Below, one piece after another: positions 1 through 64,000 of a DNA stretch of 64,000 nucleotides. Location: positions 1 through 64,000 of the forward strand of contig CABYFG010000002.1 in NCBI GenBank assembly GCA_902518185.1, in the 5' to 3' direction. The translations under genes were made by a program, and so were the position numbers. Numbering within the stretch: position 1 is the stretch's first letter; each line of letters starts with the position of its first letter. The notes under the pieces are model-generated. The model worked only from the letters and a program-made list of their open reading frames with translations. It had not been told where the DNA came from and ran no database searches. The stretch comes from an uncultured Pelagibacteraceae bacterium (GTDB taxonomy: Bacteria > Pseudomonadota > Alphaproteobacteria > Pelagibacterales > Pelagibacteraceae).

Positions 1-103
1 TTACTTTTTTTTCAGAAAAAATATCAACTCGAACACCCTGATTGGCTAAAGCTTTGGCTAATGTTAAGCCTGTTAAACTATTTCCAATTATAGAAACTTT
101 CAT
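1..103 (-). CDS. UbiH/COQ6-family FAD monooxygenase, N-terminal fragment
   Basis: Only the first 34 codons lie in the window; the gene runs off the left edge. The start is ATG (103-101 on the minus strand) and the protein opens MKVSIIGNSLTGLTLAKALA, a beta-alpha-beta dinucleotide-binding fold with the glycine-rich turn GNSLTG, followed by the acidic end of the second strand (VRVDIFSEKK). This N-terminus is typical of FAD-dependent hydroxylases of the UbiH/UbiF/VisC/COQ6 type that act in ubiquinone synthesis, but the fragment shows only the FAD-binding fold, so another flavoprotein is possible. It is divergent from ftsK, with 32 bases between the start codons. Confidence 0.55.
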   Translation of the reverse strand, partial: MKVSIIGNSLTGLTLAKALANQGVRVDIFSEKKV

Positions 104-135
104 AATTTTTTTTTAATTTTAACAATAAAAATTAG

Positions 136-2259
136 ATGATACAAAGTGGTAAATTTGATTCATTTTATATGGATATTAAAAAAATTGGAAGCACAGTAAT
201 TATTTTCACTATTAACCGATTAATTGAGATTATTGGTTTAATAGTCTTTTGTGTTGGCGTTTTGCTTTTACTCTCTTTGATTTCGTATTCACCAGAGGAC
301 CCAAATTTTATATTTCCTGAAAATACTAAGATTAAAAATATACTTGGATTTCAGGGAAGCTACATTGCAGATCTTTTTATTCAGTCTGCTGGTTTAATTT
401 CATTTCTAATTCCTGTTACTTTTATTTTCACTGGAATAAATATTTTTAAAAAAAAAGAGATGTTCTTAATTATTGAAAATACTTTTTTTGTTATTGTTTA
501 TACCTCTATCGGCTCTTTGTTTTTTAGTTACTATTATAATGCTACATTTGAGTTCTATATTAATGGTAATGGAGGGTTTTTAGGAAATTACTTTAAAAAA
601 ACTTTTTTGCTAAACTTAATGAGTCTGTATGGTAATATTTTATATTATTTTCTTATATTTCTAATTTCAATTTTATTTCTTAAAAGTATTAATTTTAATA
701 TCATAAACTTTTCTAAACTTTTAAGAAATTTGTTTCTATCACTTGTGGGAAAGAATAATAAAAATTATACTAATAAAAATGAAATTATTAATGAATATAT
801 TCCACAAGATGAAATCAAAAATTTAATTCAGAAAGATCTGCCATTTGTGAAAGCAAATACTAATAGAGATAATAATGAGTCTAGATTTAAACTTCCATCC
901 TTTGATCTTTTAAGATTTCCGTCAAAAAAAGAGAAGATAAGTAATGAAAATACTAATAACGACCCCAAATTTTTAGAAAAAATTCTTCTTGATTTTGGAG
1001 TCAATGGTATAATCAAAAAAGTTAGTCATGGACCTGTTGTTACTCTAAATGAATTTGAGCCAGCTGCAGGAGTAAAAGTTTCCAAAATAATAAACCTTTC
1101 AGATGATATAGCAAGAAATACAAGCTCAGAGTCTGCAAGAATAGCTACGATCCCAGGTCAAAATACTGTTGGGATTGAGCTTCCTAATTCTTTAAGAGAA
1201 AATGTTTATTTGAGTGAAATACTTGCACATCCAGATTTTAAAAAGAAAGAAATTAAATTGCCAGTGGCATTGGGAAAGAACATTTCTGGTATAGCGATTG
1301 TTGGAGATTTATCTTCTATGCCTCATCTTTTAATTGCTGGAACTACCGGATCAGGTAAATCAGTTTGCGTAAATACAATAATATTATCTCTTTTATTCAG
1401 ACATGGTCCTGATAAATGCAAATTTATTTTGATCGATCCTAAAATGTTAGAGCTATCTACTTATGAAGGTGTTCCTCATTTACTTTGTCCTGTTATAACT
1501 GAAGCAAAAAAAGCTGCATCAGTTTTGGGTTGGGTGGTGAAAGAAATGGAAAGTAGATATAGATTAATGACAAAAGAAGGTGTTAGAAATATAGATGGAT
1601 ACAATACAAAACATCGCCTTCCGATGCCTTACATAGTAGTTGTAGTTGATGAAATGTCAGATCTTATGATGGTTGCTGGAAAAGAAATTGAAAACTATAT
1701 TCAAAAATTATCTCAAATGGCAAGAGCAGCTGGTATTCATATCATAATGGCAACACAAAGACCAAGTGTAGATGTAATTACAGGAACGATCAAAGCAAAT
1801 TTTCCAACTCGTATTTCATTTCAAGTAACATCAAAAATAGATAGTAGAACCATCTTGGGAGAGCAAGGCGCAGAACAATTACTGGGAAAAGGCGACATGC
1901 TTTATATGTCATCAGCAAATAAAATAGTGAGAATTCACGCACCATTTGTCTCAGACAATGAAATAGAAAAAATAAACAACTTTTTAAGATCTCAAGCTGA
2001 ACCAGATTATGTTGATGAAATTTTAAATTTTGCTGATGAAAAAGAAATTAATGAAAATTTAAATAGTCAAGGAGATAAAGATGCACTTTATCAGTCAGCC
2101 GTTGAAATTATTAAGACAGAAGGAAAAGCTTCTACATCTTTTCTACAGAGAAAGTTGCAGATAGGATATAATCGGGCAGCCAGAATTATTGATATGATGG
2201 AAGCTGATGGTATCGTAAGTAAAGCTAATCATGTTGGCAAAAGAGATGTGCTTAAATGA
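136..2259 (+). CDS. ftsK: DNA translocase FtsK
   Basis: Membrane-anchored ATPase that pumps the chromosome through the division septum and supports dimer resolution. The 707-residue protein has about four N-terminal membrane segments (roughly residues 24-50, 80-104, 110-135, 165-187), a short charged linker, then the translocase motor with Walker A GTTGSGKS at 402-409 and Walker B VVVVDEMSD near 500. A winged-helix gamma domain that reads KOPS sequences follows at about 645-705 (SFLQRKLQIGYNRAARIID). The linker is much shorter than in E. coli FtsK (about 1330 aa), as is usual for alphaproteobacteria. The stop overlaps the lolA start (ATGA), so the two are translationally coupled. Confidence 0.97.
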   Translation: MIQSGKFDSFYMDIKKIGSTVIIFTINRLIEIIGLIVFCVGVLLLLSLISYSPEDPNFIFPENTKIKNILGFQGSYIADLFIQSAGLISFLIPVTFIFTGINIFKKKEMFLIIENTFFVIVYTSIGSLFFSYYYNATFEFYINGNGGFLGNYFKKTFLLNLMSLYGNILYYFLIFLISILFLKSINFNIINFSKLLRNLFLSLVGKNNKNYTNKNEIINEYIPQDEIKNLIQKDLPFVKANTNRDNNESRFKLPSFDLLRFPSKKEKISNENTNNDPKFLEKILLDFGVNGIIKKVSHGPVVTLNEFEPAAGVKVSKIINLSDDIARNTSSESARIATIPGQNTVGIELPNSLRENVYLSEILAHPDFKKKEIKLPVALGKNISGIAIVGDLSSMPHLLIAGTTGSGKSVCVNTIILSLLFRHGPDKCKFILIDPKMLELSTYEGVPHLLCPVITEAKKAASVLGWVVKEMESRYRLMTKEGVRNIDGYNTKHRLPMPYIVVVVDEMSDLMMVAGKEIENYIQKLSQMARAAGIHIIMATQRPSVDVITGTIKANFPTRISFQVTSKIDSRTILGEQGAEQLLGKGDMLYMSSANKIVRIHAPFVSDNEIEKINNFLRSQAEPDYVDEILNFADEKEINENLNSQGDKDALYQSAVEIIKTEGKASTSFLQRKLQIGYNRAARIIDMMEADGIVSKANHVGKRDVLK

Positions 2260-2801
2260 GGAAGTATTTTCTTTTAGTTATCTTCATTTTATTTCCAAAT
2301 CAAATATTTGCAAATATTAAAGAAAACTTAATTCAAAAACTTAATTCTACAGAAAATATATCCTTTAATTTTGAACAAAATATAAACGGAAAAGTGGAAA
2401 AGGGGAAATGTGTAATTAAATACCCAAAAAAAATTTTTTGTGAATATAATCTTGCAAATAAGAAAACTTTAACTTCGAATGGTAAATCAATAGTTGTACA
2501 AACTAAGACCAGTTACTACCTTTACCCCTTAAACAGAACACCTTTGGATCTTATATTAGATAAGAATTATTTAATTAATAAAATCAAAAATTCAAAAGAA
2601 AGAATTGTAGATAATAAATTTATAAATTTTTATTTTACAGAAAATGATAATGAAATAAATATCTTCTTTAATAAAAATAATTTCAATTTAATTGGGTGGC
2701 AAACACTCGATATCTATCAAAACTTAAGCATAACCTATCTCTCAAAACAAATTAAGAATCAAAATATCAAAGATAATTTATTCGATTTACCAAAACAATA
2801 A
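2256..2801 (+). CDS. lolA: outer-membrane lipoprotein carrier protein LolA
   Basis: Periplasmic chaperone that carries lipoproteins from the LolCDE transporter to the outer membrane. The 181-residue product starts with a signal peptide (about residues 1-20, ending IFA-N). The mature part has the LolA layout: an N-terminal helix (KENLIQKLNSTENISFNFEQN), a glycine/lysine-rich strand pair (NGKVEKGKCVIKYPKK) and a C-terminal INIFFNKNNFNLIGWQTLD strand region. It directly follows ftsK with a 4-base ATGA overlap, the conserved ftsK-lolA order of alphaproteobacteria, which is the main support because LolA sequences diverge strongly. It ends just before a converging acetyltransferase gene. Confidence 0.85.
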   Translation: MRKYFLLVIFILFPNQIFANIKENLIQKLNSTENISFNFEQNINGKVEKGKCVIKYPKKIFCEYNLANKKTLTSNGKSIVVQTKTSYYLYPLNRTPLDLILDKNYLINKIKNSKERIVDNKFINFYFTENDNEINIFFNKNNFNLIGWQTLDIYQNLSITYLSKQIKNQNIKDNLFDLPKQ

Positions 2802-2804
2802 AAA

Positions 2805-3308
2805 CTATATTGTAATAGTTTCTTTTTTAAAGACTTTCATACCCCTCGAAATATAATTATTTAAAGCGTTTTTGTGATCTAATGAGCATGTATGAACCCA
2901 AACTCTTTGGGGTTTTTTCAAAAAAGAAATCTTTATTGCAGATGATAGAAGAAAAGAACCTAGATTTTGATTCTGATACTCCTTTAACAATCCAAGGTAA
3001 GCAATTTCAACTTCATTTTCTTTAATATGTGATATGATTTCAAAGAAACCAGCAAGATCATTATTATTTTTTAAGACATAAGTTTCAACTTCTTTACTTG
3101 AGGTGTACTCTATCCACTGATTTTCAGTCCATATTAAACGATCCACCCAGTGATGGTTTTTTCCAACATTTTTATAAAAAAATTTATTTAATTGAAAATC
3201 AGTCGCTTTTACAAGATGTATGTTAAAATTTTTTGGATGATTTTTGCTATCATTTAACTGATTTAAAGAATTAATCTCTAAATAATTTCTTTCTATTTTT
3301 TTTTTCAC
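2805..3308 (-). CDS. GNAT-family N-acetyltransferase
   Basis: A 167-residue acetyltransferase of the GNAT fold, substrate unknown. The acetyl-CoA-binding motif A is visible at about 103-121 (AYLGLLKEYQNQNLGSFLL, a variant of Q/R-x-x-G-x-G/A), and motif B at 145-160 has the usual N-x-x-x-x-Y-x-x-x-G-F-like pattern (NALNNYISRGMKVF). The start overlaps the stop of the upstream HIT gene by 4 bases, making it the last gene of the minus-strand run that begins at hisB. The family assignment is firm; the substrate cannot be read from sequence. Confidence 0.8.
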   Translation of the reverse strand: MKKKIERNYLEINSLNQLNDSKNHPKNFNIHLVKATDFQLNKFFYKNVGKNHHWVDRLIWTENQWIEYTSSKEVETYVLKNNNDLAGFFEIISHIKENEVEIAYLGLLKEYQNQNLGSFLLSSAIKISFLKKPQRVWVHTCSLDHKNALNNYISRGMKVFKKETITI

Positions 3309-3670
3309 TCGACCATTTTACCAACTTTTTCACCTCCAAATAAATGAAAATGCAAGTGTGGCACCTCTTGACCACCATTCTCGCTAATGTTTACTAAAGC
3401 TCTGTAACCATTACCATTTTCCACTGAAATACCCAATTTGTTTGCTACAGTATTAATTCCCTTTAATAGCCCAACCATCTCATCAGGTGAAGCATTCAAG
3501 CTAAAATCATCTAAATCAGTATACTTTCCCTTTGGAATGACTAACGCATGAATTTTTTTCTGTGGATTTATATCATAAAAAGATAAAATAAATTCATTTT
3601 CATATATTTTTTTACATGGAATCTCACCTCTTAATATTTTAGCGAAAATATTATTTTCATCATAACTCAT
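3305..3670 (-). CDS. histidine triad (HIT) nucleotide-binding protein, HinT type
   Basis: Small 121-residue hydrolase of the HIT superfamily, which typically cleaves purine nucleoside phosphoramidates or adenylates. The histidine triad H-x-H-x-H is at residues 105-109 (HLHFHLFGG), preceded by the fold's N-terminal IFAKILRGEIPCKKIYE block and the HALVIPK strand at 41-47. Length and N-terminus match bacterial HinT. It touches both neighbours (1-4 base overlaps) and sits downstream of hisE, an arrangement also seen in other alphaproteobacteria where a HIT gene ends the his cluster. Confidence 0.92.
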   Translation of the reverse strand: MSYDENNIFAKILRGEIPCKKIYENEFILSFYDINPQKKIHALVIPKGKYTDLDDFSLNASPDEMVGLLKGINTVANKLGISVENGNGYRALVNISENGGQEVPHLHFHLFGGEKVGKMVE

Positions 3671-4011
3671 TAAAGCACTTCCAACTCTGAATTTATCTTT
3701 ATAATCTTACTTCCTTTGATTATAGCATCTACCTTTGCACATTCATAGTAAGCAAAAGATGTCTCTTCAGCAATTTGTTTCATTTCTAAACATTTTGATT
3801 TATTTAAAACAAGTAGATGTTCTATTAATTCAGGTGGATCTCCCAAATACATCATTAATGCTATGACTTCATCTTGTTTCTCAAAATCAGATAATTCCTC
3901 TATTTTTGCTACTCTATCTGATACACCTATTTCAAATTCTGTAAATGCTACATATCCTTTGTAAAAAACAAAACATAATATTAATGCAATTATTACTTTG
4001 AATTTACTCAC
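3670..4011 (-). CDS. small single-pass membrane or secreted protein of unknown function
   Basis: Not recognised. The 113-residue product begins with a short basic segment and one hydrophobic stretch (about residues 5-22, KVIIALILCFVFYKGYVAF) that could be a membrane anchor or signal peptide. It is followed by a mostly helical, acidic region with two cysteines (ECLEM... and YYECAKVDA, written here as KSKCLEM and YYECAK). The gene is locked between hisE (4-base overlap) and the HIT gene (1-base overlap), so it is surely co-transcribed, but nothing in it suggests a histidine-pathway role. Confidence 0.6.
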   Translation of the reverse strand: MSKFKVIIALILCFVFYKGYVAFTEFEIGVSDRVAKIEELSDFEKQDEVIALMMYLGDPPELIEHLLVLNKSKCLEMKQIAEETSFAYYECAKVDAIIKGSKIIKINSELEVL

Positions 4012-4286
4012 TTAGATTTATTTCTGTTTTCCAGTTCCTGCTCTACCTGCTCAATCTTAATGTCATTGGCTTCTAAATACATAATTAAATGATAGAATAC
4101 ATCCGCTGCCTCGTGGATTTTGTTTGAATTTTTTTCAACTGAGTCTATTAATTCATTTATTTCCTCTAAAATTTTTTGTTTACTTAAAGATTTATTAGTT
4201 AATAATTTATTTGTATAAGAACCCTCAACTGGATTTCTTTTTCTTTCTCTTGCAAGATTAAAAAGGGTTTCTAATGCACGTAACAT
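4008..4286 (-). CDS. hisE: phosphoribosyl-ATP pyrophosphatase HisE
   Basis: Second step of histidine synthesis: hydrolyses phosphoribosyl-ATP to phosphoribosyl-AMP. The 92-residue protein is an all-alpha MazG-like fold, with SYTNKLL at 23-29, the metal-binding helix EEINELIDS at 41-49 and EAADVFYHLIMYL at about 62-74. These are the conserved acidic positions of free-standing HisE. It lies two bases after hisF in the his operon. HisG, HisD, HisC and HisI are not in this window. Confidence 0.93.
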   Translation of the reverse strand: MLRALETLFNLARERKRNPVEGSYTNKLLTNKSLSKQKILEEINELIDSVEKNSNKIHEAADVFYHLIMYLEANDIKIEQVEQELENRNKSK

Positions 4287-4288
4287 TG

Positions 4289-5044
4289 CTAAATTCTAAC
4301 AGGTATTCCTTTCGAGTCCAAATATTCCTTTGCCTCTTTTACCGAATATTTTCCATAATGAAATATTGATGCAGCTAGAACAGCGCTAGCCTTACCTAAT
4401 TTAATACCTTCAACCAAATGATCTAAATTACCCACACCACCTGACGCAATTATAGGAATATTTACTCTTGATGAAATTTTAGACATCAAATCAATATCAT
4501 AACCAACTTGTGTACCATCTCTATCCATAGATGTTACTAACAGTTCTCCAGCCCCGTTTTCCTCCATTTGTTTCACATACTCTATTGCGTCTATACCACT
4601 ATTGTTCCGTCCTCCGTGAGTAAACACTTCCCACTTGTCTCCATTTTTTTTTGCGTCAATTGCAACCACAATACATTGAGATCCAAACTTTTTTGAACTA
4701 TCAATGACAACCTTTGAATTTTCAACCGCAGCAGTATTAATAGAAACTTTATCTGCGCCACAGTTAAGTAATCTATTTATATCCTCTACACTTCTAATTC
4801 CACCGCCTACCGTCAAAGGTACAAAACACTTCTTTGAAGTTTTTTCTACCACATCAAAGATGGTATTTCTGTTTTCATTAGAAGCAGTTATGTCTAAGAA
4901 ACAAATTTCATCTGCTCCACCATCGCTATAAATTTTTGCTTGTTCAACTGGATCACCAGCATCTTTTAAATCAACAAAGTTAATACCTTTAACAACACGT
5001 CCGTTCTTAACATCTAAGCATGGAATAATTCTATTTTTAAGCAT
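4289..5044 (-). CDS. hisF: imidazole glycerol phosphate synthase cyclase subunit HisF
   Basis: Cyclase half of IGP synthase: takes ammonia from HisH and PRFAR to give imidazole glycerol phosphate and AICAR. The 251-residue TIM barrel has the catalytic aspartates D11 ([13 protein letters not shown]) and D130 (VVAIDAKK), and the two phosphate-binding glycine motifs TVGGGIR near 78-84 and IIASGGVGN near 200. The start overlaps the hisA stop by 8 bases. Order hisH-hisA-hisF-hisE is the usual alphaproteobacterial one. Confidence 0.98.
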
Positions 5045-5753
5045 GTTCTTTTACCAACTCCTCTAATTTGATATCACCATCATAGATAGCTTTACCAACT
5101 ATTATACCTTCGACATTTTTTAAATTCTTTGCTTTTTTAATGTCATCTATTGACGAAACTCCACCAGAAATAATCACAGGACAATTTGATATTTCAGCAA
5201 TTTTTAAAGATTCATTAAAATTTGGACTTTGTTTCATGCCATCCCGATTAATATCTGTAAAAATTAATCTACTGACACCATAATCATTAACTTCTTTTAA
5301 ATAATCTAAAGTTAATTGATTAGAGTTTTCTTTCCATCCAGATACTGATAAATATCCATCTTTAGCATCCAAGCCTAAGGCAATTTTATCAGGAAATTTC
5401 TCACACGACTCTTTTAAAAAATTTTTATCTTTTATTGCAGCACTCCCTAAAATAACTTTCTCAACACCTACATCGATATATTTTAGAATACTATCCTGCT
5501 TTCTGATGCCGCCACCTATCTCAACCTTTAAATTGAATTTAGTAACTATATCTTGGATAATATCTAGATTAACTGTTTCTCCAGTTAAAGCCCCATCAAG
5601 ATCAACTATGTGTAAATTTTCAAAACCATGATCCTTAAATTTGCTAGCTTGTTCAATTGGAGATATTTCGTACACGGTTTTGTTATCAAAATCTCCTTTA
5701 ACTAACCTTACACACTTTTTGTCCTTAATATCTATAGCTGGAAATATTTTCAT
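5037..5753 (-). CDS. hisA: ProFAR isomerase HisA
   Basis: Amadori isomerase of histidine synthesis (ProFAR to PRFAR). The 238-residue TIM barrel is homologous to HisF and carries the catalytic aspartates D8 ([17 protein letters not shown]) and D129 (LGLDAKDG), with phosphate-binding motifs EIGGGIR at about 78-84 and IISGGVSS near 200. It is one base from hisH and overlaps hisF by 8 bases. Residues are all those expected for HisA alone, so a bifunctional HisA/TrpF (PriA) is unlikely in this lineage. Confidence 0.97.
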
Positions 5754-6380
5754 TTATAAACTTATAAAATTATTAATTATTTTAAGACCAATCTTATCAC
5801 TCTTTTCAGGATGAAATTGAGTACCAAAAATATTTTCTTTTTCAACGGAACAAACAATGTTTGATGAATAATCAATAGTTGCTGAAATCACATTTTTATC
5901 TTCTGGAATAAATTCATAACTGTGAACAAAATACATATGAGAATTATTGTTTATATCTTTGAAAATCTTACTATCTTTAATTATATTAATCTGATTCCAT
6001 CCAATATGGGGGAGTTTAAATTTTCCATTTTGATTATCTATTTTTGAGACTTTGCCTGCAATCCAACCCAATCCTTTTGTTTCGGTTTCTTCATAACCGA
6101 TGTCAGCAAACATTTGCAATCCGACACATATACCAAGAAGAGGTTTTTTATTAATCATTGTAAGTTCGTTCAGTATATCTGTTAGGCCATCAATATTGTT
6201 TAAAGCATCTACACAGCTTTTAAAAGAGCCCTGCCCAGGTAAAACCACTTTATCACTTGATTTAATCTTATTTAAATCTGAGGTAACCTCGATATTTACT
6301 TTATCTTTAGCAACTTCCTTAAAAGAGTTTATTACTGAGCTTATATTGCCCGAATTATAATCAACAATTGTAACGTTCAT
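5754..6380 (-). CDS. hisH: imidazole glycerol phosphate synthase glutaminase subunit HisH
   Basis: Class I glutamine amidotransferase that supplies ammonia to HisF. The 208-residue protein shows the catalytic triad: nucleophile C85 in GICVGLQ, and H190 with E192 in GTQFHPEKS. The oxyanion-strand region is LPGQGSF at 48-53. It is adjacent to hisA (no gap) and 5 bases after hisB, consistent with stoichiometric expression with HisF. Confidence 0.97.
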   Translation of the reverse strand: MNVTIVDYNSGNISSVINSFKEVAKDKVNIEVTSDLNKIKSSDKVVLPGQGSFKSCVDALNNIDGLTDILNELTMINKKPLLGICVGLQMFADIGYEETETKGLGWIAGKVSKIDNQNGKFKLPHIGWNQINIIKDSKIFKDINNNSHMYFVHSYEFIPEDKNVISATIDYSSNIVCSVEKENIFGTQFHPEKSDKIGLKIINNFISL

Positions 6381-6385
6381 TTAAC

Positions 6386-6976
6386 TTATAATGAGCCTTT
6401 AGTGGATGGAATACTCTTTTTATTTCTTGGATCCATCTCTAAAGCAGCTCTTAACGATCTTGCTAATGCCTTGTAGCAAGACTCGATTATGTGGTGGCTA
6501 TTATCACCATAAATATTTTCAACATGTAATGTAATACCTGCAGATTGAGAAAATGCTTGAAACCATTCTTTAAATAGCTCTGTGTCCATTTCACCGAGTT
6601 TCTCAACTTTTAATTTTACTTTCCAAATCAAATAAGGTCTGTTTGAAACATCTATCGAAACCCTAGTTAATGTTTCATCCATTGGAATAACTGTATGGGC
6701 ATATCTTTTTATACCTATAAATTTTTTTGCTGCTTTTTTTAAAGCCTCACCAATTGCAATACCTGTGTCCTCTGTTGTGTGATGAAGATCGATATGTGTG
6801 TCTCCTTTTGCTTTAACTTTAAGATCAATCAATGAATGTCTTGATAATTGCTCAAGCATATGATCTAAGAAACCAATACCAGTGTCAATTTGGTACTTAC
6901 CTTTACCATCAATATTAACTTCAACATTGATGCTTGTTTCTTTTGTTTTTCTAGATACTTTTCCTTTTCTAGCCAT
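6386..6976 (-). CDS. hisB: imidazoleglycerol-phosphate dehydratase HisB
   Basis: Mn-dependent dehydratase giving imidazole acetol phosphate. I use the ATG at 6976 (protein opens [14 protein letters not shown]) rather than an in-frame ATG eight codons earlier, because the family starts at this R-K-T-x-E-T segment. The 196-residue protein has the metal-binding motifs [10 protein letters not shown] and [14 protein letters not shown], and the repeated H-H-x-x-E half near the C-terminus ([12 protein letters not shown]). It is the monofunctional dehydratase; the phosphatase domain of the enterobacterial fusion is absent. First gene of this his run; 89 bases separate it from the divergent hslV. Confidence 0.96.
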
Positions 6977-7065
6977 ATATTTTAAATGGTATACATACAT
7001 AATCCTACTATATCAATATTAGTATGAACACTTGAAGTATCAAAAATAATTACCATTTATTGAGT

Positions 7066-7581
7066 ATGACAACAATTGTACTAGTCAGAAAAAATAATGA
7101 AGTTGTAGTTGCTGGTGACGGTCAAGTAAGCATGGGAAATACTGTAGTAAAAAGCACTGCTTCAAAAGTGAGAAAAATTGAGAAAAGAGATGTAGTTGCT
7201 GGTTTTGCAGGATCTACTGCTGATGCTTTAACTTTATTTGAGAGATTAGAGGGAAAATTAGAAAAACATGCGGGAAACCTTTCGAGAGCTGCTGTTGAAT
7301 TGGCAAAAGATTGGCGAACAGATAAATATTTAAGAAGATTAGAAGCGTTAATGGCTGTTGGAGATAAAAGTAATAGTTATATTATTTCTGGAACAGGAGA
7401 TGTTTTGGAACCAGAGGGTGATGTAATTGGAATAGGATCAGGTGGAAACTATGCCTTAGCGGCGGGAAAGGTTTTAATGGAAGGCAATATGTCTGCTGAG
7501 GAAATTGCAAAAAAAGCAATTAAAATTGCCGCAGATATATGTGTTTTTACAAATGATAATGTTAAAGTTGAAAAAATATAA
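7066..7581 (+). CDS. hslV: ATP-dependent protease peptidase subunit HslV
   Basis: Threonine protease chamber of the HslUV (ClpQY) complex. I start it at the ATG at 7066, not at a TTG two codons earlier, because removal of this Met exposes the catalytic Thr (MTTIVLVRK). The 171-residue protein keeps the HslV signature [13 protein letters not shown] and the [12 protein letters not shown] loop. The stop and the hslU start overlap by one base (TAATG), so subunits are coupled in translation. Confidence 0.97.
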
Positions 7582-8954
7582 TGGATAATTCAAACGTCAC
7601 AAAATTACACCTAAAAGATAAGAATCAAAAAGAAGAAGCTTCCTTAGTAAGCTCGTTATCTCCTAGAGAAATAGTTTCTGAGCTTGATAGATTCGTTGTA
7701 GGTCAAAATAAAGCTAAAAGAGCTGTTGCAGTGGCATTGAGAAATAGATGGAGAAGACAGGCCTTAAAAGGAGAAATGAAAAATGAAGTTTTGCCGAAAA
7801 ATATTTTAATGATTGGTCCAACAGGTGTAGGAAAAACAGAAATTTCTAGAAGATTGTCAAAGCTCGCTGAAGCACCATTTGTTAAAGTAGAAGCTACCAG
7901 GTTTACAGAGGTTGGATATGTAGGACGAGATGTAGAGCAAATTGTTCGAGATTTAATAGAAATAGCAATTTCTATGGAGAAAGTAAAAAAAAGAAAAGAA
8001 GTTTTTGCTAAGGCTCAAAAGCTAGCTGAAGAAAAAGTTTTAGATGCTCTTGTTGGTAAAAAAGCAAGTCTTGCAACAAGAGAAAGTTTCAGAAAAAGGC
8101 TCCGAAATGGTGATCTAGACGATAATGAAATTGAAATTGCTGTTAGCGATACTGGAAATAATAGTACTTCATTTGAAATTCCAGGAATGCCTGGTGCAAA
8201 TGTAGGTATGATAAACATTGGTGAGATGCTTGGAAAATCAATGGGTGTTAAAGAAAAAAAGAAAAAAATGACAGTGAAAGAGTCGCATGAAATATTAATT
8301 AATGATGAGTCTGATAAATTAATTGAACAAGATAAAATTATAAAAGCAGCAAAAGTTTCAACAGAAAATAACGGGATAGTTTTTCTAGATGAGATAGATA
8401 AAATTTCCGGTAGAACTGATAGAGTTGGTGGGGATGTATCAAGAGAGGGTGTGCAAAGAGATTTATTGCCTTTAATTGAGGGTACTACAGTGAATACGAA
8501 ATACGGACCAATTAAAACTGATCATATCTTATTTATTGCATCCGGGGCTTTCCAACTTGCAAAACCATCAGACCTGCTTCCTGAACTCCAAGGAAGACTT
8601 CCAATAAGAGTTGAGTTAGAAGCCTTGACAAGTAAAGATTTTAAAAAAATTCTTAAAGAGCCAGATTTTAGTTTGATCAAACAATATGTTGCTTTATTGA
8701 AGACTGAAAATGTTGATTTAGAGTTTTCAGATGACGGTATTAATGCAATTGCTAACATCGCTTCTGAAGTAAATTCAACAGTTGAAAACATAGGTGCAAG
8801 AAGACTTCACACTATCATAGAAAAAATTTTAGATGAGATAAGTTTTACTGCGACTGATAGAGCTGGTGAAAGAATAATTATAAATAAAGATTATATTGAC
8901 AAAAACCTTGACAATTTAGTTAAAGATACTGATTTATCTAAATTTATTCTCTAA
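7581..8954 (+). CDS. hslU: ATP-dependent protease ATPase subunit HslU
   Basis: AAA+ unfoldase that feeds substrates to HslV. The 457-residue protein has Walker [10 protein letters not shown] at 79-87, the pore-loop region around [15 protein letters not shown] at about 111-125, an inserted I-domain (about 125-250), and Walker [10 protein letters not shown] at about 265-272. The C-terminal tail DLSKFIL matches the tail that docks between HslV subunits in E. coli. Its 3' end overlaps the converging smr gene by 11 bases. Confidence 0.98.
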
Positions 8955-9366
8955 TTTTATTTTTTTTCAAAAAAATATAAAAAGAACCTTCTCCACCATC
9001 TTTAATCCCAGCGTTTTCGATTTTATTTATCAATTTGATTAAATCTTTATTGTTATTGATATACTCCGGGATAGAGTATTTCAAAATCCCAAAGTTTTTT
9101 GAAACATAAGGATTTTTTTCATTGTTTGAGTGAATACCTTTACCTGTAATAACTATAATTTTATTTACTTTTTCTGAATAGCATTTATTTATAAATTCCT
9201 CTATTACTCTATTAGCATTATCTAATGTATAACCATGTAAATCAATAGTCTTTGTTCTTAAAATTTCTTTACGTGTTGATTGAAGATCTTTGTTAGGTAA
9301 TTTTTCTGATCCAGATGTAAAGTTTTCCCAATCTTTTTTATCTTTGTCTGAGATATCGTAAATCAA
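8944..9366 (-). CDS. Smr-domain protein
   Basis: A 140-residue protein with a C-terminal Smr (small MutS-related) domain. The signature [11 protein letters not shown] is at about 41-51 and the second motif ITGKGIHS at about 92-99. Smr domains act as endonucleases on branched DNA or on RNA; which applies here is unknown. The N-terminal 35 residues are polar and probably disordered. It converges on hslU with an 11-base overlap and follows the Tim44-domain gene directly; smr, tim44, fxsA, secB and hslUV are commonly clustered in alphaproteobacteria. Confidence 0.85.
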
Positions 9367-9963
9367 TTAGGTTAAAATATTTACAAGCTGCCAATTAGGA
9401 TTAGGTGATGTAGTATCTCTTGAAAAAACCCAAGTATCATAGATTTTCTTAATCTTTTCAGGATCTCCAGAAACAATTTTTTTTTCTTTATCTCTAATAC
9501 AAGTAATCACCTCAGCAATAAAATCTACTGTTACATTAAGTATATTCCCAATTTTTTTATGCTCTTTAATATTTGCAGAATTTAGTCCTATAAATGTAAT
9601 TTCAGCGTAGTGGCCTCTATTGCTTCTTTCTTTTAGAGCTTGATTGAATTGGTCGAAAACTTTCTTGCTTAAAAGAGGCTTACTGTTAGTCAACTTATTA
9701 TCATCATCACTAAAATCTGTGACGATAGTCTCATAGGCTATCTTGGCGCCATTAAGAAATTCTTTTTTTGCAGTTTCATCAAAGTTTTCAGTTTTTTTAA
9801 AACTTTTTTCTCTTTGGACATTTTTTATTATTTCTTGAAATTGCGCAGGCGCTTTACCCTCAAAACCTGTTTTTTTTCCCAAAATGCCTCTTAATCTTAA
9901 AAAGATAAAACCAGCAATCATTGCTAATAATATGATATCTATATATTCGAAACTGTAATTCAT
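9367..9963 (-). CDS. Tim44-like domain membrane protein
   Basis: A 198-residue inner-membrane protein with one N-terminal membrane segment (about residues 7-24, YIDIILLAMIAGFIFLRL), a charged linker, and a C-terminal domain related to mitochondrial Tim44. The alpha/beta cone-like Tim44 core is seen in KEFLNGAKIAYETIVTDFSD, the ITFIGLNSANIKE strand and VTVDFIAEVI. The bacterial relatives (TimA) associate with membranes, but their role is not established. It is one base from smr. The assignment rests on layout and on its place next to fxsA/secB. Confidence 0.8.
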   Translation of the reverse strand: MNYSFEYIDIILLAMIAGFIFLRLRGILGKKTGFEGKAPAQFQEIIKNVQREKSFKKTENFDETAKKEFLNGAKIAYETIVTDFSDDDNKLTNSKPLLSKKVFDQFNQALKERSNRGHYAEITFIGLNSANIKEHKKIGNILNVTVDFIAEVITCIRDKEKKIVSGDPEKIKKIYDTWVFSRDTTSPNPNWQLVNILT

Positions 9964-10020
9964 CTACTAATAGTAATTACTATGTTGATTAATTTCAACC
10001 AACAATTACATTAAAGACAA

Positions 10021-10446
10021 ATGAACACACTATTATTATCTATTATTCTAGTTCCAGTAGTTGAAATTTATCTGTTTATAAAAATTGGAGCTAAAATTGG
10101 TGCATTCAACACTATCCTCTTGGTCTTTATTACAGCTTTTACAGGAATTTTTTATGCCAGATATGAAGGTTTAAATACATTAAAATCTGGTTTCTCTCAA
10201 ATGATTAAAAATCAAGTGCCAGCCTACGAAATGCTTTCCGGTGCAGCAATTGCTTTTGGAGCTTTACTTCTTATTATACCTGGTTTTGCTACTGACGTCC
10301 TAGGATTTTTAATCATATTTCCAATTACTAGAAAATTAATTTTTGGAAAAGTCTCAACAAAATTAAAAGATAAAAAAAAAATAAAAGAGGATTACATAGA
10401 AGGTGAGTTTGAAGATATAGAAAGTGATGATGAAAGAAAATTTTGA
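10021..10446 (+). CDS. fxsA: FxsA-family membrane protein
   Basis: A 141-residue polytopic protein of the FxsA family (named from suppression of F-plasmid exclusion of phage T7; cell role unclear). It has three hydrophobic stretches at about 4-22, 27-46 and 74-100, with the family motifs PVVEIYLFIKIGAKIG near the N-terminus, GIFYARYEGL at about 42-51 and LLIIPGFATDVLG at about 81-93. The C-terminal tail is acidic. The secB start lies inside its last codons, so the two are coupled. Confidence 0.92.
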   Translation: MNTLLLSIILVPVVEIYLFIKIGAKIGAFNTILLVFITAFTGIFYARYEGLNTLKSGFSQMIKNQVPAYEMLSGAAIAFGALLLIIPGFATDVLGFLIIFPITRKLIFGKVSTKLKDKKKIKEDYIEGEFEDIESDDERKF

Positions 10447-10852
10447 AATTCTTGCAAAATTTATAAAAGATGCATCAAGTGAAACTGCAGATGTGGAAAC
10501 CTATTTATTTGTTAAAGACAATATATCTAAATATTTACTTAATATAGATATAAACTCTAGAGTGCTTAAAAATAAACTCATTGAAATAAATACTACCTTA
10601 AAATTTGAGGATAAAGAACCTAATGAGAAAAAATCTTACTACGAAATTATATATACAACTGTAATAAAGGTTAATAAAAAAATTAAAGAAAAAAAAGAAC
10701 TAGAAAAAATAATTTTATGTGATGTACCAACAAAAATTTATCCAGAATTAGAAAGGTCCTTTATGAATTTGCTTAATAACTCCGGACACCCTGATATAAG
10801 ATTTGAAAAAAAAGTAGATTTTTATAAATTATATAACGATAGAATCACTTAA
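10427..10852 (+). CDS. secB: protein-export chaperone SecB
   Basis: Tetrameric export chaperone that keeps precursors unfolded and hands them to SecA. The 141-residue product is divergent, but shows the SecB plan: the first strand AKFIKDASSETAD (E. coli has KDISFEAP at this place), a strand-rich middle with conserved acid-rich turns, and the helix KIYPELERSFMNLLNNSGHPDIRFEKKVDFYKLY, written here only by its ends (KIYPELERSF, DFYKLY), matching the family's FPYARE... and V-N-F-D-x-L blocks. Three consecutive start codons GTG ATG ATG occur at 10424-10432; I take the first ATG. Position between fxsA and dnaQ is the canonical one. Confidence 0.8.
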   Translation: MMKENFEILAKFIKDASSETADVETYLFVKDNISKYLLNIDINSRVLKNKLIEINTTLKFEDKEPNEKKSYYEIIYTTVIKVNKKIKEKKELEKIILCDVPTKIYPELERSFMNLLNNSGHPDIRFEKKVDFYKLYNDRIT

Positions 10853-11513
10853 ATAAATTTTTTTTAAGATTATTTTTTAAATAAATTTTGTGATTATCTA
10901 ATTCCTCTTGAGTAATATCAACTATCTTTTTACAATAAACACTCTTTTCATTATAATTTGTTTTTCTAAATTTTAGATCTTGGTTTTGAAAATTTAAAGT
11001 TGGTTCTTTCTGATCAATCAAATTAATGTAAACCTTAGACAATAAATCACAATCAATTAATGCAGTATGTAATTTTCTTTTGGAATTATCAATTCTATAT
11101 CTCTTACATAGAGCATCTAGGCTAGATGAAGATCCAGGAAACTTATTTCTTGCAAGGATTAAGGTATCAACAATTTCATTATTAATAATATCTCTACCTA
11201 GAATTTTAAGCTCATTATTTAAGTGAGATAAATCAAATTCTGCATTATGGATTATCAATTTTTTACCATTTATGAAATTTAAAAATTCATCAACTACATC
11301 GACAAACTTTTTTTGGGTTGATAAAAAATCATCAGAATAACCATGTATCTCAAATGCTTTTTCTGAAACTTTCCTCTCTGGATTTAAATAATAATGAAAA
11401 TAATTTTTGGTTGGAATTAGATTTTCTAATTCAATACAGCCTATTTCTACAATTCTATGACCCTCTTTTACTGAAATACCCGTTGTTTCTGTATCTAGTA
11501 CGATTTCTTTCAT
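10845..11513 (-). CDS. dnaQ: DNA polymerase III epsilon subunit (3'-5' proofreading exonuclease)
   Basis: Proofreading exonuclease of the replicative polymerase. The 222-residue protein has DEDD-family motifs: Exo I LDTETTG (D7, E9), Exo II around HNAEFDLSHLNNEL, and Exo III HTALIDCDLLSKVY with the catalytic His and Asp. The C-terminal third is lysine/asparagine-rich and shows no clear clamp-binding pentapeptide by eye. It converges on secB (8-base overlap) and overlaps coaE by 4 bases in a tight dnaQ-coaE-aroE-maf-ppsR minus-strand array (transcribed from ppsR towards dnaQ). Confidence 0.95.
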   Translation of the reverse strand: MKEIVLDTETTGISVKEGHRIVEIGCIELENLIPTKNYFHYYLNPERKVSEKAFEIHGYSDDFLSTQKKFVDVVDEFLNFINGKKLIIHNAEFDLSHLNNELKILGRDIINNEIVDTLILARNKFPGSSSSLDALCKRYRIDNSKRKLHTALIDCDLLSKVYINLIDQKEPTLNFQNQDLKFRKTNYNEKSVYCKKIVDITQEELDNHKIYLKNNLKKNLFK

Positions 11514-12079
11514 ATCAAGTTTTTTAAAATTTCTTTCACCCTAATTTTAACAGAATTTTTCTTAAAATTGTTTTTTATTATAAACTGAGATCTTTTTTTT
11601 TTTAAATCGTGCGATAGTTGAATTTTTTTAAAATTATTTAATAATTTCATATTAAAATTTTTTCTTTTTTTTAGTCTTTTTAAGACTTCTGATTTTCTAG
11701 ACTCTACGAAAATTAATATATCTTTTTTTTTATTAATTTTATTCTCTAGTAATAATGGCACATCTAAAACTACAATTTTTTTATGTTTATTTCTTTTTAG
11801 AAAATTGTGCATTTTTTTTCTAACTTCACAATGAACGATTTCTACAATTTTTTTTAAATTTCTTTTATTTGCTAATATTGCATCTATAATCTCTTCTTTT
11901 TTTATAGGGAAAGTATCAAAATAAAACGGAAGTTTGCTCTTCAATTTTTTAAAAACTTTTCTGTTATTTTTATAAATTTTTGCAACTTCTAAATCAGCAT
12001 TAAATACAGGGAAACCAAAACACTTAGCCACGTATGTTTTACCAGCACCTATATCTCCTATGATCCCTATTCTCTTCAT
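11510..12079 (-). CDS. coaE: dephospho-CoA kinase
   Basis: Last step of coenzyme A synthesis (dephospho-CoA plus ATP). The 189-residue protein opens with a P-loop GDIGAGKT at 8-15, followed by the CoaE signature FPVFNADLEVAKIY at about 27-40 and the LDVPLLLENK strand near 105-114. The lid and C-terminus are unusually lysine/asparagine-rich (RKSEVLKRLKKRKNFN), in keeping with the AT-rich genome. 4-base overlaps at both ends tie it to aroE and dnaQ. Confidence 0.95.
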   Translation of the reverse strand: MKRIGIIGDIGAGKTYVAKCFGFPVFNADLEVAKIYKNNRKVFKKLKSKLPFYFDTFPIKKEEIIDAILANKRNLKKIVEIVHCEVRKKMHNFLKRNKHKKIVVLDVPLLLENKINKKKDILIFVESRKSEVLKRLKKRKNFNMKLLNNFKKIQLSHDLKKKRSQFIIKNNFKKNSVKIRVKEILKNLI

Positions 12080-12870
12080 TTATCTAAAAATTTTTTTAAA
12101 TCTTCTGTAACTGCTGGTTTTATATTATGCCATAATTTAAACGCTTCGAAGGCTTGGTAAATAAACATCATCTTGCCATTAGAAACTTGACAGCCTAACC
12201 TTTTTCCAGTGCGTAAAAAATTAGTTTCTTTTGGATTGTAAATAACATCATAAAAAAACTTTTCTTTGCTTATATTATTTAGATCTAAACCTATTTTGTC
12301 ACCTTTGCTTAGCCCCAAACTAGTAGCATTAATAATCATATCGAATTCTGGTAGCTCTCCCCAATCAACTATACTTATTTTTGAAAAATTCTTTTTTAAA
12401 TTTTCAGCTTTTTGCTTTGTTCTATTGCTCACTATTATTTTGGAAACACCCAGTTTTTGTAATGAATAGATTATTGATGGTACCACACCCCCAGCTCCCA
12501 AAATAAATATTACTTTATTTTTTAAATTAAATTGAATTTCCTTTAAACTTAACTCAAAACCCTTTATGTCAGTATTATGGCCTACTAATTTTTTATTCCG
12601 CATATATATTGTGTTTACAGACTTAGTAACCTGAGACTCCTCACTCAGTTTATCTAAAAAAGGAATTACATCACTTTTGAAAGGAACAGTAATATTTACT
12701 CCATTTAATTTATTCTCTTTAATTTCTGAGATAACCTCTTGGATTTCATTTTTGTTTATTTGTCTTCTATCATAATTTGCATCAATATTATTTTTTTCAA
12801 ACCAATAATTGTGTAGTTTGGGTGAAAGAGAATGTTTGATTGGATTCCCGATTACTAGATATTTTTTCAT
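12076..12870 (-). CDS. aroE: shikimate dehydrogenase
   Basis: NADPH-dependent reduction of 3-dehydroshikimate in the shikimate pathway. The 264-residue protein has the substrate-binding motif GNPIKHSLSPKLHN at about 8-21, catalytic lysine region NITVPFKSDV near 60-69 followed by NTIY, the catalytic Asp in GHNTDIKGF near 100, and the NADP-binding turn LGAGGVVPS near 125. It is a full-length AroE type rather than YdiB. Overlaps maf and coaE by 4 bases each. Confidence 0.96.
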   Translation of the reverse strand: MKKYLVIGNPIKHSLSPKLHNYWFEKNNIDANYDRRQINKNEIQEVISEIKENKLNGVNITVPFKSDVIPFLDKLSEESQVTKSVNTIYMRNKKLVGHNTDIKGFELSLKEIQFNLKNKVIFILGAGGVVPSIIYSLQKLGVSKIIVSNRTKQKAENLKKNFSKISIVDWGELPEFDMIINATSLGLSKGDKIGLDLNNISKEKFFYDVIYNPKETNFLRTGKRLGCQVSNGKMMFIYQAFEAFKLWHNIKPAVTEDLKKFLDK

Positions 12871-13451
12871 TTATAATTATTCAAATATTTTTTAATTTTT
12901 TCAACTGGAAGTCCCATTATTGTATTTTCGTTTCCATCAATACTTGAAAAAAGTTTTCTTCCTTCCCCTTCAATTTGATAAACATTATAAGCATATAACA
13001 CTTCATCCGGAATTTTTTCCAAATATTTTATTAACTCATCATCTTTCATTTTTTTCATAGTCAACAATGCTTTATCAGTGTAATTCCACACCATAAATCC
13101 GTTTTTAGATATACAAACCGAACTAATCAAATAATGTTTTTTACCATTGAGCTTCTTTAAAATTTCTAAGGCTTCATTTCGATTATTGGGTTTTGATATA
13201 AGTTCTCCTTCTAGATCAATAACACTGTCTGCACCCAAAACTAGATTGTCATTAAAAGATTGACTTACTTTGTTAGCTTTTAATTCAGCTAAATTTCTTG
13301 ATATAATTTCTGGTGAAACTTTTTCTTTAAGTAAACTTAACTTTACAACATCTTCATCAACATTTGATGGTTTTACTTCATTTAAAATATTATATTTATC
13401 GAGAATCTTTTTTCTAACTTTACTTTTAGAAGCCAAAATAATCTTAGGCAT
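12867..13451 (-). CDS. maf: Maf-family nucleoside triphosphate pyrophosphatase
   Basis: House-cleaning nucleotide pyrophosphatase of the Maf/HAM1 superfamily that hydrolyses non-canonical or methylated NTPs to NMPs. The 194-residue protein starts with the Maf signature ILASKSKVRKKIL (residues 4-16). It keeps the catalytic block VLGADSVIDLEG near 67-78 and KPNNRNEALEILKKLNGKKH, seen as KPNNRNEA. It overlaps ppsR by 8 bases and aroE by 4. Which Maf subgroup (dTTP/UTP or m7GTP) is not clear by eye. Confidence 0.94.
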   Translation of the reverse strand: MPKIILASKSKVRKKILDKYNILNEVKPSNVDEDVVKLSLLKEKVSPEIISRNLAELKANKVSQSFNDNLVLGADSVIDLEGELISKPNNRNEALEILKKLNGKKHYLISSVCISKNGFMVWNYTDKALLTMKKMKDDELIKYLEKIPDEVLYAYNVYQIEGEGRKLFSSIDGNENTIMGLPVEKIKKYLNNYK

Positions 13452-14268
13452 TGTCTTTATAAATCTCGTATATTTTAATTACTGAAGCTGCGGTTTCTTC
13501 TACAGATTTTCTTGTTACATCAATAGACGGCCATTTATATTTTTTAAAAGTGTCTCTTGCCATGTTCACTTCCTTTCTTATTTCCTCTAGATCTGTATAT
13601 GATTTATTATTATTTTCCTTAAGAGAGTTCATTCTATTTTTCCTAATTTCTACCAGCCTATCTGGCTCAGTATTTAATCCAATTATACATGAGATTTTAG
13701 GATTTTCCTTTAATGCCTCCGGTAAAGAGTTTTCGTTTATTAAAGGTATGTTAGAAGTTTTAAAACCTTTGTTAGCTAAAAAAATGGCTGTTGGAGTTTT
13801 GCTTGTTCTGCTTACTCCTAAGAGGATTATATCAGAATCTTTTATTTCTTTTACGAGATTTCCATCGTCATGGTTCATTGTAAATTGAATAGCCTCTATT
13901 CTTTTATAATAATCTTCGTCAAGAGCATATTGCCCGCTTGGTTGATGTGAAGCTTTTTGATTCAAAAGTTTTGAGAAACTTAGTATTAATTCACCCAAAA
14001 CTCCAAAACATGGAATTTTTTTTATATCACTTTTTTTTGCAAGGTATTTGGCTAAGTTACTATCAACAATTGAGTATAATATTATAGAGTTTTTTTGTTT
14101 TTCTGCATTTTCTAGAATTCTTAAAATCTGGTTTTCTGTTCTCGTAAAAGAGTAGGTGTGTACTTTGTAATTAATGTTTTTAAATTGAGCTTTGATAGCT
14201 ATAAAAATACGGTCTAGAGTTTCACCGGTTGCATCTGATATAAGATAAATTTGGTATAAATTACTCAT
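13444..14268 (-). CDS. ppsR: PEP synthase regulatory protein / bifunctional kinase-pyrophosphorylase (DUF299)
   Basis: Member of the PPSR/PDRP family, which reversibly phosphorylates a threonine of PEP synthase or pyruvate phosphate dikinase. The 274-residue protein shows the family hallmarks: N-terminal YLISDATGETLDR at 8-20, the P-loop GVSRTSKT at 151-158, and the C-terminal WPSIDVTRKSVEETA block. It is the first gene of the minus-strand dnaQ group and lies next to hemE across the candidate origin; this is the 'RP001 homologue' position of Rickettsia and Caulobacter origin maps. The target kinase/synthase gene is not in the window. Confidence 0.92.
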   Translation of the reverse strand: MSNLYQIYLISDATGETLDRIFIAIKAQFKNINYKVHTYSFTRTENQILRILENAEKQKNSIILYSIVDSNLAKYLAKKSDIKKIPCFGVLGELILSFSKLLNQKASHQPSGQYALDEDYYKRIEAIQFTMNHDDGNLVKEIKDSDIILLGVSRTSKTPTAIFLANKGFKTSNIPLINENSLPEALKENPKISCIIGLNTEPDRLVEIRKNRMNSLKENNNKSYTDLEEIRKEVNMARDTFKKYKWPSIDVTRKSVEETAASVIKIYEIYKDNA

Positions 14269-14550
14269 GTATAATATGTGTATATATTTGTACTATTTTT
14301 ATCATATTAAATATTTTTCATATTTTAAAAATTATGTTGTAAAACAATGCTTTTATTAACAAAATTAAACATGTTAAAATCTCCAGTAATCGTTTGGTGT
14401 ATTTAGTTAATAAGCTTCAATTTTGCGTATTTATTTATTAAAATTTAAATTCTAAATGTTAACAAACTGTTTATAAAATGTTTAATAAATTTAATCACCA
14501 TTATTCGCAGATTATACTAATATTACAATTAATTATATTTAACTATTAAC
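14269..14550. other. candidate chromosomal replication origin (oriC), ppsR-hemE intergenic region
   Basis: A 282-base, extremely AT-rich gap between divergent ppsR and hemE. In Caulobacter and Rickettsia the origin lies at hemE next to this same gene family. Three 9-mers differ by one base from the DnaA-box consensus TTATNCACA: TTATTAACA at 14353-14361, TTATAAACA (minus strand) at 14468-14476 and TTATTCGCA at 14501-14509. Several short ATGTTWAA-like words recur (14371, 14456, 14479). The genes read outward on both sides and a parS site lies 9 kb away. In DNA this AT-rich near-matches arise by chance, so synteny is the stronger argument. No CtrA or IHF site is convincing. The hemE promoter must also lie here. 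Confidence 0.6.
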
Positions 14551-15552
14551 ATGTCTCCAATCGAAGAAGTAATAGTAAACAAAAAAAGTGATATTAAACC
14601 TATTTGGATAATGAGACAGGCTGGGAGATATTTACCAGAATTTAGAGAGATAAGAAAACAAAATCCTGATTTTATTAAATTATGTCTTAATCAAAAATTA
14701 TCAAGCGAGATAACTTTACAACCCTTAAAAAGATTCAATTTAGATGCTGCAATAATTTTTTCTGATATTTTAATGTTACCATATGGTTTAAATCAAGTTG
14801 TTGAATTTAAAAAAAATGTAGGTCCATTACTTGGTAACTTAGATTTAAAAGAAATTTCGAATATTGAAGAAGTTAAATTTATAAAAAAACTGTCTCCTGT
14901 TTATGAATTAATTAAAATAGTAAGTAACTCCCAATTTACCAAAAATAAAACTACTATAGGCTTTGTTGGGGCACCGTGGACTTTATTAGTTTACATGATT
15001 AATAAAAAATCACCAAAATTAAACCTTAATGAAAATTTTTTTGAAGACAAATATTTAATTGATAAAGTTCTTAAAATCTTAGATAAATTTTTAAAAATTC
15101 ACATTAAAAACCAGATTGATAATGGTGCCCAGATAATTCAAATTTTTGATAGTTGGGCCGGTCTATTAAAAGAAAAAGATTTACCCCACTACATTTATGA
15201 TCCTACTTTAAGCTTGGTTAATTACACGAAATCTTTAAATGTGCCTGTTATCTGCTTTCCAAGAGGTATTAGAAATTACAAAGATTATTGTGAAATTATC
15301 AAACCAGACACAATCTGCATTGATTATGAGGTTGATCCGGTAAAGATTAATAAAGAGATAAAAATTCCTGTTCAAGGTGGAATGGACCCGAAGGTTTTGC
15401 TTTCTAATAAGGAAATTTTAAAAAAAGAAACAATGAAATATTTAAATATATTTAAAGATCATCCATATATATTTAATTTAGGGCATGGCGTTCTTCCAGA
15501 AACGGACCCCAATATGATGGATTATTTAGTAAAAACTGTGAAAGATTATTAA
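14551..15552 (+). CDS. hemE: uroporphyrinogen decarboxylase
   Basis: Converts uroporphyrinogen III to coproporphyrinogen III in heme synthesis. The 333-residue TIM-barrel protein has the signature PIWIMRQAGRYLPEF near residues 12-26 with the substrate-binding arginines, AAIIFSDILMLPYGL at about 65-79 with the catalytic Asp, and GFVGAPWTLLVYMI near 138-151. It is followed at once by hemH (1-base TAATG overlap) and hemJ, so the window carries three late heme steps in a row. It marks the right edge of the candidate origin. Confidence 0.98.
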   Translation: MSPIEEVIVNKKSDIKPIWIMRQAGRYLPEFREIRKQNPDFIKLCLNQKLSSEITLQPLKRFNLDAAIIFSDILMLPYGLNQVVEFKKNVGPLLGNLDLKEISNIEEVKFIKKLSPVYELIKIVSNSQFTKNKTTIGFVGAPWTLLVYMINKKSPKLNLNENFFEDKYLIDKVLKILDKFLKIHIKNQIDNGAQIIQIFDSWAGLLKEKDLPHYIYDPTLSLVNYTKSLNVPVICFPRGIRNYKDYCEIIKPDTICIDYEVDPVKINKEIKIPVQGGMDPKVLLSNKEILKKETMKYLNIFKDHPYIFNLGHGVLPETDPNMMDYLVKTVKDY

Positions 15553-16550
15553 TGGAAAAAAAAACAATACACCCATTAGTTAATTTCGGAAAGACAGGAG
15601 TTTTAATTGTTAACCTTGGAACTCCTGACTCAACAAGTTGGTTTGATATAAGAAAATATTTAAAAGAATTTTTATCAGACAGAAGAGTAATCGAAGTTAA
15701 CCCGATAATTTGGCAAATCATATTAAATGTTATTATATTAACATTTCGGCCATCAAAGACGGCCAAGGCTTATAAAGAAATTTGGATGAAAGACAAAAAC
15801 ATTTCTCCTCTTTTGCATTATACGCAAAGGCAAGCGGAAAAGCTTTCAAACTTAATATCTGAAAAAAACTTAATAGTAGATTATGCTATGAGATATGGAA
15901 ATCCTAGCATAAAAAGTAGAATTGTAAATCTTCATGAAATGGGTTGTGAAAGTTTAATAATTCTCCCACTTTATCCTCAATATGCTGCGGCAACCACTGC
16001 AACAGTCTGTGATGAAGTATATAGAACTCTTATGAAAATGAGATGGCAACCATCATTAAAAATAGTGCCACATTATGAGTCGGATCCCTTATATATAGAA
16101 GCGCTCGTGAATTCATTGAATAAAAAAATAAAAGAAATAAATTGGAAACCAGATTTGATATTAGCTTCTTATCATGGAATACCTCAAAAATATTTTGATA
16201 AAGGCGATCCTTATCATTGCTATTGTCACAAGACCACGAGACTAATATCAGAAAAGCTTACTTCAATTGAAATTAAGACAACATTCCAATCTAGATTTGG
16301 TCCTGAGAAATGGCTTCAACCCTACACAGACAAAACTTTAGAAAATTTACCCAAAGAAGGTAAAAAGAATGTTTTGGCCATATGTCCAGGATTTTCCTCA
16401 GACTGCGTCGAAACTTTAGAAGAAATCCAAATCCAAGGGAAAGAGAGTTTTTTAGAGTCCGGTGGAGAAAACTTTGATATGGTGCCATGTCTGAATGATA
16501 ATGACGATCACATAAATTTATTAAAATCTCTAATTCAAAAAAACATTTGA
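15552..16550 (+). CDS. hemH: ferrochelatase
   Basis: Inserts Fe(II) into protoporphyrin IX, the final step of heme b synthesis. The 332-residue protein shows VLIVNLGTPDS near 17-27, FLSDRRVIEVNPIIWQ, the metal-binding His in ASYHGIPQKYF near 205-215 with the following CYCHKTTRL, and the signature CPGFSSDCVETLEEI near 276-290. The coupled hemE-hemH-hemJ order fits a single heme transcript. Ends 3 bases before hemJ. Confidence 0.97.
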   Translation: MEKKTIHPLVNFGKTGVLIVNLGTPDSTSWFDIRKYLKEFLSDRRVIEVNPIIWQIILNVIILTFRPSKTAKAYKEIWMKDKNISPLLHYTQRQAEKLSNLISEKNLIVDYAMRYGNPSIKSRIVNLHEMGCESLIILPLYPQYAAATTATVCDEVYRTLMKMRWQPSLKIVPHYESDPLYIEALVNSLNKKIKEINWKPDLILASYHGIPQKYFDKGDPYHCYCHKTTRLISEKLTSIEIKTTFQSRFGPEKWLQPYTDKTLENLPKEGKKNVLAICPGFSSDCVETLEEIQIQGKESFLESGGENFDMVPCLNDNDDHINLLKSLIQKNI

Positions 16551-16553
16551 TCA

Positions 16554-16988
16554 ATGAACACTTACTTACTTTTTAAATCGTTACATTTGATATCTGTCAT
16601 TTCTTGGATGGCTGGATTGTTATATCTTCCAAGGATTTTCGTTTATCATTCTCAAAACAATACTCAGCCAATTATATCAGATGTGTTTAAGGTTATGGAA
16701 AGAAAATTATTTTTTTATATCATGACACCAGCAATGATATTATCTTGGCTATTTGGCTTGCTACTTATCCACGAAATAGGATTTGAAAAACTTGGACAAA
16801 TTTGGATGATTTTGAAATTGATATTTGTGGTTATATTAACAATTTATCATTTTTATCTTGGTCGTATTTTAGGACAGTTTAAATTAGACCTTAATACACA
16901 TTCACATAAATTTTATAGATTTATAAATGAAATACCCACATTATTGCTCATTTTAATCATTTTTGTTGTGATTTTTAAACCTATCTAG
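16554..16988 (+). CDS. hemJ: protoporphyrinogen IX oxidase HemJ
   Basis: Membrane protoporphyrinogen oxidase of the HemJ (formerly UPF0093/CopD-like) family, the common form in alphaproteobacteria lacking HemG and HemY. The 144-residue protein has four membrane segments and the conserved features KSLHLISVISWMAGLLYLPR, seen at the N-terminus as KSLHLISVISW with the heme-ligand-type His, and the FYRFINEIPTLLL end. Its place after hemE-hemH supports the function: it makes the substrate of HemH. Confidence 0.93.
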   Translation: MNTYLLFKSLHLISVISWMAGLLYLPRIFVYHSQNNTQPIISDVFKVMERKLFFYIMTPAMILSWLFGLLLIHEIGFEKLGQIWMILKLIFVVILTIYHFYLGRILGQFKLDLNTHSHKFYRFINEIPTLLLILIIFVVIFKPI

Positions 16989-16990
16989 GG

Positions 16991-17044
16991 TTGCATATTT
17001 ACAAATTGTATATATATTTAAATTATTATTAAGTCCTTAATAAT
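16991..17044 (+). promoter_or_regulatory. possible rho promoter with a 20-base palindrome
   Basis: In the 63-base hemJ-rho gap a TTGCAT (16991-16996) is followed after 16 bases by TATATT (17013-17018), a plausible sigma70-type promoter. Just downstream lies a perfect inverted repeat ATTATTAAG-TC-CTTAATAAT (17025-17044) ending eight bases before the rho start. It would be near the transcription start, either as an operator or as part of a short leader. The promoter call is weak because the region is almost all A and T; the palindrome itself is exact. Confidence 0.4.
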
Positions 17045-17051
17045 TCTAATC

Positions 17052-18320
17052 ATGAACATACAAGAACTAAAACTAAAATCATCCGAACAACTTATTACTC
17101 AAGCAGAGGAGCTTGGTATAGAAAACGCAAGTACATTAAGAAAGCAGGAAATTCTCTTTGCAATTCTTAAAAAGGTCGCTGAAAAAGAAGAAATTACAGG
17201 GGCTGGCGTTTTGCAACTGCTTCAAGATGGATTTGGTTTTTTAAGAGCAATGGAATCAAACTATCTTCCTGGTCCTGATGATATTTACGTAAGTCCAAGT
17301 CAAATAAGGAAATTTGGTTTGAGAACAGGAGATACCGTTGAAGGCCCTGTTAGAGCCCCGAAAGAAGGTGAAAGATATTTTGCATTATTACAAGTTAGTA
17401 AAATAAATTTTGAAGAACCTGATAAATCTAGACACAAAATAGCATTTGATAACTTGACCCCTTTATATCCAGATAAACAACTAGTTATGGAAGTCGAGGC
17501 AACAAAACCAGATAAAAAACAGGATTTAACACCAAGGTTAATAGATCTTGTTAGTCCGATTGGAAAGGGACAAAGATCAATTATTATTTCACCTCCTAAA
17601 GCAGGAAAGACAATGATTTTACAAAGCATCGCAAATTCAATAGCAAAAAATTATCCAGAGTGTTATTTAATTGTGTTGCTAATAGATGAGCGACCAGAAG
17701 AGGTCACAGATATGCAAAGGACTGTGAAGGGCGAGGTTATTAGCTCAACTTTTGATGAACCAGCACAACGACATGTAGCTGTTGCTGAAATGGTTATAGA
17801 AAAAGCAAAAAGATTGACTGAACATAAGAAAGATGTGGTTATACTTCTTGACTCAATAACAAGATTAGGAAGGGCATATAATGCTGTTATACCAAGCTCA
17901 GGAAAGGTTTTAACGGGTGGTGTCGATGCAAATGCATTACAGAGACCAAAAAGATTCTTTGGTGCTGCTAGAAATATCGAGGAGGGTGGATCTTTAACTA
18001 TAATCTCTACTGCTTTAATAGATACAGGAAGCAGAATGGACGAGGTTATATTCGAGGAATTTAAGGGAACTGGTAATAGTGAAACTGTCCTTGATAGAAA
18101 AATCGCTGATAAAAGAATCTATCCCGCTATAGATATCACAAAATCCGGAACAAGGAGAGAAGAGTTGTTGTTTGATAAAAATGATCTTCAAAAAATGAAT
18201 GTTTTAAGGAGAATAATTGCACCAATGGGAACTATGGATGCTATAGAATTTATTAATTCAAAACTAAAAGATACAAAAAACAACTCTGAGTTTTTTAATT
18301 CAATGAACAAACCTGCTTAG
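17052..18320 (+). CDS. rho: transcription termination factor Rho
   Basis: Hexameric RNA translocase that ends transcription. The 422-residue protein has the N-terminal helical Rho_N domain (about 1-45), the OSN/cold-shock RNA-binding fold (about 50-120, with [18 protein letters not shown] in its usual form: [19 protein letters not shown]), Walker A PPKAGKT at about 181-187, Walker [13 protein letters not shown] near 260, and the Q/R-loop region [20 protein letters not shown] as [12 protein letters not shown]. Length is that of standard Rho, without large insertions. rho next to hemJ and mnmE is the usual alphaproteobacterial origin cluster. Confidence 0.98.
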
Positions 18321-18321
18321 T

Positions 18322-19992
18322 ATGACTATTGATCTTAATCAAGATCAAAAGATTAAACTTAAAAGACTTTTTGAGAGTAAAAATTATTCAAAGTTCGAAG
18401 CTCAAATTGAAAGACTTGGAAATTTTGAGGATCTTCCTATTTTTTTAAAAATGGGATATGCAGGTTCAAAAACAATAAATTCCAAGTCTAAGAAAAAAGA
18501 TTTTTTAAAGGCGTCTATTATTTTTGAGAAGATTTACTCTGATGACAATAAAAATTTGGACGCTTTATATAATTTAATATTATCGAGCTTGAAAGCTGAG
18601 GTATCTATTTATGTTTTGAAACATCTAGATAATTTTTATAAATTAAATAAAAAAAATCCAAAAATAGTAGAGGGTTTAGCTAGAATTCATTTCCAGTTAG
18701 CAAACATGGATTTATCTGTAAAATATTTTAGTGAGCTTGTAAAATTAAATCCAATTTACACAATAGATGGCGGAAGACTATCGTATTTAGCATCTATGAA
18801 TTATTCTTCAAATATAAGACAAAGCGATTATTTTAATGAATGTAAAATATTGTCTAACAAATTTGAGGAATATTCAAGCTTTCCGACATACAAGATTGAA
18901 AACAATAAAAATCAGAGATTGAAAATAGGTTTTTTGTCAGCTGATTTTAAAGATCATTCTGTAAATTATTTTTTAAAAGATATTATTAGTAAAATTGATA
19001 AAAAAAAGTTTTATTTAATTGGATTAAGCAATCTCGATGCATCAAAGCATCATAAGATAATCACAAAGTACTATCAAAAAAGTTTTGATGAGTGGTTTGA
19101 TATATTTGATTATTCAGATAAAGATTTAATAGATTTTATAAGATCTTTAAATATTGATATTTTAATTGATTTAAATGGTTTTACCTATGGCAATAGAATC
19201 AATGTTTTTGCTGCTCGATCTGCAAAAGTCCAGATTGGATGGTGTGGATACAATAATTCTTTGGGCATAAAAAATATGGATTATTTAATTGCTGATAAAA
19301 ATCTTATTAAAAAAGAGGAGCAAAATTTATATAGTGAGAAAATAATTTTTTTTCCTAAAATATGGAATGCAATGTCAAAACCAGAAAATTTACCCGATGT
19401 AAATGATTTACCTTTTAAAAATGATAAAAAATTTAAGTTTGGTTCTTTTAATAGTTTTAAAAAGATATCATCAGATGTTATAAAAGTTTGGTCTAAAATT
19501 TTAAGAAATTCAAATTGTGAATTATATCTTAAAAATTCTAGTGGTTATAATAAAGAACTTTATGACAATCTAAAAAAAAAATTTGAAAAAGAAAAAGTTG
19601 ATTTAAAAAATATCTTTTTTTTAAAAAGATCTGAAAAAAATGAGTTTATGAAGGACTATCATAAGATTGATGTTGCTTTAGATACCTTTCCATATCCAGG
19701 AGTGACTACTTCATTTCAAGCATATTTGATGGGTGTCCCAGTTTTGACTATGAGAGGATTTAATTTTAATTCCAGATGTGGTGAAAGTATAAATATTAAT
19801 CTAGGTTTAAACAAATTTATTGCAAAAAATAATGAGGATTATTTTAAAAAATCTATAGAATTACAAGAAAAAAAAAAATTAATTCATTTAAGATCAATAT
19901 TAAGAAAAAAAGTTTTAGATTCTCCACTCTTTGATACAGATAATTTCTCTAAAAATTTAATGGCTGTTTTTAATAAAGTTGTAAAAAGTTAA
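18322..19992 (+). CDS. TPR-containing GT41 (OGT/SPINDLY-like) glycosyltransferase
   Basis: A 556-residue protein with an N-terminal helical TPR-like half (about 1-180) and a C-terminal GT41 domain as in O-GlcNAc transferases and SPINDLY. The key residues of the family are present: the catalytic-site His in SADFKDHSV (about 213), GWCGYNNSLGIKNMDYLIAD (QIGWCGY near 305), the UDP/GDP-contacting lysine in FNSFKKI (K381) and the DTFPYPGVTTSFQAYLMG nucleotide-binding motif. Donor sugar and acceptor are unknown; bacterial members modify proteins or act in surface glycan synthesis. It starts two bases after rho and interrupts the usual rho-mnmE adjacency. Its base composition looks like its neighbours. 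Confidence 0.85.
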   Translation: MTIDLNQDQKIKLKRLFESKNYSKFEAQIERLGNFEDLPIFLKMGYAGSKTINSKSKKKDFLKASIIFEKIYSDDNKNLDALYNLILSSLKAEVSIYVLKHLDNFYKLNKKNPKIVEGLARIHFQLANMDLSVKYFSELVKLNPIYTIDGGRLSYLASMNYSSNIRQSDYFNECKILSNKFEEYSSFPTYKIENNKNQRLKIGFLSADFKDHSVNYFLKDIISKIDKKKFYLIGLSNLDASKHHKIITKYYQKSFDEWFDIFDYSDKDLIDFIRSLNIDILIDLNGFTYGNRINVFAARSAKVQIGWCGYNNSLGIKNMDYLIADKNLIKKEEQNLYSEKIIFFPKIWNAMSKPENLPDVNDLPFKNDKKFKFGSFNSFKKISSDVIKVWSKILRNSNCELYLKNSSGYNKELYDNLKKKFEKEKVDLKNIFFLKRSEKNEFMKDYHKIDVALDTFPYPGVTTSFQAYLMGVPVLTMRGFNFNSRCGESININLGLNKFIAKNNEDYFKKSIELQEKKKLIHLRSILRKKVLDSPLFDTDNFSKNLMAVFNKVVKS

Positions 19993-19998
19993 AATAAT

Positions 19999-20028
19999 TT
20001 TACACGAGTAGAAAGTTGAAGATATAAT
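19999..20028 (+). promoter_or_regulatory. sigma70-type promoter for a leaderless mnmE mRNA
   Basis: TTTACA (19999-20004, one base from TTGACA), an 18-base spacer, and a perfect TATAAT (20023-20028). Transcription would begin 6-7 bases after the -10 box, at about 20034-20035, which is the first base of the mnmE start codon. No Shine-Dalgarno fits before the ATG. This is one of the best promoter matches in the window. Confidence 0.6.
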
Positions 20029-20034
20029 ATTTAG

Positions 20035-21366
20035 ATGACAATTTATGCACTATCTACAGGCCCCGGTGTATCAGGAGTGGCAATAATCAGAGTCTCTGGA
20101 CACAACGCATCGGAGGTAATAGAATTAATCACCAATAAGAAATTACCTAAACCTAGAGTTGCAACACTGCGAAAAATAAAAAAAATTAAAACATCTGAGC
20201 TTATTGATGAGGGCATAATTATATGGTTTCCTGCTCCTGAGAGTTATACAGGCGAGGATATGGCTGAAATACATATTCATGGTGGCAAAGCTGTAATTTT
20301 GGCAGTCCAAAATGAAATATCAAAAGTCGAAAATTGCCGTATAGCAGAACCTGGAGAATTTACAAAACTTGCTTTTCAAAATGGAAAGATAAATTTGTTA
20401 AAAGCTGAGAGCGTTGCTGATTTAATTGCAGCTGAAACAGAAATTCAAAGAGCACAAGCTATTAAAATAATGAAAGGTAAGTCCTCAGAAAAATTTAATG
20501 AATTGAGAGAAAAATTATCGAAAATTTTATCTTTTATTGAGGCAAAAATAGATTTTCCTGATGAGGATTTACCCGAAGAAAATCTAAAAAAAATAAAACA
20601 AGATTCTTTATATGTTTTGGGCGAGATAAATAAAATTTTAAATGATCAGAAAGTTGGAGAAACAATACGTGAGGGTTTTAAAATTGCAATTTTAGGTCCA
20701 ACTAATGCAGGCAAATCAAGTTTACTAAATAATCTATCAAACAGAGAGGTTGCTATTGTTTCCGAAATTGCCGGCACAACAAGAGATATCATCGAAGTGC
20801 ACCTGAATATAGACGGTTATCCAGTTATTATTTCTGATACTGCAGGCATTAGAGACTCGAAAGATGAAATTGAAAAAAAAGGTATTAAGCTATCTTTAAA
20901 GAAGGCTGAAAATGCTGATTTAAAATTAGTCGTAGTAGATGCTGAAAATGTTGATTTAAAAGGGTTTTTGACTGATTTGTTGAAAAATAACGCGATATTA
21001 GTAATTAATAAGTCGGATCTCCTAAAAAAAAAATTAGAGCCAGAAATTCTTAAATTTAATCATGTTTTAATTTCATTAAAAAATAATGTTAATATAGATG
21101 CGTTAATCTCAAAAATAAAAAGAAACCTTAAAAATAAATTTATAACTCAAGATGATATTCTAATCACTAGAGAAAGACACAGACTACATTTAGTACAGTG
21201 CGCAGATTATTTAAGAAATTTTTCAGATAAAAATGATAAAAAAGATTTTGATAAAGCAGCTGAGGATTTGAGATTGGCGACTAGACATCTGGGAATGATA
21301 GTTGGAACAGTTGATGTAGAGGAAATTCTAGGCAATATTTTTAACGATTTTTGTATAGGAAAATAA
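20035..21366 (+). CDS. mnmE: tRNA modification GTPase MnmE
   Basis: With MnmG forms the (c)mnm5 group on U34 of tRNAs. The 443-residue protein opens TIYALSTGPGVSGVAIIRVSG in the formyl-tetrahydrofolate-binding domain (seen as STGPGVSGVAIIR), then GEFTKLAFQNGKINL, and a G domain inserted in the helical domain: G1 GPTNAGKSS near 221-229, G2 GTTRD, G3 DTAGIR and G4 NKSD. It ends in the catalytic C-x-G-K motif CIGK (440-443). Together with mnmG and rsmG downstream this is the classical origin-proximal cluster. A 114-base gap separates it from mnmG. Confidence 0.98.
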   Translation: MTIYALSTGPGVSGVAIIRVSGHNASEVIELITNKKLPKPRVATLRKIKKIKTSELIDEGIIIWFPAPESYTGEDMAEIHIHGGKAVILAVQNEISKVENCRIAEPGEFTKLAFQNGKINLLKAESVADLIAAETEIQRAQAIKIMKGKSSEKFNELREKLSKILSFIEAKIDFPDEDLPEENLKKIKQDSLYVLGEINKILNDQKVGETIREGFKIAILGPTNAGKSSLLNNLSNREVAIVSEIAGTTRDIIEVHLNIDGYPVIISDTAGIRDSKDEIEKKGIKLSLKKAENADLKLVVVDAENVDLKGFLTDLLKNNAILVINKSDLLKKKLEPEILKFNHVLISLKNNVNIDALISKIKRNLKNKFITQDDILITRERHRLHLVQCADYLRNFSDKNDKKDFDKAAEDLRLATRHLGMIVGTVDVEEILGNIFNDFCIGK

Positions 21367-21480
21367 ATAGTATATTAGCCTATTTTCATCTCCTTTTTTT
21401 GAGATTTTATTCAATGATTTAGACCTTTAAGATAATAATTCAAAACTTGTAAATATTTAAATCAAATATAAATTCTCGAT

Positions 21481-23352
21481 ATGAAAAAGAATTTGTCTTT
21501 TGATGTTGTTGTAATTGGTGGAGGACATGCGGGTTGTGAGGCTGCAGCGGCATCCGCAAGACTTGGAATTAATACAGCCCTATTCACTCATAATAAAAAT
21601 ACTATAGGAGAAATGTCATGTAATCCCGCGATTGGTGGTTTAGGCAAAGGTCATTTGGTCAGAGAAATTGATGCTTTAGATGGCGTAATGGGTGAGGTAG
21701 CTGATAAATCTGGGATACAATTCAGATTACTAAACAGAAGCAGAGGTCCAGCTGTGAGAGGACCACGAACTCAATCTGATAGATCACTATACCGTAAATT
21801 TATGCAAGAAAAACTATTAAACTACTGTAATTTAAGCGTTTTTTCTGATCCTGTAATTAAATTTATTTTCTCAAATAACCAAATAAACGGATTTATAACA
21901 TTACAAGGTAAAAAAGTAAGTTGTAGTAAGTTAATCCTTACAACAGGTACATTTTTGAATGGTTTAATACATATTGGTAATGAGAAAACTCCTGCTGGTA
22001 GATTTAACGAAAAACCTAGCACAGGTTTGAGTGAACAATTACAAAAATACAATTTCAATATTGGAAGATTAAAAACAGGCACACCTCCGAGATTGGATTC
22101 TAGAACTATTAATTTTGAGAATTTAGAAAAACAATTTGCAGACGATGAACCTTATTTTTTTTCTTTCCTAACAAAAAAAAATTTTAACAAACAAGTCTCG
22201 TGTTCGATGACTTACACAAATAAAAAAGTTCATAGGATTATTCAAAAGAACTTATCTAAAAGTGCCATGTATTCTGGAAGCATTAAAGGTGTTGGTCCTC
22301 GATATTGTCCTTCAATAGAGGACAAAGTAGTTAAATTTGCAGATAAGGCTAGACATCAAATCTTTTTAGAGCCAGAGGGGCTAAATGATTATACTATTTA
22401 TCCGAATGGTATATCCAATTCTCTACCTAAGGTAGTACAGCAGGAAATACTAAATAATATCAATGGTTTAGAAAATGTCAAGATAATAAGACCGGGATAT
22501 GCCATTGAATATGATTATATTGACCCTAGAGAGCTTTTTTTAACATTAGAAACGAAAAAAATTAAAAATTTATATCTTGCTGGTCAAATAAACGGAACAA
22601 CTGGTTATGAGGAAGCGGCTGCTCAAGGAATTATTGCAGGCATCAATGCTGCTCTTTCTATAAAAAATATGGAGCCTTTTATTCTTGATAGGTCAGATGG
22701 ATATATAGGAGTAATGATAGATGATCTAGTAACTAAAGGCGTTGCTGAGCCTTATAGGATGTTTACATCCAGGGCTGAGTATAGATTAAGCCTTAGATCA
22801 GATAATGCAGATTTGAGGCTTACCAATAAAGGAATTAAGATTGGTCTTATAACCAAAGAGAGAAAAGAACAATTTGAGGATAAATTTGTAAAGCTAAGTA
22901 AAATTTCTACTCAAATGTCTACTTTGAATATTTCTCCCTCAAAAGCCGATAAATTTGGAGTTAAAATCGCTAAAGATGGAGTTTTTAGATCTGCTGCTGA
23001 AATTTTAACTCAAAAAAATGTAGATATGAGAAAAATTAGAGATATTTGGCCTGAAATCAATGATTATGGTAGCGAGATTGATGAGCAAATTGAAATAAAT
23101 TCCCATTATCGGGGGTACTTAAAAAAACAGAAAGCAGATATTTTAGCGTTCAAAAGAGATGAAAACTTAGTAATACCAGATGATGTTGATTATGATAGAT
23201 TTTCAGGCCTTTCAAATGAAGTAAGAGCAAAATTTAAGGAAATAAAGCCTAAAACCTTAGGCCAGGCCCTGAGGATAGATGGTATTACTCCGGCAGCAGT
23301 ATATATTTTGTTGTCACATGTTAAAAGAAAGTCTATTAAGCATATAGCTTGA
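21481..23352 (+). CDS. mnmG: tRNA uridine-5-carboxymethylaminomethyl modification enzyme MnmG (GidA)
   Basis: FAD/NADH partner of MnmE. The 623-residue protein has the N-terminal FAD turn [10 protein letters not shown] at 13-22, the family signatures [11 protein letters not shown] (near 280) and [16 protein letters not shown] (near 370), and a C-terminal helical domain for MnmE binding ending LSHVKRK. The preceding 114-base gap (21367-21480) has a TATAAA at 21467-21472, eight bases before the ATG, but no well-spaced -35 box. It overlaps rsmG by one base. Confidence 0.98.
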
Positions 23353-23999
23353 TGGATAGTAATTTTTTAAATTTTTATTCTAAATTTCCAAAGTTAAATG
23401 TTTCACGTGAAACGTGTAATCAATTTGAAAATTTTGTTAGTTTTATACAAGACAGAAACCACAAAATAAACTTGATTAGTAAAAAAAATACTGGAAAAAA
23501 GCTTATTAGAGAGCGTCATATTATAGATTCTGCACAAATTATTGATTTTATTGATTTAAATAGTAATACAACCTCAGATTTAGGATCAGGAGCTGGTTTC
23601 CCAGGATTGATTATAGCAATATTGTTAAAAAGATTAAATCCAAAAATGAGAGTAAATCTTTATGAAAAAAGTTTTCACAAGAGTATTTTTTTAAACGATG
23701 CCTCAAGAAAACTAGACCTAAATACAAAAGTGATTCGAAAAGATATATTTGTAACAAAAAACATAGAAACGGGAACAATAATGTCTAGGGCGTTTAAACC
23801 CCTGCCTGTTATTTTGGAATTAGTAACCCAAAATTTTAAAAAATATAAAAATTTAATTTTGTTTATGGGAAGTAATGGAAGAAAAGTTTTTCAAGAAACA
23901 TTAAAAGAATGGGAATTAGATTATGAGGAAAAAAAAAGTATAACAAATGAAGAATCATTTTTATTAAACATAAGAAAAATTAAAAAAAAATTAATATGA
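23352..23999 (+). CDS. rsmG: 16S rRNA m7G527 methyltransferase RsmG (GidB)
   Basis: SAM-dependent methyltransferase acting on G527 of 16S rRNA in the 530 loop. I start it at the ATG at 23352, which shares one base with the mnmG stop (an in-frame TTG lies one codon upstream). The 215-residue protein has KINLISKKN (about 36-44), the SAM motif LGSGAGFPGLIIAIL (about 76-90) and the MSRAFKPL motif near 140. A parS site is embedded in codons for VSRET near the N-terminus. The stop overlaps the parA start by 4 bases. Confidence 0.96.
   Translation: MDSNFLNFYSKFPKLNVSRETCNQFENFVSFIQDRNHKINLISKKNTGKKLIRERHIIDSAQIIDFIDLNSNTTSDLGSGAGFPGLIIAILLKRLNPKMRVNLYEKSFHKSIFLNDASRKLDLNTKVIRKDIFVTKNIETGTIMSRAFKPLPVILELVTQNFKKYKNLILFMGSNGRKVFQETLKEWELDYEEKKSITNEESFLLNIRKIKKKLI
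23399..23414. promoter_or_regulatory. parS centromere site
   Basis: TGTTTCACGTGAAACG matches the conserved 16-base parS TGTTTCACGTGAAACA at 15 of 16 positions, with a perfect 14-base palindrome core GTTTCACGTGAAAC. It lies inside rsmG, encoding V-S-R-E-T, and about 600 bases upstream of parA. A parS within gidB/rsmG is known in several bacteria. ParB from the adjacent parB is the expected ligand. It lies 9 kb from the candidate oriC. I saw no second copy in the window. Confidence 0.92.
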
Positions 24000-24790
24000 A
24001 AATCATTTCAATTATAAATCAAAAGGGTGGAGTTGGAAAAACTACAACTGTAATCAATTTAGCATCAGCTTTATCCCAAGTGAATAAAAAAATTCTAGTT
24101 ATTGATTTAGATCCGCAGGGAAACGCTACAACAGGTTTAGGATTATCAAATACTGAAGGCTCAGAACAAACAATATATGGCATTTTGAACGGTAGTAAGG
24201 AAATTTCAGATGTAATTAAAAAAACTAAATTCCAAAATTTAGATGTTATTACCTCCAATGTAGATCTTTCTGGTATAGAAGTTGAAACAGCGGGTGATAG
24301 CGATAGAGCATTTATTTTAAACATCAAATTAACCGCGTATTTAAACAATTCTAGAGGAATTTATGATTATGTGCTAATAGATTGTCCTCCCTCCCTGAGT
24401 CTTCTAACCGTAATGGCTTTGGTGGCTTCTAATTCTCTTTTAGTACCATTACAAACTGAATTTTTTGCTTTAGAAGGTTTGACACAGTTAATGAAAACAA
24501 TAGAACGCATCAAAATTAAATTAAATCCAAAATTAAACATTCAAGGTATACTTCTGACAATGTATGACAAGAGAAATAAGTTATCGTCTCAAGTTGAAGA
24601 TGAAGCAAGATCTTATTTCAAAGATAAAGTTTATCAAACAGTTATACCAAGAAATGTTAGGTTATCAGAGGCGCCATCTCATGGTGTCCCAGTTTTGATA
24701 TATGATAAGAATTGCCCAGGAAGTAAGTCTTATTACAACTTTACCGATGAGTTTATTAATCAAGAAAATAAAGTAGGGAGTGCAGCTTAA
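23996..24790 (+). CDS. parA: chromosome partitioning ATPase ParA
   Basis: Deviant-Walker ATPase that moves ParB-parS complexes to segregate new origins. The 264-residue protein has the deviant Walker A KGGVGKTT at 10-17 (signature Lys at 10), Walker A' IDLDPQGNATTGLG at about 38-51 and Walker B DYVLIDCPPSL near 120-130. It is the short, chromosomal (Soj-like) type without an N-terminal HTH. It shares one base with parB (TAATG), coupling the pair. Confidence 0.98.
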   Translation: MKIISIINQKGGVGKTTTVINLASALSQVNKKILVIDLDPQGNATTGLGLSNTEGSEQTIYGILNGSKEISDVIKKTKFQNLDVITSNVDLSGIEVETAGDSDRAFILNIKLTAYLNNSRGIYDYVLIDCPPSLSLLTVMALVASNSLLVPLQTEFFALEGLTQLMKTIERIKIKLNPKLNIQGILLTMYDKRNKLSSQVEDEARSYFKDKVYQTVIPRNVRLSEAPSHGVPVLIYDKNCPGSKSYYNFTDEFINQENKVGSAA

Positions 24791-25632
24791 TGAATACTAT
24801 TAAAAAAGGCTTAGGTAGAGGTTTGTCATCATTAATTGGGGAAACTAAAGTCGTAACTAGCATAAATAAATTGTCCTTAAGTGAAATCAAGCCAAATCCA
24901 CATCAACCAAGAAAGGATTTTGACAAGGAAAATCTTCAAGACCTTACAAATTCAATTAAGGAAAGAGGAGTAATCCAACCAATTATTGTTAGAAAATCTA
25001 GTTCAGGTGATTCAAAGTATGAGATCATTGCTGGAGAAAGACGATGGTTAGCTGCTCGTAAAGCTGGACTTCATGAAATTCCAGTTGTGATAACAGATGT
25101 TGATGATTTGAAATCATTAGAATTTGCTATAGTTGAAAATGTTCAAAGACACGATCTTAACCCTTTAGAGGAGGCGCAGGGATATAAAAGATTAATAGAT
25201 GAGTTTTCGTATGATCAAGAGAAAGTATCGAAATTTATAGGCAAAAGTAGAAGTTATATAACAAATTGTTTAAGGTTACTTAATCTACCCTTAGATGTAC
25301 TAAAATTAATCGAAGAAAAAAAATTGTCTTTTGGTCACGCAAAAATCTTGGTTGGTTTAGAAAATGCATTTTTTGTTGCTAATAAGATCATTGAAAAAAA
25401 ATTGTCAGTGAGACAAGCAGAGAATTTCGTTCGAATCTTTAAAAAAAAGCCTGAGAAGGGGAATATTTTAAAAGATCCAAATATAAAAAATCTTGAAATG
25501 TCAATATCTGAAAAAACAGGTTTAAAAGTCTTAATTAAAAATGAAAAAAAAAATAAAGGAACAATAACTTTTTCTTACCACGATAACGACCAGCTAAATA
25601 AGATTATAGATATTATCAAATCTTATTATTAA
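24790..25632 (+). CDS. parB: chromosome partitioning protein ParB
   Basis: CTPase and DNA-sliding clamp that loads at parS. The 280-residue protein has the N-terminal ParA-contacting basic segment (KKGLGRGLSSLIGE), the CTP-binding ParB/Srx domain with PHQPRKDF and GERRWLAARKAG (C-motifs), the ENVQRHDLNPLEEA linker, a helix-turn-helix (EKVSKFIGKSRSYITNCLRL, around residues 144-163) and a C-terminal dimerisation domain. Its end converges on holA with a 17-base overlap. Confidence 0.98.
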   Translation: MNTIKKGLGRGLSSLIGETKVVTSINKLSLSEIKPNPHQPRKDFDKENLQDLTNSIKERGVIQPIIVRKSSSGDSKYEIIAGERRWLAARKAGLHEIPVVITDVDDLKSLEFAIVENVQRHDLNPLEEAQGYKRLIDEFSYDQEKVSKFIGKSRSYITNCLRLLNLPLDVLKLIEEKKLSFGHAKILVGLENAFFVANKIIEKKLSVRQAENFVRIFKKKPEKGNILKDPNIKNLEMSISEKTGLKVLIKNEKKNKGTITFSYHDNDQLNKIIDIIKSYY

Positions 25633-26617
25633 TTTCCTTACTTTGGCTGATGATAAAATCTAAAAGTATGTTTATAGAATTATTATGGTTTTTTTTAATT
25701 AATAGCTCAGTTTCATTTATATTATCAATTAATTTTTGGGTACCTCTTAAAGTATAGTTTTTAATTTGCTTTTTAACTATATCAACATCTTTCCAAAACA
25801 CCGGTGGTTTTACCAACTTTAAAGCATGTTCAACATTATTCTTTGAATTAATTATATCATTGATATTAAGCAGTCTTTTTGCCTTAGCTAATAAGGTTCT
25901 TATTATTATAATTGTATCCTCAGTTGAAAAATTGTTATCATTAATAATATCTAGTATTTTCTTTTCATTTTTTGCTAAACAATTGTCTGCTAGTTCACTG
26001 AAGGTATTATTTTCACCCATATTAGTAAGTTTTAAAATATCTTCTTGCTTAATTTGTTTTTTATTTATGATGAAGCTTTCTATTTTCTTAATTTCATTAT
26101 TTAAAATTCGTCTGTTACCATTAGCTCTGTTTATTAAGATGTTAATAATTTCTTGTGAAACTTTTATTTTGTTTTTTTTAAAAAAATTATCAATGATGTA
26201 AAATAAAGACTGGTAATTATCTGCATAAAATGGAACACAAACAAAAGTGCTATTTTCTTCGAATAATAATCTTAATTTGGATTTTTTATCAAGTTTATCA
26301 GCAATTAAGATTATAAAAATATCTTTAAGTTTTTTTTCAACTATTTCATTTATAGTAGGTGTAAATTTGTTTGTTATTCCAGTTAAGATAATTAATTTTT
26401 CATTTTCAAAAAAAGATTTATTTTGAATTTTGTCAAAAAGGTCATTTGGGTTTTGTAGAACTGATGTCTCATCATATTTATAAATATTACTATCAAATAA
26501 CCTTTTGAAATGATTATTGATTATTTCATTTTTTAATCCCTCGTTTTCACCGTAAAATAAATAATAATTGTACTTTTTAATTTGAATTTTATTAAATTCA
26601 AAGTATTTGTGAATCAT
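25616..26617 (-). CDS. holA: DNA polymerase III delta subunit
   Basis: Clamp-loader subunit that opens the beta clamp. The 333-residue protein is divergent, but has the HolA layout: N-terminal YYLFYGENEGLKNEII (about 17-32) in place of the degenerate P-loop, FFENEKLIILTGI near 75-87, the FVCVPFYADN segment near 130, RANGNRRILNNEIKKIE near 170 and a C-terminal collar domain. Supporting context: leuS-lptE-holA converging on parB is the conserved alphaproteobacterial order. Touches lptE by 1 base. Confidence 0.88.
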   Translation of the reverse strand: MIHKYFEFNKIQIKKYNYYLFYGENEGLKNEIINNHFKRLFDSNIYKYDETSVLQNPNDLFDKIQNKSFFENEKLIILTGITNKFTPTINEIVEKKLKDIFIILIADKLDKKSKLRLLFEENSTFVCVPFYADNYQSLFYIIDNFFKKNKIKVSQEIINILINRANGNRRILNNEIKKIESFIINKKQIKQEDILKLTNMGENNTFSELADNCLAKNEKKILDIINDNNFSTEDTIIIIRTLLAKAKRLLNINDIINSKNNVEHALKLVKPPVFWKDVDIVKKQIKNYTLRGTQKLIDNINETELLIKKNHNNSINILLDFIISQSKEINNKI

Positions 26618-27069
26618 TAAATTGATCCTAAACTGTTGTTGATTTTAAATACGATTTGATCAACAAGATTTTTAAGTAATATATCTTCATATTGCTTTAA
26701 TTCAAATTTACTTTCTGCGGTACTATAATCTGTTTTTTCAGTAAATTTAGCTCGATTTATCATTTCACCATTTTCAAAAACTTCGATTTCTATTGAGATA
26801 ATCATTTTAAAAGTAAGAGCAACATTAGAAATATCTTTAGAAGTTGTGTATATGTCTATTTTGCTTGTAGAATTTATCTCATAAATTTTTGGTGAGTTAT
26901 TATTTTTTTGAAGTCTTGTAAAATTTTTATCTAATATTCTGTTGATTTTATCATCACCGTTTAATTCATATTTTGAAATATAAAAATTGTAATTGTCTAA
27001 ATTATCTGCAATTTTATATCCACAAGAAGATAAGACAAAAAATACTATTACTAAAAAAAAATTTTTCAT
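26617..27069 (-). CDS. lptE: LPS-assembly lipoprotein LptE
   Basis: Outer-membrane lipoprotein that plugs LptD for lipopolysaccharide insertion. The 150-residue protein has a short signal peptide with the lipobox LSSC-GYKI (Cys at about residue 16), the GY motif directly after the Cys as in other LptE/RlpB proteins, and the C-terminal helix SKFELKQYEDILLKNL that precedes it in the family. It sits between leuS and holA, its normal place. Sequence similarity alone would be weak; context raises confidence. The presence of the gene implies an LPS-bearing outer membrane. Confidence 0.85.
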   Translation of the reverse strand: MKNFFLVIVFFVLSSCGYKIADNLDNYNFYISKYELNGDDKINRILDKNFTRLQKNNNSPKIYEINSTSKIDIYTTSKDISNVALTFKMIISIEIEVFENGEMINRAKFTEKTDYSTAESKFELKQYEDILLKNLVDQIVFKINNSLGSI

Positions 27070-27071
27070 CT

Positions 27072-29618
27072 TTATTTAATTATAAAATTTATTATTCGAT
27101 TGGGAATAAATATTTTTTTGTTTATTTTTTTTTTCATTATAAAACGATTTATTCTTTCATTACTTTCTAATATCTTCAATAACTCATTTTCTTTTATATC
27201 TTTTTTCACATTAACAATTTCTCTTTTTTTCCCATTAATTTGTACCACTATATTAATTGTCTCATTTTCAAGAAATTTTTTATCAGCTTCAGGCCATAAG
27301 TTGTCATTTTTAATAAATTCTGAAATCTCATCAAAACACTCGTTTGTTAAATGAGGAAGAAATGGACTTAATAATTTTAAAATTTTTGGATAATTTTCGA
27401 TTAAAATTTTCTTATTAGTTGGATTATTTATTTCTTTGTTTAAAAAATTATACATTTCATAAAAATTTGCAACAATTACATTATACCTGAAATTTTCTAA
27501 ATTATTTGTGATTTTTATAATTAATGAATTGATATACTTTGAGATGATTATATCATTTGAACCAATTTCGTTTTTTTTTATTTTTTCTATAATTTTTTTA
27601 TGAAGAACCCACAGCTTTTGAATAAATTTATATGATCCTTCAATACCTTCATTAGACCACTGTACATCTTTTTCAGGAGGACTATCAGACATGATAAATA
27701 GTCTTACGGAATCAGCTCCATAGTTTTTAATTATTCTTTCAGGGTCAATTGTATTTTTTTTTGATTTTGACATTGATTCTGAGGGGCCTACTTTTACTTC
27801 TTTATTATTTAATATTGAGAAAAATTTCTTTCCATCTTTTGAAGATACTTCATCAGGACTTAACCAATTATTTTCACCATCTCTATACGTTTCGTGACAA
27901 ACCATTCCTTGAGTAAATAATCCTTTAAAAGGCTCATCAAAATTAAATTTTTCACTTTTAAATTTAAGGGCTCGAGTAAAAAATCTTGAATAAAGCAAAT
28001 GCAAAATAGCATGTTCTACACCTCCAATATATTGATCTACAGGCATCCAATAATCAATATCCTCTTTTTTGAAACCGTATTTCTCTTCTGTTGGTGAACA
28101 GAATCTTAAATAATACCAAGATGAGCAAACAAATGTATCAAGTGTGTCGGTTTCCCTTCTTAACTTTTTTCCATTTATCTCAATATTCATCCATTTTTTT
28201 TCAAAATTAAGTGGATTTCCTCTCGAATTTAGATTTACGTTTTCTGGAAGTTTTACGGGTAAATTTTCTTTGGGAATTGTTATTACTTTGTCATTCTCAT
28301 CATATGCAACTGGAATAGGACAGCCCCAATATCTTTGTCTAGAAACTCCCCAATCTTTAAGTCTAAAATTTATTTTTTTTTGCCCCAATTTTTTTCTCTC
28401 TAAAATCTCTATTGTTTTTATGATAGATTGCTCTGGCACTTTTAAACCATTCAAGAAATCTGAATTAATTATAGTTCCTGGGCCGGAAAAAGCTTCTTCT
28501 TTTACTCTAAAAGAGTCATCTTCATTATTTGGTCTAACAACCGTTTTAATTTCTAAATTATACTTTTTTGCAAAATCAAAATCTCTCTGATCGTGAGCAG
28601 GACAACCAAAAACAGCACCGAAACCGTAATCCATTAAAACAAAATTTGCGAAGAAAACTGGCACTTTCTGACTAGGATTTAGTGGATTTATAGCTAAAAG
28701 ATTTGTTTTAAATCCAATTTTTTCACCTATTGCAATTGCTTCTTCTGTTGTTCCTGTTTTTGAGCATTTATCTTTAAACTCCTTAAAGCCCTCGTCGTTT
28801 TGAAAATATTTAGATATTTCATGATCAATTGATAGAGCTAAAAATGAAAAGCCAAATAAAGTGTCTGGTCTTGTTGTAAAACATTTTATTTCTTTAACAG
28901 GTAAATCACCCTCCGTTTTAAAAGAAATCTCACAACCAAAAGATTTACCAATCCAATTTTTTTGCATTACTTTAACTTTGTTAGGCCATTCCTCTAATTT
29001 ATCTAGACCATCTAAAAGTTCTTGGGAAAATTTTGAAATATTAAAAAACCATTGATTTAATTTCTTTCTTTCGACAATAGCGCCTGAACGCCATCCTTTG
29101 CCATCTATTACTTGTTCATTAGCTAATACAGTTTGATCCACTGGATCCCAATTAACATAATTTTCTTTTCTATAGACTAAACCTTTTTCATATAGCTCAA
29201 GAAAAAAAAGTTGCTGGTGTTTATAATAATCCTCTGAACAAGTAGAAATTTCTCTTTCCCAATCAATTGATAAGCCGAGTCTTTTAAGTTGAGATTTCAT
29301 TACAGAAATATTTTTATGTGTCCAATGTTTAGGATCGAGATTATTTTCTCTAGCAGCATTTTCTGCTGGCATTCCAAACGCATCCCACCCCATCGGATGT
29401 AATACGTTAAATCCACGCATAATCTTATATCTAGCTAACACGTCTCCAATGGTATAATTTCTTACATGTCCCATGTGTATTTTTCCTGAAGGATATGGAA
29501 ACATTTCTAAAACGTAAAATTTTTTTTTGTCTTTGTTAACTAAAGTTTTATACGTTTGATTTTTTTCCCAATATTTTTGCCATTTTTCTTCAACCAAACT
29601 AAAATTATATCTATCCAT
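27072..29618 (-). CDS. leuS: leucyl-tRNA synthetase
   Basis: Class Ia aminoacyl-tRNA synthetase charging tRNA-Leu. The 848-residue protein has the HIGH motif in [16 protein letters not shown] at about 40-54, the CP1 editing domain (about 220-420, with the [15 protein letters not shown] threonine-rich editing site seen as TTRPDTLFG), the RYWGCPIPV strand near 430, and the KMSKS loop SMSKSKKN near 600. The C-terminus carries the short domain ending IIKF-like NRIINFIIK. Full length for bacterial LeuS. Transcribed towards lptE and holA. Confidence 0.99.
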
Positions 29619-29675
29619 AAATTATTTAACTTTATTAAAAAAGATTTTTTTTAACAAAAGATTTTGATCTTTTTT

Positions 29676-30278
29676 TTAATCCTTACCACTCACTGATTGG
29701 TAGGGATCATCTGGAATTTTTTTCCTATTTTTCTCAACCTCTTTTTGCGTTTGGATTGTTTTTAATTCTGCAGCTTTACGTAAGATTGCTAACTTAAGCT
29801 CCTGGCCAATTGTATCTTTATTGTTAACAGTTGTTGAACAGTTGTTTAGATTACTTGGATTACAGGTTTTATTATATACCGTAATTTTTAGTCCATCTGC
29901 TCTAATCTCATTTGATAAAAATTGAACCATAATTTTAATTGAATCATTTTGAGTTTCTGTGTCGTTGTACCAATCTGTTATAATCACCCCGCCACCATAA
30001 TCGACATTTGCAAAAGGCATAAAATCAAGAATATCAACTGTTGCTCTCCACATCTCATTTGAAGTAGCAAACTCAAACTTGCCAGAGCCTTTCATGCCAA
30101 GCTGTCCAAATTTAATTCTTCTTCCCTCTTCAAGGTTTTTTTTTACTCTTTCTTTTGCATTGACTGGAACTTTCCTTGCATCAGTTTTCTTATAAATACC
30201 ACATTGATTTAACATTAAAAAAATGACACTTAAAATGGTCGTTTTAATTAAAATGTGACTGAAATCCTTTATATTCAT
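29676..30278 (-). CDS. DUF3576-family lipoprotein
   Basis: A 200-residue putative lipoprotein typical of alphaproteobacteria, usually found just upstream of leuS. The N-terminal hydrophobic segment (about 8-25) ends in a lipobox-like NQC (Cys near 26). The conserved body includes WRATVDILDFMPFANVDYGGG (seen as RATVDILDFMPF and DYGGGVIITDWY) and VQFLSNEIRADGLKITVY. The function is unknown; its steady position before leuS-lptE suggests envelope biogenesis. 57 bases separate it from leuS. Confidence 0.8.
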   Translation of the reverse strand: MNIKDFSHILIKTTILSVIFLMLNQCGIYKKTDARKVPVNAKERVKKNLEEGRRIKFGQLGMKGSGKFEFATSNEMWRATVDILDFMPFANVDYGGGVIITDWYNDTETQNDSIKIMVQFLSNEIRADGLKITVYNKTCNPSNLNNCSTTVNNKDTIGQELKLAILRKAAELKTIQTQKEVEKNRKKIPDDPYQSVSGKD

Positions 30279-30381
30279 GAGTTTTTTTTAAATTTTTAGT
30301 TCTAAATCATAATAATTCAATACTTTTAAATATGTGATATTTATGCAACAGTATTTCTTAAAATTATATGAAAACCTAATA

Positions 30382-30457
30382 TTTGCAATTAAAATTTGCA
30401 TAAATTGCTAAAAAGTCAGCTCATAATTAATTAATTAATTAAAGAAAAGGAGTAATT
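30382..30457 (+). promoter_or_regulatory. porin upstream region: repeated TTTGCA words, TTAA tract and strong Shine-Dalgarno
   Basis: The 179-base gap before the porin holds two TTTGCA words 13 bases apart (30382-30387, 30395-30400) plus a nearby ATTGC, a run of about five TTAA units (30426-30443), and an AAGGAG Shine-Dalgarno (30447-30452) five bases from the ATG. Strong Shine-Dalgarno sequences are rare among the neighbours, so this one marks high expression. The exact -35/-10 pair is not clear by eye. The TTTGCA repeats could bind a regulator. Confidence 0.45.
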
Positions 30458-31477
30458 ATGAAAAAACTAACAAAAATTGGTGTATCAGCTCTAGCTGGTT
30501 CACTAGTTGCTGCATCTGCACAAGCGGGTGAGTTAAGCGCAAGTGGTACTTGGGAACTTACTTACAAGTCAGATGACAAAGCAAACGTTGGTAACCCTTT
30601 TGGATCTAAATCAGCTGTAACACTTAGTGGTTCAGGTGATGTTGACGGTTTAGGAACTGCATCATTTTTAGCAGTAATAAATGACAACAGTCCAGCAGGT
30701 TACGCGTCACATGAAATCTCATTAGATATGGGAGACATGGGTACATTTGGTTTTGACCAAGGTGTAGGTACATATGGTGCTAGCACAATCGATGATAAAT
30801 CACCGACTGCTTGGGAAGAGTCATGGCACAATACTGCTAACTCATCAGGTGGATTAGTTCACTCTGGTGGTTCAACGGGTGTATTAGGTTATTCAAATTC
30901 AGTAGGTGGATTTGATGTATCAGTAGAGTACGCTCCAGCATTAACATCAAACGACAACGGAGACGGTGCTGCAGGTGGTGATACTACATTAGCAAACGGA
31001 TCAAATATTAACTTTGCTATCAATAACAGCTCGTTAATTGATGGTTTAGTATTTGGTGTGGGTGCTGGTGATTCTGAGTACGACAACAGTGTAATCGTTG
31101 GTGCTGAGGATGGATCATCTGTAGTTGGTTATGCAAACTATACGTTTGGATCAATTACTGCTGGTATAACTTTATCAGAGTCAAATAATGTCAGAACCGC
31201 TGCAACTGGTGCTAACGAAGGTGGTAGAGAAGTTGAAGCTTACGGTATCGCAATGGCTGTAAATGACAGTTTATCAATTTCTTATAATGAACATAATATG
31301 ACTTATAAGAAAAATGGTTCAAATGCTGATGTCGAGCAAGAGTCAACTGGTATTGCATTGTCTTACACTATGGGTGGAGCTACTTTAGCAATCCAAAACA
31401 ACTCGCAAGATAACACTGGCGGAACAGCTGGAAGCAACGACGAGATTACTGAAATTAGTTTATCATTAGCATTCTAA
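30458..31477 (+). CDS. outer-membrane porin
   Basis: A 339-residue beta-barrel porin. A cleavable signal peptide is clear (MKKLTKIGVSALAGSLVAAS, cleavage after AQA at about residue 23). The mature part is built of alternating amphipathic strands rich in Gly, Ser, Asn and Asp, and ends with the outer-membrane C-terminal Phe signature (SLSLAF). The FGFDQGVGTYGA segment resembles the constriction loop strand of alphaproteobacterial porins. Codon use and composition differ from neighbours (more G/C at third positions, few Lys), as expected of an abundant protein. Strong Shine-Dalgarno before and intrinsic terminator after show a single-gene transcript. Solute specificity is unknown. Confidence 0.9.
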   Translation: MKKLTKIGVSALAGSLVAASAQAGELSASGTWELTYKSDDKANVGNPFGSKSAVTLSGSGDVDGLGTASFLAVINDNSPAGYASHEISLDMGDMGTFGFDQGVGTYGASTIDDKSPTAWEESWHNTANSSGGLVHSGGSTGVLGYSNSVGGFDVSVEYAPALTSNDNGDGAAGGDTTLANGSNINFAINNSSLIDGLVFGVGAGDSEYDNSVIVGAEDGSSVVGYANYTFGSITAGITLSESNNVRTAATGANEGGREVEAYGIAMAVNDSLSISYNEHNMTYKKNGSNADVEQESTGIALSYTMGGATLAIQNNSQDNTGGTAGSNDEITEISLSLAF

Positions 31478-31498
31478 TTTTAAGTAACCAAATTATTT

Positions 31499-31529
31499 AA
31501 ACGGCCCTTTTATAGGGCCGTTTTTTTTT
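31499..31529 (+). terminator. intrinsic terminator of the porin gene
   Basis: Perfect 9-bp GC-rich stem AAACGGCCC / GGGCCGTTT (31499-31507 and 31515-31523) with a 7-base loop, followed by a continuous T run to 31529. It starts 21 bases after the porin stop. One of the clearest intrinsic terminators in the window. Confidence 0.95.
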
Positions 31530-31562
31530 GCTCAAATGATATTTAAAAGATAAAATGATTAA

Positions 31563-33029
31563 ATGGGCTTAAACAATGAAAACTTTCAAGCTAAAATAGA
31601 TGAAGCTTTAACAAGTTTCAAAAAAGCAAATTATGAAAAATCAATTCAAAAATTAAAAAATTTAGAGCAAAGTAAAAAACATTTTCTAATAAATTGGTAT
31701 CTTGGACACTCATATTTTAGATTAAATGATTATCAATCAGCAATTGAAAATATAGAAAAATCAATAAAACTTAAAAAGCCTGACAAATTGAACTTAAGTT
31801 TTTTAGCTGAAATTTTTTTACGAACAAATAATTATAAAGATTCTATAAGATTATTCAAACGAGTTTTAAAATTTGATAAAAATAACCTAAATTCACTATT
31901 TAATCTTGCCCGTGCACACTTAGATATTGGTGATCTAGATGTAGCAGAAAGATATTACAATTACATAATAAAGAATGATAGTTCGAACTTCGAGGCTTGG
32001 TATGAAATTATAAGATTGAATAAAAAATATTTGACAGATGATCTTGTTAAAAAAATTGAAAAAAAAGAAAATTCATTAAACAAAAAGGACCATAATTATA
32101 TTTTTGCAAAATTAATTCTTGCTGAAAAAAATAAGATAGAAAAAGACTATCGGACAGAGCTAATTAACCTTTTGGAAGCTCATAAAAATTTCTATAAATC
32201 AAAAGAAAAAGTAGCCAATCAAGAATTTAATTATTTTACTAATTTGTTACCTAAATTTATATCAAATATTAAAAAGACCAATGTTAAGATAAATTGTGAT
32301 CTAGAACCTATTTTTGTTATGGGGCTACCAAGATCAGGAACTACTTTAGTTGAAAAGCTTATTTCATCTAATGAAGAGGTTAAACCGAGTGGTGAGACAG
32401 GAGTATTGAGCAAAGTTTTTTATGCGAAAAATATCATTAAAAATTATGAATCCAGTAATTTAATATCTAATTTTAATAATGAAAAAAAAGATTTTGAAAT
32501 TTTAAAAGATGCAATTTTGAAACAATATGAGCAATTAAATATTAATATTTCTCAAAAAAAAATTTCAGATAAATCTATAGAAAATTTACTTTATATAGAT
32601 TTGATAAAAATAATTTTTCCAAAAGCTAAGTTTATTTACTGTAAAAGAAATAAATATGCTAATTTTCTAGGAATATTGAAGGTTTTTTTACCAAATTTAT
32701 TATGGACGCATTCCACAGTTAAAATTATTCAAATGATGAATTTTTATGAAAATAAAATCAAACAATTAATAAATGAAAAAAAAATTCAAATTAAAATTAT
32801 TGAGTTGGAAGAACTTTCTAATGACCCAATCTCAGTTTCTAAAGATTTATATAATTTTTTAAATTTAAATTGGAATGAAAAGATTTTAGATAATTATAAT
32901 GATGATAAAAATTTTATAAAGACGGTGAGTAATTTACAAGTAAGAAAAAAAATCAGCAAACATGATTTAAAATATTTAGACAATTATCTTCCTTTGTTAA
33001 ATAATATAGGAATTAAAGATTTAATTTAA
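31563..33029 (+). CDS. TPR-sulfotransferase-like protein, copy 1 (degenerate PAPS site)
   Basis: A 488-residue protein with TPR repeats in the N-terminal half (about 10-165, e.g. INWYLGHSYFRLNDYQSAIE region) and a C-terminal sulfotransferase fold. The 5'-phosphosulfate loop is intact: GLPRSGTTLVEK at about 254-265. The 3'-phosphate-binding segment, RNPKDNCLS in the neighbour, reads RNKYANFLG at 362-370 here, so Pro, Asp and the PAPS-contacting Ser are lost. It may therefore not use PAPS in the normal way, or not be an active enzyme. It converges on copy 2 with a 9-base overlap. Acceptor is unknown. Confidence 0.8.
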   Translation: MGLNNENFQAKIDEALTSFKKANYEKSIQKLKNLEQSKKHFLINWYLGHSYFRLNDYQSAIENIEKSIKLKKPDKLNLSFLAEIFLRTNNYKDSIRLFKRVLKFDKNNLNSLFNLARAHLDIGDLDVAERYYNYIIKNDSSNFEAWYEIIRLNKKYLTDDLVKKIEKKENSLNKKDHNYIFAKLILAEKNKIEKDYRTELINLLEAHKNFYKSKEKVANQEFNYFTNLLPKFISNIKKTNVKINCDLEPIFVMGLPRSGTTLVEKLISSNEEVKPSGETGVLSKVFYAKNIIKNYESSNLISNFNNEKKDFEILKDAILKQYEQLNINISQKKISDKSIENLLYIDLIKIIFPKAKFIYCKRNKYANFLGILKVFLPNLLWTHSTVKIIQMMNFYENKIKQLINEKKIQIKIIELEELSNDPISVSKDLYNFLNLNWNEKILDNYNDDKNFIKTVSNLQVRKKISKHDLKYLDNYLPLLNNIGIKDLI

Positions 33030-34544
33030 TTTAGAGAAAAGATCATTTAATTTCTTTTCGTAAACTTTATACTTTTCAATTGATGTTTTATAAATAGGTT
33101 TATTAGCTTGATTAAAGCTTACAGTTTTAATCGGATTTTCACTTTTGTAATATTCTAAGCACCTTTCCTCCCAATTTAAATCACATTTTCTAATTAAATG
33201 TTTTATCTCTGCATTTGAGTTTAATACTAGATTTTCATATTTAATATTAATTAAATCATCCTTAAAAAAACTATTCCAATATTTCATAATATCTGAGTAT
33301 ATCAAATAATATTCAGCTAATTCTCTTTGGTCTGAGTTCCATCCCTCTGGAATATCAAACATATTTTCAAATATAGACAAACAATTATCCTTAGGGTTCC
33401 TCAAAATATGAATTATCTTTGCCTCTGGTAAAAAAATTTTTATAAATCCTACATACCAAAAATTAGTAAGTGTTTTATCTAATATAATATTATTTTTTAT
33501 ATTAAATGCTTTAAGGAAACTTTTATACTGTGATTCAAAATCAGATTTTAAAAAATCTATGAAACTTTCATAGCCTTTATTAATATTCTCATAAATTTTT
33601 TCAGATATAAAATTCGCTTCACTAATTGATGATACTTTTGAATGAGAAGATACAATTTTTTCAACAAGACTCGTGCCTGACCTAGGCATGCCTAATATAA
33701 ATATATGACCTTTCCCTTTACCGGATTGAATATATTTTTTGTAATCAATTTTAGAAAAAAATGATTTTATTTTGTTAGATAAAGATTTATGTATTTGAAT
33801 ATCATACTTAATTAATGCTCTTAGAGTTTGATTTGCTTTGATTAAATGAAATATTGATTTTTCAAAGTCATTAATATCTCTATAAACTTTGCTTAACCCA
33901 AATTGAAGATAAGCTCTTTGATTATTGGATAATTCTTTTTTTTCTAATTTATTTAGCATAACTTTTATATGTGGGTTGTCTTTTGTATATTTTTCAAGCA
34001 TAGTAAGTTTTTGATCAGCCATTGTAAACTTCTCATCAAGCTTAATTGCATCGTCTAAATATTTTTTGGCTTCTTTAATTTTATTTGTAGATCTATATAT
34101 ATTTGAGATATTGAAATTTATAATTGGTAAATTTTTATTTAATTTTAATGCTTTTTGGTAATAAAAAAGTGCATCTTTAAGATGATAAGTATCATTTTTT
34201 ATATTGCCCAGATTAACTAAAGCGTTTACATATTTTGGATTAATTTTTTTTGCCTTAAGAAGATATTCTTCTGCTTTAGAATAATCTTTTAGCATTTTAT
34301 ATGACAGTCCAAGATTATTTAATGCTGAAAAGTTTTTAGAATTTATTTTTAAGGCATTTTCAAAACAATCGATTGACTTTTTAATTTTAAATAGATTTTG
34401 AAAACTAAGACCTGTCAGATTCCATAAAAAATCATTATCATTTTTTTTAAGGATTACGATCGACTCATCTATAACTTGTTGAAATTGTTTATATTCATAT
34501 TTTTTAATAAGTATTGAAATTTTATGATTTAGATTTTTTAACAT
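33021..34544 (-). CDS. TPR-sulfotransferase, copy 2
   Basis: A 507-residue protein with about five TPR units (residues 35-205; e.g. ALNNLGLSYKMLKDYSKAEE, seen as ALNNLGLSYKML) and a C-terminal PAPS-dependent sulfotransferase domain. The phosphosulfate loop GMPRSGTSLVEKI is at about 284-296, and the 3'-phosphate motif RNPKDNCLS at 382-390 is complete. The domain pair resembles tyrosylprotein-sulfotransferase-like bacterial proteins whose targets are unknown. It overlaps the ThiE-like gene by 23 bases, so the two are co-transcribed, and converges on the degenerate copy 1. Confidence 0.85.
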   Translation of the reverse strand: MLKNLNHKISILIKKYEYKQFQQVIDESIVILKKNDNDFLWNLTGLSFQNLFKIKKSIDCFENALKINSKNFSALNNLGLSYKMLKDYSKAEEYLLKAKKINPKYVNALVNLGNIKNDTYHLKDALFYYQKALKLNKNLPIINFNISNIYRSTNKIKEAKKYLDDAIKLDEKFTMADQKLTMLEKYTKDNPHIKVMLNKLEKKELSNNQRAYLQFGLSKVYRDINDFEKSIFHLIKANQTLRALIKYDIQIHKSLSNKIKSFFSKIDYKKYIQSGKGKGHIFILGMPRSGTSLVEKIVSSHSKVSSISEANFISEKIYENINKGYESFIDFLKSDFESQYKSFLKAFNIKNNIILDKTLTNFWYVGFIKIFLPEAKIIHILRNPKDNCLSIFENMFDIPEGWNSDQRELAEYYLIYSDIMKYWNSFFKDDLINIKYENLVLNSNAEIKHLIRKCDLNWEERCLEYYKSENPIKTVSFNQANKPIYKTSIEKYKVYEKKLNDLFSKLN

Positions 34545-35082
34545 TTCTTTTGAAGTAACTTATACCAGCAAAACCTTGAACGTTAATTAATTTTAATTTA
34601 TTTATATTATTTTTATTAATACCCCCTAAAGCAATAAGAGGTTTTTTAGTAAATTTACTTAAATAATTGAATTTTGAAATATCTAAAAATTTTTTAGATT
34701 TATTTGTTTTAAATAATGGTGATAGAAAAACTTGAGAAACATTCTGTTTTTCTTTAATTCTAATTTCATCTACTGAATGTGCAGACCCAATAATTATAAA
34801 ATTTCGATAATTTTTAAACATTTGGTGATAAATTTTTTTGTTAAAAGAGGGAATATAAGCACCATCTAATCTAAGCTTGAAAGCAAGCTCGACATTATTT
34901 GATATAAAAAATTTGATATTTAGTTTCTTACACTCATTTTTAAAATTTATAAGTTTTTTTAAATTTATTTTAGATTGATAATTTCTATAAATTATACGCA
35001 CACTATCGTCATAACCTTTGATATTTCTTGTATTTAAATTATCAATAAAATGATAAATAAACGATAGGTCTTTATTATGCAT
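34522..35082 (-). CDS. ThiE/TenI-family thiamine phosphate synthase-like protein
   Basis: A 186-residue TIM-barrel protein of the ThiE/TenI family. The late family motifs are clear: IIGSAHSVDEI near 98-108, FLSPLFKTNKSKK near 118-130 and IALGGINKNN near 149-158, ending VQGFAGISYF. The usual ThiE motif HLGQ-x-D (pyrimidine and Mg contacts) reads GAYIPSFN instead, closer to TenI-like barrels such as the one fused to Nudix domains. So thiamine phosphate synthase is possible but not assured; it could be a TenI-type paralogue. The start codon is the complement half of an ATGCAT shared with yggS. Confidence 0.65.
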   Translation of the reverse strand: MHNKDLSFIYHFIDNLNTRNIKGYDDSVRIIYRNYQSKINLKKLINFKNECKKLNIKFFISNNVELAFKLRLDGAYIPSFNKKIYHQMFKNYRNFIIIGSAHSVDEIRIKEKQNVSQVFLSPLFKTNKSKKFLDISKFNYLSKFTKKPLIALGGINKNNINKLKLINVQGFAGISYFKRNVKKSKS

Positions 35083-35730
35083 AAAAGTGTGAATAATTTA
35101 ATTGTAATCCAAAAATTATTAAAGGAAAAAACTATAGAAAAAAAACAACCAAAAATAATAGCTGTCAGTAAGACTTTTGCTATGAGTGAAATTAAACCCC
35201 TTATAGATTTTGGACATAAAGATTTTGGTGAAAACAAGATACAAGAAGCTATTGAGAAATGGCCACAAGTTAAAGAACAAAATAAAGAAGTAAAGTTACA
35301 TATGATTGGTAAATTACAAACAAATAAAGTAAAATTTTTAATCCCGTTATTTGATTATCTCCATTCACTCGATAATTTAAGGTTAGCAAGAAAAATTTCT
35401 TTAGAAGAGAAAAAAAAGGGAAAAAAAATTAAAATTTTTATTCAAGTTAATATCGGAGAGGAAAGACAAAAAAATGGTGTTCATAAAGAATTCGTAAAAG
35501 AGTTTTATAATATCTGCAAAAATGAATTGAATTTAGATATCGTTGGCTTGATGTGTTTACCACCCAATGATGATAAAACGAAAACTTATTTTTCCAAAGT
35601 AAGCGGTCTTTCTAAAGAGTTAGGATTTAGAGAAATGAGCTTAGGTATGTCTAATGATTATCTGGATGCAGTAGATTATGGATCTACTTATATGAGAATA
35701 GGATCAAAAATTTTTGGCCAGAGGACTTAA
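35077..35730 (+). CDS. PLP-binding homeostasis protein YggS (PLPBP/PROSC)
   Basis: Pyridoxal phosphate carrier that affects B6 and amino-acid homeostasis. The 217-residue barrel has the PLP lysine in IIAVSKTF (K32), the FGENKIQEA block near 50-58, HMIGKLQTNKVK near 75-86 and the phosphate-binding SLGMSNDYLDAVDYGSTYMRIG, seen as LGMSNDYLDA near the C-terminus. It is not in the usual position beside pilT or proC, but paired with the ThiE-like gene, another phosphate-vitamin-related fold. Its 3' end overlaps the converging L,D-transpeptidase by 4 bases. Confidence 0.95.
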   Translation: MHKSVNNLIVIQKLLKEKTIEKKQPKIIAVSKTFAMSEIKPLIDFGHKDFGENKIQEAIEKWPQVKEQNKEVKLHMIGKLQTNKVKFLIPLFDYLHSLDNLRLARKISLEEKKKGKKIKIFIQVNIGEERQKNGVHKEFVKEFYNICKNELNLDIVGLMCLPPNDDKTKTYFSKVSGLSKELGFREMSLGMSNDYLDAVDYGSTYMRIGSKIFGQRT

Positions 35731-36218
35731 TTTATTTTTATTTTTGTTCGATTATTTATAAGTTTGATTAAAATTAAAAAATCATTTTTTTTTAAAGCTA
35801 TACATCCTAACGTTTTTTTATAGTTTTTTGTCAAATGAATAAAAATTGCACTTCCTTTATTTTTTTTGGGTTTGCTAGTATTATACTTAACAACTAATAC
35901 AAAATTATATTGAGTATCATTTCTGAATAATTTTTCACATTTAATTTTCTTATTAATCTTAATAAGTCGATTATAGTATTTATCATTTGGATCGTCACAC
36001 CAACCCATTTTTTTATTTATTTTTATTAATTTTATTTTTGTATAAGGTTTATTTTCTCTGTCTGATCTATAAAAAAGAGGACCTATGGAAAATAAACCTC
36101 TGGGAGTTTTTTTGTCTCCTTCTTTTTTATTAAAAGTAAGACCTTTTCCACCAATACAACATTTAAACTTAAATCCTTTACAGCAAAGTGTTTCTTTATT
36201 TTTTAAAATAATTGTCAT
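35727..36218 (-). CDS. L,D-transpeptidase (YkuD-domain) family protein
   Basis: A 163-residue protein made almost entirely of an L,D-transpeptidase domain. The catalytic motif is visible as H128 in IFIHLTKN and C139 in TLGCIALKK (HLx...xGC pattern), with KKTPRGLFSIG near 36-46 marking the substrate groove strand. No signal peptide is present at this start, so export or a peptidoglycan role is not proven; close relatives in other proteobacteria are also small and signal-less. It is divergent from the response-regulator-like gene with only 11 bases between start codons. Confidence 0.8.
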   Translation of the reverse strand: MTIILKNKETLCCKGFKFKCCIGGKGLTFNKKEGDKKTPRGLFSIGPLFYRSDRENKPYTKIKLIKINKKMGWCDDPNDKYYNRLIKINKKIKCEKLFRNDTQYNFVLVVKYNTSKPKKNKGSAIFIHLTKNYKKTLGCIALKKNDFLILIKLINNRTKIKIN

Positions 36219-36229
36219 ATCTTAGTTTA

Positions 36230-36790
36230 ATGAGTCTTAAAACAATAATAATCCACGAAAATAAAAATTTATTCAACATTTTAAATGAAATTTATTCGGA
36301 TAAGTTCAGAATAATCTTATTTAATAAGAAAAAATTTGATGAAGAAATCCTCGAAAATTTTAAAGATTATTTGATAGTTTCTAGTAAAAATAACTTAGGA
36401 CTTAATAACGTGCTTGTGATTAAAAATTTTCCTTTAAATATAAAAAAAATAATTGAATTAATTAATATAAATTTTTTAAAAAATAGTTTTAAAAACCAAT
36501 CTGAGATTAAAATAGGATTATACTTACTAGATCTTAATTCAAAAGAAATTAGAAAAAAAGATAAAAAAATTAGTTTGACTGAGAGAGAGGCTAATCTTAT
36601 TCTTTTTTTAATGAAGGCTGATACTCCTGTTAGTATAAATACATTACAAAAAGAGGTTTGGGGCCATGCATCTGAACTTGATACACACACAGTGGAAACT
36701 CACATATATAGATTAAGGAAAAAAATTAAAACGAAATTTGAAGATGAAAATTTTATAATAAGTTCACAGAATGGTTATAAAATAAATTGA
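36230..36790 (+). CDS. OmpR/PhoB-type winged-helix regulator with degenerate receiver
   Basis: A 186-residue DNA-binding protein. The C-terminal ~95 residues are a winged helix of the OmpR class: LYLLDLNSKEIRK, SLTEREANLILFLM (alpha1), LQKEVWGHASELDTHTVETHIYRLRKK (recognition helix; seen as DTHTVETHIYRLRKK), ending SSQNGYKI. The N-terminal ~90 residues resemble a receiver, but the phospho-acceptor Asp position falls in YLIVSSKNN, with no Asp, so phosphorylation-dependent control is unlikely. I use the ATG at 36230; an upstream TTG would overlap the divergent gene. It is followed 14 bases later by the ArfA-like gene. Confidence 0.75.
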   Translation: MSLKTIIIHENKNLFNILNEIYSDKFRIILFNKKKFDEEILENFKDYLIVSSKNNLGLNNVLVIKNFPLNIKKIIELININFLKNSFKNQSEIKIGLYLLDLNSKEIRKKDKKISLTEREANLILFLMKADTPVSINTLQKEVWGHASELDTHTVETHIYRLRKKIKTKFEDENFIISSQNGYKIN

Positions 36791-36804
36791 AAAAAAAAAA
36801 TAAA

Positions 36805-36900
36805 ATGGCAAAAGAATTATTTACTAAAAAATATAGTCTAAAAATAGTCAAACCAAGAAAAGGCAAAGGCAGCTATAAAAGAAAAAAGTTTAGAGCCTAG
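36805..36900 (+). CDS. arfA: ArfA-like alternative ribosome-rescue factor (31 aa)
   Basis: A tiny gene with product MAKELFTKKYSLKIVKPRKG followed by KGSYKRKKFRA. The RKGKGSYKRK block matches the ArfA core (KKGKGSYMRK in E. coli), the part that enters the mRNA channel of stalled ribosomes and recruits RF2. The preceding LFTKKY... matches the LFRQRV segment. It lacks the hydrophobic C-terminal tail that makes full-length E. coli ArfA unstable, and so is already in the 'short active' form. It lies 14 bases after the regulator gene and converges on the PfkB kinase gene with an 11-base overlap. A diverged ribosomal fragment is less likely. Confidence 0.75.
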   Translation: MAKELFTKKYSLKIVKPRKGKGSYKRKKFRA

Positions 36901-37819
36901 CACCAATAGTCTGAATAATTTTTGACGACATTTCGTTACCTTTTTTTAAACATTCTTCTGGTGAAAAGTTATTTAATTTGCCGTGTAAATAGCCAGCTGC
37001 AAATAAATCTCCAGCACCTGTTAAGTCAATTATATTTAATTCTTTTTTTGCTTCAATTTCTAAGATTTCATTTCCGCTTATTGAAATTGCACCTTTCGCA
37101 CCTCTTGTAATTATTATGAGCTTATTTACTTCTTTTGCAAAATCTATAACCTCGTCAAAATTTTTAGCGCCAATTAAAGAAATAATCTCCTCTTCATTAG
37201 CAAAGGTTATATCAAGTTTATTTTTTACTAAGTCTAAAAAATGAGGTTTATGTCTATCCACACAAAATTTATCTGATAAGGACATCGCAACCTTTTTTGC
37301 ATTATTTATTGCTTTATCAAAAGCTTTCTTAGGCTCACCTTCGTCCCATAGATAGCCCTCTAAAAAAATCATTTCACTTTTTTTTATAGCTTCTTCATTA
37401 ACATCATTCTCATTGATTTTGCCAGCTGTACCTAAGAAAGTGCACATAGTTCTCTCAGAGTCTGGAGTGATAAGAATTAGACAAGTACCAGTTGGAAGCA
37501 CTTCTTTTTTTTTGGAATAAAAATACGATACGTTTTCATTTTTAAGACCTACTTCATATTTTTCACCCAATTCATCATCTGAAACTTTTCCTATAAATCC
37601 CACATTATTTTTTAATTGTGATAATCCTACAATTGAGTTAGCTACAGAACCACCTGAAACAGTTTTTTCGATTTTCAAATTTGATAATAATTTTTTAAAT
37701 TCTTTCTCATCAAATATTAATTTCATATTACCTTTATTTAAGTTGTTTTGAGAAATAAAATCCTCACTAACTTTACAAATTACATCAACAATTGCATTTC
37801 CAATTCCTAAAATTTTCAT
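36890..37819 (-). CDS. PfkB-family (adenosine kinase-like) sugar/nucleoside kinase
   Basis: A 309-residue ribokinase-fold kinase. The N-terminal GIGNAIVDVICKV (5-17), the substrate glycines in TVSGGSVANSIVGL (about 54-67) and the anion-hole/catalytic motif DLTGAGDLFAAGYLHG near the C-terminus are all intact. The pattern agrees with the alphaproteobacterial proteins annotated as adenosine kinase, but substrate cannot be fixed from sequence. It is transcribed after nth and dapB with one-base spacing. Confidence 0.85.
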   Translation of the reverse strand: MKILGIGNAIVDVICKVSEDFISQNNLNKGNMKLIFDEKEFKKLLSNLKIEKTVSGGSVANSIVGLSQLKNNVGFIGKVSDDELGEKYEVGLKNENVSYFYSKKKEVLPTGTCLILITPDSERTMCTFLGTAGKINENDVNEEAIKKSEMIFLEGYLWDEGEPKKAFDKAINNAKKVAMSLSDKFCVDRHKPHFLDLVKNKLDITFANEEEIISLIGAKNFDEVIDFAKEVNKLIIITRGAKGAISISGNEILEIEAKKELNIIDLTGAGDLFAAGYLHGKLNNFSPEECLKKGNEMSSKIIQTIGARL

Positions 37820-37820
37820 A

Positions 37821-38474
37821 TTATGGTTTTTTAGTTTTAATAGGTTTCTTTCTATTAGGATAACAAGTGGTGCAAATTTTACAAGTTATTCCATAACAAG
37901 CCCTTGCCTTACAATATTCTCTTCCATAGTAAATTATTTGTAAATGAAGTTTATTCCAATTTTTTTTTGAAAATAGTCTTTTCAAATCTTTTTCAGTTTG
38001 TACTACATTTTTTCCACTTGTAAGCCCCCATCTTTGAGCAAGTCTGTGAATGTGAGTATCAATAGGAAATGCAGGATGACCAAAACCTTGAGACATTACA
38101 ACACTTGCTGTTTTATGCCCTACACCTGGAAGCTTTTCTAATTCCTCAAAGGACTCTGGCACTTTTCCTCTATATTTCTTAACAAGTATTTTTGAGAGAT
38201 TAAAAATACTTTTAGATTTAATTCTAAAAATACCAATACGTTTAATTAATCTTTCTATTTTTTTTCTACCTAATTTTACAAAATGTTCTGGAGTATAATA
38301 TTTCGGATAAATATTTTTTGTAACATTATTTACATTTACATCAGTGCATTGTGCGGAGAGCAAAACTGATACCAATAAGGTAAATACATTCCTACTTTTT
38401 AAAGGGACTTCAATTTTTGGGTATATTTTATTTAAAATTTTTAGAACAATCTTTGCTCTACGATTTTCATTCAT
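37821..38474 (-). CDS. nth: endonuclease III
   Basis: Bifunctional DNA glycosylase/AP lyase for oxidised pyrimidines. The 217-residue protein has the HhH motif LEKLPGVGHKTASVV with the catalytic Lys, the catalytic Asp in FPIDTHIHRLAQRWG, and a C-terminal cysteine cluster for a [4Fe-4S] centre. The cluster reads C-x4-C-x4-C-x2-C-x2-C (CKARACYGITCKICTTC), unlike the usual C-x6-C-x2-C-x5-C. The stop of dapB overlaps its start by one base. Confidence 0.95.
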   Translation of the reverse strand: MNENRRAKIVLKILNKIYPKIEVPLKSRNVFTLLVSVLLSAQCTDVNVNNVTKNIYPKYYTPEHFVKLGRKKIERLIKRIGIFRIKSKSIFNLSKILVKKYRGKVPESFEELEKLPGVGHKTASVVMSQGFGHPAFPIDTHIHRLAQRWGLTSGKNVVQTEKDLKRLFSKKNWNKLHLQIIYYGREYCKARACYGITCKICTTCYPNRKKPIKTKKP

Positions 38475-39250
38475 TATTCAAAATTTAAAAGATCTCTCAT
38501 AGTGTAAAGCCCTGATTTTTTTTTCATCAACCATTTTGCTGCTGACAACGCTCCATCAGAATATAATTTTCTATCGAATGCCTCGTGGTTTAAAGTAATT
38601 ATTTCTTTGCCGTTTGAAAACTTGACTTCATGTTCACCTATAATTTCACCTTTTCTTATTGAATTGAAATTAATTTTATTCGAATAAGGAAAACTTTTCT
38701 TATTTAAATATTTTTTCCCTAGCAGATTATAGAAGTTTTTTTTCTTCCCATCAGCAATACCTTTACCCAACATTAAAGCTGTGCCAGAGGGATAATCTTT
38801 TTTATATTTGTGATGAACTTCATAAATTTTGCTTAAAAATTTCTTGTCTAAAGAACTTGATGCAATTTCAGTTAAGTACATAAGCAGGTTAACACCAATA
38901 CTCATATTTCCAGCCTTTAAAATAGGAATTTTTTTTGAGTATTTTTTAATTAAAAACTCTTCCTTTTTTGAAAAACCTGTAGTTCCTATTACAATTCTTT
39001 TTTTCAGTTTTGATGCAATCTTAAGTACTTCCAAAGTGCATTTTGGAATTGTAAAATCAATTATTAGATCTACATTTTTAAAAGTATTTTTTTCATTTTT
39101 TTGAATTTTTACGCCATGTATCTTTTTATTTATTTTTAGTGCTTCAGTTAAAGAAGATATTTTAAATTTATTGTCATTCTTAGCTGATTTAATAATTTGT
39201 TGACCCATACGCCCCAGACAACCAGTAATAGCTAAATTTATTTTTTTCAT
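38474..39250 (-). CDS. dapB: 4-hydroxy-tetrahydrodipicolinate reductase
   Basis: NAD(P)H-dependent enzyme of lysine/diaminopimelate synthesis. I start it at the ATG at 39250 (MKKINLAITGCLGRMGQQI), which matches the family N-terminus; an in-frame ATG 17 codons earlier would run through the small membrane gene. The 258-residue protein has the nucleotide turn TGCLGRMGQ, IVIGTTGFSK near 90-100 and the signature EVHHKYKKDYPSGTAL with the catalytic His and Lys. It overlaps the stop of the 55-aa gene (TAATG). Confidence 0.95.
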   Translation of the reverse strand: MKKINLAITGCLGRMGQQIIKSAKNDNKFKISSLTEALKINKKIHGVKIQKNEKNTFKNVDLIIDFTIPKCTLEVLKIASKLKKRIVIGTTGFSKKEEFLIKKYSKKIPILKAGNMSIGVNLLMYLTEIASSSLDKKFLSKIYEVHHKYKKDYPSGTALMLGKGIADGKKKNFYNLLGKKYLNKKSFPYSNKINFNSIRKGEIIGEHEVKFSNGKEIITLNHEAFDRKLYSDGALSAAKWLMKKKSGLYTMRDLLNFE

Positions 39251-39417
39251 TATTGGATAAAATATGAAACTATCACAACAAAGACAATAATTATAGACCA
39301 AAAGAAAAAATTTTTGATGAACTGTTTAAATTTTGAATTAGTTTCTAAAAAAGCTGGAAACACTAAAATAAAAACTGCAATCAAAAATATTACAGGGATT
39401 AACTCATTTAATCCCAT
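39250..39417 (-). CDS. 55-residue two-helix membrane protein, unknown function
   Basis: Small gene between dnaJ and dapB. The product (starts MGLNELIPVIFLIAVFILVF, ends VVIVSYFIQ) is almost entirely two membrane helices, about residues 7-23 and 40-54, joined by a short basic loop (ETNSKFKQFIKN), a helical hairpin with termini probably outside or inside together. It ends in TAATG overlapping the dapB start and begins two bases after the dnaJ stop, so it is part of the dnaK-dnaJ-dapB run. Not recognised. Confidence 0.65.
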   Translation of the reverse strand: MGLNELIPVIFLIAVFILVFPAFLETNSKFKQFIKNFFFWSIIIVFVVIVSYFIQ

Positions 39418-39419
39418 TA

Positions 39420-40556
39420 TTAGTTATTCCAAAAACTTTTTGCTTTCTGAAAAAATTTTCTAATACTAGGGTTAGATTTTTCATTTTCTATTTCTCTAAA
39501 TTTTTCTAATAATGATTTTTGTTCTTTGTTTAAAGAAACTGGTACTTCAGTTTTAACCTGAATGTATAGGTCACCAAAATCTCCTTTACGCATAAATGGC
39601 ATACCTTTGCCTTTTAACCTAAATTGCTTTCCATCTTGAGTGCCCTCGGGAATTTTAATTTTAGCTTTTTTTCCATCAATTGTAGGTATCTCAATTGTCG
39701 TACCTAAGGCTGCATCAGCAATAGAGATGGGAAATTCAAAAAATAAATTTACATCTGATCTTTTAAAAAGATCATGAGACTTTACGTTCACAAATAAATA
39801 TAAGTCACCAGTAGCTCCACCTCTGGTTCCTGCTTCACCTTTACCTGCAAGTCTTATTCTTGTACCATCATCTACTCCTTTGGGAATACTCACAGAAACC
39901 TTTTTTGACGCTTGTCTATTACCTTTACCCTTGCAGTCAGAACATGGATCGTTAATTTCTTCGCCACTACCCGCACATTGAGGACATGTTTGTTGCACTG
40001 TAAAAAACCCTTGATTAGAACGCACTCTTCCGTTTCCACCACAGTAAGAACATCTATCAGGACTTGATCCAGGTCTAGATCCATTTCCTTTACAAGTATT
40101 ACACCTTTCTGAAGTTGAGAATTGTATATTCTGTTTTTTACCTAAATATGCTTCTTCAAGTGTTATTGTAATGTCGTATCTTAAATCTGAACCTCTATTA
40201 TTTTCATTTCTTCTTGAACTCCTATTCCCACTTCCCCCAAAATCACCAAAAAAATCTTCAAAAATGTCTGAAAAATCTGCTCCACTAAACCCTCCGAATC
40301 CACCAAAACCACCTTTGCCACCCCCACCATTTTCAAAAGCGGCATGACCAAAGTTATCGTAATTTTCTTTTTTCGATTTGTCTGAGAGTATGCCGTAAGC
40401 TTCGCTAGCTTCTTTAAACTTATCTTCAGCAACCTTGTCACCAGGATTTTTATCTGGATGATATTTTACAGCTAACTTTCTATATGCAGATTTTAGTTCA
40501 TCAGGGGATGCGTTTTTATTCACACCAAGGACATCATAATAATCTCTTTTAGCCAT
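39420..40556 (-). CDS. dnaJ: chaperone DnaJ
   Basis: J-protein co-chaperone that stimulates DnaK ATPase and binds unfolded clients. The 378-residue protein is a full class A DnaJ: J domain with KYHPDKNPG (HPD near 33-35), Gly/Phe-rich linker ([14 protein letters not shown], about 75-90), four zinc motifs [24 protein letters not shown] and CSDCKGKG, and the C-terminal client-binding barrels. It follows dnaK by 26 bases. Confidence 0.99.
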
Positions 40557-40582
40557 TTGTTAGCAAGGACAAATGATGTCTG

Positions 40583-42508
40583 TTAAGCGCTTTTCTCTTT
40601 ATTTTCGTCTTTTACTTCCTCAAAATCCGCATCAACAACATTATCGTCTTTTTTTCCTTTGTTATCCCCTCCCTCATCTTTTCCAGACTCGGGTTTTGCA
40701 CTTTGTTGTGATTTATATATTGCCTCTCCAAGTTTCATTGAGGCTTGAACTAAAGCTTCAGTTTTTTTCTTTATATCTTCAATATCTTCAGCTTTTAAAG
40801 CTTCTTTTACTGCAGATGATGCATCTTCAATTGCTTTTTTCTCTGCATCAGAAATCTTTGATCCATGCTCTTTTAAATTCTTTTCAGTAGAGTGAATTAA
40901 AGTATCTGCTTGGTTTCTAACATCAACCGACTCTCTCTTCTTTTTATCAGCCTCTTTATTGGCTTCTGCATCTTTAACCATTTTTTCAATTTCTTCATCA
41001 CTTAAACCACCAGATGCTTGGATCTGAATTTTTTGCTCTTTACCAGTTCCTTTATCTTTAGCGGAAACATTTACGATACCATTAGCATCAATATCAAACG
41101 TAACTTCAATTTGAGGCACTCCTCTTGGTGCTGGCGCGATACCTACTAATTCAAAATTACCTAAGGCTTTGTTATCAGCTGCCATTTCTCTTTCACCTTG
41201 CAGTACTCTAATTGACACTGCTGGTTGATTGTCTTCAGCAGTTGAAAATACCTGACTTTTCTTAGTCGGTATTGTTGTGTTTTTTTCAATTAATTTTGTT
41301 GAAACCCCTCCAAGTGTCTCGATACCTAGTGACAGTGGAGTTACATCTAATAGAAGGACGTCTTTAACATCACCTTGTAATACACCGGCTTGAATAGCAG
41401 CACCCATTGCAACTACTTCATCAGGGTTAACACTTTTGTTAGGATTTTTTCCAAAAAAGTTTTTAACTTCCTCTAATACCTTTGGCATTCTAGTCATACC
41501 ACCTACCATCACAACCTCATCAATTTCACTAGCAGTAATACCAGCATCCTTCAAAGCAGTTTTACATGGAGGCATTGTTTTAGCAATTAAGTCCTCAACT
41601 AAAGCTTCAAGTTTTGCTCTAGTCATTTTTAAATTTATGTGTTTTGGACCTGTTTTATCAGCAGTAATAAATGGTAAATTAATATCTGTTTGCTCTGCTG
41701 AAGATAACTCAATTTTGGCTTTTTCAGCAGCCTCTTTTAGTCTTTGCAAAGCAAGCTTATCTGATTTCAGATCAATTCCATTATCTTTTTTAAATTCAGA
41801 AATTAAATAATCTACAACAGCATTATCAAAATCTTCACCACCCAAAAAAGTATCACCGTTGGTTGATTTAACTTCAAATACACCATCCCCTAGTTCTAAG
41901 ATTGAAACATCAAATGTTCCACCACCCAAGTCATAGACAGCAATTTTTTTATTTTGTTTTTTATCTAAACCATATGCAAGTGACGCCGCAGTTGGTTCAT
42001 TAATAATTCTTAAAACTTCTAACCCAGCGATTTTACCTGCATCTTTAGTTGCTTGTCTTTGTGCATCGTTAAAATATGCTGGCACTGTAATTACAGCTTT
42101 TTGTACTGCTTGACCTAAATATTTTTCTGCTGTCTCTTTCATTTTTTGTAAAATGAATGCAGATATTTGAGAAGGTGAATATTTTTCACCTTTAGCTTCT
42201 ATCCAAGCATCGCCTTTTTCAGAATTAATTATTTTAAAAGGTGCTGCTTCTACATCTTTTTTTACGGTTGGATCGTCAAAATTTCTTCCAATTAATCTTT
42301 TAACTGCAAAGATAGTGTTTTCTGGATTTGTAACAGCCTGTCTCTTTGCTGGTTGTCCAATTAATTTTTCACTTTCATCTGTAAATGCTACAACCGAAGG
42401 AGTAGTTCTCGCTCCCTCAGCATTTTCTAAAACCTTAGCTTGTGTTCCTTCCATTATTGCAACACATGAATTTGTAGTACCTAAGTCTATTCCAATAATT
42501 TTACTCAT
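40583..42508 (-). CDS. dnaK: chaperone DnaK (Hsp70)
   Basis: Hsp70 chaperone, 641 residues. N-terminal ATPase domain with [13 protein letters not shown] (4-16), [13 protein letters not shown] near 195 and [10 protein letters not shown] near 340; linker [18 protein letters not shown] (seen as [13 protein letters not shown]) near 388; substrate-binding domain and lid; acidic tail ending in an [12 protein letters not shown]-type disordered segment. A sigma32-type promoter precedes it, separating it from grpE upstream. Confidence 0.99.
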
Positions 42509-42529
42509 AATATTGTTATCTCTCTCGTC

Positions 42530-42557
42530 ATATAGGGTTTAAATGTGAAACTACAAG
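42530..42557 (-). promoter_or_regulatory. sigma32 (RpoH) heat-shock promoter for dnaK-dnaJ
   Basis: On the minus strand CTTGTA (42557-42552) is followed by a 14-base spacer and CCCTATAT (42537-42530). This fits the sigma32 consensus CTTGAA - N13-15 - CCCCATNT at most positions and lies 21 bases before the dnaK start codon, in a 61-base gap after grpE. The C-tract in the -10 box stands out in this AT-rich genome. Confidence 0.65.
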
Positions 42558-42569
42558 TTGGTCTCATAA

Positions 42570-43241
42570 TTATTTATTTTCCTTATTTTCCTGATTTTCC
42601 GCAGTTTTTTCCTTTTTATTTGTAACTTTTTTTGATACTCCTACCAATGAGGGTCTAAGCAATCTATCTTTTATAGTAAAGCCTTTTTGTATTTCTTGGA
42701 TTATTGTCCCAGGTTCTTTAGTATCATCCTCTATCTCCATCATAGCTTGATGAAAGTTTGGATCTAGTTTTTTGTTGATACTATCTATTAGTTTAATATT
42801 ATTTTTTTCAAATATTGATATTAGATCTTTTTTAATAATATCTAAATGCTCTAGTGTTTTCTTCAATGCCTCAGTTTCCTTAAGTTTATCGTCACTCTTA
42901 AGAACATGTGTTGATCTTTCTAGGTTGTCAATTAAATTTAATGCTTCTTTTGCAAAACTAAATCCACCATATTCAAAAGCATCCTCTTTTTCTTTTTCAA
43001 ACCTTCTTCTCTGATTTTCCATCTCCGCAAAAGTTCTTGCCACTTTGTCTTCGAGTTCAGCAATTTTTTCTTCTGGAGTTGGTTCTTTAGTTTCCTCTTT
43101 AGTTTCTCCCTTAACTTCTTCTGTAGGCTCATCCTTTGTTTCTTGCTTATTTTTTTCTGCTAAGTTGTCTTCATGTTTCTCAGTCTCTTTATTCTGATTT
43201 TGACCTGATGAAGGGCTATTTTGGTTTTCCTCTTTTTCCAT
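42570..43241 (-). CDS. grpE: nucleotide exchange factor GrpE
   Basis: Releases ADP from DnaK. The 223-residue protein has a long, charged, Gln/Glu/Lys-rich N-terminal tail (about 1-60), the dimeric coiled-coil helix (EDKVARTFAEMENQRRRFEKE, about 67-85), and the C-terminal beta domain with NFHQAMMEIED near 166-176 and LRPSLVGVSKK near the end. Located upstream of dnaK-dnaJ in the same direction. Confidence 0.97.
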   Translation of the reverse strand: MEKEENQNSPSSGQNQNKETEKHEDNLAEKNKQETKDEPTEEVKGETKEETKEPTPEEKIAELEDKVARTFAEMENQRRRFEKEKEDAFEYGGFSFAKEALNLIDNLERSTHVLKSDDKLKETEALKKTLEHLDIIKKDLISIFEKNNIKLIDSINKKLDPNFHQAMMEIEDDTKEPGTIIQEIQKGFTIKDRLLRPSLVGVSKKVTNKKEKTAENQENKENK

Positions 43242-43249
43242 GATCTCTT

Positions 43250-43277
43250 ATATGGTAAGGATTTTGATAATTTCTAG
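43250..43277 (-). promoter_or_regulatory. possible sigma32-like promoter for grpE
   Basis: On the minus strand CTAGAA (43277-43272), a 14-base spacer, then TACCATAT (43257-43250) resembles the heat-shock consensus (one mismatch in the -35 box, two in the -10 box) and has the same 14-base spacing as the dnaK promoter. It lies 8 bases before the grpE start, tight for a leader, and abuts the divergent rdgB start codon. Weaker than the dnaK site. Confidence 0.4.
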
Positions 43278-43880
43278 ATGTTTAAACAAAAAATTAATAA
43301 ATTACTAATTGGTACTAATAATAAGGGCAAATTGCGTGAAATTAAGAATTTATTACCAAAAAACATTAAAATTTATTCTACAAAAACATTTAAACTTAAT
43401 AGCCCAATTGAAAATGGAAAAACATTTAAGGAAAACTCTTTAATAAAATCTAAATATTTTTCAAAAAAAACAGGATTAATTTGTTTAGCTGACGACTCAG
43501 GTTTAGAAATAGATTTATTGAATAAAAATCCTGGAATTCACTCTGCTAGATGGGGTGGCAGGCATGGAAATTTCAATAAAGCAATTAAAAGAGTTTATAG
43601 AGAGCTAAATAAAAAAGATAAATATTGGAAAAATAAAAAAATTAAAGCAAGGTTTATCTGTGCTTTGTCTATCTCTTATTTTAATAAAAAAATTGCTTGT
43701 GTTTTAGGAAAGATTGAAGGTCAAATATCAACCGAACCAAAAGGAAAAAATGGTTTTGGGTATGATCCAATATTTATTCCTTATAAAGGTACAAAAACTT
43801 TTGGGGAAATGGAACCATCTAAAAAATGTAAGATAGACCATAGATTTAGAGCTTTTAAAAAAATTAAAAAATTTCTCTGA
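43278..43880 (+). CDS. rdgB: RdgB/HAM1-family non-canonical purine NTP pyrophosphatase
   Basis: Hydrolyses dITP, XTP and ITP to monophosphates, keeping them out of DNA. The 200-residue protein has the family start LLIGTNNKGKLREIKNLL (seen as IGTNNKGKLREI), LADDSGLEIDLLNKNPGIHSARWGG with the catalytic acidic DDSGLE near 72-77, and GFGYDPIFIPY near 157-167. grpE lies divergent to it (36 bases); it converges on the LpoA-like gene with a 17-base overlap. Confidence 0.97.
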   Translation: MFKQKINKLLIGTNNKGKLREIKNLLPKNIKIYSTKTFKLNSPIENGKTFKENSLIKSKYFSKKTGLICLADDSGLEIDLLNKNPGIHSARWGGRHGNFNKAIKRVYRELNKKDKYWKNKKIKARFICALSISYFNKKIACVLGKIEGQISTEPKGKNGFGYDPIFIPYKGTKTFGEMEPSKKCKIDHRFRAFKKIKKFL

Positions 43881-45018
43881 TCTCACCTCTTGCAATTTGA
43901 TAAAAGTTTAGTTTATGGTTAATCTTGTTATCTCTCACATTAAAAACTCCAATCTTTCCTTTGAAACTACTTTTTTTCTTAAATAGATTTTTAGGATTTT
44001 CTATTCCATCCTTAAATGAAAGATAATAAATAAGGCCAACTAAATCGTAACTCAGTAAAGAGAGATAGTTAGGATATTCACTAAATTCATTTACAAATTT
44101 TTTTTCAAAAGATTTTAAATTTTTTCTGTTAATTGAGGGGTAAAATAGTGGCTGTATTGTTTTTTCGTTTAATAAACTTTCATCAAACCATTGATTAAAG
44201 GTAATTATATATTTATTTTCTGGAGATACGTCTGTATAAATAAGCGAAGTTATAACGCTTTTTAAACTTTCATCAAAATCAGAGATAATTACAGAGTCAA
44301 AGTTTACATTCCCAATAGTATATTTTTTACTAAGCTTTTCTAATTGTTTCTCTTTATCGATTAAATCAGAGTTTTCAATTCTTTGAATTTCCTTTTCTAA
44401 ATTTTTTTTTCTTTTTTTATAATTTGTTATTTTTTCAATTTGTGCAGTCAATTTTGTTGGTTCTGTATCATAAATATGGTGTTTGATTATTTTAATTTCA
44501 GTTTTTTTTATTGCAGTTTTAATTTCATCTTCGTAATCAAGTTTAGGTGTGAGCAATATAGTTCTGTTCAAATCATTTAACTTTAAAAAATTTTTTATAG
44601 TATTTAATTGGGAACTGGCGTTAACACCAGCACTAATCACATTTACTGGAAGTTTGAGAGTTCTGTTTGTGAAAGATAGAAATGTGATTTCTTGAATTTC
44701 CTCCAACTGACTTAAACTTTTAAAAAAAATAGGACCAATTACTATTTTAATCCCCATTTTTTGAAATTCTAATGCCGATCTAAATGTTTGGTCGGGATTG
44801 GAATTTGTATCCTTTAAATAAATTTCTAAGTTATTTTCATTTATATCTTTTAAAGCCATTCTTGTAGCTTTAACTATTTGCTGACCTATATTTTTGTCTT
44901 CACCTGTTAAAGGCACTAATAATCCAATCTTAATCTTATCACTTTCAGCAATCGAAGAATTTTGATTATTAAAAAGCAAAAAAATAATTAAGATGATAAT
45001 TTTTAAAAATTTATACAT
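43864..45018 (-). CDS. LpoA-like / type 1 periplasmic binding-fold protein
   Basis: A 384-residue exported protein: signal peptide at 1-25 (ending SSIAES), then a type 1 periplasmic binding fold starting KIGLLVPLTGEDKNIGQQIVKA, seen as IGLLVPLTGEDK. The adjacent rsmI and DolP-like genes reproduce the E. coli rsmI-lpoA-(yraN-diaA)-dolP neighbourhood, which supports the annotation 'penicillin-binding protein activator'. No lipobox Cys is visible at this start, unlike E. coli LpoA, so a soluble periplasmic form is suggested. A small-molecule binding protein for an ABC transporter is the alternative. Confidence 0.75.
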   Translation of the reverse strand: MYKFLKIIILIIFLLFNNQNSSIAESDKIKIGLLVPLTGEDKNIGQQIVKATRMALKDINENNLEIYLKDTNSNPDQTFRSALEFQKMGIKIVIGPIFFKSLSQLEEIQEITFLSFTNRTLKLPVNVISAGVNASSQLNTIKNFLKLNDLNRTILLTPKLDYEDEIKTAIKKTEIKIIKHHIYDTEPTKLTAQIEKITNYKKRKKNLEKEIQRIENSDLIDKEKQLEKLSKKYTIGNVNFDSVIISDFDESLKSVITSLIYTDVSPENKYIITFNQWFDESLLNEKTIQPLFYPSINRKNLKSFEKKFVNEFSEYPNYLSLLSYDLVGLIYYLSFKDGIENPKNLFKKKSSFKGKIGVFNVRDNKINHKLNFYQIARGEIREIF

Positions 45019-45050
45019 TTTTCATGATATTATAATGTTTAAAGAAAATT

Positions 45051-45917
45051 ATGGTTAAAAATTCTGAACCAAAAGAAACCAATTTAATTAAAAAAGGGCT
45101 ATATATAGTATCAACTCCAATAGGCAATCTTCAGGATATTACATTAAGGGCTATTCAAACATTAAAAGAATCTGATCTTATTCTTTGTGAAGACACAAGA
45201 GTTTCTGAAATTTTATTAAATAAATACAATATTAAGAAAAAGTTAATATCAAATCATAAATTTAATGAAAAAAAGAATTTACTCAAAGTGATAGGATTTT
45301 TAAAAAAAGGCTTTACTATATCTCTTATCTCTGATGCTGGTACTCCAACTATTTCAGATCCTGGATCTATTTTAGTAAAAGAGTGCATTAATAATAAAAT
45401 AGATATTTTTCCAGTACCTGGCGCATCATCAGTTACATCAGCTCTATCTGTAAGTGGATTTTCTGAAAAGTTTTTTTTCTATGGATTTTTCCCAGAACAA
45501 AAAAAATTATTAACTAACGATCTTGAAATATTATCAAAATTCCCATTTACAATTGTTTTTTTTATTTCATCAAAAAAATTCAATCGAATTATTCAATATC
45601 TTAAAAAAAATTTTTCTGGACGAAGAATTTTAATATGTAGAGAAATGACTAAGCATTTTGAAGAATATACCAATGTCGAAATAGACAATTTGAAAAATTT
45701 CGATACAAATTTAAAAGGGGAACTTACTTTAGTAATATCTGAAAATGAGCCAAAAAAAAAGATTAGACGAAATTTAAGTGAATCAGATAAAAGGTTAATT
45801 AGAAAAATGAATTTAAAACTTTCTACAAAAGATATAATTAGTCTTATGTCTAGAACATATACAGCTTCAAAAAAAGAAATATATAATTACTGTATTAAAT
45901 TAAAAAATGAAAATTAA
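45051..45917 (+). CDS. rsmI: 16S rRNA 2'-O-ribose C1402 methyltransferase RsmI
   Basis: Tetrapyrrole-methylase-fold enzyme that methylates C1402 of 16S rRNA. The 288-residue protein has YIVSTPIGNLQDITLRA near 18-34, LILCEDTRVSEILL near 44-57, SDAGTPTISDPG near 96-107 and PGASSVTSALSVSGF near 124-138. A TATAAT at 45031-45036 lies 15 bases before its start. The last 11 bases overlap the DolP-like gene. Confidence 0.96.
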   Translation: MVKNSEPKETNLIKKGLYIVSTPIGNLQDITLRAIQTLKESDLILCEDTRVSEILLNKYNIKKKLISNHKFNEKKNLLKVIGFLKKGFTISLISDAGTPTISDPGSILVKECINNKIDIFPVPGASSVTSALSVSGFSEKFFFYGFFPEQKKLLTNDLEILSKFPFTIVFFISSKKFNRIIQYLKKNFSGRRILICREMTKHFEEYTNVEIDNLKNFDTNLKGELTLVISENEPKKKIRRNLSESDKRLIRKMNLKLSTKDIISLMSRTYTASKKEIYNYCIKLKNEN

Positions 45918-46500
45918 AATTTTATTAATCTTATTGATATTTCTTAAACTTACTGGTTGTTCTGGTGTATCATCCAAAGGTATTTTTGGTACTGGTGTTA
46001 GTGTTGCTTTTGATCCAAGATCTGTTGGTACTCAAATTGATGATTCAATTATGCAAAAAAGTTTATCCGCAAAAATTCTTTTGGAAGATAAAAGTTATTT
46101 TCTCTCGGTAAAATCAAAAGTTTTAGATGGGAGGATATTTTTAACTGGAAAAGTCGATGATCCAGAGGCAAAACTTAAATTAACCAAAATTGCCTGGGAA
46201 ACTGACGGCGTAAGATCAGTTAGAAATGATATAAAGGTAAAGGAAGATTTTAATTTTAAACAATCTGCAAAAGATCTTTTTATTACCTCTCAATTGAGAA
46301 CTGCACTTATAGTAAACAGAAAGATTAAAGCTACCAACTATCAAATTGATACTTATAAAAGAAAAATTTATATTTATGGAATTGCTTTAGAGAAGGATGA
46401 AAAAAATTTGGTTATCACTGAAGCAAAACAAATATCTGATGTTGAGGATGTTGTTGCTAGTATAATTTTGGTTGATGATTTAAGAATTCAAAAAAATTAA
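45907..46500 (+). CDS. DolP-like BON-domain lipoprotein
   Basis: A 197-residue lipoprotein with a short signal peptide and lipobox LTGC (Cys at about 18) followed by two BON domains (about 50-110 and 120-195). These include LDGRIFLTGKVDDPEAKLKLTKIA, seen as GRIFLTGKVDD, and KIYIYGIALEKDE. In E. coli the equivalent DolP (YraP) lies downstream of rsmI/lpoA and supports outer-membrane integrity; the conserved neighbourhood here supports the same role. It converges on maeB one base away. Confidence 0.85.
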   Translation: MKIKILLILLIFLKLTGCSGVSSKGIFGTGVSVAFDPRSVGTQIDDSIMQKSLSAKILLEDKSYFLSVKSKVLDGRIFLTGKVDDPEAKLKLTKIAWETDGVRSVRNDIKVKEDFNFKQSAKDLFITSQLRTALIVNRKIKATNYQIDTYKRKIYIYGIALEKDEKNLVITEAKQISDVEDVVASIILVDDLRIQKN

Positions 46501-46501
46501 T

Positions 46502-48784
46502 TTATTTTTTATAATCTATTACATCAGCTGAATAAGCTGCAATTGAGGCTAAATTAATTATGTCTGATGTTGAAGATCTAAGAGGTGCAATTTCTATAGG
46601 TTGACCTAAACCTATCAACAAAGGTCCTATAACTTTTGCTCTACTCATGGATTTTATCATTTTATATGAGATTGCAGCACTATGCTGACTTGGCATTATT
46701 AAAACATTTGAATTCCCCACAATTTCAGAAAATGGATAAAGTTCTTTATAAATCTCCTCAAGTGCAACATCTGGCTGCATTTCACCATCAAATTTAAAGT
46801 CTACTTTTCTTTTCTTTAATATTTTCACAGAGTCACTTATCCTTTTTGTTCTATCAGTTATTGGTTCACCAAATGTTGAATGAGATAAAAAAGAAACCCT
46901 AGGATCAAATCCAAAAAGCCTTACAACTCTTGCTGCTGAAATAGCCATCTCTGCTAATTGAGATGCATCTGGATATTCTATTACTGAAGTATCACACAAA
47001 AAAATAGTTTTTCCTCTATTAACAATAAGATTCAAGCCGAACATTATCTCACCAGGCCTAGGGTCCACAACTTGAACAACTTTTTCTAATGAGGATGAGT
47101 ACCTCCTGGTGTTACCAGTAACCATTGCATCTGCATCGCCTGAGGCAACCATACATGAGGCCCAAATAACCCTGTCATTTCTAATTAGTCTGTCACAATC
47201 TCTTTCCAACATTCCTTTTTCTCTTTGAAGTTTTTTAAACAAATATCTCACATATTTTTCTCTTTTAAGTGTGTCTTTTGAGTTAACAATTTCAATGTCA
47301 AAATTTTCATTATATCCAATTTTTTTAATTTGATTTTTAATAAGTTCTTCTTTTCCAACTAATATGGGTATTCCTAGCTCAGAGTTTTTAAATGCTATAG
47401 CAGCTTTAAGCGTATTTTCATCCTCACCATCAGCAAAAACAACTTTTTTTTGTTTTTTCTTTATATAAGTATTTACTCCTTGCATGATTGTCACTGTTGG
47501 ATCTAGTCGTTGATTTAGTTGATCTTTATAAATATCAAAATTATCAATTTTTTTTCTAGCAACTCCAGTTTCAATAGCAGCTTTAGCTACCGCAGCTGGT
47601 ATTACACTTATTAATCTTGGGTCAAAAGTTGAGGGAATTATATAATTTTTTCCATAATGAGGTCTTTCACCTCCCATCGCAGCTATAACTTCATCTGGGA
47701 CATCTTCTTTAGCTAATCTTGCAATTGCATTTGCAGCTGCAATCTTCATTTCCTCATTAATTGTTTTTGATCTTACGTCTAATGCACCTCTAAAAATATA
47801 AGGAAATCCAATTAAATTATTTACTTGATTAGGATAATCTGACCTTCCAGTTGCTATAATTGCATCGTCTCTAACTTCTTCAATTTCCTCAGGTGTAATT
47901 TCTGGATCAGGGTTCGCACATGCAAATATAATTGGATTTTTTGCCATTTTTTTTACCATATCTTTTGTTAATGCTCCTTTTGCAGATAGACCTAAAAAAA
48001 CATCTGCATTATTTATGGCATCATCTAATGTTCTCTTATTTGTTTCAATTGCATGACTTGATTTCCATTTGTTTAAATTATCTCGACCTTTGTAAATAAC
48101 TCCTGTTCTATCTACCATCGTAATATTTTTTTGTGGTACACCAGTTTTTTTAAATAAGTTAGCACAAGCCATGGCTGATGCCCCAGCACCATTCACAACT
48201 ATTTTAACTTTATCAATTTTTTTTTTACTTATGTCTAAAGCATTAATTAATGCTGCGGTTGTAATAATTGCAGTTCCATGTTGATCATCATGAAACACAG
48301 GTATATCCAGTTTTTCTTTGAGCTCTTCCTCAATAATAAAACAATCAGGTGCAGCAATATCCTCAAGATTAATACCCCCAAAACTTGGAGCAAAATTTTT
48401 TATACTATTTATAATTTCATTTGGATCTTCACAATCTATTTCTAAGTCAATAGAGTCAATATCGGCAAATCTTTTAAATAAAACGGCCTTTCCTTCCATA
48501 ACTGGTTTTGATGCCAGCGCTCCTAAATTTCCCATACCTAAAATTGCCGATCCATTACTAATAACTGCAACAAGGTTTCCTTTACTAGTATAATCAAACG
48601 CTGCTTCAGGATTATTACTAATTGCTCTTACCGGAGCAGCTACACCTGGAGAATATGCTAAAGCCAAATCTCTTTTTGTAGTCATATTTTTTGAGGAAGA
48701 TATTTCAATCTTGCCTGGCTTTTTATCTTTGTGAAAATCTAAAGCTTCTTTGTCTGTATAATGATCAATTTTTGTTTTTTTCAT
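46502..48784 (-). CDS. maeB: NADP-dependent malic enzyme (MaeB type, with phosphotransacetylase-like domain)
   Basis: Oxidative decarboxylation of malate to pyruvate. The 760-residue protein has an N-terminal malic enzyme (about 1-430): LALAYSPGVAAPVRAI near 43-58, GNLVAVISNGSAILGMGNLG with GSAILG near 80, VFHDDQHGTAII near 160 and the NADP-binding VVNGAGASAMA near 196. The C-terminal third (about 435-760) is related to phosphotransacetylase (VFADGEDENTLKAA, NTRRYSSSLEKV...) and is regulatory rather than catalytic in characterised MaeB. Full length. Confidence 0.95.
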   Translation of the reverse strand: MKKTKIDHYTDKEALDFHKDKKPGKIEISSSKNMTTKRDLALAYSPGVAAPVRAISNNPEAAFDYTSKGNLVAVISNGSAILGMGNLGALASKPVMEGKAVLFKRFADIDSIDLEIDCEDPNEIINSIKNFAPSFGGINLEDIAAPDCFIIEEELKEKLDIPVFHDDQHGTAIITTAALINALDISKKKIDKVKIVVNGAGASAMACANLFKKTGVPQKNITMVDRTGVIYKGRDNLNKWKSSHAIETNKRTLDDAINNADVFLGLSAKGALTKDMVKKMAKNPIIFACANPDPEITPEEIEEVRDDAIIATGRSDYPNQVNNLIGFPYIFRGALDVRSKTINEEMKIAAANAIARLAKEDVPDEVIAAMGGERPHYGKNYIIPSTFDPRLISVIPAAVAKAAIETGVARKKIDNFDIYKDQLNQRLDPTVTIMQGVNTYIKKKQKKVVFADGEDENTLKAAIAFKNSELGIPILVGKEELIKNQIKKIGYNENFDIEIVNSKDTLKREKYVRYLFKKLQREKGMLERDCDRLIRNDRVIWASCMVASGDADAMVTGNTRRYSSSLEKVVQVVDPRPGEIMFGLNLIVNRGKTIFLCDTSVIEYPDASQLAEMAISAARVVRLFGFDPRVSFLSHSTFGEPITDRTKRISDSVKILKKRKVDFKFDGEMQPDVALEEIYKELYPFSEIVGNSNVLIMPSQHSAAISYKMIKSMSRAKVIGPLLIGLGQPIEIAPLRSSTSDIINLASIAAYSADVIDYKK

Positions 48785-48834
48785 TTATGTTAATTAGGTG
48801 TACAAATGGGGTAAAATTAAGACTAATATGATTT

Positions 48835-50364
48835 ATGAATTTAGTTAAGTCAACAGGGACTTTTGGTTTTTATACTATTATCAGTAGATTACTTGGTTAT
48901 TTAAGAGATGTTTTGATAGCAATTTTTCTTGGAACAGGTTTTTTAGCAGATGTATTTTTTGTAGCATTTAGAATACCTAATACTTTTAGAAGATTATTTG
49001 CAGAAGGAACTTTTAATGCAGCTTTTATTCCAAGTTATACTTCAGAATTAGTAAAAAAAAAATCTGGATCAGAAAAATTTGCTAACGAAGTTTTCAATTT
49101 ACTATTTTTAGGCCTTTTATTTTTGGTCTTAATTATAGAAATTTTAATGCCAGCTTTTGTAATGCTAATTGCACCCGGTTTTGTTGATAACTCAGAAAAA
49201 ATTAAATTAGCCGTCAATCTTACCAGGATAACTCTCCCATTTTTAATGTTTGTGAGTTTGGCCTCTTTTTTTGCAGCAATTCTTAATTCTCAAAATAAGT
49301 TTGCAGTGGCCTCTGCAGCTCCAATAATCCTAAACATCGTTCTGATAGTAATTCTATTATTTGGTAAATTTCTCAATGATGAGCTGGTTTACTATTTATC
49401 GTATGGGGTCTCTTTTGCAGGATTATTACAACTCATTTTCTTACATCAATTCGCAAAAAAATTTTGTTCTATAAAACTTAAATTTAATTTCAAAATTAAT
49501 AATAAAGTTAAATTTTTTTTTAAAAAACTTTTACCTAGTATTTTTTCTTCTGGTGTTACTCAAATTAATATTCTTGTTGGCACTATAATTGCATCTTTTC
49601 AAGCTAGCGCCGTATCTTATTTATATTATGCTGATAGGATTTATCAAATAAACCTAGCAATAGCAGGAATTGCAATAGGAGTAGTTGTATTACCACAACT
49701 TTCAAAACATATTTTTTTAAAAAAAAGAAATAAAATACTTTTACTACAAAATAAAGCACTTGAGCTTAGTATGTTTTTAAGTCTACCAGCATCGGTTGCT
49801 CTAATTGTTGGATCAGAGCAAATTATTTCAGCATTATTTGGTTATGGTTCTTTTGATGAGGTGTCAGTATCTAACTCGGCAAAGGCACTTTACTATTTTG
49901 GATTGGGGTTGCCTGCTTTTGCTTTAATCAAAGTGTTTTCAACATTTTTTTTTGCAAATCAGGATACTAAAACACCATTTTACATTTCATTAATTTCGGT
50001 AATTATAAATATATTAATAAGTGTTTATTTTTTTAGGGAAATTGGTTTCATAATCATTCCTATAGCTACAACAGTTTCATCATGGTTTAATGCAATAATA
50101 TTGTTTGTATATTTAAAAAATAATAAACTATTTAATTTTAATAACTTATTTTTTATTAAATTTATAAAGATACTTTTAACATCAGTTCTTATGGGAATAG
50201 TTTTTCATTATTCAATTTTGTTTTTTGAAAATAAACTTATTTATGAATATAATTTAAAGTCTTTCTATTTAATACTATCAGCTTTTTTAAGTCTTGTATT
50301 TTATTTGTTTTTTTCATTATTTATCAAAGCTTTCAAATATGATGATATTAAACTAAAGTATTAA
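48835..50364 (+). CDS. murJ: lipid II flippase MurJ
   Basis: Flips the peptidoglycan precursor lipid II across the inner membrane. The 509-residue protein has 13-14 hydrophobic segments and the MurJ signature near the N-terminus: [17 protein letters not shown] (R-x-x-G-x-x-R-D), [20 protein letters not shown] with FNAAFIPS directly after. The central [14 protein letters not shown] and LPQLSKH segments are also conserved. A TAATAT at 48824-48829 lies just before the ATG, so the mRNA may have almost no leader. Followed by trpS two bases later. Confidence 0.96.
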
Positions 50365-50366
50365 CT

Positions 50367-51368
50367 ATGAGAAAAAAAATTTTTTCAGGTGTTCAGCCTA
50401 CTGGAAATCTCCATCTTGGAAACTACTTGGGAGCGATCAAAAATTTTGTAAAACTTAATAATGAAGATCAAAATGAGTGTGTTTTTTGTGTTGTGGATCT
50501 TCATGCTATTACTGTTGCCCAGGATCCAAAAAAATTAAAAGAAAACATTTATGAAACTGTAGCTACCTTCATTGCAAGTGGTATAAATCCTGAGAAAAGC
50601 ATCATCTTTAACCAATCAAAAGTAAGCGCTCATTCAGAAACTGCCTGGATATTAAGTTGCGTGGCAAGGATGGGATGGCTTAACAGAATGACACAATTTA
50701 AAGAGAAAGCTGGAAAAGATAAGGAAAAAGCAAGCATTGGTCTTTATTCTTATCCTGTCCTAATGGCTGCGGACATTTTGCTATATGATACCACTCATGT
50801 GCCTGTTGGGGATGATCAAAAACAACACTTAGAACTTTGCAGAGATATTGCTCAAAAATTTAATAATGATTTCAACGTTGGTGATTTTTTTAAATTACCA
50901 GAACCTTTAATTCAAAAGGAGTTTTCAAGAATTATGAGCTTGAGAGATGGAACAAAAAAAATGAGTAAATCTGAATCGTCTGATTTGAGCAGAATAAATT
51001 TAACTGATGATAAAGATCAAATTGTAAATAAAATAAAAAAAGCTAAAACAGATCCTCTTCCTATGCCTTCATCATTAGAGGATTTAAATAACAGGCCAGA
51101 AGCAAAAAATTTAATTGGTATTTATTCGAGTCTTAATGATTTCACATTAGAAAAAACAGTTAAAGAATTTTCTGAAAAAAATTTTTCAGATTTTAAAAAA
51201 ATTTTATCAGATGTTTGTGTGGAAAAAATAGAGCCTATTTCTAATAAAATAAAAAAATTGTTAAATGAAAAAAATTACATCGATAAAATACTATCTGAGG
51301 GTAGCAAAAAAGCCGAAGATATTGCTTCTAAAAAAATAAAAAATATTAAGGAAATTGTAGGTTTTTAA
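50367..51368 (+). CDS. trpS: tryptophanyl-tRNA synthetase
   Basis: Class Ic synthetase charging tRNA-Trp. The 333-residue protein has the HIGH-like motif [16 protein letters not shown] at about 7-22, the tryptophan-binding region with [12 protein letters not shown] near 130 and [11 protein letters not shown], and the KMSKS loop [10 protein letters not shown] near 195-204. Standard bacterial length. Coupled to murJ, as in other alphaproteobacteria. Confidence 0.98.
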
Positions 51369-51420
51369 AAATTTTTTAATAACTCGTTTAAATTTCACGA
51401 TAATTGATTATATATAACTT

Positions 51421-51960
51421 ATGTTTGTACAAACTGAAAATACACCTAATCCAAATTCATTAAAATTTTTACCAGGTAAAATTGTTTCCAAAACAGAGTC
51501 TTTTGAAATAAAAAAAAATGATAATATGAATAATCAACTAATTAAAGATCTACTATCTATTAATGGAGTTGAAGGAATTTTTTTAGGAAAAGATTTCATT
51601 TCCATTAATAAAATAGATAATGTCTCTTGGGAAGAAATAAAACATATTGTAATTTCATTAATAAATGATTTCTACGCCAATGGAAATGATTGCGTTATCG
51701 ATAAAAGTTTGGTGGAAGATGAAAAAAATCTTGAAGAGGTTGAGAGAAGAATTATTAAAATTTTAGATCAAAAAATAAGACCAGCTGTTGCTAAAGATGG
51801 TGGTGATATAAAATTTAAAGAGTTTAAGAATGGCATTGTGGAGGTTCAACTACAAGGAAGTTGTTCAGGATGCCCAAGTTCTACAATGACATTGAAGCAA
51901 GGTGTTCAAAATCTTTTACGTCATTACATTCCTGAGGTAAAAGAGGTAAAAGCAGTTTAA
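51421..51960 (+). CDS. NifU-family Fe-S scaffold/carrier protein (Nfu type)
   Basis: A 179-residue protein with an N-terminal Nfu domain (TENTPNPNSLKFLPGK at 5-20) and a C-terminal NifU_C domain carrying the cluster-binding C-x-x-C in GSCSGCPSSTMTLKQG near 146-161. It delivers [4Fe-4S] clusters to target enzymes; MiaB, encoded 3 kb downstream, and Nth are possible clients. It is the mitochondrial NFU1-like layout, common to alphaproteobacteria, rather than the E. coli NfuA form. Three bases precede the Bax-like gene. Confidence 0.93.
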   Translation: MFVQTENTPNPNSLKFLPGKIVSKTESFEIKKNDNMNNQLIKDLLSINGVEGIFLGKDFISINKIDNVSWEEIKHIVISLINDFYANGNDCVIDKSLVEDEKNLEEVERRIIKILDQKIRPAVAKDGGDIKFKEFKNGIVEVQLQGSCSGCPSSTMTLKQGVQNLLRHYIPEVKEVKAV

Positions 51961-51962
51961 TT

Positions 51963-53027
51963 ATGAAAAAAAGAGTAAATCAAAAAAAGATATTTAATTT
52001 TAAGTTTTTTGAAAAAAAAAATACTAACTCTATTTCCAGGATCTTATTAAGTTCTATTTTAATAATACTATTTTTTTACTCAGCACCTATTTTGATTAAT
52101 TTTTCAAAAAAAGATAAAGAATTTCAAAATAATTCTAAAGCTGTTTTGGCATATACGTTGAATAACGGCGGACCAAGTTCAGAAAAAGTTTTGAATGAAA
52201 AAGATTTACTAGTTGATATTTTTAGTCTTAATGATTTAGAGACAGATACTGTTAGATTAAATGCTTCGACAATCAAACAATTATTTGAGGATACAAATTA
52301 TTCTTTAAAAGAAGTAAGAGAAAATAAGTTGGTAAAACCTATTGCATTAACATTATTGCCTAATGAGATTAGGATGATAGAGAATATAAAGAAAAGGAAA
52401 GAATTTTTTATTCAAATAGTTTTACCATTAATACTAAAGGAAAATAACAATATAAGAATAGACCGGAAACGTTTATTTAACATAATCAATAAAAGCAAAA
52501 ATACCCCTTTAGAAAAAAAATGGCTTGAAAAAAAATATAAACAATATGGTATTCCTTCAAAAGACTTATCTATCCTGAAAATAAGAATGGATGAGGTTCC
52601 TGTATCTTTAGCTTTAGCACAAGCTGCTAAAGAGACTGGCTGGGGTACATCCAGATTTGCTCAAGAGGGTAACGCTCTTTTTGGACAGTGGACGTGGTCA
52701 GGGGAAGGTTTAAAACCTAAAGATGCAGATAAGGATCAAGGTCATAAAGTGATGAAATTTAATGTTTTACAAGCATCTGTTAGAGCTTATCAGCGAAATA
52801 TAAATACGCATTCGTCTTATTTAAAGTTTAGAGAGGAAAGAGCAAAACTTAGAGATCAAGATCTAAAACTAGATAGTCTAAAATTAGCTGAATATTTAGA
52901 CCAGTATGCTGAAACAGGAAATAAATATGTAGAAGTTTTGAAGAAAATTATCTTACAAAATAATTTAAAAGATTTTGATGATGCAAAATTACTCCCATCA
53001 AGCATTAATTTAGAGAGTCTTATCTAA
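51963..53027 (+). CDS. Bax-like glucosaminidase-domain protein
   Basis: A 354-residue protein with one N-terminal membrane segment (about 24-42) and a C-terminal mannosyl-glycoprotein endo-beta-N-acetylglucosaminidase fold as in E. coli Bax. The domain shows VPVSLALAQAAKETGWGTSRFAQEGNALFGQWTW, seen as LALAQAAKETGWG with the catalytic Glu, then NALFGQW, and the YAETGNKYVEVLKK end. Probably acts on peptidoglycan in the periplasm. It converges on the deacetylase gene with no gap. Confidence 0.88.
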   Translation: MKKRVNQKKIFNFKFFEKKNTNSISRILLSSILIILFFYSAPILINFSKKDKEFQNNSKAVLAYTLNNGGPSSEKVLNEKDLLVDIFSLNDLETDTVRLNASTIKQLFEDTNYSLKEVRENKLVKPIALTLLPNEIRMIENIKKRKEFFIQIVLPLILKENNNIRIDRKRLFNIINKSKNTPLEKKWLEKKYKQYGIPSKDLSILKIRMDEVPVSLALAQAAKETGWGTSRFAQEGNALFGQWTWSGEGLKPKDADKDQGHKVMKFNVLQASVRAYQRNINTHSSYLKFREERAKLRDQDLKLDSLKLAEYLDQYAETGNKYVEVLKKIILQNNLKDFDDAKLLPSSINLESLI

Positions 53028-54086
53028 TTAATTTTTTACAGTAAACTGAGTACCAAACCATCTCCATTTACCGTTATCATTTAATGAGCAATTAACTCTT
53101 CCTCTTCTTGGTTTAAAAGGCTCTCTAAATGTAATAATTAATTTATTTTTTTGAAATTTAACTTGAGATTTTTCCCATTTCCCCCCCTCGTTTGAAAAAC
53201 AATTAATATTGTTAATATTTTCTTGATTATCAAAAAATTCAACTGAAAATGATGGAGGGTTTTTTGAATTTATTAATTTCTTTTCTTCTGGTTTTAGAAT
53301 TTTGTATTCCAATGGAGAGTAACTCACTATAGATTTGAATCTTTCAAGCTCACCATATTTCTCATTAATAGGAAATCTTGGAAGTTCAAATTTCTCTTTG
53401 TTATTATCAATTACACCTGAGTGCTGACCAAAACCTAAATTGAAATTTTTTGATACATAGTCTTTCATTTTTTTTGAATATTCTCCAAAAGGATAAGAAA
53501 ACATTTTTGGAATATACCCAAGATTTTCTTTAAATATTTTATCAGCTGTTTCGATATCTAGTATAAATTCTTCATATGTTTTATCGATTAAATGTTCATG
53601 AGAGTGTGAGTGGTGACCAATCATAGCAAATTTTTCTATTTCTATTTCTTTAATTTGTTTCCAGGTCATATATCCATTTTTCCCAACTGGTTCTGTTGAG
53701 ACAAATAGAATAAATGGAATTTCATTTTTCTTCAAATACGGCCATGCTTCAGTGTAAAAAGATCTAAAAGCATCATCGATTGTAAGAAGAATTTTTTTAT
53801 TTGTTTTTGGTTTACTAAATTCTTTCTCAAAATTCTTTGGGTTATAGAATGAAAATCCAGATTTCAGTATAATATCAATATGTTTTTTAAAAACCTCCAT
53901 TTGTATATTTGTAGATGGATATTTTGACTCATTAAATCGGTGATACATAATTGATAATACACCTTCATCAGCTGAATAACGTTTACTACTTATTTCATCT
54001 GCGTTACAATTGATCGTAAAATAAAAAAATAAAATGAATAGCTTAATTATTGATGCAACAAATAAAATAACTTTTTTTATGATCAT
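53028..54086 (-). CDS. exported polysaccharide deacetylase (NodB-domain) protein
   Basis: A 352-residue protein with a signal peptide (about 1-29, ending NCNA-DE) and a NodB-type deacetylase domain at about 45-230. The catalytic motif 1 region is LLTIDDAFRSFY (TxDD), motif 2 is HHSHSHEHL (metal-binding H-x-x-x-H), and motif 3 is FSYPFGEYS. The C-terminal 100 residues form an extra beta-rich domain. Substrate is unknown. No other start codon is available in the signal region, so its first 53 bases overlap the start of tsaB on the other strand. Confidence 0.88.
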   Translation of the reverse strand: MIIKKVILFVASIIKLFILFFYFTINCNADEISSKRYSADEGVLSIMYHRFNESKYPSTNIQMEVFKKHIDIILKSGFSFYNPKNFEKEFSKPKTNKKILLTIDDAFRSFYTEAWPYLKKNEIPFILFVSTEPVGKNGYMTWKQIKEIEIEKFAMIGHHSHSHEHLIDKTYEEFILDIETADKIFKENLGYIPKMFSYPFGEYSKKMKDYVSKNFNLGFGQHSGVIDNNKEKFELPRFPINEKYGELERFKSIVSYSPLEYKILKPEEKKLINSKNPPSFSVEFFDNQENINNINCFSNEGGKWEKSQVKFQKNKLIITFREPFKPRRGRVNCSLNDNGKWRWFGTQFTVKN

Positions 54087-54420
54087 TAAAAGTAATGATA
54101 TTTATAATGTTAGTCATGAAAATAGTAAAACTAATTATGAAAGATTGTTTATTTTGTTAAAAGATTTTTTAAATTCAAAAAATTTTACCTTTGGGGATAT
54201 TTCAAGATTATATGTCAACGGTGGACCTGGTAGTTTTGGAGGCATTAGAAATTCTATATCTATGGTTAAAGCTATACATTTAGCCAAAAATATTGACTAT
54301 TATTGTTATAGTTTGACAAAATTTAAAAAAGAAAAAGACATAAAATATGAAAATATTCCGAATTTATGCAATAAATTTAGTGTTAAAAAAAATTTGATTA
54401 ATCCTATTTATATAAGTTAA
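54034..54420 (+). CDS. tsaB: short TsaB-like protein (t6A synthesis partner)
   Basis: TsaB pairs with TsaD and TsaE to make t6A37 in tRNAs. The product is only 128 residues (E. coli TsaB about 231), covering the N-terminal ASKHA lobe: SLIIDATNKITFFMI at the start and the diagnostic VNGGPGSFGGIRNSISMVKAIHLA, seen as NGGPGSFGGIRNSI, near 64-77. The C-terminal lobe is missing. Its order before fur and miaB fits alphaproteobacteria, where rimI often follows; no rimI is seen here. Divergent from the deacetylase, with overlapping 5' ends. Confidence 0.8.
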   Translation: MNSLIIDATNKITFFMIIKSNDIYNVSHENSKTNYERLFILLKDFLNSKNFTFGDISRLYVNGGPGSFGGIRNSISMVKAIHLAKNIDYYCYSLTKFKKEKDIKYENIPNLCNKFSVKKNLINPIYIS

Positions 54421-54428
54421 AATTAGTT

Positions 54429-54851
54429 ATGTCAGACACAATTGAACAAAAATGTATATCTAAAGGAGTAAAGTTAACAGACCAAAGAAAGGTAATAGCA
54501 AAGGTTTTATCAGAGTCAAAGTCAGAGTATGGTGAGTCAGATCACCCGGATGTTGACGAATTATATACTAGGGTTACTAAATTAGATCCAAAAATAAGTA
54601 TAGCTACTGTTTATCGGACTGTAAAACTCTTTGAGGAAGCTGGAATTCTCACTAAGCATGATTTTAAAACAGGTAAAGCTAGGTATGAGCTTAATGATGA
54701 TCATAATCATCTAATTGACATAAAAACTGGTGAGATTATTGAATTTGTTGATGAAGAGATTGAGAAACTTCAAAAGAAAGTTGCTGAAAAGTATGGATAT
54801 AGTTTAGTTGATCATAAATTAGAACTTTATGGGGTAAAAAAGAAACCTTAG
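54429..54851 (+). CDS. fur: Fur-family metalloregulator
   Basis: A 140-residue ferric-uptake-type regulator. N-terminal winged helix with LTDQRKVIAKVL (about 16-27) and the DNA-reading helix SIATVYRTVKLFEEAG (about 57-72); C-terminal metal-binding domain with NDDHNHLIDIKTGEIIEF (the usual HHDH reads DHNH) and a C-terminal DHKLELYG. The C-x-x-C structural zinc pair of E. coli Fur is absent. It could sense iron or, as in some alphaproteobacteria (Mur), manganese. It lies between tsaB and miaB. Confidence 0.92.
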   Translation: MSDTIEQKCISKGVKLTDQRKVIAKVLSESKSEYGESDHPDVDELYTRVTKLDPKISIATVYRTVKLFEEAGILTKHDFKTGKARYELNDDHNHLIDIKTGEIIEFVDEEIEKLQKKVAEKYGYSLVDHKLELYGVKKKP

Positions 54852-54854
54852 TAA

Positions 54855-56180
54855 ATGGTTCAAAAAATATTTATAAAAACATTTGGATGTCAGATGAATG
54901 AATATGATTCTAATCGTATTTATGATTCCGTAAAAAAAATTGGATTTATTAAAACTGACAATTATGAGGATGCAAATTGTTATTTACTAAACACATGTCA
55001 CATAAGAGATAAGGCAAAAGATAAAGTTTACCATGAAATTGGGAGAGTAAAAAAAATTTTTAGATCAAAAAAAAAACCTATAGTAATAATTACTGGCTGT
55101 GTTGCTCAAGCTGAAAATGAAGAGATGTTAAAAAGAGAGCCTTACATTGATATAATTATTGGACCACAGTCTTATCATAAAATAAATGGTGCCATTTTAA
55201 ACTTTAAACAAAGAAAAAAAGTTGAAGAAACAGAATTCGACGCAGTTAGTAAATTTGAATATTTAAGTAGAATTAACAATCGATCAGCAAGCACTTCATC
55301 ATTTTTAACAATCCAAGAAGGATGTGATAAATTTTGTCACTTTTGTGTAGTGCCATTCACAAGAGGCCCTGAATATTCCAGACCTTTTGACCAAATACTT
55401 GAAGAAGCAAAAAATTTAGCCCATCAAGGCAGTAAAGAAATAATTTTATTAGGTCAAAACGTAAATGCTTATAATTATAATGGTTTAAGATTATCTGATC
55501 TTATTTTAGAAATAGACAGTTTGAAACAAATAGATAGAATAAGATACACTACCTCTCATCCAAAAGATATGACTGATGATTTAATCGAGGTCTACAAAAG
55601 TTCAAGCAAATTAATGCCATTAGTTCACCTTCCAGTGCAAAGCGGTTCTGATAAAATATTAAAATTAATGAACAGAAAGCATAAAATTAAAGATTATCTT
55701 CTAATATATGAAAAATTAAAAAAAATTAATAATAATATAAAGTTTTCAAGCGATTTTATAATTGCTTATCCAGGAGAGGATGATAAAGATTTTAATGATA
55801 CACTTAATTTAATAAAAGAGATTAAGTTTGTAAATTCATTCTCATTTATATTTAGCCCAAGACCTGGTACAATTGCTGAAAATTTGAAACTTATTGATAG
55901 AAATATTTGTGTCCAAAGATTAAAAAAAGTTCAAAAACAGTTATTTGAATATCAATATGAAATAAATAGTTCTTTTGAAAATAAAATTATTAATGTTTTA
56001 GTTGAAAATCAAACTAAGGATAAAACTAAATTATTTGGTAGATCAGAGTATATGACTTCAGTTATTTTAGACGGAAGTCAGGATAATATAGGAAAAACGG
56101 TAAAAGCAAAGATTTTGAGAAGTAATCATAATACTTTATTTGGAAAAATAATTAAAAATTACGATAGAAGGGTCGCTTGA
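54855..56180 (+). CDS. miaB: tRNA-2-methylthio-N6-dimethylallyladenosine synthase MiaB
   Basis: Radical-SAM methylthiotransferase acting on A37 of tRNAs. The 441-residue protein has the N-terminal cluster site with KTFGCQMNEYDSNRI (Cys near 12), CHIRDKA and TGCVAQ, the radical SAM triad C-x3-C-x2-C in GCDKFCHFC (about 156-164) with VVPFTRGPE, and a C-terminal TRAM domain (about 375-440). Its stop overlaps the TTG start of phoH (TTGA). Substrate delivery of Fe-S clusters could come from the Nfu protein. Confidence 0.98.
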   Translation: MVQKIFIKTFGCQMNEYDSNRIYDSVKKIGFIKTDNYEDANCYLLNTCHIRDKAKDKVYHEIGRVKKIFRSKKKPIVIITGCVAQAENEEMLKREPYIDIIIGPQSYHKINGAILNFKQRKKVEETEFDAVSKFEYLSRINNRSASTSSFLTIQEGCDKFCHFCVVPFTRGPEYSRPFDQILEEAKNLAHQGSKEIILLGQNVNAYNYNGLRLSDLILEIDSLKQIDRIRYTTSHPKDMTDDLIEVYKSSSKLMPLVHLPVQSGSDKILKLMNRKHKIKDYLLIYEKLKKINNNIKFSSDFIIAYPGEDDKDFNDTLNLIKEIKFVNSFSFIFSPRPGTIAENLKLIDRNICVQRLKKVQKQLFEYQYEINSSFENKIINVLVENQTKDKTKLFGRSEYMTSVILDGSQDNIGKTVKAKILRSNHNTLFGKIIKNYDRRVA

Positions 56181-57187
56181 GTATTAATAATATTTATAAA
56201 AAAAGGTTGAGCCAAAATCTAAAATTTGTTTATTCAGATAATGATACTATAAGTGTGATATTTCACGATAATGATTTATTAATGGGTGTAGTTGGTGAGT
56301 TTAATGTAAACCTTAAACAGTTAGAGAAAATTACTAAGGCAAATTTATATTCTAGAGGTAATTCTATTCTTATAAAGTCAAACTCACAAAAAAATGAGTT
56401 AATTAAAAATGCTATTCAATTTTTAGCTAATCAATTTATAATTAATGGTGCAATTGAAAAAAAAGATATAGAGTCATCTATTGATAAATTTATGATAGAA
56501 GAAAAAGTAAACAAAGATCAAAACATAGAGTACATAATTAAAACACCAAAAAAATCAGTAATTCCTAGGTCAGAAAAACAAAAAAATTACATTAAAGCCC
56601 TAAAAAACGCAGACATTGTAATATCTGCTGGCCCTGCTGGAACAGGTAAAACGTTTTTAGCTGTTGCAGTTGCATTAACCATGCTTTTAGAAAAAAAAAT
56701 TGAGAGAATAATTTTATCAAGGCCCGCTGTAGAGGCGGGTGAAAGACTTGGTTTTTTACCAGGTGATATGAAAGAAAAAGTTGATCCTTATCTAAGGCCT
56801 TTGTATGACTCTCTTTACGATCTTTTGGATTTTGAAAAAATTCAAAAAAAAATTGAAGTAGGAGACATTGAAATAGCACCATTGGCGTTTATGAGAGGTA
56901 GAACTCTAAAAAATGCAGTAGCAATACTTGATGAGGCACAAAATGCGACTGACACTCAAATAAAAATGTTTTTAACTCGTATAGGAGAGAATTCAAAAAT
57001 AATTATCAATGGTGATCCATCTCAAATTGATTTGCCAAATAAAATGCTTTCTGGTTTAAATCGATCAAAAAAATTATTAAATCATTTAAATGAGATATCG
57101 GTTGTTGATTTTGATCATACTGATGTAGTTAGACACCCTTTAGTCTCAAAAATTGTTAAGGCTTATTCTGATAAAAATTCAGATTAA
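56177..57187 (+). CDS. phoH: PhoH-like ATPase (YbeZ)
   Basis: Predicted RNA-associated ATPase that works with YbeY. The start is a TTG (56177) overlapping the miaB stop as TTGA; the next ATG, 35 codons on, would cut the N-terminal KH-like domain. The 336-residue protein has Walker A GPAGTGKTFLA near 152-162, RPAVEAGERLGFLPGD near 180-195 and Walker B NAVAILDEAQNAT near 246-258. It shares one base with ybeY (TAATG). Confidence 0.96.
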   Translation: MSINNIYKKRLSQNLKFVYSDNDTISVIFHDNDLLMGVVGEFNVNLKQLEKITKANLYSRGNSILIKSNSQKNELIKNAIQFLANQFIINGAIEKKDIESSIDKFMIEEKVNKDQNIEYIIKTPKKSVIPRSEKQKNYIKALKNADIVISAGPAGTGKTFLAVAVALTMLLEKKIERIILSRPAVEAGERLGFLPGDMKEKVDPYLRPLYDSLYDLLDFEKIQKKIEVGDIEIAPLAFMRGRTLKNAVAILDEAQNATDTQIKMFLTRIGENSKIIINGDPSQIDLPNKMLSGLNRSKKLLNHLNEISVVDFDHTDVVRHPLVSKIVKAYSDKNSD

Positions 57188-57633
57188 TGATTAAGGCTAA
57201 TATAATTTTAGATCAAAAAATTTGGAAAAAAAAATTAAAGAGACCTAATAATTATTTTAAAAAAAGACTTAATAAGCTATCAAAATTTAGAAATTTTAAA
57301 AATAAAGGTCAAGAATTTACAGTTTTGTTGACTAATAATAAAAAAATGAAGGAACTAAATATGAAATTCAGAAATAAAAATAAATCGACTGATGTTCTTT
57401 CGTTTCCTTTAAAATTAAATTTAAAAAAAAAAAGATATATTGGAGATATAGCTATTTCATTTGAGATAACAAACAGAAGATCTAAATTATCGAGTTTTAG
57501 TGAAGAATTTGATAGATTATGGATACATGGATTTTTACATTTGCTAGGATATGATCACAAGAAGATAAAGGAATACCAAGTTATGAAGAAGCAGGAAGAA
57601 CTTATTTTAAAAGAATTAAATAGATTAAATTGA
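57187..57633 (+). CDS. ybeY: rRNA maturation endonuclease YbeY
   Basis: Metal-dependent endoribonuclease for 16S 3'-end maturation and ribosome quality control. The 148-residue protein has the NKSTDVLSFP motif near 68-77 and the zinc site HGFLHLLGYDHKK near 115-127 (three His). Placed between phoH and lnt. Its stop overlaps the lnt TTG start by 3 bases as TTGA. Confidence 0.97.
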   Translation: MIKANIILDQKIWKKKLKRPNNYFKKRLNKLSKFRNFKNKGQEFTVLLTNNKKMKELNMKFRNKNKSTDVLSFPLKLNLKKKRYIGDIAISFEITNRRSKLSSFSEEFDRLWIHGFLHLLGYDHKKIKEYQVMKKQEELILKELNRLN

Positions 57634-59150
57634 GATATATTTTTGAAAATAAATTTTCCTTTTATTTACTAATTCTATTTTTGGGGCTATTTACATCTTA
57701 TAGTCTTCCTCCATACAATTTTTTTTTTTTAAACTTTCTGACACTTCCATTATTACTTTATATTTTGATTAATTATAAAGGGGGAAAACTAAAATACTTT
57801 TTAATTGGTTGGTTTTTTGGAGTTGGTTATTTTATTTCAAATCTATATTGGATCACGAATTCCTTAACTTTTGACGAAAATTTAAAATTTTTAATACCTT
57901 TTGCTCTAATATTGATACCCTCTTTTTTAGCAATATTTTATGGTATAATAACTCTTTTATGTGGTTTTTTTAATTTAAAAAATAAAATTTCATCAATATT
58001 TATCTTCTCCCTTTTTTTTGGATCAATAGAATTTTTAAGAAGTTTTATTTTTGGTGGTTTTCCTTGGAATCTTTTAGTATTTAGTCTTTCAGATCATTTG
58101 CAAACTTTACAAATATTATCAATTATAGGTACATATTCTTTAAATTTACTTTCAATATCTATATTTTTGATACCGATAATAATTTTTTTTGAATATAAAA
58201 AATTAACAAAATTACTAACTCTTTTATTTGGTTTTTTTTTAATATTTATTAATGAAACTATTGGAAACTATAATTTGAAAAAATTTACAGAATTAAATTC
58301 TGAAAATTTAAACTTTGTAATCAGAGTTATATCACCAAATATACCAATTCATAGATTTTTAACCAACCAAGGTTCTGATAAAATCATTTTAGAGTTAGCT
58401 AAATTAAGTAAGCCCACTAATTTAAAAAAAGCCATTTTCATTTTGCCTGAGGGTGCTATTCCTGGAATTTATTTAAACGATATAAAATTTTTTAAAGATC
58501 TTTTTGCAAAAAATTACCACGATAATCAAAAAATTATATTAGGGATAAATAGCAATTATAAAAATAAGATCTACAATTCTCTTATAGCAATAGATAACAA
58601 CGCGGAATTGCTCTTTAAATATAATAAAAATAATTTAGTTCCTTTTGGAGAATTTCTACCATTTGAAAATTTTTTCAAAAAATTGGGTCTTAAGAAAATT
58701 ACTTTTGGTTATCAATCTTTCTCCTCTGATAATAAAAGAGAAATTTTATATTTAAATAAATTTAGATTTCTTCCACTAATTTGCTATGAAATAATTTATT
58801 CTGGAAAAATAAATCCAAATCGTGAAGATTACGATTTTATTTTAAATATTTCTGAGGATGGATGGTTTGGAAAATCTATTGGACTTCAGCAACATCTATC
58901 TCATTCAATCTTTAGGTCAATTGAAGAGGGAAAAAATGTTATTAGAGCTACAAATAATGGTATATCTGCATACATTAATCCTAAGGGTCAAATAATTAAT
59001 AAAATAAATAAAAAAAAATATTTTGATATTGTTTCTATAAAACGTGTTGACAAAACCTATTTTTCAAAAAATGGTAATAAGATCTTCTTTTATTTTATTC
59101 TATTTTATATTACCTTAATTGTGGCTTTAAAAATTAGAGAAAATAAATGA
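57630..59150 (+). CDS. lnt: apolipoprotein N-acyltransferase Lnt
   Basis: Adds the third acyl chain to lipoproteins, needed before Lol export. The 506-residue protein has an N-terminal membrane domain of six or more helices (about 10-215) and a C-terminal nitrilase domain with the catalytic Glu in LPEGAIPG (near 273), Lys in [13 protein letters not shown] (near 335) and Cys in LICYEIIY (near 385). The TTG start at 57630 overlaps the ybeY stop; no suitable ATG exists nearby. The transporter-like corC gene that often lies between ybeY and lnt is absent. Overlaps metK by 4 bases (ATGA). Confidence 0.96.
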
Positions 59151-60310
59151 AAAAAAATTATTTATTTACAAGTGAATCTGTATCCGAAGGGCATCCAGAC
59201 AAAGTGTGTGATAGAATTTCTGATATGGTAGTAGATACTTATTTGTCAGCTGAACCTCAATCAAGAGTAGCATGTGAGACTTTAACAACAACCAATAAAG
59301 TAGTTTTAGCTGGTGAAGTAAGAGGTCCAGAAATTAAAAAAGAAGAATTGATTAAAAAAGTGCGGGATTGCATCAAAGATATTGGTTATGATCAAGATGG
59401 TTTTACTTGGAAAGAAGCAACTTTGATTGAAAGTCATTTACACGCCCAGTCCACTGACATAGCAATGGGGGTAGACTCATCAGCAAATAAGGATGAAGGA
59501 GCTGGTGATCAAGGCATCATGTTTGGTTATGCATGTAATGAAACGGAAGTTTTAATGCCGGCACCAATTCATTACTCACATAAAATATTAAGACTTATGG
59601 CTGAGGACAGAAAGTCTGGCAAGTTAGAAAACATAGAGCCAGATTCAAAAAGTCAAATCACTGTTGAATATAAAGATGGAAAACCATATGCAGTGAAGTC
59701 TGTTGTAATATCAACTCAACACTCACCAAATGTTAATCAATTCCAAGTGAGAGACCTAGTTAAACCCTATATTGAGAGATCAATTCCAAAAGAATTATTA
59801 AATTTGTTAGATGAAAAAGATATATATGTTAATCCAACTGGAAATTTTGTAATTGGTGGTCCTGATGGAGATAGTGGACTAACTGGTAGAAAAATAATTG
59901 TTGATACTTATGGTGGAGCAGCACCACATGGTGGAGGAGCTTTCTCAGGAAAGGATCCAACAAAAGTTGATAGGTCCGCTGCTTATGCAGCAAGATATTT
60001 AGCAAAAAATGTTGTTGCATCAAAAGTTGCTGACAAGTGTTTAATACAACTTGCTTATGCCATAGGAGTTTCAAAGCCTTTATCTATTTACGTTGACTTA
60101 TTCGATAATGATGATGAAAAAAATAAACATATAGAAAAACTTATACGTGAAAACTTTGACTTGAGTCCAAGAGGAATAAGAGAGATGCTGGGATTAAACA
60201 AACCAATTTATGAGGTAACATCCTCCTATGGACATTTTGGAAGAATTCCTGATAAAAAAGGTTCATTTTCTTGGGAAAAAACTGATAAAACAAATATATT
60301 TAACAAGTAA
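59147..60310 (+). CDS. metK: S-adenosylmethionine synthetase
   Basis: Makes SAM from methionine and ATP. The 387-residue protein has the N-terminal [16 protein letters not shown] (6-21), [12 protein letters not shown] (near 118-129), and the P-loop-like [14 protein letters not shown] near 237-250 and [19 protein letters not shown]. The start overlaps lnt (ATGA), leaving no space for a SAM riboswitch. The XRE-family gene that often lies before metK in alphaproteobacteria is absent. A hairpin terminator follows. Confidence 0.98.
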
Positions 60311-60316
60311 ATTAAG

Positions 60317-60365
60317 TTGAATATTAAAAAAAAATAAATATATTTCACCTACATTGTTGAAATAT
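60317..60365 (+). promoter_or_regulatory. possible nusA promoter and first leader hairpin
   Basis: In the 96-base gap between metK and nusA a TTGAAT (60317-60322) and TATATT (60339-60344) are 16 bases apart, a plausible promoter. An 8-base perfect inverted repeat ATATTTCA / TGAAATAT (60340-60347 and 60358-60365, 10-base loop) overlaps the -10 region. It could be an operator or, if read through from metK, an upstream RNA hairpin. Promoter assignment is uncertain. Confidence 0.4.
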
Positions 60366-60366
60366 C

Positions 60367-60392
60367 AAAATGGGCTTATGCCCATTTTTTTT
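60367..60392 (+). terminator. intrinsic terminator directly before the nusA ribosome-binding site
   Basis: Perfect 9-base stem AAAATGGGC / GCCCATTTT (60367-60375 and 60380-60388) with a TTAT loop, followed by a T run to 60393. It ends one base before the GGAAGAA Shine-Dalgarno of nusA. It can terminate metK transcripts and, if the nusA promoter lies upstream, would act inside the nusA leader. Confidence 0.88.
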
Positions 60393-60406
60393 TGGAAGAA
60401 ATAAAA

Positions 60407-61960
60407 ATGTTAAATAAAAGAGCAGATAAATTAGAATTGCTTAGAATAGCTGAGGCTGTAGCTTTAGAGAAATCCATAGATAAAGAGTTAATAATCAACT
60501 CTATGGAGACTGGAATAGCAAAAGCTGCTAAGTCAAAGTTTGGTCAAGATAATGAAATAAAGGTTTTTATAAATAGAGACAATGGTGATATTGAAATATT
60601 TAGAAAACTCATCATTTCTGAGAATCCAGAAAATTCAAACACAGAGATTAAATTGGAAGACGCTATAAATTTAAATATTTTAAACAAAGATAAAAAAATA
60701 GGCGAAGAGATTTTACAACCCTTACCTTCTTTTGATTTTGGTAGAATAGCAGCTCAGACAGCTAAACAAGTAATTAATTTTAATGTTAGAGAAGCAGAGA
60801 GAGAAAGACAATTCAATGATTTTATAGGCAAAAAAGATACAATTTTAAGTGGCATAGTTAAAAGACTAGAATTTGGCAATGTAATCGTAGATCTAGGGAG
60901 AACAGAGGCAATAATCCAAAAAAATGAGCTAATCCCAAGAGAAAATATTAAAGCAGGAGATAGAGTCAAGGCTTTTTGTTATGATGTTAGAAGAGAACAA
61001 CGGGGTCAACAGATTTTTCTTTCAAGAGCTCACCCAAAATTTATGGAACAGCTTTTTGTGCAAGAGGTTCCTGAAATTTATGATGGATTAATTGAAATAA
61101 AATCATCATCAAGAGATCCTGGAAGTAGAGCAAAAATTTGCGTAAGAGCAGTTGACACCTCCCTTGATCCAGTTGGAGCATGTGTCGGAATGAGAGGATC
61201 CAGAGTTCAAGCAGTTGTTAATGAATTACAGGGTGAAAAGATAGATATTGTAAATTGGTCTGATGACGTAGCAGTTTTAGTATCTAATGCTTTATCCCCT
61301 GCTGAGGTCCAAAGAGTTAACGTAGATAGTAATAGAAAAAAATTAGATGTTATATTGACTGAGGAAAATTTAAGTAAGGCGATAGGCAGAAGAGGACAAA
61401 ACGTAAGATTAGCTACTAAACTAATTAACTACGAAATCAACATTATGACAGATCAAGAGGACTCTGAGAGAAGACAATTAGAATTTAAAGAAAAAACTGA
61501 TAATTTTGTGAAAAACCTAGAACTTGATGAAACTCTTGGGCAGTTGTTAGTTGCTGAGGGGTTTTCTAGTATTGATGATATTAAAGATAGTTCACTTGAA
61601 AATTTATCTAAAATAGAAGGTATAGAAGAGGAGACTGCTAAAGCATTGATAGAGAGAGCTAGGGAATTTTATGAAAAGGACCAGGAAGATATTTCACAGA
61701 AAATTAAAGAGTTAGGCTTATCAGATGATTTAATTAACCACAAAGGCCTAACACCTGGAATGTTGGTAACACTTGGTGAGCAAAAAATTTTAAATCTTAC
61801 AGATTTTGCAGACTTAGCGTCAGATGAATTAACTGGGGGATACGATGTCGTTAAGGGTGAAAAAGTTAAAATTCAAGGATATTTAGAGGATTTCGCTTTG
61901 TCGAAATCCGAAGCTGATGAGCTAATTATGTCAGCTAGAAATAAAATTTATAAAAATTGA
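60407..61960 (+). CDS. nusA: transcription termination/antitermination factor NusA
   Basis: RNA polymerase-binding factor controlling pausing, termination and antitermination. I start it at the ATG at 60407 (MLNKRADKLELLRIAEAVAL), with GGAAGAA 6 bases upstream, rather than at a TTG inside the Shine-Dalgarno region. The 517-residue protein has the N-terminal RNAP-binding domain (about 1-125), S1 domain (about 130-195), KH1/KH2 with GACVGMRGSRVQAVVNEL and SKAIGRRGQNVRLATKL (to about 345), and two C-terminal HhH-type AR repeats. The rimP gene that normally precedes nusA is missing here. Confidence 0.98.
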   Translation: MLNKRADKLELLRIAEAVALEKSIDKELIINSMETGIAKAAKSKFGQDNEIKVFINRDNGDIEIFRKLIISENPENSNTEIKLEDAINLNILNKDKKIGEEILQPLPSFDFGRIAAQTAKQVINFNVREAERERQFNDFIGKKDTILSGIVKRLEFGNVIVDLGRTEAIIQKNELIPRENIKAGDRVKAFCYDVRREQRGQQIFLSRAHPKFMEQLFVQEVPEIYDGLIEIKSSSRDPGSRAKICVRAVDTSLDPVGACVGMRGSRVQAVVNELQGEKIDIVNWSDDVAVLVSNALSPAEVQRVNVDSNRKKLDVILTEENLSKAIGRRGQNVRLATKLINYEINIMTDQEDSERRQLEFKEKTDNFVKNLELDETLGQLLVAEGFSSIDDIKDSSLENLSKIEGIEEETAKALIERAREFYEKDQEDISQKIKELGLSDDLINHKGLTPGMLVTLGEQKILNLTDFADLASDELTGGYDVVKGEKVKIQGYLEDFALSKSEADELIMSARNKIYKN

Positions 61961-61970
61961 GGCATGACGA

Positions 61971-64000
61971 ATGACAGAAAAAAAAACAAAACTTACAATC
62001 TCTGGAAATACCAAGAAGTCATTTGTAAATACGAATATACCAAAAGTTAAGGGAAAAAATACTTTTGAAGTTGAAAATAAAGGTGATAAAAATTTAAATA
62101 CTTACAAACCAAATAAAACTTTTGGTACTAAAACTTCATTTAATCACAAAAAAACCACTCTAAATAAAAATATTTTTTCATCAAGACCCTCGTCAACTAT
62201 TACTGATTTTGAAAGACGAAAACTTGCCGAGCAAAGGGCGACTAAAAGACTAAAAGATGATGGTGAGAGTAAAGATAAAAAAAATAAATTAGGTAATAAA
62301 AAAAGAGAAATAAAGCTTACAGTGTCAAGAGCTTTGAGTGATGAGATCGAAACAAGAGAAAGAAGTTTAGCCTCTGTAAAAAGAGCTAGACAAAAAGAAT
62401 TAAAGAATATCAACAAAGAAGAAAGTAAAGATAAATCAAAATCTGTAAAAAGAGATATAAATATACCTGAGTCTATAACCGTTAGAGAACTTGCAAATCG
62501 AATGGCAGAACAATCAAGCAATGTAATTAAGTTTTTATTTGGAATGGGTGTAACTGTAACTATTAATCAGTCACTAGCTGCTGACACAGCTGAATATATA
62601 GTTAAAGAATTTGGGCATAATCCTATTAGAGAGGAAAAAGTTGAAGAAATAATTCAAAAGATAAAAGAATCAAGGTCCGAAAATTTGAGAGACAGACCTC
62701 CAATTATAACTGTGATGGGTCACGTTGATCATGGAAAAACCTCTGTTTTAGACGTATTAAGAAGCACAAATGTAGTTTCAGGTGAATTTGGTGGAATTAC
62801 ACAACATATTGGTGCTTATCAAATAGAGAGTCGTTCTAAAAAACTTACTTTTATTGACACTCCTGGACATGCTGCTTTTACTGAAATGAGAGCGAGGGGT
62901 TCAAAATTAACTGATATTGTAGTACTCGTTGTTTCAGCTGATGATGGTGTAAAACCTCAAACTATTGAGTCTATAAAACATGCAAAAGCTGCAAATGTTC
63001 CAATAGTGGTTGCAATTAATAAATGTGATCTACCAGAGGCAGATCCACAAAAAGTTAAAAACCAATTATTAGAACATGAATTAATTTCTGAAGATTTATC
63101 TGGTGATACTTTGATGGTTGAAATATCTGCGAAAAAGAAACTTAACTTAGATAAACTTATTGAGGCGATTATACTTCAATCTGAAATTTTAGATTTGAAA
63201 ACTGATTTTGAGTCTAAGGCTACAGGAGTAGTATTAGAGTCAAAAATTGACACAGGCAGAGGTCCAGTAGCAACAATAATTATTACTTCTGGAACTTTAA
63301 AAAAAGGAAATTTTTTTGTAAGTGGATTAAAATGGGGAAAAGTAAGAGCAATCATTAATGATAAAGGTTTAAACATAGAGGAGGCTTTACCTTCAACCCC
63401 TGTTGAAATATTAGGTATTAACGGAGCAGCAAAAGCTGGAGATGATTTTATTGTTTTAAAAAATGAAAAGGAAGCAAAAACTTTAAGTGAAAATAGAACT
63501 AAAGAGAGTAAAGAAGGTAGAAACCCATTAACATTTGTTACTCAAGACTCTGCTTTTTCTAATAAATCTACACAGGAGTTAAATTTAATCATCAAGTCAG
63601 ATGTTCACGGTTCTTCCGAGGCCATTAAACATGCAATAAATCAAATAAAGCATGATGAGGTTAGACCAAAGATAATTTTAGCTGATATAGGCATGGTAAC
63701 AGAGACAGATGTGACTTTAGCTAAAGCATCAAATGCAACTCTAATAGCTTTCAATGTTAAACCAAGCAAAGAAGCAAAAAAACTTGCGGAAAACGAAAAC
63801 ATTAAAATTTCATCATATAATATAATATATGAAGCTTTAGATTTTATTAAATCAAAGATGTCTGGATTGCTCACACCAGATATAAAAGAGACAATAACTG
63901 GAACAGCTCAAATTTTAGAAATTTTTAAGGTCTCGGGCGCAGGCAAAGTTGCTGGATCTAAGGTTATTGACGGAGAAATAACTAGTATATCAGAGGTCAG
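61971..64000 (+). CDS. infB: translation initiation factor IF-2, 5' part (gene cut by window edge)
   Basis: GTPase that brings initiator tRNA to the 30S subunit. The open frame begins ATG at 61971 ([18 protein letters not shown]) ten bases after nusA and continues past the end of the window; 676 codons are visible. A charged N-terminal region (about 1-165) is followed by the IF2_N domain (about 166-215, [21 protein letters not shown] seen as [11 protein letters not shown]), then the G domain with G1 GHVDHGKTS near 250, G3 [15 protein letters not shown] near 294, G4 NKCD near 350, and domains II/III. The intervening ylxR gene common in other bacteria is absent. An upstream out-of-frame ATG at 61964 opens only a short frame. 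Confidence 0.98.

Follow-up and report, generated by a model that had tools for sequence, protein, structure and literature searches.

Both sulfotransferase domains studied here find their closest structural counterparts in human TPST1 and TPST2 (PDB 5wri, 3ap1, 3ap3), which are described as anchored in the Golgi membrane, with Arg79, Glu100, Lys159 and Ser286 given as the catalytic residues of TPST1 (PMC5562738). In mouse estrogen sulfotransferase the 3′-phosphate is reported to be bound by Arg130 together with Ser138 (PMC4199319), and a study of Xanthomonas RaxST, which has Ser-118, terms this Ser invariant and essential across sulfotransferases. The same study presents RaxST as a bacterial TPST-like enzyme with PAPS motifs, as in the gene pair described below, and places it with substrate and secretion genes (PMC6637879), whereas none were recognisable by inspection among the immediate neighbours of our pair. 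Sulfotransferase-like genes are already known in SAR11, where SAR11_0312 and SAR11_1215 of Ca. Pelagibacter ubique are annotated as (potential) sulfotransferases and one of them is placed in a hypervariable region (PMC2217521); our comparison with these two is by annotation alone. A literature search found nothing on TPR sulfotransferases and nothing that links sulfotransferases to the name Pelagibacterales, and the papers found on pseudoenzymes and sulfotransferases are apparently not about a branch such as the one behind copy 1.

The window, a 64,000-nt stretch of DNA from an uncultured Pelagibacteraceae bacterium, carries two convergent genes that overlap by 9 bp at their stop codons (33021–33029, TTAATTTAA). 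Copy 1 (31563–33029, + strand, 488 aa) is a TPR-sulfotransferase of a group that we call the W-x-H subfamily, and copy 2 (33021–34544, − strand, 507 aa) is a canonical one. As the sequence-only reading had it, the two share a domain layout of TPR repeats and then a Sulfotransfer_3 domain (PF13469; 79.9 bits in copy 1 and 112.5 bits in copy 2 against a Pfam cut-off of 27), with several TPR models above their Pfam cut-offs in each. Their identity is 30% in a 447-column alignment. Copy 2 belongs with the canonical TPR-sulfotransferases of the same order, which have the same domain order and 5′-loop as copy 1. The structural match to the TPSTs covers the sulfotransferase part only, without the TPR arm. 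Upstream of copy 1 is a porin gene (30458–31477, + strand; PF13609, 28.6 bits, cut-off 27), and on the other side a thiE-like gene (34522–35082, − strand; PF02581) shares 23 bp with the beginning of copy 2; both are conserved neighbours. A terminator-like hairpin with a T-tail separates the porin gene from copy 1 (31499–31523, + strand; one found, against a mean of 0.6 and sd of 0.8 in shuffles), which makes simple read-through from the porin gene into copy 1 improbable and a single operon of the two unlikely.

Of the motifs that mark PAPS-dependent sulfotransferases, the 5′-phosphosulfate loop is intact in both copies, as PRSGTT in copy 1 (residues 256–261; 32328–32345, + strand) and PRSGTS in copy 2 (residues 287–292; 33669–33686, − strand). 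The 3′-phosphate motif, with its Arg and invariant Ser, is intact in copy 2 (RNPKDNCLS, residues 382–390; 33375–33401, − strand), whereas in copy 1 (RNKYANFLG, residues 362–370; 32646–32672, + strand) Arg362 is kept and the Ser is replaced by Gly370; we therefore do not class copy 1 as a proven PAPS-dependent enzyme. The sequence-only reading had placed both 3′-motifs exactly and had found the loop intact in each copy, and from the replacement of Pro, Asp and Ser it concluded that copy 1 had lost its PAPS-binding residues. The change of Ser to Gly is real and conserved, but the other two changes are uninformative. Human TPST1 reads RDGRASVHS in our alignment, having the Ser that copy 1 is without and neither the Pro nor the Asp, and among canonical members Pro is found in 48/54 and Asp in 41/54. 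Because TPST1 and some canonical members do without both residues, their replacement is no evidence of lost PAPS binding, and we rejected them as markers of it.

Copy 1 is set apart from the canonical proteins by a second feature, a W-x-H after the 3′-motif (W381-T-H383; 32703–32711, + strand), which is the hallmark that delimits the subfamily and so is present in 50/50 members by definition. Among 104 distinct sulfotransferase domains, the 50 with W-x-H form one group (SH-aLRT 99) in a quick tree built without the motif columns and containing the long branches L020, L060 and L143; the remaining 54 are termed canonical here. An earlier tree of 99 domains, reduced from 144 by merging those with identical cores, agrees with this grouping. 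At the Ser position the W-x-H proteins have Ala in 25, Gly in 15 and Ser in 10, the last including L020, a member of the sister family f2, whereas all 54 canonical proteins have Ser. At least four changes between Ser and non-Ser are needed on the tree, and since the losses give only Ala or Gly, the site seems to be under constraint still. The 50 proteins are a sample, with further likely W-x-H genes, such as those in G141, G143, G257, G362, G430 and G437, lying outside it. When both copies from the six pair-bearing genomes were forced into one group, the tree became 43.9 log units worse (p-AU 0.032), and on the tree and this test together we rejected a recent local duplication of copy 2 as the origin of copy 1. 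Rather than being a duplicate of copy 2 in decay, copy 1 belongs by its sequence to an old, monophyletic W-x-H branch, and it is this branch that makes the conserved pair of interest.

The genomic positions of W-x-H genes point the same way, as most lie elsewhere. Copy 1 matched 97 of 399 genomes, and wider regions were read for 40 of these, plus the five closest genomes and other loci; the 45 loci examined for neighbours leave out L125, L128, L130, L136 and L138 (three with Ala, two with Ser). A LON-domain gene lies two genes away or less in 33 of the 45 (one representative was confirmed by Pfam); in most cases, by reading of translations, the opposite flank has purH and a pterin-dehydratase-like gene. 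One further locus, lying at the edge of a contig, has two of these neighbours. Five loci lie between lpd-like and priA-like genes, again by reading of translations, and six are the pair site beside copy 2. The idea that one copy of a pair had lost its site thus gives way to that of an older subfamily, found mostly at another locus, one member of which sits next to a canonical gene.

Among 399 genomes drawn from the same genus, the five closest orthologues of copy 1 are those of G196 (55% identity), G188 (52%), G357 and G415 (45% each) and G260 (44%). These five genomes and our own share the order leuS, lipoprotein, porin, copy 1/copy 2, thiE, yggS (porin and thiE named by Pfam, the others by reading of translations), and the 9-bp overlap of the stop codons is identical in all six. 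The copy-2 proteins of these genomes read RNPxDNCLS in 6/6, and the copy-1 proteins carry Gly in place of the Ser and Ala in place of the Asp in 6/6, with the Pro of the motif kept in three. As the Ser is moreover absent from 40/50 W-x-H proteins compared to 0/54 canonical ones, the motif change is more than chance, and it is not an isolated change. Six further genomes of the genus (loci L032, L035, L037, L046, L058 and L060) have a single canonical gene beside the porin gene and no W-x-H gene there; wherever the contig extends far enough, thiE follows on the far side of the canonical gene. We also considered a TPR-Cys neighbour protein as a partner of the pair and rejected it, as it matched 65 of the 399 genomes and the six with the pair are not among them.

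Selection on copy 1 was then compared in pairs of relatives, where pairwise dN/dS gives an average over the gene and is not a test of the active site. In two close pairs the dN/dS of copy 1 was 0.127 (G196–G188) and 0.155 (G357–G415), against 0.226 and 0.133 for copy 2 and 0.129 and 0.162 for thiE, showing no relaxation. Two distant pairs gave 0.314 and 0.409, at or close to the top of the six genes compared, but with dS around 1 these values are unreliable and decide nothing. They are, along with the changed Ser, Pro and Asp, what speaks for copy 1 being a decaying duplicate of copy 2. This explanation is largely refuted, and we consider it extremely improbable, as the close-pair dN/dS is low, the orthologues in the five other genomes are uninterrupted, and copy 1 belongs to a different subfamily from copy 2, with a joint clade of the two rejected by the AU test above.

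The residues expected to carry out catalysis are kept. Arg257 of copy 1, in the 5′-loop, aligns with TPST1 Arg79, Glu278 (32394–32396, + strand) with the catalytic Glu100, and Lys337 of the Asp336-Lys337 pair (32568–32573, + strand) with Lys159; Ser456 (32928–32930, + strand) lies outside the TPST1 alignment and is the proposed counterpart of Ser286. Counterparts of Arg257, Glu278, Ser456 and the 3′-motif Arg362 are each present in 50/50 W-x-H proteins, the Lys337 position has Lys in 43 and Arg in 7, and the Asp336 position has Asp in 48 and Glu in 2. The 5′-loop Arg was found in 104/104 proteins read, and the set of Arg, Glu, Lys and putative Ser is complete in all 54 canonical proteins and, allowing for the seven with Arg in place of Lys, in all 50 W-x-H proteins. 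What copy 1 has lost is a donor-binding residue and not the catalytic residues whose loss defines a pseudoenzyme, which weakens the proposal that it is a regulatory pseudoenzyme. Structure prediction, which had been suggested for both proteins, gave confident AlphaFold2 models (mean pLDDT of 91.4 for copy 1 and 93.2 for copy 2), each with a TPST-like domain. The copy-1 domain matched TPST1 with Z 20.6 over 236 residues at 3.1 Å, and the copy-2 domain matched TPST with Z 23.6 over 231 residues at 2.6 Å. The next sulfotransferase matches of the copy-1 domain were 4gox (Z 16.6), 4gbm (Z 16.3) and SULT7A1 (Z 13.0).

Since the catalytic residues are kept, the close-pair dN/dS is low and the confident models have TPST-like domains, we favour over a pseudoenzyme an enzyme that is active and whose 3′-pocket for the donor is changed. 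Our preferred explanation, which we hold with about even confidence, is that copy 1 is a selectively maintained W-x-H enzyme that would still transfer sulfuryl groups, with the 3′-pocket for its donor altered. The N-terminal TPR arm may hold the acceptor, and the C-terminal TPST-like domain would bind an activated sulfate nucleotide through the intact 5′-phosphosulfate loop. Glu278 would then serve as the base while Arg257, Lys337 and Ser456 would stabilise the transfer, and Arg362 would hold the 3′-phosphate without the usual Ser; Gly in its place is predicted to loosen or change donor binding and not to abolish the chemistry. A function as a sulfotransferase is likely for copy 1, with an uncertain donor. 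If the Ser is as invariant and essential as the RaxST study holds (PMC6637879), its loss could mean that copy 1 does not bind PAPS. The protein-sulfation module that the sequence-only reading raised would need the acceptor to be a protein, for which these results give no support. Copy 2 would be the ordinary form and is probably the older occupant of the site between the porin and thiE genes, beside which we infer that the W-x-H gene arrived, in convergent orientation, in an ancestor of the six sampled genomes. A natural branch that is mostly without the Ser and has nevertheless kept its catalytic residues makes the role of this "invariant" residue directly testable.

It was also proposed that copy 1 acts as a partner of copy 2. 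As a pseudoenzyme it might bind copy 2 and regulate it, in a heterodimer for instance, which would fit with TPST2 being a functional dimer (PMC6637879). The two genes are convergent and adjacent, with the same 9-bp overlap in six genomes, and a canonical gene is two genes away or less in 13 of the 45 W-x-H loci, these being the six pair genomes and seven more (five in one clade, L123 and L143). Adjacency argues weakly, as gene order is generally conserved in this group. Among 73 genomes of the genus, W-x-H genes are present in 14, canonical genes in 38 and both kinds in 11, such that a canonical gene is found in 11/14 genomes with a W-x-H gene and 27/59 without (Fisher one-sided p 0.026, from lists compiled by hand and by a test that ignores kinship and completeness); this mild co-occurrence is weak evidence as well, since the genomes are incomplete and related. 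On the other side, the catalytic skeleton of copy 1 is intact, 32/45 W-x-H loci have no canonical gene two genes away or less (some of them are truncated where the contig or locus stops), and none was found in 3/14 genomes with a W-x-H gene (60–76% complete). We therefore view a pseudoenzyme partnership as improbable.

In many of these bacteria the sulfotransferase genes are not accompanied by any recognisable ATP sulfurylase, which makes the source of the sulfate donor a real question and counts against our preferred active-enzyme explanation. We surveyed donor genes in 121 relatives, 73 of them from the same genus. CysD was found in 7/121 and apsK above its cut-off in 7/121, all in sister family f2 and hence in 0/73 of the genus for each, and ATP sulfurylase in 3/121 (1/73 in the genus). 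In our own genome, which is 84% complete, we found neither CysD nor ATP sulfurylase of either kind, and no apsK above cut-off; a set of 14 chosen genomes, among them the six with the pair and a complete one-contig genome, had ATP sulfurylase in 0/14. AprA was above cut-off in 91/121 relatives, our own genome included. Ca. Pelagibacter ubique is likewise described as being without cysDNCHIJ and sat and having aprBA, although Table 3 of the same paper lists cysC and cysQ for it (PMC5069961).

This pattern raises the alternative that the donor of copy 1 and the other Ser-less W-x-H proteins is a different one, either APS, which has no 3′-phosphate and which AprBA could make, or another nucleotide. 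Loss of the residue that senses the 3′-phosphate would then be adaptive, and the lost residue is indeed the one reported to bind this phosphate together with the Arg (PMC4199319). PAPS synthesis genes are scarce in the genus and AprA is common, in further agreement. However, the 3′-motif Arg is kept in 50/50 W-x-H proteins, and AprA is equally common with and without a W-x-H gene (11/14 and 52/59 in the genus, by eye), so we rejected it as a companion of these genes. Canonical copies with the Ser are present in the same genomes, and thus the lack of PAPS genes is not something that marks copy 1 in particular; PAPS supply is as much in question for copy 2 as for copy 1. In addition, an APS-kinase-like match (PF01583) of some kind is present in 93/121 relatives, many of them short proteins. 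We consider a different donor unlikely, as we do an adaptive loss under it. A version in which the Ser-less branch no longer needs a 3′-phosphate and takes as donor the APS that AprBA forms from sulfite and AMP, in bacteria whose usual PAPS route was lost, seems quite doubtful.

Our own genome has two PF01583 matches. The better one passes PRK05541, an NCBIfam subfamily model named "adenylyl-sulfate kinase" (129.8 bits, cut-off 127), a point against a different donor, and falls below the apsK cut-off (103.6 bits against 138.7). Two genes lie about 3–6 kb from it, one resembling gamma-glutamyl-CDP-amidate hydrolase (109.5 bits, cut-off 250) and the other PEP synthase, and the cluster looks like one for phosphoramidate sugar modification, an arrangement that we take to parallel Campylobacter. 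With the apsK cut-off missed and these surroundings we did not accept the match as proof of PAPS synthesis, though PRK05541 was passed. The phosphoramidate-type genes, and the failure to find ATP sulfurylase of either kind in most genomes carrying the sulfotransferase genes, would fit a further explanation in which neither copy is a sulfotransferase in practice and the family moves another group from a PAPS-like nucleotide. We judge this very unlikely, as copy 2 keeps every PAPS residue checked and its model is TPST-like (Z 23.6), and the APS-kinase-like protein does pass one adenylyl-sulfate kinase subfamily model. In f2, moreover, a canonical gene is found in 32/35 genomes with a short kinase or CysD compared to 6/13 without, a difference confounded by completeness; G116, with apsK and neither CysD nor a canonical gene, is counted among the 13.

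The Ser was also read in viral relatives. Of 18, we took L157–L173 and excluded L174, and 15 were readable, several of them near-identical. Ser was present in 13, Gly in one (L163) and Ala in one (L168), and W-x-H in 0/15. The two others were L157, which was translated out of frame, and L173, which gave a partial alignment with W-V-H in the hallmark column and its other motifs unaligned. Finally, a contig scan with copy 1 matched one spirochaete locus over residues 10–161, which correspond to the TPR part of the protein.

Besides the W-x-H genes themselves, the loci that carry them hold other recurrent genes. TPR proteins with a C-terminal conserved-Cys domain (motifs NLNC-RH, YCFxCYK and GCSE) lie within two genes of 13 of the 45 W-x-H genes whose neighbours were examined, with examples at L122 (7353-8489), L115 (6559-7968), L113 (7523-8647), L116 (7320-8402) and L134 (2771-4087), and similar proteins at other W-x-H loci. 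A Pfam scan of five such proteins gave no consistent match apart from TPR, the protein of L116 having a single Enolase_C match barely above its cut-off, and a comparison with the PDB gave no match. Such proteins were found in 65 of the 399 genus genomes drawn, the window's own genome not being among them. A sulfotransferase gene of another Pfam family, Sulfotransfer_1, adjoins four W-x-H genes (L115, where it spans 5564-6415 and scores 85 bits, L116, L137 and L145), so sulfotransferase genes seem to accumulate at that locus.

At the porin-thiE site of G072, a relative's genome, a lone sulfotransferase gene (L060, 1486-3039) retains the 3'-motif Ser, yet has the GET and DKSL motifs as in the W-x-H branch, and the tree places it beside that branch on a long branch of its own. 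Two viral relatives of the TPR-sulfotransferases, on IMG/VR contigs, likewise have no Ser in the 3'-motif and carry no W-x-H, with Gly in L163 and Ala in L168. Between G357 and G415 (L099 and L100), porin dS is 0.035 as opposed to 0.32-0.95 for neighbouring genes, a gap suggestive of a recent recombination event in the porin gene.

The window's own genome also holds a cluster (L092, C7:12000-31999, local positions 4359-17376) that we take to be akin to O-methyl phosphoramidate capsule clusters. It encodes PEP-synthase-like, gamma-glutamyl-CDP-amidate hydrolase-like (E 2e-31, under the cut-off) and APS-kinase-like proteins, a pseudaminic acid cytidylyltransferase and two sulfotransferase-like proteins, both weak matches. 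In two relatives, a short APS-kinase-like gene adjoins a small HxGH nucleotidyltransferase gene (L094 of G073, 1490-2372; L093 of G012, 781-1559), possibly forming an unrecognised PAPS-type module. In the sister family f2, 28 of the 48 genomes have AprA above the cut-off, and low-scoring matches to such kinases (26-34 bits) turn up in precisely these 28, none of the seven genomes with CysD having one; judged by eye, no correlation with AprA was apparent in the window's genus. The CysD-bearing f2 genome G086 has a different short PF01583 match (43 bits), close to ATP sulfurylase.
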